Below, piece after piece: positions 1 to 33,600 of a DNA stretch of 33,600 bases (its first letter is position 1; each line of letters opens with the position of its first letter). Under the pieces are notes generated by a model, which saw only the letters and a program-made list of their open reading frames with translations, was not told the DNA's origin and made no database searches. A program made the position numbers and the translations under genes. This DNA is from Planctomycetaceae bacterium (GTDB taxonomy: Bacteria; Planctomycetota; Phycisphaerae; Phycisphaerales; SM1A02): NCBI GenBank assembly GCA_002683215.1, contig NYSY01000091.1, forward strand, positions 6,238-39,837, given 5' to 3'.

Positions 1-35
1 TCGACGGTCGGGGTCGGTGTTTCGAAGGTGGTCAC
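1..35 (-). CDS. Probable start of actD (alternative complex III subunit D), truncated at window edge
   Basis: GTG at 33-35 (minus) overlaps the actC TGA at 32-34 and reads [11 protein letters not shown] off the window. ActD is the usual gene after actC. Only about 11 codons are visible. Confidence 0.35.
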
Positions 36-1492
36 GACTGGTCTCCGTTCGCGGTCGCCGGGGTGCCGTGGTCGTGCCCGTGATCACCGTGGTGCGGATC
101 GGCGGCGGGCATGACCATCTTCACTTCGGCCATGGCGATCATGGGAAGGAAGCGGCAGAACAGCAGGAACATGGTGAAGAACAGGCCGAAGGCGCCGGCC
201 ATGGTTCCGATGTCGACCCAGGTCGGAGTGAAGAACTCCCACGAGCTGGGAAGGAAGTCGTTCGCGAGCGAACTGACGATGATGACGAAGCGTTCGAACC
301 ACATGCCCACGTTCACCACGAGGCTGAGGAAGAACATCAGCGGGATGCTGGTGCGGATCGCCTTGAACCAGAAGAGCTGCGGCGTGATCACGTTGCAACT
401 CACCATGATCAGATACGCCCACCAGTACTGACCGAAGGCCCGGTTCACGAAGGCGAATTTCTCGTAGATCGCCCCCGAATACCACGCGATGAAGAACTCC
501 ATCGCGTAGGCGTATCCGACGATGCTTCCGGTCACCAGGATGACCTTGTTCATGTTGTCGAGGTGACGCAGCGTGATGAGGTTCTTCAAACCGAACAGCT
601 CGCGGGCGGGGACCGCGAGGGTCACCACCATCGCGAAGCCGGAGAAGACCGCACCCGCCACGAAGTACGGCGGAAAGATCGTGGTGTGCCAGCCGGGAAG
701 CTGAGCGACCGCGAAGTCGAAGGACACCACGGAGTGGACCGAGAGCACCAGCGGGGTGGAAAGCGCCGCGAGCAGGAGATAGGCCCGCTCGTAGCGATGC
801 CAGTGCCGGTTGCTCCCCCGCCAGCCGAGCGCGAAGAGTCCGTAGCCGATCTGCTGGAGCCGTCCCTTGGCCCTGTCGCGAAGCGTCGCGAGGTCGGGGA
901 TCAGCCCGGTGTACCAGAAGAGCAGCGAGACGGTGAAGTAGGTGCTCACCGCGAAGACGTCCCACAGCAGCGGGCTGCGGAACTGCGGCCACATCTCCAT
1001 CTGGTTCGGCAGTGGAAAGAGCCAGTAGACGACCCAGACCCGACCGACGTGGATGCCGGGGAAGATGCCGGCGCACATCACGGCGAAGATGGTCATCGCC
1101 TCCGCGAATCGGTTGATCCCGGTCCGCCAGTTCTGACGGAACAGGAACAGGATCGCCGAGATGAGCGTGCCGGCGTGGCCGATGCCGACCCAGAACACGA
1201 AGTTCGTGATGTCGTACGCCCAGGCGATGGGCGTGTTGAGTCCCCAGACCCCGACGCCCGTGAAGATCAGGTAGAGCACGCAGAAGCCGAGGACGCCGAG
1301 CAGTCCCAGCGCCCCGGCGAACCCGATGTACCAGGCGAGCGGCGCACCGGTCGACTCGCTCACCTTGGCGACCGCATTCGTCACCTGCCCGAACGTGTCC
1401 ATGTTCAACACGAGGGGGGCTCGGGTTCCCGGGACCTCCTCGGTGTTGTCGACGATGCGTCCACCGACCTGGTCTGATCTGATCGAACTCAT
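32..1492 (-). CDS. actC: Alternative complex III subunit ActC (NrfD/PsrC-like polytopic membrane protein)
   Basis: 486 aa, about 10 TM segments, NrfD-like ([48 protein letters not shown]), His-rich C-terminus. Start overlaps the actB stop (ATGA). Confidence 0.93.
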
Positions 1493-4400
1493 GATCGCAC
1501 TTCCTCGGCGAGGGTGGTCGCGGCGGCGTGACCGGCGTCATCCGCATGGTGATGATCGTCGTGGCCGGAATCGTCCCCGTGATAGTGGTCGTCATGACCG
1601 GCATCCCGCGGGACCCCGGGGTTCGAGACCTTCGCGAGGTAGCGGACCCGGGTCTTGGTGTTGAGCTCCTCGAGAAGCTGGTAGGAGACCTGCTTCTTCT
1701 GGAGTCGCGTGACCTCGCTCTTCGCGTCGTTGAGGTCGCCGAACACGATGCTTCCGGTGGAGCAGGCCTGCTCGCAGGCGCACTTGATGGCCCCGTCCGG
1801 AATGCTCCAGTCGGGGCTCGTCGCGGCGCCGCCCTCCTGGGCCCACTTGTTCTTGTATTCGATCTTCGCGGCGTTGATCCGCTGCACGCAGAAGGAGCAC
1901 TTCTCCATCACCCCGCGGTTGCGGACGGTGACGTCGGGGTTCATCTGCATGCGGCGCCACTCGTCGGGACCGCCCGAGGTGTAGTAGTCGGGCTTCACCG
2001 CGAAGAGACCTTCCTGCTCGCGGATCGGCTCTCGTCGCCAGTAGTCGAACCAGTTGAACCGCCGCACCTTGTACGGACAGTTGTTGCTGCAGTAACGGGT
2101 GCCGATGCAGCGGTTGTAGACCATCACGTTGAGACCGTCCTTGTCGTGGACGGTGGCCGCCACCGGACAGACCTGCTCGCACGGCGCGTTCTCACACTGC
2201 ATGCAGGTGACGGGCTGGACGAAGACCGCTTCCGGCGAGGCGGGATCGTCGCCCTTGAAGTACCGATCGATGCGGATCCAGTGCATCTCGCGACCGCGGG
2301 CGATCTGGTCCTTGCCCACGATGGGGATGTTGTTCTCCGCCTGGCATGCGGTCACGCACGAGCCGCAACCGATGCAGGTGTTGAGATCGATCGACATGGC
2401 CCAGCGGAACTTCGCGCCGTCGAGGTTCGTCTCCTCCCACAGGCTCAACCGGTGGGCGACGTGCACGCGATGCTTCGCGAAGTCGGGATGGCCACGGTAG
2501 TCGTCGAGATTCGTCTCGCGAATCAGGGTCGGAAGCCGCTCCTGAATGCCGGCGAGCGGGACCGCGGGGATCAGGGCGTCCATGGCCCCGTGGTCCTGGG
2601 TCTGGGCGAACGAGTAGGTGCCGCCGGTCGACGACATCGTCGCGCCGTCGGCGATCCAGGGGTTGGCAGTGGTTCGCACCCGGTACGCATCGAATCCGGC
2701 GCCATCCGCGATCGGTCCCGCATCGGCGCCCTGGCCCCAGCCGAGGGAGATCGCGACGGTGTTCGCGGCCATGCCGGGGACGGGGAAGATGGCGGCTTCG
2801 ATCTCGCGACCGCCGACCTTCACCGAGACCACGTCGCCCGTCTTCAGGCCGCGGGCCTTGTAGAGCGAGGGACTGATCAGCAGGGCGTTGTCCCAGGTGA
2901 TCTTGGTCACCGCGTCGGGGAGTTCCTGGAGCCAGCCGAGGTTGGCGAAGCGGCCGTCGTAGACGCGGGCGTCGGTGGTGAAGACCAGCTCGAGATCATC
3001 CGCGGCGATCTTCGACCGCTCGGCCGCGAGACTCGCGACACCACCCGCGATCCGGCCGGCATCGAGGGCCGGGGTGTTCGTCGGCCACGACGTGGCGTCG
3101 ATGATCCCCGCATCCAGAATCCGACGCCAGTGCGATTCGAAGGTGGTTCCGGAGGTCCGCGATCGCTCGGCCTCGGTGGCGCGGACGATGTCGTAGCCGT
3201 CCCTCGGCTCCGCACCCGCCAACTGGGCGAGCAGCTCGATCGGGCTCCAGCCCTTCTGGACGATGGGCATCATCGGCTGGATCGTGGGCTGCACGATCGA
3301 GATGGTGCCGTCGTAGGCTCGGACGTCGCCCCAGCTTTCGAGGAAGTGCGTTCGCGGAAGGTGCCAGGTCGAGGCCACGGAGGTCGCGTTCGCCCGCAGC
3401 GAAAGGTGGACGGTCTCCTTCGCGCGTCCCATCGCGTCGGCGAAGTCGAGATCCGCCGGTGCGTCGTAGACCGGGTTGCCGCCGATCATCACCAGCGTCT
3501 CCACGGCGCCGGCGCCGAGGGCGTCGGTCAGCGCGCGGATGCTCGCGGTGCGGGACGGGGCCGGGTTGGCGGTGTAGGCCACCGTCTTCCCCAGGTTCCC
3601 GAGTGCGTCGTTGATCGCCGCGGCCATCGCGTGAACCGCGGGCGGCTGGCCTCCGCCGGCCATCACGATGCAACGTCCCGGATGGGCCTTGAGATCGCGG
3701 ATCATCGCGTCGAGGATCTCGGCGTTCCGTCCTTCGAAGGTCGCGGTTCCCGCGAGCGCTTCCAGCCCGTCCATCGAGACGCCGAGGCCCCGGGCGATCG
3801 AGGCCGCCACTGCAGCCACGTCGCCGTTTCGGACCGCCATCCGATCGTCCGCGCTCATGCCGGTGATCGAGAGCACGCCTTCCACCGCGTAGACGCGGCT
3901 GAGCTTCTGGTCCTCGGAGTTCTTCGCGTCGAGCCGACGGTTCGAGGCCCAGTCGCGGGCCAGCCGGCTCGCGTTGGGATGCGTCGAAAGCGGATCGGCG
4001 TCGAGGCACACCACGATGTCGGCCTCTTCGAGATTCGGGTGGACGCGCTGAGGAGCGCCGAAGGCGATCTCGGTGCCCGCACGCTGCTGGTCGCCGGTGA
4101 TGGGTTCCCACTCGTGCCAGGTCGCCTTCGGAAAGGCGTCCATGAACTCGGCCCGCATGCGATCCATGCTGGGACTGCCCGAACATTCGGCGAGAACCGC
4201 AAGACCGGCGCCGCCGGACTTCCGAAGCTCGATGCCGAAACGCTGGTCGGACCAGGTCGCGAACGCCGCCGCATCGGACGCCTCGTCGTCGCGGTGCACG
4301 GAACGACTGCGGTGCGGGTCGTACGCCTCGAGGAGCCCGCTCTGGGTGATCGAATCGCAGGCGCCGACCGACGTCGGGTGATCCGGATTTCCTTCGAGGT

Positions 4401-4800
4401 TGATCGGGCGGCCGTCGATGCTCCTGACCAGCAGCCCCTTGGCCACCCCCCCACGCTCGCACGCGGAGGCGAAGTACACCGGGTTTCCGGGAACCCGGCC
4501 CGCGGGACGCGCGGAATAGGGCACGATGTGCGACTCGGGGATTCGGCGACAGGCGGCCACGCCCAGACCGGCCAGCGCGAACGAGGCGCCCATCAGCTTC
4601 ATGAACTGGCGACGGTCCTCACCGGCGAGCAGGTCCGCGTCGGACGGGAACTCGCGGTGCATCCACGCTCGAAAGTCCTCGGTGTCCTGGAGGTCGTCGA
4701 GACTGCGCCAGTACGCGCGGCGAGCCGGCACCACGGGGGCGTCGTCTCGCGTGCAGCCGGTGTCCTCGGGACGTTCCTCTCCTTGGTTCAGCGATGACAT
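1489..4800 (-). CDS. actB: Alternative complex III subunit ActB (molybdopterin oxidoreductase-like domain fused to Fe-S ferredoxin domain, TAT signal)
   Basis: Start taken at [13 protein letters not shown] (4800) rather than the ORF maximum. TAT-like [22 protein letters not shown]. Fe-S motifs [45 protein letters not shown]...CACEQAC. Confidence 0.93.
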
Positions 4801-5441
4801 GTGGAGCAGTTTTCCGAGGGGTTGATGTGGTAGAGGTCCTTCAACGCGACCCGTTCCTCGTAGGAGAGTTCGGTCCGCTGGTCGTAGGCGAGGTTGGTCA
4901 CTTCGGACACCGGCCGCAGTCGGTCCACCGGATTGCGGTGGCAATCCAGACACCAGCCCATCGAGAGCGTCTCGTGGCGGACCACGACCTCCATCTGGTC
5001 GACCCGGCCGTGGCACTCGACGCACCCGACCCCGCGGTTGACGTGCGCCGAGTGATCGAAGTATGCGTAGTCGGCGATGCGGTTCACCCAGACCCACTCG
5101 ATCGCCTCGCCCGTCTCGTAGCTGTTGATCACCTTCTCGAGCTTGCGGCTCTCCGGCCGGACGCCGGCGTGGCAGTTCATGCAGGTCTGGGTCGGCGGTA
5201 CCGCGGCGTGCGCCGCGGACTCGACCGTGTTGTGGCAGTAGCGGCAGTCCATGCCGAGCTCACCCGCATGCAGCGCGTGGCTGAACGGAACAGGCTGGGG
5301 CGGTTGGTAGCCGACTTCGAGCGTCTTCGGACTGAAGCCGTACGCCACGAACATCACCACATAAAGGGGGAGGAGCGCACCGACCACCGCGAGCGTGGGA
5401 AGGAGGGCGTTGCTCCAACGAGGGAAAAGAAATCTGCTCAT
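4788..5441 (-). CDS. actA: Alternative complex III subunit ActA (membrane-anchored pentaheme cytochrome c)
   Basis: Five CxxCH motifs (CRYCH, CMNCH, CVECH, CLDCH, CSTCH) after one N-terminal TM. Start taken at MSRFLFPRWSNALLPTL (5441). Overlaps actB. Confidence 0.9.
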   Translation of the reverse strand: MSRFLFPRWSNALLPTLAVVGALLPLYVVMFVAYGFSPKTLEVGYQPPQPVPFSHALHAGELGMDCRYCHNTVESAAHAAVPPTQTCMNCHAGVRPESRKLEKVINSYETGEAIEWVWVNRIADYAYFDHSAHVNRGVGCVECHGRVDQMEVVVRHETLSMGWCLDCHRNPVDRLRPVSEVTNLAYDQRTELSYEERVALKDLYHINPSENCSTCHR

Positions 5442-5845
5442 CGCGAATGGGTCCGTGACATCGGCCTCGCCGGGTACCGCCGGGGTGACGTGGCGGCGAT
5501 AAACTTCGTTCCATAATTCACGAAGTTGAACATTCCATTTTATCCCCACCTGATGATTGGGGTCAATGATAGACCTGCCCACAACAGAGAAACTGGACGT
5601 CGAATCAGCCGACCTGGAATGAAAAATCGGGTGTTTGAATATCGGTCGAGCGGCCTGAAAAGCCCGAATGAAGACATTTTGGTCGCGGTCTTTCGAGCCC
5701 CAGCGTCACCCCTGAATCTCGATTTCAGGACTCCAAACGATGTCGCCAAGGCCCAACCAATGCCGCCCCGGCTGGTCGCCAATATCCGACACAATCCAAA
5801 AAAGTCCATTTTGGCGCAAATAAGGCTTTTTTTCGTCGTGTCCGA

Positions 5846-7963
5846 TCACTGCGGCGGTGCGGAGGGGGGTTCCGGCAGATAGGCCGTCTTCAAGGTGGCG
5901 ATCGCCTCCTCGTCACCAATGACCGTCAAACGATCATCGGATTCCAACTGAAGGCCTCCGGTGGGCACGAGGGTCCTGCTGCCCCGGCGGACCAGCGCGA
6001 CCAGCGATCCCGACGGAAAATCGACTTCACGAATTTTGAGGCCGGCGATCGCTTCGGCGGGTGATCCGGGCTCCAGAACCAGCGACAGGTAACGATCGTC
6101 CCGCAGCAGCACCTCGCGGAGGGCTTGATGGCTGCGGGCCGAGGACCAGGCATCCTGGAATCCTTCCTGCTCCACGCAACCGGCGAGCTGCGCCAGGATC
6201 CGGAGGTGCAACGCCGGATCACCGGCGGGACTCACGAGGAAGAAGATCGCCCGCACGTCCCGATGCCTCGTGGTGGACGGCATCGATTCGCCGACGTCGA
6301 TCGAGATGCCTCGCCTCGATCGGACCACGACGAGGTAAGGCCGGGAGATGTCCGGAAGTCGGAGGTGCGGCAGTGCGACACCGCGGGTGACCGGGGTCGC
6401 ACCGACCCGCGTGCCCTCGAGGAACTGCGACGCGATCCGGGCGGCATCGATGCCCACCATCGGGGCGAGTCGATCGGCCGCCTTCGCCGTCATCTCCTCG
6501 AAGTCCGCCCCCTCCCCCGCCTCCATGATCTCGGAAGTCGCGACGACCTCGTCGAACGGATCGTCGGCGCGAAGACCACGTTCCTTCATGATCCCGCGGA
6601 GTTCGGTGTCCAGACCGTCGAATCGGCGCTGGCCGAGTCGCGCGAAGACGTGGTAGATCGCGCCGCCGCGGTCGATCCGCTTGCTCGCGTAGGCGAAGAA
6701 CCAGACCACGCCGAGCACCACCATGCCGACCGCGAAGAGCGTCGGCGCGGTGCCCATCTGCGTGATCAGCCAGCAGGGACCGAGGATTCCCGCGAGCGGA
6801 ACCCACGGATACAACGGCGTCCGGAAGCTCGGATCGTACGACTCGATGTTGCTCTCCCGCATCACGATCACCGCGAAGCAGATCAACGCGAAGAGCACGA
6901 GCTGGAACGCGCTCGCGAGCTTCGCGATCGAGAGCACGTCGATGAAGAGAATGCAGAAGATCACCGCACCCACCGTGAGCAGCAGCGAGACGATCGGAAT
7001 TCCGTTCTTGTTGATGCTGCGGAAGATCCCGGGGATCAGGTGATCCCGGCTCATCGCGAGGGGGTATCGCGAGGAACTCATGATGCCCGCGTTCGCGACC
7101 GACATGAACGCGAAGAGCGCCGCGACGGTCACCAGGACGAGCCCCGTGGTTCCCGCGAACGATCGAGCCGCATCGCCGACCGGCGTGAGGCTCTTGGCGA
7201 GCTCCGCCGGCGGCGTCACGCCGACGATCACGATCATGCCGACGAGGTAGACCGCCACCGCGGTGCCGAGCCCGAGGAAGATTCCCAGCGGGAGGTTGCG
7301 CTGCGGATTCTCGACCTCCTCGGCGACGCTCGCGACCTTGGTCACGCCGACGTAGCTGATGAAGACCAGTCCGGCGGTCGCGAACACGCTCGCCCCGCCC
7401 TTGTCGAAGAATCCCGAGAAACGCGCGGTGTCGATCGCGAACGTGCCCTGCACCATGAACCATCCGAGCAGGGTGAGCAGTCCGATCACCATCACGATCT
7501 GAAAGCGGGTGGTCGCCTTCGCGCCCATGAAGTTCACCCCGCCGAACAGCAGGGCGAGCGCCACCGCGATCCCCTCGATCGGCGCGTCCGCGAAGAACAG
7601 CGTGATGTACGCGCCCATGCCGACCAGCGCGAACGACGCCTTCAGGAGCAGGGCGAGCCAGGTGCCGAGACCACCGATCGTGCCCGCGACGGGCCCGAGG
7701 CTTCGATCGAGGAAGAAGTAGGTTCCGCCGGCCTTCGGCATCGCGGTCGCGAGCTCCACCTTGCAGAGCATCGGGGCGACCATCATGGCGGCCGCCACCA
7801 GATAGGCGACGATCACCGCCGGACCCGCCTGCTGGAAGGCGAGTCCCGGCAGGAGGAAGAACCCGGCGCTCAACGTGGTGCCGGTCGCGACGGCGAAGAC
7901 GCCGAAGAGATTCAACTCCTTCTTGAGGGTCGGGGCGGTCGGTGCGCTTTCTTCGGCGGCCAT
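5846..7963 (-). CDS. APC-family amino-acid permease with C-terminal PTS EIIA-like and TrkA-C-like domains
   Basis: N-terminal APC fold (LNLFGVFAVATGTTLSAGFFLLPG...). Cytoplasmic tail has GVALPHLRLPD (EIIA phospho-His context) then a RCK/TrkA-C-like segment (LKIREVDFPSGSLVALVRRGSRTLVPTGGLQLESDDRLTVIG). Start taken at MAAEESAP. Confidence 0.85.
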   Translation of the reverse strand: MAAEESAPTAPTLKKELNLFGVFAVATGTTLSAGFFLLPGLAFQQAGPAVIVAYLVAAAMMVAPMLCKVELATAMPKAGGTYFFLDRSLGPVAGTIGGLGTWLALLLKASFALVGMGAYITLFFADAPIEGIAVALALLFGGVNFMGAKATTRFQIVMVIGLLTLLGWFMVQGTFAIDTARFSGFFDKGGASVFATAGLVFISYVGVTKVASVAEEVENPQRNLPLGIFLGLGTAVAVYLVGMIVIVGVTPPAELAKSLTPVGDAARSFAGTTGLVLVTVAALFAFMSVANAGIMSSSRYPLAMSRDHLIPGIFRSINKNGIPIVSLLLTVGAVIFCILFIDVLSIAKLASAFQLVLFALICFAVIVMRESNIESYDPSFRTPLYPWVPLAGILGPCWLITQMGTAPTLFAVGMVVLGVVWFFAYASKRIDRGGAIYHVFARLGQRRFDGLDTELRGIMKERGLRADDPFDEVVATSEIMEAGEGADFEEMTAKAADRLAPMVGIDAARIASQFLEGTRVGATPVTRGVALPHLRLPDISRPYLVVVRSRRGISIDVGESMPSTTRHRDVRAIFFLVSPAGDPALHLRILAQLAGCVEQEGFQDAWSSARSHQALREVLLRDDRYLSLVLEPGSPAEAIAGLKIREVDFPSGSLVALVRRGSRTLVPTGGLQLESDDRLTVIGDEEAIATLKTAYLPEPPSAPPQ

Positions 7964-8060
7964 GGCGTGAAGTCCTCGTGGTCCCGGTCGTCGAAGCGGC
8001 ACGTGCCGCGTCCGGCAGATGGTACTCGCCCGCGACTCGACGTCACGAGGGCGGGAGACG

Positions 8061-8066
8061 TATCCT
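8061..8066 (+). promoter_or_regulatory. Candidate -10 element (TATCCT) 6 nt before the tatD GTG start
   Basis: TATCCT-caccgc-GTG, with weak -35-like TCGACG at 8037-8042 (18-nt spacer). Confidence 0.3.
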
Positions 8067-8072
8067 CACCGC

Positions 8073-8861
8073 GTGTTCGACACCCACTGCCATCTGACCT
8101 TCGACTGCTTCGAGCACCGGATCGACGCGGTGCTCGCCGACGCCCGGAAAGCCGGCGTCCGGGGCTGCATCTCGATCTCGACCACGACCGCGGACCTTCC
8201 GCGACTCACGGCGCTCACGGACCTTCATCCCATGGTCTGGTGCTCCTCTGGCGTCCATCCGCTCTACAGCGACCGCCCCATCGACTGGGCCGCGATGGAG
8301 ACCGCCGCCCGCCACCCCAGATGCGTCGCGTGGGGCGAGCTCGGTCTCGATCACCACTATTCCGAGCCGGCTCGCGACCTGCAGCGGTCCGTGCTGGAGG
8401 AACAGCTCGCTCGGATCGAGGCCTGGACCGAGGTGGGGCTGGCGAAACCCGTCGTCGTCCACTGCCGGAAGGCCTTCGAAGACCTGATCCCGATCCTCGA
8501 CGCCTCGACGCTTCCGAACGACCGGTTCGTCTTTCACTGCTTCACGGGCGACGAATCCGACGCCCGAGCGGTGCTCGACTTCGGAGGATGGCTCTCGTTC
8601 ACCGGCATCGTCACCTTCTCGAACGCCGCGGAAGTCGCCCGGGCGAGCGATCTGGTTCCGGACGATCGGATCATGGTCGAGACGGACGCCCCCTTCCTGA
8701 CGCCGGAACCGCACCGGAACGTCCGGCCCAACGAACCCCGCTACGTCGGATGCACCGCCGCCTTCCTGGCCGCACGGCGGGGCCGGGATCCGAGTGCCTT
8801 CGAGGATCTCCTCGACGCGAACGCGGCCCGATTCTTCGAAATCGAGATCCCGGAGGGGTGA
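8073..8861 (+). CDS. tatD: TatD-family metal-dependent hydrolase (DNase)
   Basis: VFDTHCHLTF start (GTG), GELGLDHHYS, VVHCRKAF, VFHCFTG, VETDAPFLTP motifs. Confidence 0.9.
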   Translation: MFDTHCHLTFDCFEHRIDAVLADARKAGVRGCISISTTTADLPRLTALTDLHPMVWCSSGVHPLYSDRPIDWAAMETAARHPRCVAWGELGLDHHYSEPARDLQRSVLEEQLARIEAWTEVGLAKPVVVHCRKAFEDLIPILDASTLPNDRFVFHCFTGDESDARAVLDFGGWLSFTGIVTFSNAAEVARASDLVPDDRIMVETDAPFLTPEPHRNVRPNEPRYVGCTAAFLAARRGRDPSAFEDLLDANAARFFEIEIPEG

Positions 8862-8914
8862 ACCGGCCGCGGCCGGGCGTCGTTGCGACCGAGGTCCACT
8901 AGAATCAACGGTCC

Positions 8915-10090
8915 ATGCCTCCGCGGAACGACATCAGCGCCGGTCTCATGAGCTTCGGCGACCATCTCGAGGAGCTTCGCAAGCGTCTCTTCCTCGCGAT
9001 CGTCGTGCCGCTTCCGCTGTCGGTCCTGCTCTTCTTCTTCGCCCCGATCATCCGCGGCGTCATCGTCCTCCCGGCGCTCGCGGCCATGGAGGCCAACGGA
9101 CTCCCCGCACGACTGCAGGCGCTCGGCCCCGCCGAGGTCCTGACCACCGACCTCAAGCTGAGTTTCATCGGCGCCGCGGTGCTGTCCGCCCCGTGGATCC
9201 TCTGGCAGGCGTGGAAGTTCGTCGAGCCCGGGCTCTACACGCAGGAGAAGCGGTTCGTTCACTTCCTGATTCCCGGCAGCGCCATCCTCACCGCCTCCGG
9301 ACTCGCCCTCCTGTACTGGGTGATGCTTCCGTTGATGTTGCAGGTGCTGATCTCCTTCGGGGTGCCCGGACCCGCGGACGCCTTCGGAATCCCCGACTCC
9401 GGTGAACTGATCGTCGAGCGGGTCGATGCGGGGATCCCGGTCTTCCCGGTCCTCGCCGAGACGCCCGCGAATCCCGCGCCCGGACAGGCATGGATCGAAC
9501 CGGTCACCCGGACCCTCGTGGTGGTCGTGCCCGTCGCCGGTGATTCCACGCAGTACGAACTGCTCTCGATGCCGTTGAGTCGCGCCGGCACCATCGCCCA
9601 GGAGTTCCGGCTCGGCGAATACATCGGCTTCGTCCTCACCCTCGCCCTCGCGGTCACGGTGGCGTTCCAGATGCCGCTGGTGATCCTGCTCCTCGGATGG
9701 GCGGGCATCGCCGACCGCAGCTTCCTCAAGAAGAACCGACGCTATGCCGTGCTGGCCTGCGCCGTGCTCGGCGCGATCCTGACGCCGGCGGACGTGATCA
9801 GCATGGTCCTGCTCTTCGTGCCCCTCTACCTCCTCTACGAGCTCGGAATCCTGCTGCTGTCGCTGGCCCCCGCGGATCGCGTCGCCGGTGGCAACGTGAT
9901 CTCCGGCGCCCTCGGAGGGCTTTCCGCACGCGAAGACGTCGATTACGGGACCTTCGACCCGACGCAGACCACCGAGCCGGAACAGAACGACCCGAACCTG
10001 ACCGACTCCGACGGGGATACGGAATCCGGCTCGGTCGACGACGGCCCGAATACCGATGACGAGGATGGAACCGGAAGGCCGGGGTCGTGA
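8915..10090 (+). CDS. tatC: Sec-independent (Tat) protein translocase TatC with enlarged periplasmic loop and acidic C-terminal tail
   Basis: MSFGDHLEELRKRLFLAI, FVEPGLYTQEKRF, LGEYIGFVLTLALAVTVAFQMPLVILLLGWAGI, and AILTPADVISMVLLFVPLYLLYELGI are TatC signatures. 391 aa. Confidence 0.93.
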   Translation: MPPRNDISAGLMSFGDHLEELRKRLFLAIVVPLPLSVLLFFFAPIIRGVIVLPALAAMEANGLPARLQALGPAEVLTTDLKLSFIGAAVLSAPWILWQAWKFVEPGLYTQEKRFVHFLIPGSAILTASGLALLYWVMLPLMLQVLISFGVPGPADAFGIPDSGELIVERVDAGIPVFPVLAETPANPAPGQAWIEPVTRTLVVVVPVAGDSTQYELLSMPLSRAGTIAQEFRLGEYIGFVLTLALAVTVAFQMPLVILLLGWAGIADRSFLKKNRRYAVLACAVLGAILTPADVISMVLLFVPLYLLYELGILLLSLAPADRVAGGNVISGALGGLSAREDVDYGTFDPTQTTEPEQNDPNLTDSDGDTESGSVDDGPNTDDEDGTGRPGS

Positions 10091-10197
10091 GACTCCGGCG
10101 TGAAGGACCCCGACGCCGAGGCGTCGTGACGAACGGAAGTCGCAACGCCCGGTCCACCGGAGTGCAGCGGCGCATCGCAACCCGCCGGAGAAGATGG

Positions 10198-10710
10198 ATG
10201 TCCAGACTTCGAATCGCAAGCGACAATCATCCGGGGGTCGACGACATCGATGCACGAATGATGGAGCGTGCGATCGAACTCGCCCGGGCGGCGGGCTCCG
10301 AAGGCGAAGTCCCGGTCGGCGCGGTGGTGTTCCGCGGCGAGGAGATCCTCGGCGAGGCGGCGAACATTCGCGAGGCGTGCTGCGATCCGACCGGTCATGC
10401 GGAGATGGTCGCGTTGCGGGCCGCGGGCGAACGCCTCGGCAGCTGGCGACTGGAAGGCTGCAGCATGGTGGTCACCCTCGAACCGTGCCCGATGTGCGCC
10501 GGCGCGCTGGTGAATGCGAGACTGAAGCGACTGGTCTTCGGTGCGTTCGATCCCAAGGCCGGCGCGTGCACCTCGCTCTTCGACATCCCCGGCGATCGAA
10601 GGCTGAATCACCGCGTCGAGATGATCGGCGGCTTCGAGGAGGCCCGGTGCGCAGAACTGCTGCGTGCGTTCTTCCGCCGTCGGCGAGCCGAGAAGCGACG
10701 CACCGGTTGA
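10198..10710 (+). CDS. tadA: tRNA-specific adenosine deaminase (TadA-like)
   Basis: HAEM...LEPCPMCAGAL zinc deaminase motif, LVFGAFDPKAGA. ATG at 10198 preceded by GGAG; the upstream Arg-rich extension looks non-coding. Confidence 0.88.
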   Translation: MSRLRIASDNHPGVDDIDARMMERAIELARAAGSEGEVPVGAVVFRGEEILGEAANIREACCDPTGHAEMVALRAAGERLGSWRLEGCSMVVTLEPCPMCAGALVNARLKRLVFGAFDPKAGACTSLFDIPGDRRLNHRVEMIGGFEEARCAELLRAFFRRRRAEKRRTG

Positions 10711-10758
10711 AACCGCGAACCGAGGACCGAAGATGCGAGACGACCACGGAACACGATC

Positions 10759-11376
10759 ATGCTGATCTGCTTCGACATCGGCGGCGTGCTGGTTCGGATC
10801 TGTCGCGACTGGAACGAAGGGTGCGCCGCCGCGGGGATCGATCCCCGAAGGCACCAGCCGCGAGCCGGCCACGATGACCGCGCCCGGACCCTGATCGCCC
10901 GGTACCAGCGTGGTGAAGTCGATTGCACCGGATTCCAGCGTGAACTGAGTGAACTGTTCGACGGCCTCTGGACCCCCGAGGAGGTCGCCCGCATCGATCG
11001 GGCGTGGATTCTCGGGGCCTACGACGGGACGATCGGACTGGTCGACGATCTGCGAGCAGCCGGACACCGGACCGCCTGCCTCTCGAACACCAGCCATTCC
11101 CACTGGGAGATGCTCCTCGGGGACCCCGCGGTGGCGGCGCTCGACGTGCATCACGCCTCCCATCTCCTTCGACTGCACAAGCCCGACCGACGCATCTACG
11201 AGGCGTTCGAAGCCGACCTGGGGGTCGATGGATCGGAGATCGTGTTCTTCGACGACCTGCACCCGAACGTGGAAGCGGCGCGGGAGCGCGGCTGGGACGC
11301 GATCCGCATCGATCATGAAATCGAAACCGTCCCGCAGATGCGGACGGCGCTGCGGATCCGTGGATTGCTCGACTGA
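10759..11376 (+). CDS. HAD-superfamily hydrolase
   Basis: CFDIGGVL, CLSNTS, LHKPDRRIYEAF, VFFDDLHPNVEAARERGWDAI are HAD motifs I-IV. Confidence 0.87.
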   Translation: MLICFDIGGVLVRICRDWNEGCAAAGIDPRRHQPRAGHDDRARTLIARYQRGEVDCTGFQRELSELFDGLWTPEEVARIDRAWILGAYDGTIGLVDDLRAAGHRTACLSNTSHSHWEMLLGDPAVAALDVHHASHLLRLHKPDRRIYEAFEADLGVDGSEIVFFDDLHPNVEAARERGWDAIRIDHEIETVPQMRTALRIRGLLD

Positions 11377-11382
11377 TCCTCG

Positions 11383-11907
11383 TCAGCGGGTCGAGGTCCG
11401 GCGCCAGGCCGCCGCGAGTCCGATCGCCACCAACGGCACCCACGCGAAGATCGCGGGCCACATCGTCCGCCACGGTGGAATCGCGTCACCCACGACCAGT
11501 TCGAAGACGACCGGCGCCGCGGGGCCTTCCCCGTCGGGGTCCAGCCGCATCGACCAGGCGCCGGGAATTCCGAGGTCGAGCAGGGCTCGATGTTCGTCGG
11601 CGAGAAGCCCCGGTTCGAACGCCGCAAGGAGCTCGAGGCCGTCGACGTGCCGGGCCGTGACCGACGCCTCCGGATGGCGAGCGCCGACCCACGCGATCTC
11701 GATCTCGCCGATCCGCGGCGCGGGCGGCGAGACGATGACCGCGGACGGCCGATCGAGCCGGAGTCCGGTCCACACCACCACCCCGCCGTCCGCTTCGGCC
11801 GGAACCGTCGCGATCCACAGCGGCATCGTGAAGAGCAGCGACATCCAGCGGCTTCGGCGAAGGCCGCGGGGCCTGGTCCGGAGATGTCCCGCGGGCCGGT
11901 GCGTCAT
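11383..11907 (-). CDS. FixH/YtkA-like membrane-anchored periplasmic protein (putative oxidase/copper accessory)
   Basis: 174 aa. N-terminal signal/TM (WMSLLFTMPLWIATVPAEA), beta-rich domain, C-terminal TM (WPAIFAWVPLVAIGLAAAW). ATGA overlap with the CtaG fusion gene. Assignment is by context and topology. Confidence 0.5.
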   Translation of the reverse strand: MTHRPAGHLRTRPRGLRRSRWMSLLFTMPLWIATVPAEADGGVVVWTGLRLDRPSAVIVSPPAPRIGEIEIAWVGARHPEASVTARHVDGLELLAAFEPGLLADEHRALLDLGIPGAWSMRLDPDGEGPAAPVVFELVVGDAIPPWRTMWPAIFAWVPLVAIGLAAAWRRTSTR

Positions 11908-14222
11908 GGCATGAACCCCGAGGTGCCGCGCATCTCCATCGGCTGGAAGACGATCCAGGCGGTGATCGCCCACAGACCCACGAGCACCATCGCCGACGGC
12001 AGCCAGCGTCGGGTGACCGCGTCGGGCGAAGTCGTCGAACCGACGGAGATCGCGGCCGCCCGCCACCCCCACCACGCGACGCCGAGGCTGCCCGCGAGTC
12101 CGATCGAGAGCACGAGCAGTTCGGCGGGCAACATCCAGTCCGGCGGTGGGACGCAGCAGCTCAGGATCCGATCCGGCATCTGCGACGTCGCCCCGAGATC
12201 GTGCCCGACCCGGGTCAGCGCCGCCTCCGCGGTCGGCCATCCCGTGACCAGGTGGAATCCGAAATGCACGATCCACATCGCGGTCCCGAGCGGCGTCACC
12301 GCGAGACCGATTCGAACCAGCCGCTCGGCCCGCGGCACGCCCCGATCACCGGTCGACGCCAGCCCGAGTCCGAGCAGGCCGACGAGGATCGCGGCGAGCA
12401 CGAAGCCCCCTTCGAGCAGCCACCGCGGTCCGATCGGGACCCGGTCCATCGCCTCGACGACCGGCGCCGTCATTCCCGCCGCGTTCACGATGCCGCCGAT
12501 CGCGATCACCGCGAGCAGCACGCCCACGTCGAGCCGGCGGGCCAGCCGGCCGAATCCGCTGCGGACGTCCGCGACCGCGAGGTCCGCCCCCGGTACCTGC
12601 CGCACGATCCCCACGTTGTCGTGGGGACAGGCGGTGACGCAGTCCAGACAGAAGGTGCAGTCGAGGTTGCCGGACTTCTTCGGAATCAGAAGGCCCAGTC
12701 CGCATCCCGGCCCACGCGGGCCGCCGACCACGCAGTCGCGGGTGGTGCAGGTGTCGCACCGGCTCGGATCGATCGCCGACACCGTCCGAGACGACATCGT
12801 CGACGTCGCCATCTGGTACTGCCCCACCGGACAGACGTATCTGCAGAAGGCCGATCCTTCGAAGAGGAGGTCGACGCACGTCGCCGCCCCGACCAGCCCG
12901 AGCAGAAGCATCGCGGTGGCGAAGGGGCTGTCCCAGAGATCGAACGCCTCGTAGACCACGAGCCACGCCACCACCAGACCGACCGCGAGCCATTTGGAGC
13001 GCAGCCCCCGCGGCCACTTCCGCGTTGGGCGGATCCAGCGACGAAGGACCCCGCGCGGCGCAACCAGCGGACAGGCGAAGCACGCGACGTTGCCCAGCAG
13101 CAGCGCGATCAGGACCACCCCGCCTCGCCAGTGCGTCCAGGGCAGCGTGCCCGCGAGGTTCATCGGCGATTCGTCGGGACCGAGGATGCCGTCGATCGCG
13201 ATCCCGATCAACACCGCGAGCGAGGCGAGCCGGAGGCCGAGTCGGAACCGCGCCGACCGCAGCATCCGTCCGAGCAGCGGCGTCCGGAGCAGATCGCCGC
13301 GATCCGGAGTCGCGGGGAGCACCCGCAGCGCGACACCCGCGGACGTGGGGGTCGCGATCGGCGCGTGATCGGCCGTCGATCGTCCCAGCAGCCATCGCGC
13401 CGTGATCACCATCGCCGGCACCAGGTACGCGAGATTCCCCGGGACCCACATCAGACCGGCGGCGAGCTGCTGGTCGCGGATCGCGTCGACGCCATGCGCC
13501 GCGGAGACCGTCGCGTACCACCCGTAGACCGGTGCGCTCGCGAACGCGAGCGCCGCGCTCACCACCGTGTTCACGATGTCCGCGGTGACGAGGTAGGGGA
13601 TCATCGTGATCCGGGGCCAGGGCGACCGGACCGGGAACGGCTGGACCACCGGCAACCAGAAGAGGAGTCCCGCCCCGAGCATGGTGACATGCTCCACCAG
13701 ATGCCAGGTGGGATCCTGGATTGCGAGTTCGTACGCGGCCGGAACGTGCCAGCCCAGGGTCGCGGCGGCCATCGCGATCCACCCGACCACGGGGTGCGTG
13801 ATTCGCCGCATCGTGTTCCGCACCAGGGGCGAGGCGAGCAACGGACCGACGATCCCCGATCGGATCGACCGCGGAAGCCCCATCAGCATCGGCATCGCCG
13901 GAGCACCGAACCACCACAGCGGCGGCACCACCAGGGCGAGCAGCATGTGCTGGATCATGTGCGCCGACAGCGTGCGCTCCGCGGCCGCGTCGAGCGGGGT
14001 CGCGATCGCCACCAACAGGCCCGTCCAACCGAGCACGAACGACCCGAGACGCCATGCTGGAAACCGCCTCGCGGTTCGTGGTCCGCCGCGTCTCAACCGG
14101 CGCCGGCCCGTCACGTAGATGGAGATCGACACCACGGCGGCCACCGCCGTCCACGGCGCCGTGCCCACCGTCGCATCGAAGAGTTCACCCGTTGAGATCA
14201 TGCCGAACGACGCGAGTGACAT
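11904..14222 (-). CDS. Fusion protein: CtaG (caa3-type oxidase assembly) domain + NapH/CcoG-like membrane polyferredoxin domain
   Basis: CtaG-like HMIQHMLLALVVPPLWW, LGWHVPAAYELAI, HLVEHVTMLGAGLLFW. C-terminal CFACPLV, CRYVCPVGQY, CDTCTTRDC...GC, CTFCLDCVTACPH. Confidence 0.85.
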   Translation of the reverse strand: MSLASFGMISTGELFDATVGTAPWTAVAAVVSISIYVTGRRRLRRGGPRTARRFPAWRLGSFVLGWTGLLVAIATPLDAAAERTLSAHMIQHMLLALVVPPLWWFGAPAMPMLMGLPRSIRSGIVGPLLASPLVRNTMRRITHPVVGWIAMAAATLGWHVPAAYELAIQDPTWHLVEHVTMLGAGLLFWLPVVQPFPVRSPWPRITMIPYLVTADIVNTVVSAALAFASAPVYGWYATVSAAHGVDAIRDQQLAAGLMWVPGNLAYLVPAMVITARWLLGRSTADHAPIATPTSAGVALRVLPATPDRGDLLRTPLLGRMLRSARFRLGLRLASLAVLIGIAIDGILGPDESPMNLAGTLPWTHWRGGVVLIALLLGNVACFACPLVAPRGVLRRWIRPTRKWPRGLRSKWLAVGLVVAWLVVYEAFDLWDSPFATAMLLLGLVGAATCVDLLFEGSAFCRYVCPVGQYQMATSTMSSRTVSAIDPSRCDTCTTRDCVVGGPRGPGCGLGLLIPKKSGNLDCTFCLDCVTACPHDNVGIVRQVPGADLAVADVRSGFGRLARRLDVGVLLAVIAIGGIVNAAGMTAPVVEAMDRVPIGPRWLLEGGFVLAAILVGLLGLGLASTGDRGVPRAERLVRIGLAVTPLGTAMWIVHFGFHLVTGWPTAEAALTRVGHDLGATSQMPDRILSCCVPPPDWMLPAELLVLSIGLAGSLGVAWWGWRAAAISVGSTTSPDAVTRRWLPSAMVLVGLWAITAWIVFQPMEMRGTSGFMP

Positions 14223-14240
14223 GGTCGGGGGTCGCTCCCG

Positions 14241-15770
14241 TCACCTGGATGCGACGGACGCATCAGCCTCGTCGAGCGGCGCAGTGGGATCGACCGTCGG
14301 AGATTCGTCCCGGCCGGGCTGCATCTCCATCGCGCCGGGAATCGTCGCGGGCAGATCGCCGCCGTCGAGCGTCGACAGGAACGCGACCAGTGCCTGGGTC
14401 TCCGCGCTGCTCAGGTTCTTTCCGTAGGCCGGCATGTTTCCACCGCCCTGCTGGATCTGACGCACCAACTGATCCCAGCTCAACCGGGTCGCGACGTCGT
14501 CGAGCGCCGGTCCGCGCTTGCCGCCTTCCCCGCCGATCGAATGACAGTTCCGACACTGGGCGTACTGCAGCTGGATCGCACCCTGGAGTTCGAGGGGCGA
14601 ACGATGCCGGACGTACTCGACGGGCGTGGGAATCGAGGTCCACGCCTTCATCACGGGACTCCACGGTGAACCGATCCCGAGCCAGGTGAGCACCAGGAGC
14701 GCGGTGACGATGATGCAGAGGATGATCACCGAGAGCGGGCGTCGTGAAGGCGCTCTCTCGCCGGTCGGTGAAAGGAACGGCAGCGCGGCGAGCAGCGCGA
14801 TCGCGACCGGTGGCCCGACCAGGATCAGGAAGGTCTCGGTCTGCGGCGGCAGGAGCGCCAGTACCGCGAACAACCACAGGAAGAGGGTGTCGGGACGCGG
14901 CGCGACCTCGATGCTCTGCGGGTCCGGGAGGGGCCCGGGTCCGATCGGCCCGTACCACGAGGCGATGCCGATGAGCGCGATCAGCGCAGCGCCGCAGAAC
15001 ACCATGTCCCGCCGAGCCGCATCGGGGAAGAACGGCACGCCGGTCTTCTTGACCCGCTTCTCGTAGTCCTCGCGATAGGTCTCGCGTTCGATCGGCTGGC
15101 CGACCTTCGGCATCTCGCTGATCCCACCCTTCAGAACCAGGATGAGGTGGACGCCGATCAGACCGATGAGCGTCCCCGGCAGGATGAACACGTGCAGTGC
15201 GAAGAACCGGCTGAGCGTCGCACCCGAGATGTCGGGGCCCCCGAGAACCACCGAGCGAAGCCAGTTGCCCGCGAACGGAACCCGGTCGACGATCGCCGCG
15301 CCGATGCCGAGACCCCAGTACGCGTTGGCGTCCCACCGCATGATCTGACCGGTGAACGCGAGCCCGAGCGTGGTGAGACAGAGGAAGACCCCGGCGACCC
15401 AGGTCAGTTCCCGCGGGAACTTGTAGGTCCCGTGCAGGAACACCTGCGTCATGTGGATGAGCATCATCACGCACATCGCATTCGAGCTCCACCCATGCAG
15501 GGCCCGGATCATCCAGCCCATCGGAATGCGCTGATCGATGTAGATGAGGCTCTGGTAGGCCTCCGCGGCGCTCGGGACGTAGATCGTGGTGAGCAGGATC
15601 CCGGTGACCAGCTGCACCATGAAGAACATCAGCGTGGCGCTGCCGAAGACGTACCACCACTTTGCGCTGCGCGGAACCTTGTGGAACATCGCGTGCTCGG
15701 CGACCGAGACCAGTCCGGTCCGGTCGTCGACCCAGTCGAGACTCTTCCTGACGTTGCCTTCCTGCTTCAT
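14241..15770 (-). CDS. Cytochrome b (b6 + subunit IV-like) fused to C-terminal cytochrome c domain
   Basis: Heme-b ligand pairs H-x13-H (HGWSSNAMCVMMLIH) and H-x14-H (HVFILPGTLIGLIGVH). C-terminal CRNCH heme-c site with downstream Met (GGNMPAYGKNLS). Confidence 0.92.
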   Translation of the reverse strand: MKQEGNVRKSLDWVDDRTGLVSVAEHAMFHKVPRSAKWWYVFGSATLMFFMVQLVTGILLTTIYVPSAAEAYQSLIYIDQRIPMGWMIRALHGWSSNAMCVMMLIHMTQVFLHGTYKFPRELTWVAGVFLCLTTLGLAFTGQIMRWDANAYWGLGIGAAIVDRVPFAGNWLRSVVLGGPDISGATLSRFFALHVFILPGTLIGLIGVHLILVLKGGISEMPKVGQPIERETYREDYEKRVKKTGVPFFPDAARRDMVFCGAALIALIGIASWYGPIGPGPLPDPQSIEVAPRPDTLFLWLFAVLALLPPQTETFLILVGPPVAIALLAALPFLSPTGERAPSRRPLSVIILCIIVTALLVLTWLGIGSPWSPVMKAWTSIPTPVEYVRHRSPLELQGAIQLQYAQCRNCHSIGGEGGKRGPALDDVATRLSWDQLVRQIQQGGGNMPAYGKNLSSAETQALVAFLSTLDGGDLPATIPGAMEMQPGRDESPTVDPTAPLDEADASVASR

Positions 15771-15771
15771 G

Positions 15772-16347
15772 TCAGGTCGTCTCCTGCAATCCGGGCAGTC
15801 GCCCGCCGAGGATCTCGAAACTGTCCCCGTCGATCCGCCACTCGTACTCGAAGAGTCCGCGCGGCGGCGGCCCCGACGCCCGGGAACCGTCCTCGTAGTA
15901 GACGCCGCCGTGACACGGGCACATGAAGAGTCGCGACTGGGCGAACCACTCCACGGGACAGCCGAGGTGTGCGCAGTTGACCGCGAAGACCTGGAAGGTC
16001 TTGGGGTCGATGCACCGAACGTAGCAGACGTTCTCGTTGGTCTCGCCGTCGGTCGGGGAGTCCCAGGGATTGGTGAACTTCACCAGCACCGTCTGGCCGG
16101 GCTTGAAACGGGCGGGTTTGCCGAGCGAGACCCAACGATTGGGATCGCTCGCCTCCGCCGGGGCGATCGCGACGCCGACGATGGGGATCGCCGCGAGCCC
16201 GCCGCCCACGGTGAGCAACGTGGTGCCGGCGGCGAACAGGAAGCCGCGGCGGCCACCCTTGTTCGCGCCGTCGCATCCTTCGCACGGCGACCCGGGGTTG
16301 GGATCGGTCTCTTCGGTCGCGGTGGTCTCTTCGGTCTTCTTGGTCAT
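15772..16347 (-). CDS. Rieske [2Fe-2S] iron-sulfur protein (QcrA/PetC-like)
   Basis: CAHLGC and CPCHGG cluster-binding boxes. TAT-like RRGFLFAAGTTLLTVGGGLAA. Confidence 0.93.
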   Translation of the reverse strand: MTKKTEETTATEETDPNPGSPCEGCDGANKGGRRGFLFAAGTTLLTVGGGLAAIPIVGVAIAPAEASDPNRWVSLGKPARFKPGQTVLVKFTNPWDSPTDGETNENVCYVRCIDPKTFQVFAVNCAHLGCPVEWFAQSRLFMCPCHGGVYYEDGSRASGPPPRGLFEYEWRIDGDSFEILGGRLPGLQETT

Positions 16348-17132
16348 GGGGCACCATCCTTCACTTCAGGACCCGAGGGCAGGCTGGACCGGCCCGCACC
16401 GAGATACGCGACGAGATCCGCGACGTCGCCGGCGTCGAGCGTGCCTTCGACGGTTCGTCCGTCGGGCCCGCGGAAGGGACCGGTGGCACCCGGCATGCCG
16501 AGGTCCGCGCGGCCGAAGACGATGTTCGAGTGCAGATGCTGATCGCTGACCAGTCGGAGGTAGAACGGATCGGTCACGCTTCCCGCGACCAGTGGATCGG
16601 GGTCCGGATCGACGGCGCGATCCGCCGGCTCGTCGGACGGATGACAGGACGCGCACTTCGCGGCGAAGAGACGGGCTCCGCGGGTCGGATCGCCGTCACC
16701 GGCATCCACCTTCCAGGGGATCCCCTGCGAAACGCCCTTCGCGCCGGCGTCGCCCCAGGCGGATCGCATGCCTTGGACGAACGACCGGATGACCTCGTCG
16801 TCGAGTCCGCCGATGGCATCGCCACCGAAGCCGGGCATCCGGCTGGACGGAATGCCGTCACGGATGATGGAGAACATCGTGTCCTCCGGGACCGCCCTGA
16901 GATATTCGCCGTTCCGCATCGGCAGCCCGGCCCCGAGGGCCCCGTCCGCCCCGTGACAGCCCGAACATCGATCGGTCCAGGTCGCCTGGAAGCCCGCGGG
17001 CGTCGACGCCAGCACCACCGGCGGCGGATACGGCGGAGGCTTGCCGGGAAGCCGATCGCAACCCGAAGGCGCGGTACCGGCCAACACCGTCAGCAGCGCC
17101 GAGGCGGCGATCGTGCGGGTGATTCGGGTCAT
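16344..17132 (-). CDS. Diheme cytochrome c (QcrC-like by position), probable lipoprotein
   Basis: CSGCH and CASCH heme sites. N-terminal signal MTRITRTIAASALLTVLAGTAPSGC. Start taken at 17132; ATGA overlap with the Rieske gene. Confidence 0.82.
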   Translation of the reverse strand: MTRITRTIAASALLTVLAGTAPSGCDRLPGKPPPYPPPVVLASTPAGFQATWTDRCSGCHGADGALGAGLPMRNGEYLRAVPEDTMFSIIRDGIPSSRMPGFGGDAIGGLDDEVIRSFVQGMRSAWGDAGAKGVSQGIPWKVDAGDGDPTRGARLFAAKCASCHPSDEPADRAVDPDPDPLVAGSVTDPFYLRLVSDQHLHSNIVFGRADLGMPGATGPFRGPDGRTVEGTLDAGDVADLVAYLGAGRSSLPSGPEVKDGAP

Positions 17133-17137
17133 TCGGC

Positions 17138-17992
17138 TCACGGTTCGCCGCCCTCCGAACGCTCGACGCCCATTCGTTGTTCCAGGCTCCACCCCACCTT
17201 GAGCGGCACCATCGTCGCGCGGGAGATGACGAATCCACAGGCCAGTCCGAACGCCACCTGGCTTCCGAGGAACCACGGCCAGGAGATGTAGTCCTCCAGC
17301 GTCGGGTTCACGATCCGGAGGGTGGCCCACGCGATCCCGGTCCAGATGACCGGCGCGATCAGTCCGCCCGCAAGCAACGGACGCCGCGGCATCATGGGAA
17401 GCGACACCACGAACACCATGCCCACCGCGAGACTCAGGGAGACATGCAGGCCGACCGACGTCGCGAACCAGGTCCCGTTGAACGCCATCAGCTGGGCTTC
17501 GGTCGCCTCGCCGATGGAGGGGAGCACCGTGCCGGCGAGGAGGTTGACGGGCAGCCAGAGGCTGCCGGCATCGAACAGGCCCCAGCCGACGGCGACCACC
17601 GCCATCGCGATCGCGCCCGCGATCGCACCCTTCACCCCGCTGCGATACGGATGAATCCGCTCGGGGACGACGTTGCGTTTCGTCTTCTCCGGCCGCGGCG
17701 CGAACTCGGGTGGCGGCAGCGGGGTTTCGCAGTCCGCCACCGGGATCGCCTCGACGTTCTCGTGCGGGAAGACCTCGCGGAACCATCCGATCACGCCCAC
17801 CAGCGCGAACGCGGCGCCCACCACCACCACGAAGATGTTGGTGACGATGGCGGCGAACATGAAGGTCACCCCGAACGCGGTGATGATCGGCCAGGGCGTC
17901 GGCCGCGGAATCGCCCGCAGATACGGCATCTCCCGGACCTCGCGCGGGGCGAGTGCCGCCCGCTCGTCTCGTTGCTCGGCTCGCTCCGTCAT
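17138..17992 (-). CDS. Cytochrome oxidase subunit IV-like N-terminus with additional polytopic membrane domain
   Basis: N-terminal PWPIITAFGVTFMFAAIVTNIFVVVVGAAFALVGVIGWFREV resembles bacterial subunit IV. The C-terminal part has several more TMs. Start overlaps the coxC stop (ATGA). Confidence 0.6.
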   Translation of the reverse strand: MTERAEQRDERAALAPREVREMPYLRAIPRPTPWPIITAFGVTFMFAAIVTNIFVVVVGAAFALVGVIGWFREVFPHENVEAIPVADCETPLPPPEFAPRPEKTKRNVVPERIHPYRSGVKGAIAGAIAMAVVAVGWGLFDAGSLWLPVNLLAGTVLPSIGEATEAQLMAFNGTWFATSVGLHVSLSLAVGMVFVVSLPMMPRRPLLAGGLIAPVIWTGIAWATLRIVNPTLEDYISWPWFLGSQVAFGLACGFVISRATMVPLKVGWSLEQRMGVERSEGGEP

Positions 17993-18618
17993 GACGCCGG
18001 CGCTCCCTGCGGCACCCGGCCGACGATGTAGACGAGGGTGAAGACGAGGATCCACACCACGTCGACGAAGTGCCAGTACCAGGTCGCGATGTCGACCCGC
18101 TGGTGATCACGATCGGGCCGGATGCATCCGAACATCGATAGGATCAGGACGATGACCAGAATCAGCATCCCGACGATCACGTGGAAGGCGTGAAGGCCGA
18201 CCAGGGAGTAGAAGTTCGTGCCGAAGGCGTTCGACTGGAGGGTGAGGCCCTTGTCCTCGATGAGCCCCCACCATTCGTAGCCGGTGCCGACGAGGAATTC
18301 GAGACCGAGCAGGATGGTGAGCGCGAGCCAGAACCGGAACGCGCCCATCGCACCCCGGGCGAGGGCCCGGACCGCGATCACCACCGTGAAGCTGGAGGAG
18401 ATCAGACAGGCGCTGTTGATCAGCACCAGGTCGAGCTCGAGGCATTCGAGCGGCTGGGGGCCGTCGGGACTCTTCCCGATGTAGTAGAGATACGTCACGA
18501 GGAACGCGCTGAAGATCGCGCTCTCCATGAAGATCAGGCAGGCCATCCCGACCTTGGCGCGGGACAGCGGTGACCGAAGCCTCACGCCGGCATCCTGATT
18601 GGCGGGAAGCGTCGTCAT
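17989..18618 (-). CDS. ctaE: Cytochrome c oxidase subunit III
   Basis: ESAIFSAFLVTYLYYI, GLHAFHVIVGMLILVI, WYWHFVDVVWILVFTLVYI. Confidence 0.93.
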   Translation of the reverse strand: MTTLPANQDAGVRLRSPLSRAKVGMACLIFMESAIFSAFLVTYLYYIGKSPDGPQPLECLELDLVLINSACLISSSFTVVIAVRALARGAMGAFRFWLALTILLGLEFLVGTGYEWWGLIEDKGLTLQSNAFGTNFYSLVGLHAFHVIVGMLILVIVLILSMFGCIRPDRDHQRVDIATWYWHFVDVVWILVFTLVYIVGRVPQGAPAS

Positions 18619-18660
18619 GCCCGCACCGCCCGTCGGTTCCGCCCGGGATGTCGCCGTGGA

Positions 18661-20346
18661 TCACTCGTAATACGCATCGGGATCCTCCGGGTTCTTCCGG
18701 TCCCACAGGGGACGAGCGCTGGTGCAGGTCGGGATTCGATCGAAGTTCCATTCCGGCGGCGGGCTGGTCGTCGACCATTCGAGGGTCCAGGCGTCCCACG
18801 GGTCGTCACCGGCGACCGGGCCGCTTCGCAGGGATTTGATCGCGTTCCACAGGAAGATCGCGACGCCGGCCATCTGCACCGGCACGCCGATCGAGCTGAT
18901 CAGGTTCCAGATCTCCCAACCGCGATCGGCTTCGTAGGTGTAGATCCGTCGCGGCATGCCGAGCGCACCCGAGACGTGCATCGGCATGAAGGTCAGCGTG
19001 AAACCGATGAACAGCAGCCAGAACGTCCACTTCCCCAGTCGTTCGTCGAGCATCCGACCGGTCGCCTTCGGGAACCAGTAGAAGATCGCCCCGAAGATCC
19101 CGAACACCGTGCCGCCGAAGAGGACGTAGTGGAAGTGACCGACCACGAAGTAGCTGTCGGAAAGCTGCCAGGTGAGCGGGACGGTGGCGAGCATGATCCC
19201 CGTCAGGCCGCCGATCACGAACATCGCGACGAAGCCGGTCACGAAGAGCATCGGCGTCGTGAAGTGGAGTCGTCCGCCCCACATCGTGCCCAGCCAGTTG
19301 AAGATCTTGATGCCGGTGGGGACGGATATGAGGAACGTCGTCGCGCCGAAGAACGAATCGAGGACCGGCCCCAGGCCGACCACGAACATGTGGTGGGCCC
19401 AGACGCCGAGCGAGATGAACCCGATCCCCACCGTCGCGGCCACCATCAGCGGATAGCCGAAGAGGACCTTCCGACTGAACGTCGGCATGATCTCGCTCAC
19501 GAATCCGAACGCCGGCAGGATCAGGATGTAGACCTCCGGATGCCCGAAGAACCAGAACAGGTGCTGCCAGAGGATGGCCGACCCCTGGGTCTCGGGATCG
19601 AAGAAGTGCGCACCGAGCGTGCGGTCCAGAAGCAACATGACCTGGGCACCGGTGAGGATCGGAATCGCGACCAGCACCAGGAACGCGACCACCAGCATCA
19701 TCCAGCCGATCATGGGCATCCGCATCAGCGTCATGCCCGGACAACGCATGCAGAGGATCGTGGCGATGAAGTTGATCGCGGTGGTCATGCTGCCGAAGCC
19801 GCTGACCATGATTCCGAGAATCCAGTAGTCGGTGCTGTTGCCGCGGCTGAAGGTGCGGCTGGTCAACGGGGCGTAGGCGAACCAGCCGACGTCCGGGGCG
19901 GTGCCCGCCCCGTAAAGACCGTCCGCACCGAGGTAACTGAAGTAGAGCAGCAGTCCGCCGAAGATGAAGAGCCAGAAGCCGAACGCGTTCAATCGCGGGA
20001 ACGCCATGTCCCGCGCCCCGACCATGAGGGGGATCAGGTAGTTCCCGAACCCCAGCAGGATGGGCATGCCGACGAGGAACACCATCGTCGTGCCGTGCAT
20101 GGTGAAGAGCTGGTTGAACGTCTCCGGATCGATGACGTCGTTCTCGGCCCGAGCGAGCTGCAGCCGCATGAACGCGGCCTCGAGTCCGGCCACCAGGAAG
20201 AAGCAGAGCCCCGCCCCGATGTACATGAGGGCGAGCTTCTTGTGGTCCACCGAGATCGCCCACCGCATCACCGACTCCCAGAAGCGACCACGGCCACCAC
20301 CGCTGTGCAGCGAGGCCGGTCCGGGATGTCGTGGTGCGGTGCTCAT
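18661..20346 (-). CDS. ctaD: Cytochrome c oxidase subunit I (heme-copper oxidase, A1-like)
   Basis: WQHLFWFFGHPEVYILILPAFG, FTTPMLFVTGFVAMFVIGGLTGIML, SYFVVGHFHYVLFGG, VGARDMAFPRLNAFGFW. Confidence 0.96.
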   Translation of the reverse strand: MSTAPRHPGPASLHSGGGRGRFWESVMRWAISVDHKKLALMYIGAGLCFFLVAGLEAAFMRLQLARAENDVIDPETFNQLFTMHGTTMVFLVGMPILLGFGNYLIPLMVGARDMAFPRLNAFGFWLFIFGGLLLYFSYLGADGLYGAGTAPDVGWFAYAPLTSRTFSRGNSTDYWILGIMVSGFGSMTTAINFIATILCMRCPGMTLMRMPMIGWMMLVVAFLVLVAIPILTGAQVMLLLDRTLGAHFFDPETQGSAILWQHLFWFFGHPEVYILILPAFGFVSEIMPTFSRKVLFGYPLMVAATVGIGFISLGVWAHHMFVVGLGPVLDSFFGATTFLISVPTGIKIFNWLGTMWGGRLHFTTPMLFVTGFVAMFVIGGLTGIMLATVPLTWQLSDSYFVVGHFHYVLFGGTVFGIFGAIFYWFPKATGRMLDERLGKWTFWLLFIGFTLTFMPMHVSGALGMPRRIYTYEADRGWEIWNLISSIGVPVQMAGVAIFLWNAIKSLRSGPVAGDDPWDAWTLEWSTTSPPPEWNFDRIPTCTSARPLWDRKNPEDPDAYYE

Positions 20347-20359
20347 GGTCGACTTCCGG

Positions 20360-21523
20360 TCAGTTCAGCGTCAGGAGATAGTCGGTCACCGCATCGAGTT
20401 CCGCGGTGTCGAGCTTGAGGGAGGGCATGTTGCAACCGATCTTCAACTGGGCCGGGTCGTCGATCCAGGCCCGCAGGTTCTCACGGTTGAGCGGAATGAA
20501 CCCGGAGCCGATGGTGTCACGGCTCGCGAGGTGGGTGAGGTTCGGTCCGAACATGCCGTCGCTCGTCCCGTCGACCGTGTGGCAGTTGAGACACGCGTAT
20601 TCCGCGAAGACTCCTCGCCCCTCGGCCACCTTCGGATCCTCGACCCCCGGCTTCCGCTGGGCGTCGAGCCAGGCGTCGAAGTCCTCGGGTTCGTCCGCGT
20701 AGACGCGGATGAGCATGTGGGCGTGCTGGGTGCCGCAGTACTCGGCGCACTGCCCGAGGTAGATGCCGGCCCGGTCGGCCTCGAACCACGTGTAGTTCGT
20801 GTGGCCCGGAATCAGATCCATCTTGCCCGCGAGTCGCGGGACCCAGAAGCTGTGGATCACGTCCGCCGACTCCAGGCGGAGCCAGATCGGCCGCCCCGCC
20901 GGGACGTGCATCTCATTCGCGGTCACCACTTCGCCGGCGTCGCTGGGGTAGCGGAACTCCCACCACCACTGATGTCCGATCACGACCACCTCCAGCGCAT
21001 CCTCGGGCGGCGAGGTGATGTCGATGTCCCGGATGGTTCGGATGGTCACCATCGTCAGCACGAACACGATGATGGTCGGGATCACCGTCCACGCCACCTC
21101 GATCGGGACGCTGCCGTAGACCTGGGTCGGCTCGGGGGATCCACCGGCCCCGCCTTCGCGGGCCGCCCGGCGGGACCGGATCCCGCGGACGATGGCGATC
21201 ACCAGGAACCCCTGGACCACCACGAAGATCACGATGCAGATCGCGAAGACGAGGAATCCAAGATCACGGATCTCGCGGGATGGCGGGGACTCCGGCTCGA
21301 AGATGCTGGTCACGCCGGCGCCGGACACCGGTGGCGCATCAGGGTCGCAGATCACGAGTTTCGCGTCGAGGTCCGCGACCGATCCGTCGGGCTGTCGGAC
21401 CGGTGCCGGCGCGGGCGGAACCGGAGGGCCCGCCGCGGACGCGTTGGTGTCGTCCTGCGAGGCTTCGATCGGCGCAGTCATGCCCGTCACGCACAGTGCG
21501 ACGGAGAAGACGATCGCGATCAT
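20360..21523 (-). CDS. ctaC: Cytochrome c oxidase subunit II with fused cytochrome c domain (caa3 type)
   Basis: GHQWWWEFRYP, CuA site CAEYCGTQHAHM, C-terminal CLNCH. Start at MIAIVFSVALCV preceded by GAGG. Confidence 0.94.
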   Translation of the reverse strand: MIAIVFSVALCVTGMTAPIEASQDDTNASAAGPPVPPAPAPVRQPDGSVADLDAKLVICDPDAPPVSGAGVTSIFEPESPPSREIRDLGFLVFAICIVIFVVVQGFLVIAIVRGIRSRRAAREGGAGGSPEPTQVYGSVPIEVAWTVIPTIIVFVLTMVTIRTIRDIDITSPPEDALEVVVIGHQWWWEFRYPSDAGEVVTANEMHVPAGRPIWLRLESADVIHSFWVPRLAGKMDLIPGHTNYTWFEADRAGIYLGQCAEYCGTQHAHMLIRVYADEPEDFDAWLDAQRKPGVEDPKVAEGRGVFAEYACLNCHTVDGTSDGMFGPNLTHLASRDTIGSGFIPLNRENLRAWIDDPAQLKIGCNMPSLKLDTAELDAVTDYLLTLN

Positions 21524-21564
21524 AGATCGAAATCCTCGCAAGACGGCTTTTCCTTTCTGCTTCA

Positions 21565-21591
21565 AACGCCGGTAACGCCGGTGACGCCGGT
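21565..21591. repeat. Three tandem 9-bp units (AACGCCGGT AACGCCGGT GACGCCGGT) in the ctaC 5' region
   Basis: Direct reading: one substitution in 27 bp. Confidence 0.85.
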
Positions 21592-21610
21592 GCGTCGACG
21601 CGCGCAATAT

Positions 21611-21625
21611 AACACGTCTGGTGTT
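21611..21625. promoter_or_regulatory. Perfect inverted repeat AACAC-N5-GTGTT upstream of ctaC
   Basis: aacacgtctggtgtt, adjacent to AT-rich ATAT in otherwise GC-rich DNA. Function unproven. Confidence 0.3.
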
Positions 21626-21672
21626 GCCACAGGCGATATCGAATCCGCGGCGGCCCGATCCGAGAAGACCGA

Positions 21673-21705
21673 CCTGAACGTTTCGATCGACCTGAACCGT
21701 TCAGG
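21673..21705. promoter_or_regulatory. Clustered CCTGAAC/GTTCAGG half-sites between truD and ctaC (candidate operator or hairpin)
   Basis: cctgaacgtttcgatcgacctgaaccgttcagg: 8-bp IR CCTGAACG...CGTTCAGG, nested palindrome CCTGAAC-C-GTTCAGG, direct repeat of 18-bp period. Confidence 0.4.
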
Positions 21706-23074
21706 CGTCCTTGGTCTCGTTCGTCTTGAAGGCGTTTCGATCCCGCTTGTCCCGGCGGTGTGCCTCGACACCGTCGTCACCGATGATCTCGCGCAGCACG
21801 ACCGTGGCGTAGGAACCACGCGGAAGATCGAAGGCGGTGCGCACGTACGGACCATGCTCGTCGAAGCCGGAATCGAGCTCCAGATTCGTGAGCTGGACCC
21901 GGTAGGGACGGCGGGTTCCCTTGAAATCGAGCCCGTCACCCGCGAAGGCCGTCGCATCCACGCCGGCATCCGCGAAAGCGGCCCGTTCGGAATCCAGAAC
22001 CTCGCCCGTGGCCTGCGGCATGCCCGGACCGAGGATGGGACCTCCCGGAGAAAGCTCGAAGGCGGCCGCCTGGGCGGCGAGATCCTCCCGTTCCAGCATG
22101 CCCGCGTCGGCGAGGAAACTCTTCCGGCGGTCATGACGAAAGGCCACGTCGCCTTCGAGGATGCGATCGATCGTCCCGGCCTTGATCCGCGCTTCGAGGA
22201 GGTGGTTGAAGATCGACGACTGGAGCGCACTCACCCAGAAGGTCCGCATCTGCTTCGAGACGGTGGCGACCGCGTCTTCGGTGGATCGGCCCTTCGCGAT
22301 CGCGGCGGCCATCCCCCGCTCCGCGACGTCGCGACGCCCCCACCCCTTCGCGGCCTCGTCGAACCGGCCCGCATCGAACGCCTCGCGCTGGCCGCGCTGG
22401 TGCGCGGGGAACCACGAGCCGGTGGTGCCGAGCATCTCAGCGGCGAGCCCGTCCCAGTCGCGGGCCAGGATCATCCGGCCCAGCCGGTGGGTGTTGCGGC
22501 GATATCCGAATCGCTGGGTGCCGTAGTGGTTGGGCACCCCGCGCTTCTCGAGCGTCTGCATCGCCCGCCAGACCGCAGGGGACTGCAACGGATCGAGATC
22601 ACGGATCCGGATCGAGAATCGATTGCCGGCGAGATGGCCTCGGCGCAGCTTGTTCGTGTGCCAGTCCGCCCTGAGGATCCGCACCCGCGGATCCTCGATC
22701 GCGGTGGCGACCTCCGCGGGCGGACCGTGCGTGCCGGGAAGATGGATCGAGATCGTCTGGCCGGTCATGGCCACGCGGTCCTTCATCCCCGCCGCGCCGA
22801 TCGCCGACTCCTTCACCTTGAAGTGGCGGCGGAGGATCCCGAGCAGTTCGGTGTGGGCGAGCCCGCGTTTCTGGACGCGCAGGTAGAGATGCTCACCCTC
22901 ACCACGCGGCTCGTACAAGGGGAGTTCGTCGACCATGAAGTCGTCGTCGCGGAGCTTGATCCGCCCGGCGAGCAGTGGTGTGTCGAGAATCCGGCCCTGC
23001 GGCATCGGATCGCCGAGCACGCCGGGCGCCGTCGGGGGGGCGATGTGAAGCTCATCGTCAGGTCGCTTGCTCAC
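21701..23074 (-). CDS. truD: tRNA pseudouridine(13) synthase TruD-like
   Basis: KLRDDDFMVDELPLYEPRGEGEHLYLRVQKRGLAHTELL, GAAGMKDRVAMTGQTIS, GVPNHYGTQRFGYRRNTHRLG. GTG start overlapping the upstream gene's stop. Confidence 0.93.
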   Translation of the reverse strand: MSKRPDDELHIAPPTAPGVLGDPMPQGRILDTPLLAGRIKLRDDDFMVDELPLYEPRGEGEHLYLRVQKRGLAHTELLGILRRHFKVKESAIGAAGMKDRVAMTGQTISIHLPGTHGPPAEVATAIEDPRVRILRADWHTNKLRRGHLAGNRFSIRIRDLDPLQSPAVWRAMQTLEKRGVPNHYGTQRFGYRRNTHRLGRMILARDWDGLAAEMLGTTGSWFPAHQRGQREAFDAGRFDEAAKGWGRRDVAERGMAAAIAKGRSTEDAVATVSKQMRTFWVSALQSSIFNHLLEARIKAGTIDRILEGDVAFRHDRRKSFLADAGMLEREDLAAQAAAFELSPGGPILGPGMPQATGEVLDSERAAFADAGVDATAFAGDGLDFKGTRRPYRVQLTNLELDSGFDEHGPYVRTAFDLPRGSYATVVLREIIGDDGVEAHRRDKRDRNAFKTNETKDA

Positions 23075-23565
23075 GCGAATCCATCCTCGCCGTCCTCGGA
23101 CTCGTCCTCGGTCTCGTCGAAGTCGGGCATCCATCCGGGATGTTCCGGTGGTTGCTGGTCGATGGTCGGTTCGCTGGACGCCTCGTCGAGCACCGAATCC
23201 GCCACGAAGATGGGGACGTCCGACCGGACGCCGAGCGCGATCGCGTCGGATGGTCGCGAGTCGACCTCGACCATCTCATCGCCCTGGCGAATCACGAGCT
23301 TCGCGAAGAAGGTCCCTTCCTCGAGCGCGTGGATGACGATCTGGACGGGGGTTCCGCCCAGGAGTTCGATCACGTTGCCCAGCAGATCATGGGTCTGCGG
23401 ACGAGGGATCGGCGTCTTCCGCAGGCGGCGCTCGATCGCGAAGGCCTCCGGAAGCCCGATCGCGATCGGGAACATGCGGTCGCCCCCCTCCTCCTGGAGC
23501 GTGACGAACTGCGAATCCGCCATCTCGCGAATCAGCAGTCGGGCGAGCGTCACCTTCACGAGCAT
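23071..23565 (-). CDS. Bifunctional nuclease family (DUF151/BFN) protein with acidic C-terminal tail
   Basis: FPIAIGLPEAFAIERRL, DLLGNVIELLGGTPVQIVIHALEEGTFFAKLVI, VDSRPSDAIALGVRSDVPIFVAD. AAGGAG Shine-Dalgarno before the ATG. Confidence 0.9.
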   Translation of the reverse strand: MLVKVTLARLLIREMADSQFVTLQEEGGDRMFPIAIGLPEAFAIERRLRKTPIPRPQTHDLLGNVIELLGGTPVQIVIHALEEGTFFAKLVIRQGDEMVEVDSRPSDAIALGVRSDVPIFVADSVLDEASSEPTIDQQPPEHPGWMPDFDETEDESEDGEDGFA

Positions 23566-23656
23566 CGGAAGCACTCCTTGGTCCGGTCGTTCCGTCGACG
23601 AGCATCGTCGGGAAGGCGATCGGTCGGGACATTCTATCGCCTTCGATGACGACGAA

Positions 23657-24388
23657 TCACTCGAAGGACGCTCCAGCACCCCGATACCACGCGGAATTCC
23701 CGGTCCGATGGAGCTCCTCGAAGTGCCGCCGGATCCGGGAGGACCAGTCCGGGGTCTTCATGCCGTTCGCTCGATACCAGTCGGCGATGGTCCGGTCGTA
23801 GTCGTCCACGGCGGCGAGCACGGCGTCATCGTCCGGATAGACGTCATCGAAGAGCACGGTCCGGGGAGCGAGCCGCGGTCTCACCGAGGTGTCCTGATCA
23901 GGCGTTCCGACGCACAGCCCGAAGAGCGGCCAGACACCCGCCGGCGTGCGAAGGACCTCGTGCAGTGCCGAAAGATCGTTGCGGAGGCCGCCGACGTAGC
24001 ACGTTCCGTAGCCCATGGACTCGAACGCCACCACCATGTTCTGCGCAAAGAGGGTCGCGTCGATCACCGCGAGCATGAATCCTTCGAGGTTCGACGCGTG
24101 CGTCACGTTCGCGCGGGCCGCGAGCAGCCGATGTCGCCGGACATCCCCGCAGATCGTGAGGAACAGCGGACACGCGGCGACCTTTTCCTGCCCCCCGGTG
24201 AGCGAGACCAGCCGATCCCGCACCGCGGGGTCGGTGATGCGGATCGCGGCGTACGCCTGGATGTTGGAGCTCGTCGCCGCCTGCTGCCCCGCCCGGACCG
24301 CGGCTTCGAGATGCTTGTCCGGCACCGGGTCGGACTTGAAGCGGCGAACCGAGCGGTGTGCGGTGAGCAGGTCGACGACGTCGTTCAT
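23657..24388 (-). CDS. Nitroreductase-family flavin oxidoreductase (NfsA/FRP-like)
   Basis: AHRSVRRFKSDPVPDKHLEAAVRAGQQAATSSNIQAY, VVAFESMGYGTCYVGGLRND, GLCVGTPD. Start taken at MNDVVDLL. Confidence 0.88.
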   Translation of the reverse strand: MNDVVDLLTAHRSVRRFKSDPVPDKHLEAAVRAGQQAATSSNIQAYAAIRITDPAVRDRLVSLTGGQEKVAACPLFLTICGDVRRHRLLAARANVTHASNLEGFMLAVIDATLFAQNMVVAFESMGYGTCYVGGLRNDLSALHEVLRTPAGVWPLFGLCVGTPDQDTSVRPRLAPRTVLFDDVYPDDDAVLAAVDDYDRTIADWYRANGMKTPDWSSRIRRHFEELHRTGNSAWYRGAGASFE

Positions 24389-24506
24389 GACGGTGGATCC
24401 GGGATGGTCGGGGCGAGCCTTCGTTCGTCCGAACGCTCGGACGGCGAACCGCCGACGGATCATCGCTTCGATCTCCGTCCGCCGCGAGCCCGACAGGCCG
24501 GCGGAA

Positions 24507-26036
24507 TCAGCCGGTCCAGTCGACGAAGAGCAGGCCGAGGTCGAGACCATCGATCCGGCAGTCGCCGTTGAGATCGCCGACGCACGTCTCCTCGCAGTCC
24601 GAGGGACATGGTCCCCAGCCGGTCAGCATGACCCCGAAGTCCTCGCCGTCGACGACCCCGTCTCGGTTGAGATCGCCCGGGGCGGGCGGCTGCGGATCGA
24701 GGGCGAGCAGCGAGGCTTCGACGTCGAGCCGCCCCGTGCCGGTCAGATCGTCGAAGCCGATCGACTCGACGTCCTCCGCATGGACCATCAGCATGACCTT
24801 CGCGGTCACCGGATCGAGATCGGGCGCAACGCTCTTCATCAGAACGACCGCCCCCGTCACGAAGGGCGCCGCCATGCTGGTCCCCGACTTGTAGCCGTAG
24901 GACGAGGAGCCGACGCAGGAGTAGATCCGCCAACCGGGCGCTGCGAGGTCGATCTCCGGCCCCGAACTCGAAAACGACTCGTGCTGGTCGCGGTTGTCGG
25001 TCGCAGCCACCGCGATCGTCTGCGGGAACCGCGCGGGTGCCTGCACGTCATCGGACCGGCCGGTGTTTCCCGCGGCGGCGATCTGAATGACCCCCGCGTC
25101 GTCGGCGTAGGCCACCGCGTCGGCGAAGGCTTCGGTGCCCGCCGAATACTGGAGGCTCATGTTGATGATGTCGGCACCGTGGTCGACCGCCCAGACGATC
25201 CCCTGTGCGACCCAGCTTTCGACGCCCGTGCAGCCGTTGGTGACGACCACCGGCATGATCCGCGGACGCCAGGCGACCCCTGCGATGCCTTGGTCGTTGT
25301 CACCGCCGGCGCCGAGAATGCCGGACACGTGCGTCCCGTGGCTGCTGCACTCGTCGTCGAACTGGTCGTTCGCATCCGGGACGTTCCAGCCGGGAATCAG
25401 GCGGTCGGCGAATTCGGCATGGGGATCGACGCCGGAGTCGAGCACCGCGACGACCACATCCTCGGATCCGACCGTCCAGTCCCACGCCGGGATCGCGTTC
25501 ACATCGGCGCCCACGACGCCGTCCTGACCGGCGACGTTCTGCCCGGTGTTCGAGACGCCGTACTGGAAGCCGAACCACGGATCGTCGGGGGGCGAGGCCA
25601 CGCCGCCGGACGCGTCGAGTTCGATGGCCTCGACGGGTCCACCGATCGCAACGAAGTCCCCGACCGCCTGGATGGCGGCGGCGGCGGCGGCGGCGTTCGG
25701 GAACTCGACCACGAAGTACCGGTCGAGACGATTCGCCCGGGCGAGTGCTTCATTCAGGGGTGGTGTTTCGAACAGCGGACGAAGATCGGTCGCCTGCATC
25801 TCGAACAGCTGGTCCCGCAGCAGCCGGGCGGCGATCAGATCGGCGGTCGTGAGTCGCGATCGGGCGGCATCGGGAACGAGCCAGAATCCGCCATCCCGAT
25901 CCTCGTGGATCCGAACGTCCGGGGCGGTTCGGACGATGGTCCGAACCGGATCGCCCGCGGCGACATCGAGGGCCATGGCCGGGGAGGCGAGGATGCCAAA
26001 GGCGAGAATGGCCGGGATCAATTGCGATCTGGTCAT
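24507..26036 (-). CDS. Secreted subtilisin-like (S8) serine protease with C-terminal dockerin-like repeats
   Basis: Catalytic motifs VVAVLDSGVD, SSHGTHVSGILGA, SGTSMAAPFVTGA. Signal peptide MTRSQLIPAILAFGILASPAMA. C-terminal GDLNRDGVVDGEDFGVMLTGWGPC and GDLNGDCRIDGLDLGLLFVDW. Confidence 0.92.
   Translation of the reverse strand: MTRSQLIPAILAFGILASPAMALDVAAGDPVRTIVRTAPDVRIHEDRDGGFWLVPDAARSRLTTADLIAARLLRDQLFEMQATDLRPLFETPPLNEALARANRLDRYFVVEFPNAAAAAAAIQAVGDFVAIGGPVEAIELDASGGVASPPDDPWFGFQYGVSNTGQNVAGQDGVVGADVNAIPAWDWTVGSEDVVVAVLDSGVDPHAEFADRLIPGWNVPDANDQFDDECSSHGTHVSGILGAGGDNDQGIAGVAWRPRIMPVVVTNGCTGVESWVAQGIVWAVDHGADIINMSLQYSAGTEAFADAVAYADDAGVIQIAAAGNTGRSDDVQAPARFPQTIAVAATDNRDQHESFSSSGPEIDLAAPGWRIYSCVGSSSYGYKSGTSMAAPFVTGAVVLMKSVAPDLDPVTAKVMLMVHAEDVESIGFDDLTGTGRLDVEASLLALDPQPPAPGDLNRDGVVDGEDFGVMLTGWGPCPSDCEETCVGDLNGDCRIDGLDLGLLFVDWTG
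25675..25696. repeat. (GGC)7 trinucleotide run inside the protease gene, encoding poly-Ala
   Basis: ggcggcggcggcggcggcggcg; protein reads FPNAAAAAAAIQAV. Confidence 0.8.
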
Positions 26037-26292
26037 GTCTTGAACGTCCTGCTTGGTCGAATCGCGGCCCTCGAATCGTCGGGGACCGAATCCGTGATAG
26101 GAGGGTAGCCCCCGATTCCGGCGGCGACGCACCAAACTGATCTTCTCCATTGGACGGACGTCGGATCGGCGGCATTCGTAACTTCCGTGAGGATTCTTCC
26201 GCCGCGATTGAATTATCGGATCTCGATTGAGGGCCACCCGAAGAGGGCCTCGAGGCTTTTCCCCGGACCACCGCCACGTGCAGGCCGGTCGC

Positions 26293-26313
26293 AATTCGGT
26301 CACAATCCGAATT
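26293..26313. promoter_or_regulatory. Perfect inverted repeat AATTCGG-N7-CCGAATT upstream of metK
   Basis: aattcggtcacaatccgaatt in the divergent protease/metK intergenic region. Confidence 0.35.
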
Positions 26314-26352
26314 CGCGTCCGGGGCGTGGAACACGTACCCTTCGTACTCTTT

Positions 26353-26381
26353 TTAATCCATTAATCCGCTCAATGGATTAA
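26353..26381. promoter_or_regulatory. Perfect 10-bp inverted repeat TTAATCCATT-N9-AATGGATTAA, 31 nt before the metK start
   Basis: ttaatccattaatccgctcaatggattaa; strongly AT-rich relative to flanks. Confidence 0.45.
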
Positions 26382-26412
26382 TTGCTCCCCTTCCTCGCTC
26401 GGGCTTGAAACC

Positions 26413-27627
26413 ATGACCAACCGACCGCACTTCTTCACCTCCGAATCCGTCTCGATGGGCCACCCCGACAAGCTCGCGGACCAGATCTCGGATGCGGTGC
26501 TCGACGCCATGATCGCGGTCGACCCGAACTGTCGAGTCGCCTGCGAGACGATGGTCACGACCGGCATGGCGGTGGTCGCCGGCGAAGTCACGTGCAATGG
26601 TTACGTGGAGATCGCGGAAATCATCAGAAAGACCGCCGAGGAGATCGGCTACGACGACGCGGCGAAGGGACTCGACGGACGAAGCTGTGCGGTCCTCGTG
26701 TCACTCGACCAGCAGAGCCCCGACATCAACCAGGGCGTCGATCGACACAAGGCGGGTGGCGATCCGTCCGAACAGGGCGCGGGCGACCAGGGCCTGATGT
26801 TCGGCTTCGCCTGCCGCGAAACCGACTCGCTGATGCCGCTGCCCATCGATCTCTCGCACAAGCTCGTCGCCCGCCAGGCCGAAGTCCGCCGGTCCGAAGC
26901 GATCCCCCACCTCCGCCCCGACGCGAAGAGCCAGGTCACCGTCGAATACGACGAAGGCCACCCGACCGCGGTCCGGACCGTCGTGCTTTCGACCCAGCAC
27001 GGGCCGGAGTGGAACGGCGAGGCGAGGCAGGCGGAACTGAAGACCGCCATCATCGAACAAGTCATCAAGCCGGTGCTCGGCTCGTGGTGGAACGACGACA
27101 TCGTGGTGCACGTCAACCCGACCGGAAAATTCGAACTCGGCGGCCCCCACGGCGACTGCGGCCTCACCGGACGGAAGATCATCGTCGACACCTACGGTGG
27201 CCGAGGCCGTCACGGCGGCGGGGCGTTCAGCGGCAAGGATCCCTCGAAGGTCGACCGATCCGCCGCCTACATGGCCCGTTACATCGCGAAGAACATCGTC
27301 GCCGCGGAGCTCGCCGACGAATGTGAGGTCCAGCTCAGCTACGCGATCGGCGTCGCGGAACCGACCTCCGTGCTGGTGGACACCAACGGCACCTCGACCA
27401 TCGACGAAGCCACCATCGAAGCGATCGTCCGCGACCACTTCGACCTCACCCCGGCCGGCATCATCCGCGACCTCGACCTGCTCAAGCCGATCTACCTCGC
27501 CACCGCCGCGCACGGTCACTTCGGCCGCGAACCGGGCGAAGGCGGCGAGGGAACGTTCACCTGGGAGCGGACCGACAAGGCCGCGGCCCTCAAGTCCGCG
27601 GCCTCCGGCGCGGCGGTGACCTCCTGA
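26413..27627 (+). CDS. metK: S-adenosylmethionine synthase
   Basis: [73 protein letters not shown]. Confidence 0.97.
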
Positions 27628-27632
27628 CCCCC

Positions 27633-29153
27633 ATGAATCACCGACGCCCTCACGGAAGCCGCCCCTCCGGTCCGAACGGTGGACGAGGACGCCACCGGGA
27701 CAATCCTCGAAACGACCGGCACGCGACGCCTCCCGCACGGGTCGATGGCCCTCGGGACCGCGTCCACGAGCGGCTCGTCAAGCTCGTCCAGCGGTTTCCC
27801 GAACTGCCCCTCGGCAGCGTGGACACCCGCGGGCTCGAGCCGCGCGACGCGGCGTTCGCCCGGGCTCTGGAATCCGCGGTACTCGAACGCTGGATCACGC
27901 TCGAAGCGATCATCTGCTCGCAACTCGACCGAGGGTGGTCGACGCTGCAACCCGCGGTCCGCGCGGCCTTGCTGACCGGCACCGCCGAGATCCTCCTCCT
28001 CGACAGCGTGCCGGATCACGCCGCCATCAACGAGACGGTCGAGCGGGTCCGCCGCAACCTCCACCAGGCGGTGGCGGGATTGGTGAACGCGGTGCTTCGG
28101 AAGGTCGCGGCGCTTCGCCTCGAGACCCTCGACGCGGATCACCCCGATGCCGATGAACTTCGGACTGCGAGAAACGGACTGCCCCTCGCCGACGGGCGGG
28201 TGATCCGACTTTCGGAACCCGTGTTCGCCGAGGAAGAGGTCAGTCGACTCGGTGAACAGACCAGCCACGGCGACGATCTGGTGATCCACTGGATCGCGGC
28301 CCACGGTTTTGCGAAGACATACGAACTCTGCCTCCACGATCTGGTCCGCCCGCCGATCTGCGTGACCGCGACCGACCCCGAGACCCTGCGCCCCGATGCC
28401 GGCGCGGATGGTCCCCTCGTCGCCCACGACCGACCCGGCTTCTTCGTGCTCGATCCCGGCAAGGCGAACGTCCGGTCCTTCCTCGCCGAACATCCCGGAA
28501 GCCGTATCCAGGACCCGGCGAGCGCCGAACCGGTCGCCGGCGCCCGCGGACTCGAACCGACCGTGGTGCTCGACTACTGCGCGGGACGGGGCACCAAGAC
28601 CAGGCAACTCGCCGACGCCTTCCCCGAGGCCAGGATCCTGGCCACCGAAGTCGATCCGCTGCGTTTCACCGATCTCGAACGAGCGTTCGAAGGCCATCCG
28701 ACCGTGGAGGTGGTCCGCCCCGAGGCGCTCGAGGAGGTGATCGGCCGCGTGGATCTGCTCGCCCTCGACGTCCCCTGCACCAACACCGGCGTTCTTCCCC
28801 GACGCCCCGAAGCGAAATATCGCTTCAGCCGGGACTCCCTCGCTTCGATCGCGACCCTGCAGCGGAAGATCGTGCGGGAGACCAAGCCGTTTCTCGCCCC
28901 CGGTGGTGCGATTCTCTTCTCGACCTGCAGCCTCGAACCGACCGAGAACCGGCGGATGGTCGCGTGGATGGAACGACGATTCGGCCTCGCGTCGCGGCAT
29001 GCCGCCCAGCGGTTCCCCGCCGGGCAGCCCGGTGACCCCCTCACCTCGATCCACGATGGCAGTTTCCACGCGGTCCTCGTCGACACCGAACGCCCGGGAA
29101 GCGAGGATGCGGACGACATGACCGACGCCGAGCTGATGCCCGACGCGACCTGA
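27633..29153 (+). CDS. RsmB-like 16S rRNA (cytosine-C5) methyltransferase with N-terminal NusB-like domain
   Basis: NusB-like N-terminus (LLTGTAEILLLDSVPDHAAINETVERVR), SAM motif VLDYCAGRGTKTRQLA, DVPCTNTGVLPRRPEAKYRFS, FSTCSLEPTEN. Confidence 0.88.
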   Translation: MNHRRPHGSRPSGPNGGRGRHRDNPRNDRHATPPARVDGPRDRVHERLVKLVQRFPELPLGSVDTRGLEPRDAAFARALESAVLERWITLEAIICSQLDRGWSTLQPAVRAALLTGTAEILLLDSVPDHAAINETVERVRRNLHQAVAGLVNAVLRKVAALRLETLDADHPDADELRTARNGLPLADGRVIRLSEPVFAEEEVSRLGEQTSHGDDLVIHWIAAHGFAKTYELCLHDLVRPPICVTATDPETLRPDAGADGPLVAHDRPGFFVLDPGKANVRSFLAEHPGSRIQDPASAEPVAGARGLEPTVVLDYCAGRGTKTRQLADAFPEARILATEVDPLRFTDLERAFEGHPTVEVVRPEALEEVIGRVDLLALDVPCTNTGVLPRRPEAKYRFSRDSLASIATLQRKIVRETKPFLAPGGAILFSTCSLEPTENRRMVAWMERRFGLASRHAAQRFPAGQPGDPLTSIHDGSFHAVLVDTERPGSEDADDMTDAELMPDAT

Positions 29154-29274
29154 TTCCGAATCGGTCCGCCGTTTTCGAAACGAAACGCGAAATTCGGACG
29201 GGAGGATGGTACGATCGTCGAATTCCCCCGCGTGGCATGCGCCGCGCGAGCACCGACCCGGTGGAGCCCCCAAC

Positions 29275-29748
29275 GTGGCCTTCGAACTCTCCTCCATTCT
29301 GAAGCCCGAACTCATCAAGGTTCCGCTCGAGGGCGAATCGAAGCGCTCCGCGATCGACGAGCTGTGCGACCTCGTCTGCACCTCGCCGTCGGTGACCGAT
29401 CCCGACAACTTCCGCAAGGCGGTCTGGGAACGCGAAGGCCAGCGATCGACGGGCATCGGCGAAGGCCTCGCCATTCCGCACGGAAAGTGCCCCGGCGTTC
29501 GTGAGATCACGATGAGCATCGGCATCCCCGAGACCCCGCTCGAATTCGAGGCGATCGACGGCGAACCGGTCCGGATGCTCGTGCTTCTGGCAAGCCCCGC
29601 CGACCGCATCGCCGACCACATCCAGGCGCTCGGCCGCATCAGCAAGTTCATGTCGGACCCGACCGTGCGAAGTCGGGCGTATGCCGCCGACTCCAGCGAG
29701 GACCTCTACCAGCTCCTCGCCGGCCTCGACGCCGCCGCGCGGGCCTGA
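29275..29748 (+). CDS. PTS EIIA domain protein (PtsN-like)
   Basis: GTG start; WEREGQRSTGIGEGLAIPHGKCPGV phospho-His context, MLVLLASPADRIADHIQALGRISKFM. Confidence 0.85.
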   Translation: MAFELSSILKPELIKVPLEGESKRSAIDELCDLVCTSPSVTDPDNFRKAVWEREGQRSTGIGEGLAIPHGKCPGVREITMSIGIPETPLEFEAIDGEPVRMLVLLASPADRIADHIQALGRISKFMSDPTVRSRAYAADSSEDLYQLLAGLDAAARA

Positions 29749-29811
29749 AACGAGTCGGAACCCCGGGTGTTCCGAAACCACGAACCGCACGCGGATCGTG
29801 AACCCGAACCC

Positions 29812-31893
29812 TCAGGATCCGCTCGGCCGCATCGGTCCCTCGATCTGCGTCGGAAGCGCCGGCCGCGGCCCCGCCTCCTCGCCGCCTGCCGCCTCCCAGA
29901 GACGAAGCGCCTCGTTCAGCGACGCCTCGGCGGCCACGATCGATCCTCGCTCGTAGAGCAGCAGGGCGAACTGGTGGCGAAGCTGCCAATCGGTCGGGGC
30001 CAGCTCGAGGGCCGCCCGCATCGCGACCTCCGCGCGTTCGAGGTCACCCGACTTGGCCCGCGCCAGCGCGAGGGCTCGAAGGGCGTTGGGGTTCTCCGGC
30101 TCGATCAACAGCGTGCGTTCGGTGATCTCGGCGCTCTCCCGCCACCCTTCGGGGCCGCCGTGGTCCACCAGCAGCACCGCGAGCCGACGGAGCGGTAGCA
30201 GCGCATCCGGCATCGCCTCGACCGCGGCCCGTGCTTCTTCGATCGCGGCTTCCGTCGAAAGCTGCTCGAACCGCCACATCACCCGTTCATCACGCAGCCG
30301 CATCCAGCTCGGATGCCGGTCGAGCACGTCGCCGTACCAGGCGTCGACGACCCGCGGGTCCTGCACCCGCAGCAATCGGCTCCGACCCATGGCGAGATCC
30401 TCGGTCATGCCGAGCCGGTCGACGGTGTCGTCGAGCTCCGCCGCCGCTTCTTCGAACCGCCCCATCGCCGAGAGCAACCATGCCTTGCGGACCGAGAACA
30501 TCTCGCGATAGGCCGGGATCGGCGACCCCCCGCCGTCGCCGATGAAGGTGGCACGGTCGTACCAGGCGAGGCTCGTCTCCGCATCGCTCATCATGGTCGC
30601 TTCAGGTACCACGTAGCCCTCGGAGAAGACGATCGAAGGCGGGATCAGGACACGGTCGTCGTAGCGAAACGCCACCGCGGCGGCGATGTTGGCGGTGCCC
30701 AGCCAGCCGGAGAATCCCATCAGCAGCACCGCGAAAACCAGGAGTCCGCCGCCCGCCGGCCGCAATCGTCCGTTCCGCTTGAGCGCCGTCCGGTGCAGCG
30801 AGGCGTTCCGATCGCGAACCACCCGCCAGGCCTTCCACACGATCCAGGTCCCGCACGCGGCGGTGCCGCTCGCGAAGAGCAGCGGCAGCGAATACGCACC
30901 GCGGATCGAAAGAAGAAGTCCGACCGCGATGACGGCGAACACGATCTCCTCGGGCCAGGACAGGTCGAACTTCGGCTTGAGCTTTCCGGAGGCGACCGCC
31001 GCTTCCCGCTGATCCGAACCGATCATGACCGCCGGTTTTCCCAGCCCCAGGTACAGGGCGTCCTCGGGGCAGACCGTCACACAGTCGAGACACTTCATGC
31101 ATCCGGGGTCGACCACCGTGCCGAAGGACTCGATCTCCTGATGGACCTGAACGTTGCTCGTGCATGCCGCGGTGCACACCCCGCAATGCTGGCAGGAGTC
31201 CTCCCGCACCCGAATCCGGATCGGGGCCACCTGGTCGGCGGGCGCGAAGAAGCCACCGTAGGGACAGGCGTAGGTGCAGTAGCCCTTCATCCCGAGGAGG
31301 TAGATGGTCAGGAAACCGCAGACCAGGAGGAAGGGAATCGCCATCATCAGGCCCGGGAAGGTGGCCCAGAAGTTGGTGGTGGTCGCCTCGAACGACCATC
31401 CCGGCCACTGGGGCGCGCCGTCGAGCCACGGCGCGACGATGAATCGGTGGGCGACCGGCCAGACGAACATGTAGAGGGCCAGGGCGAGCGGCATCAGCCT
31501 CAGGAGCCGGGACCGGAACGGACGTGGCCGGATGTTGACCTTGTCCAGGAGGCGGCCGCACCAGTCCTGCAGAAGCATGATGTGACAGCCCCAGCCGCAG
31601 AAGAACCGGCCGAGGATCATGGTCGAACCGATCGCCACCACGAAGAAGATGAACCCGACCGTGATCACCCCGCTCTGGACGGTCTTGATCGACTCGCTCG
31701 GCTCGATGGGCGCGACCGTGGTACCCATGATCAGCCACTGGACCACATGGGCGATGATCAGGAGCTGGAAGAAGATGAGCACGGCGAAACGCCACCGCTC
31801 CATGCGGCTTCCACCCGCCCGGCGACGGGGCCGGGCTCGTTCCCGGCGGGGCTCGGGAATCACTGGGAGGGATACCGCTGGTGACGTCTTCAT
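29812..31893 (-). CDS. NosR/CcoG-like membrane polyferredoxin fused to C-terminal TPR-like domain
   Basis: [55 protein letters not shown]-terminal helical repeats ([50 protein letters not shown]). Confidence 0.85.
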
Positions 31894-31950
31894 GGCTTCA
31901 TGCTATGTCGGTGCATCGCGGGTGCGAACTGTACTGGGACGTTGGAACCG

Positions 31951-31956
31951 TATACT
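31951..31956 (+). promoter_or_regulatory. Candidate -10 element (TATACT) 6 nt before the chaperone ATG
   Basis: TATACT-cgtctc-ATG with no Shine-Dalgarno; no clear -35 box seen. Confidence 0.35.
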
Positions 31957-31962
31957 CGTCTC

Positions 31963-32940
31963 ATGGCCGATCCCCGAGATCATTATGAGGTCCTTGGTGT
32001 CCCCCGCGGCGCCTCGGAGGACCAAATCAAATCCGCCCACCGTCGACTGGCGAGGGAGCACCACCCCGACCTCAACAAGTCCGACGGTGCCGCGGAACGT
32101 TTCAACGAGGTCCAGCTCGCCTACGACGTCCTGTCCGATCCCGAGAAACGATCCCAGTACGACCGATTCGGCCATGCCGGCGCGAACACCTCCCCGCCCG
32201 GGGCGGGTGGCGCCGGCAACTGGCAGGATCTCTCCCCCGACGACTTCGAGTCGATCTTCGGTGAGTCGTTCGGCCGACGCGGCCAGTCGGCCGGCCCGCG
32301 TGGTGCTGGATTCGGCGGCTTCGGGGGCTTCGGCGGCTTCGGGGGTGGCGAACCCCATGGAGGCCCGACCAAAGGCCGCGACATCGAACACGAACTCGAA
32401 GTCGGCTTCGCCGCGTCCGTGTTCGGTGGCATGGAGACGATTCGAATGGGGAGCCCCGAGGGCGAACCGGTCTCCATCGATGTCCGCATCCCGGCCGGCG
32501 TCCCGGCCGGAAGCACGCTGCGGGTTCGCGGAAAGGGCCTCGCGGGATCCCGTGGCGGTCCGCCGGGGGACCTGCTCCTGCAGATCAAGGTCGGCAAGCA
32601 CCCTTGGTTCACCCGGGATGGACTCGACCTCAGCATCGTGGTGCCGATCACCATCGTGGAAGCCTCCCTCGGTGGAGAGGTCACGGTGCCCCTGATGAAG
32701 GGAACCGCGACGCTGCGGATCCCACCCGGGGTGCGGAGCGGTGCGAAGCTCCGCCTCAAGGGCAAGGGCATCGTCGACGCGAAGGAGAAGGCCGGCGATC
32801 TCTATGCGGTGCTGGAGATCGTCGCCCCGAAGGCCGACGACCTCGCCGAAGAGGACCGCGAGACGCTGACTTCGCTCGGCGAACGACTTCCGAATCCACG
32901 ATCCCTCGTCGCCTGGGCCGGCGAGATCTCGAACGACTGA
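31963..32940 (+). CDS. DnaJ-family co-chaperone without zinc finger (CbpA-like)
   Basis: [34 protein letters not shown] (HPD), Gly/Phe region, DnaJ C-terminal domain; no CxxCxGxG repeats. Confidence 0.93.
32311..32346. repeat. Imperfect tandem 9-bp TTCGG(C/G)GGC units encoding the chaperone Gly/Phe linker
   Basis: ttcggcggcttcgggggcttcggcggcttcggg; protein [14 protein letters not shown]. Confidence 0.7.
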
Positions 32941-32979
32941 GCCACCGAGTCCGCGCACCCGCTCGCAAGGAATCGACCG

Positions 32980-33600
32980 ATGCCCGACATCATTCCTGAT
33001 CCCGGCCCGGGCGCCCGCCGCCGCAGCGCGACGAACACCGGCCGCCGCGACGTCAACGACCTCAGTGGCACACTGGTCGATCGAGGCTCCACCCGCGCCG
33101 ACGATCCGGCCCGGGATGGGGTTCGGATCGCGGTCATCGCGTTCACGACCCTCGCCGCCGGGCTCGGCATGCTGGTGCTCGGCTGGATGGCCGAACGCGC
33201 CGGCATCGAGGCCTGGCTGGGCATGGGTGAATTCGCGCGACCGATCGGCGGGACGGTGGTGACCGGCGCCCGCATGCCGGGAACGATGATCCAGGCGCTG
33301 TACGAGGCCGGCGTCGTCGAGCCGCTCTTCTTCGCCGCAGCGATGGCCCTGCTCATTCCGCCCATCGCCGGCATCGTCGCGGCCCGCCCGCTTCGACCGG
33401 GACTCGCCGCCCCGGCCGCCGCCGCCCGAATCGCCGCCGGCATCGCCGCCGCCCTCATCGTGGCCGCCGACATCGCGATCGTCGCGGTGACCATGTCGAC
33501 GGTCCGTCCGACCGTCGACGACGTGGTGATCGGCGAGGACGCATGGCTCGACGCGATCCGCAACGTCGCCGCCGCCGACACCGTCGCCGCGATCCTCGCG
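32980..33600 (+). CDS. Hypothetical membrane protein, truncated at window end
   Basis: ATG at 32980, open to the window edge (MPDIIPDPGPGARRRSATNTG...; several hydrophobic segments). Absent from the ORF track because no stop is reached. Confidence 0.7.
   Translation, partial: MPDIIPDPGPGARRRSATNTGRRDVNDLSGTLVDRGSTRADDPARDGVRIAVIAFTTLAAGLGMLVLGWMAERAGIEAWLGMGEFARPIGGTVVTGARMPGTMIQALYEAGVVEPLFFAAAMALLIPPIAGIVAARPLRPGLAAPAAAARIAAGIAAALIVAADIAIVAVTMSTVRPTVDDVVIGEDAWLDAIRNVAAADTVAAILA

Follow-up and report, generated by a model that had tools for sequence, protein, structure and literature searches.

Proteins of the Caa3_CtaG family have been assigned a tentative role in CuB insertion (PMC9145763), and both their mode of working and the enzymatic reduction of copper in the Bacillus subtilis pathway have been stated as open questions (PMC13344008). 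B. subtilis CtaG carries an invariant Asp, D249 (PMC8239418), and in the same organism the YtkA domain of YcnJ supports caa3 (Cta) function (PMC13344008). A Caa3_CtaG domain can also be part of a larger protein, as in CtiP of Corynebacterium glutamicum, a CopD-Caa3_CtaG fusion needed for the bc1-aa3 supercomplex (PMC9145763). Reduction of copper by iron-sulfur proteins has been described for the cupric reductase CcoG, which has two [4Fe-4S] clusters, and for Archaeoglobus fulgidus CopZ, in which a copper chaperone is joined to a Cu(II)-reducing Fe-S domain (PMC7558416). The locus described here joins a Caa3_CtaG domain to a membrane polyferredoxin in one polypeptide. No description of such a fusion was found in a search of mainly open-access literature, and the architecture is apparently undescribed.

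A single reading frame joins CtaG to a membrane polyferredoxin

The fusion gene occupies positions 11904..14222 on the minus strand of the window (the whole stretch of 33,600 nucleotides that was analysed; all window features given below lie on this strand). It is a single ORF of 772 aa with an ATG start and no internal stops, and is kept as one ORF in relatives. An earlier note on this DNA had read a CtaG domain and a polyferredoxin in one 772-aa polypeptide, and this reading was borne out by the uninterrupted frame, by a NapH match in the C-terminal half and by a match of residues 35-278 (13389..14120), with seven TM helices, to the Pfam domain Caa3_CtaG (PF09678, E=3.6e-55; 187.4 bits against a gathering score of 27.7). 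The motifs that it had quoted were all present in the translation (HMIQHMLL, WHVPAAYELAI, HLVEHVTML, CFACP, CRYVCP, CDTCTTRDC...C and CTFCLDCVTACP). The Cox11 domain of Cox11-type CtaG (PF04442) was not found in the fusion protein by the Pfam search, and the score with the Bacillus-type CtaG equivalog TIGR02737 was 58.1 bits against a cut-off of 279.35.

A variable, disordered cytoplasmic linker, residues 282-304 (13311..13379), with pLDDT <50 in the structural model and gappy in the alignment, leads into a NapH/CcoG-like membrane polyferredoxin module with nine TM helices, residues 305-772 (11907..13310), which was delineated from the NCBIfam NapH match, hhalign and the alignment. The earlier note had placed this half with CcoG and NapH alike. 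Kinship with NapH stood, as residues 402-537 matched the NCBIfam model NapH/MauN (TIGR02163) with E=1.5e-5, although with 24.7 bits against a cut-off of 213, and hhalign gave 97.4% with NapH-like proteins of the same order against 93.2% with CcoG. The CcoG label did not hold in the same way, the CcoG model TIGR02745 giving no match to the fusion protein at E<=1 in the NCBIfam search. Fer4-type Pfam models matched the C-terminal half, all below their cut-offs. A bona fide CcoG or NapH was thus rejected by the model cut-offs, the profile comparison indicating distant kinship, and by these profiles the polyferredoxin module is nearer NapH than CcoG. Among solved structures no sequence relative was found, and no fold match to the AlphaFold model was significant (best E=0.17).

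The fusion gene lies within a caa3 oxidase operon

The gene order around the fusion is COX2 with cytochrome c, COX1, COX3, a subunit IV-like gene, cytochrome c, Rieske, cytochrome b(c), the fusion and a YtkA/FixH-like gene. The subunit II gene (20360..21607; PF00116 and PF00034) bears a C-terminal cytochrome c domain, and therefore the oxidase is of the caa3 type, in agreement with the earlier note, which had placed a caa3 oxidase upstream of the fusion. It is followed by subunit I (CtaD; 18661..20346), which scored above the cut-off of TIGR02891, subunit III (17989..18618; PF00510) and a subunit IV-like membrane protein (17138..18055), named from a weak Pfam match (E=0.0029) and synteny. A cytochrome c protein with two matched cytochrome c stretches in Pfam (16344..17110, start approximate), a Rieske iron-sulfur protein (15772..16347) and a cytochrome b with a C-terminal cytochrome c domain (14241..15770) come next, the last two assigned from Pfam and synteny. 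This operon context is established, and it is not peculiar to the window: in the synteny comparison oxidase or bc-complex genes stood beside the fusion in most loci, and most of the gene order recurred in most loci with long enough flanks. The fusion loci without such genes included short contigs and a few longer ones, e.g. L146 and L166.

Downstream, a short exported YtkA/FixH-like protein with one C-terminal TM helix is encoded at 11383..11907, its ATG overlapping the TGA of the fusion gene, and this start-stop overlap is frequent in other loci. The name rests on weak family matches in homologues, 16/31 of which matched Pfam YtkA and 8/31 FixH, all with weak E-values; the window copy itself had no Pfam match.

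Other genes of the region were also noted. Positions 1489-5582 of the window hold genes of an alternative complex III, which we take to be ActA/ActB-like from their motifs; such genes are near the oxidase operon in several congeners too, and thus two quinol-oxidising complexes sit close together. A second membrane polyferredoxin with Fer4_5, Fer4_7 and C-terminal TPR repeats is encoded at 29812-31893. Outside the window, the contig that bears the oxidase operon also has a Sco-like gene (G000:C86:2573-2980).

Conserved residues and predicted membrane topology

Conservation was counted in an alignment of 49 fused homologues. The putative ligands of the CtaG half, H88, H92, H159, H174, H178 and D250, were invariant (49/49), and D250 corresponds to B. 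subtilis D249 by position rather than by alignment. Equally invariant were twelve cysteines of the module. Two pairs belong to a CxxCP motif at the cytoplasmic end of TM9 (CFACP, residues 381-385, 13068..13082; C381, C384) and a cytoplasmic CxxxCP motif (CRYVCP, residues 460-465, 12828..12845; C460, C464). The other eight are ferredoxin cysteines, also cytoplasmic (C489, C492, C497, C507, C522, C525, C528 and C532; 12627..12758), and would be enough for two [4Fe-4S] clusters. Further along the module, HxxxH at the outer end of TM14 (H653, H657; 12252..12266) was invariant, as were P761, M762, M764, R765 and G766 of the C-terminal QPMxMRG at the outer end of TM16 (residues 760-766, 11925..11945), which in the window protein reads QPMEMRG and follows five TM helices. 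Together, HxxxH and PMxMRG make up a new signature. Each Cys of a CysCys pair in an outer loop (C689-C690, 12153..12158) was present in 41/49.

The AlphaFold2 model of the fusion (mean pLDDT 88.9, pTM 0.66), in which the mutual placement of the halves is unreliable, placed seven membrane helices in the CtaG half and nine in the polyferredoxin half. These membrane-crossing helices are our own assignment on the model, with sides alternated along the chain. Predicted inner loops carried ~38.7 K+R per protein versus ~6.8 in outer loops, and this bias places the clusters inside and the His, Met and CtaG ligands outside. By the positive-inside rule and the model, therefore, the Fe-S clusters are predicted to be cytoplasmic, and the CtaG ligands, HxxxH, CysCys and QPMxMRG to lie at the outer face.

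Distribution, intactness and phylogeny

A profile of the fusion recovered, in each of 61 genomes from the family to which the window belongs, a single stop-free full-length ORF (full length, by our count, meaning from model position 17 or lower to 757 or higher). Among named relatives, CtaG and the module were in one frame in 77/80, the remaining three beginning at the first base of their contig, i.e. being cut by contig ends; as these are the best 80 of 438 matches, the proportion is not a population frequency. The same domain order, the spread of which the earlier note had left to a search of other genomes, was thus found to be widespread, in Planctomycetota, Acidobacteriota and Verrucomicrobiota, with identities of 37-72% across the three phyla. 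Among the carriers are Lacipirellula limnantheis I41 (L131), whose chromosome is closed, and the named strains Spartobacteria LR76 and Acidobacteriaceae KBS 96, and an independent MAG (L108) has the same architecture at 93% identity. Retention of the single-ORF fusion at such identities in three phyla indicates that the halves serve one task. The frameshift or assembly join that would have undone the earlier reading is not seen in the 61 family genomes, the 77/80 named loci or L108. The one genome with an apparently split gene, G014, was set aside, the break consisting of scaffold Ns only. The one point toward an artefact of assembly or annotation is that the source MAG is fragmented, and no supporting evidence for it was found; given the 61 family genomes, the three phyla and the closed isolate chromosome, such an origin is practically inconceivable, and the fusion and its conservation are established.

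Related modules occur in other architectures. In three loci one or two YHS domains are attached to the module (L045:9630-11798, L046:8435-10582, L047:9675-11528). The module of these proteins is homologous to that of the fusion and has its 12 cysteines, HxxxH and PM.MR; unlike the fusion, they have YHS domain(s) at the N-terminus in place of CtaG. YHS domains are often metal-associated. Since the YHS-fused module adjoins NapA-like, NapG-like and NapH-like genes in L045 and L046, the module is, judged by its sequence neighbourhood, an electron-transfer unit that can be employed in settings other than oxidase assembly. The corresponding region of L047 encodes an arsenite-oxidase-like large subunit. 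A stand-alone module clade without CtaG (L188-L193) has no oxidase genes nearby. In genus g6 (two MAGs; L043 in G012 6636-8600, and L206 in G190) the fusion proteins are of ~655-667 aa and the whole segment with the eight ferredoxin cysteines is gone, CxxCP, CxxxCP, HxxxH and PMxMRG being kept, and so the clusters are not always needed.

On a quick maximum-likelihood tree of the module (79 rows), the fused versus stand-alone state needed one change. With the YHS-fused relatives as outgroup, on a long branch, the six stand-alone modules formed one clade lying amid fused ones, and because of this nesting loss of CtaG in the stand-alone clade is likely. Phylum labels needed three changes, and the tree is consistent with an old CtaG-polyferredoxin fusion.

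CcoG, Cox11 and Sco in related genomes

Co-occurrence was surveyed in 40 related genomes, with CcoG scored above its cut-off. CcoG was present in 10/11 genomes with CcoN (cbb3) and in 0/29 without. None of CcoG (TIGR02745), CcoN and Cox11 was found in the window's genome, a MAG 68.6% complete, in which single-genome absences are weak. CcoG was not found in 16/17 fusion genomes, as is expected since these lack cbb3; in the exception, G022, the two systems coexist on separate contigs. That CcoG and the fusion mostly exclude each other was set aside as functional evidence, being largely explained by which oxidase is present. Cox11 (PF04442) was found in 0/40 of the related genomes and Sco-like proteins in 35/40. 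This pattern fits a division of labour with the fusion on the aa3 branch and CcoG on cbb3, and because CcoG is absent from 16/17 fusion genomes and Cox11 from all 40, the fusion is the obvious candidate for the job of CcoG on the aa3 branch. One contig (G009:C44) carries two divergently oriented extra CtaG-like genes (L051 and L204) and three strong Sco-like matches, and is possibly a second copper-assembly cluster.

Proposed function and rival explanations

We consider the chances about even that the fusion is a CtaG copper-insertion factor with its own CcoG-like reductase, serving the adjacent caa3 oxidase, and no other reading is better supported. The earlier note had likewise proposed that Cu(II) reduction is coupled directly to copper insertion into the caa3 oxidase, and this part of it has partial support. 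The C-terminal half would take electrons from a cytoplasmic or quinol donor via two cytoplasmic [4Fe-4S] clusters and keep copper as Cu(I), and the CtaG half would hand Cu(I) to a copper site of the oxidase, CuB in subunit I being the likeliest. The outer-face HxxxH and PMxMRG would make up a second copper site, facing the same way as the CtaG ligands, and the YtkA/FixH-like protein may be an outer-face partner of the fusion, as FixH accompanies CcoG. The identity of the metal, the electron donor, the reductase activity and the oxidase copper site served are all things that we infer. Such a fusion points to copper reduction at the place of insertion. A reductase role for the fusion is favoured by the invariance of the CtaG ligands and all 12 module cysteines in the 49 homologues, by the oxidase/bc genes adjoining most loci and the YtkA/FixH-like gene next to the fusion, by the coherent topology, and by the precedent of Archaeoglobus CopZ, an Fe-S-fused copper chaperone that reduces Cu(II) (PMC7558416). 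Set against it are a module that is not CcoG by model and nearer NapH, the related modules with YHS beside NapA-like molybdoenzymes, the stand-alone ones with no oxidase genes near, the lack of all eight ferredoxin cysteines in genus g6, and the position of the clusters inside and the candidate copper sites outside, with no membrane-bridging cofactor identified. A fuller version appears to us rather doubtful, namely that one polypeptide is both cupric reductase and insertion machine, in which electrons arrive at a hitherto unnoticed outer-face copper site of the polyferredoxin half (HxxxH and PMxMRG, sometimes CysCys), and this half passes Cu(I) directly to CtaG and then to the oxidase, as an aa3-branch counterpart of CcoG/FixH that is ancient in Planctomycetota, Verrucomicrobiota and Acidobacteriota.

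General electron transfer is a serious rival to copper reduction. The module could be a NapH/NosR-like unit, for quinol oxidation or cytoplasmic electron exchange, feeding a partner other than copper, e.g. the heme a3-CuB centre while it is being activated, or the cytochrome b/Rieske/cytochrome c chain encoded alongside, the CtaG fusion only bringing it to the oxidase. That the closest profile is NapH, that related modules are found in NapA-NapG-NapH clusters and that genes for a cytochrome b and a Rieske protein share the operon of the fusion all speak for such a unit, which we nevertheless think unlikely, since a copper-insertion domain is the specific fusion partner throughout three phyla, the invariant outer-face His and Met are typical copper ligands, and the YHS domains of the other architecture are themselves often metal-associated.

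The g6 fusions, without the eight cluster cysteines yet with CxxCP, CxxxCP, HxxxH and PMxMRG kept, would fit a module that acts chiefly as a conduit or scaffold for copper in the membrane (HxxxH, PMxMRG, CysCys), its clusters being secondary, whether regulatory, structural or redox-sensing, and HxxxH and PM.MR are also conserved in the YHS-fused relatives. Strict invariance of the eight cysteines in the 49-sequence alignment makes this improbable. It is still harder to credit that the module does not reduce copper itself but instead disulfides, or holds CuA/Sco thiols or heme in the reduced state: the outer-loop CysCys pair (41/49) and the Sco-like proteins of 35/40 relatives are in keeping with this, but the pair is not invariant, the fusion lacks a thioredoxin-like domain, and ferredoxin-type thiol reductases as a rule depend on a specialised active-site cluster. 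The conserved fused polyferredoxin ties CtaG to electron transfer and supplies invariant residues to mutate, and the cluster-less genus g6 and the stand-alone modules are controls made by evolution.

Comparison with known systems

The NapH/MauN quinol dehydrogenase ferredoxin subunit is the best profile match to the module, but the fusion is far below the family cut-off, is longer, has extra conserved outer-face motifs and lies in a different operon, with oxidase genes and no napA/napG beside it; nap-like genes adjoin only the YHS-fused relatives. With the CcoG/RdxA/FixG cupric reductase the fusion shares a membrane polyferredoxin, cytoplasmic CxxCP/CxxxCP, eight ferredoxin cysteines, an oxidase-assembly context and a FixH/YtkA-like neighbour. 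It differs in five additional C-terminal TM helices, a region that bears HxxxH and PMxMRG, in a caa3 rather than cbb3 operon, and in being joined to CtaG; moreover, the C-terminal Ig-like periplasmic domain of CcoG is absent, the YtkA/FixH-like domain being a separate gene. Archaeoglobus fulgidus CopZ likewise joins a copper-handling domain to an iron-sulfur domain, but is a soluble cytosolic chaperone, unlike CtaG and NapH in kind. In CtiP, as in the fusion, a Caa3_CtaG domain is joined to another membrane module, although that partner is CopD-like, stands on the N-terminal side and has no iron-sulfur clusters. With the Caa3_CtaG proteins themselves (PF09678; Bacillus subtilis CtaG) the fusion shares seven TM helices, outer-face His, an invariant Asp and a caa3-type oxidase operon, and it differs in its C-terminal nine-TM polyferredoxin and in its low score with the Bacillus equivalog model TIGR02737.
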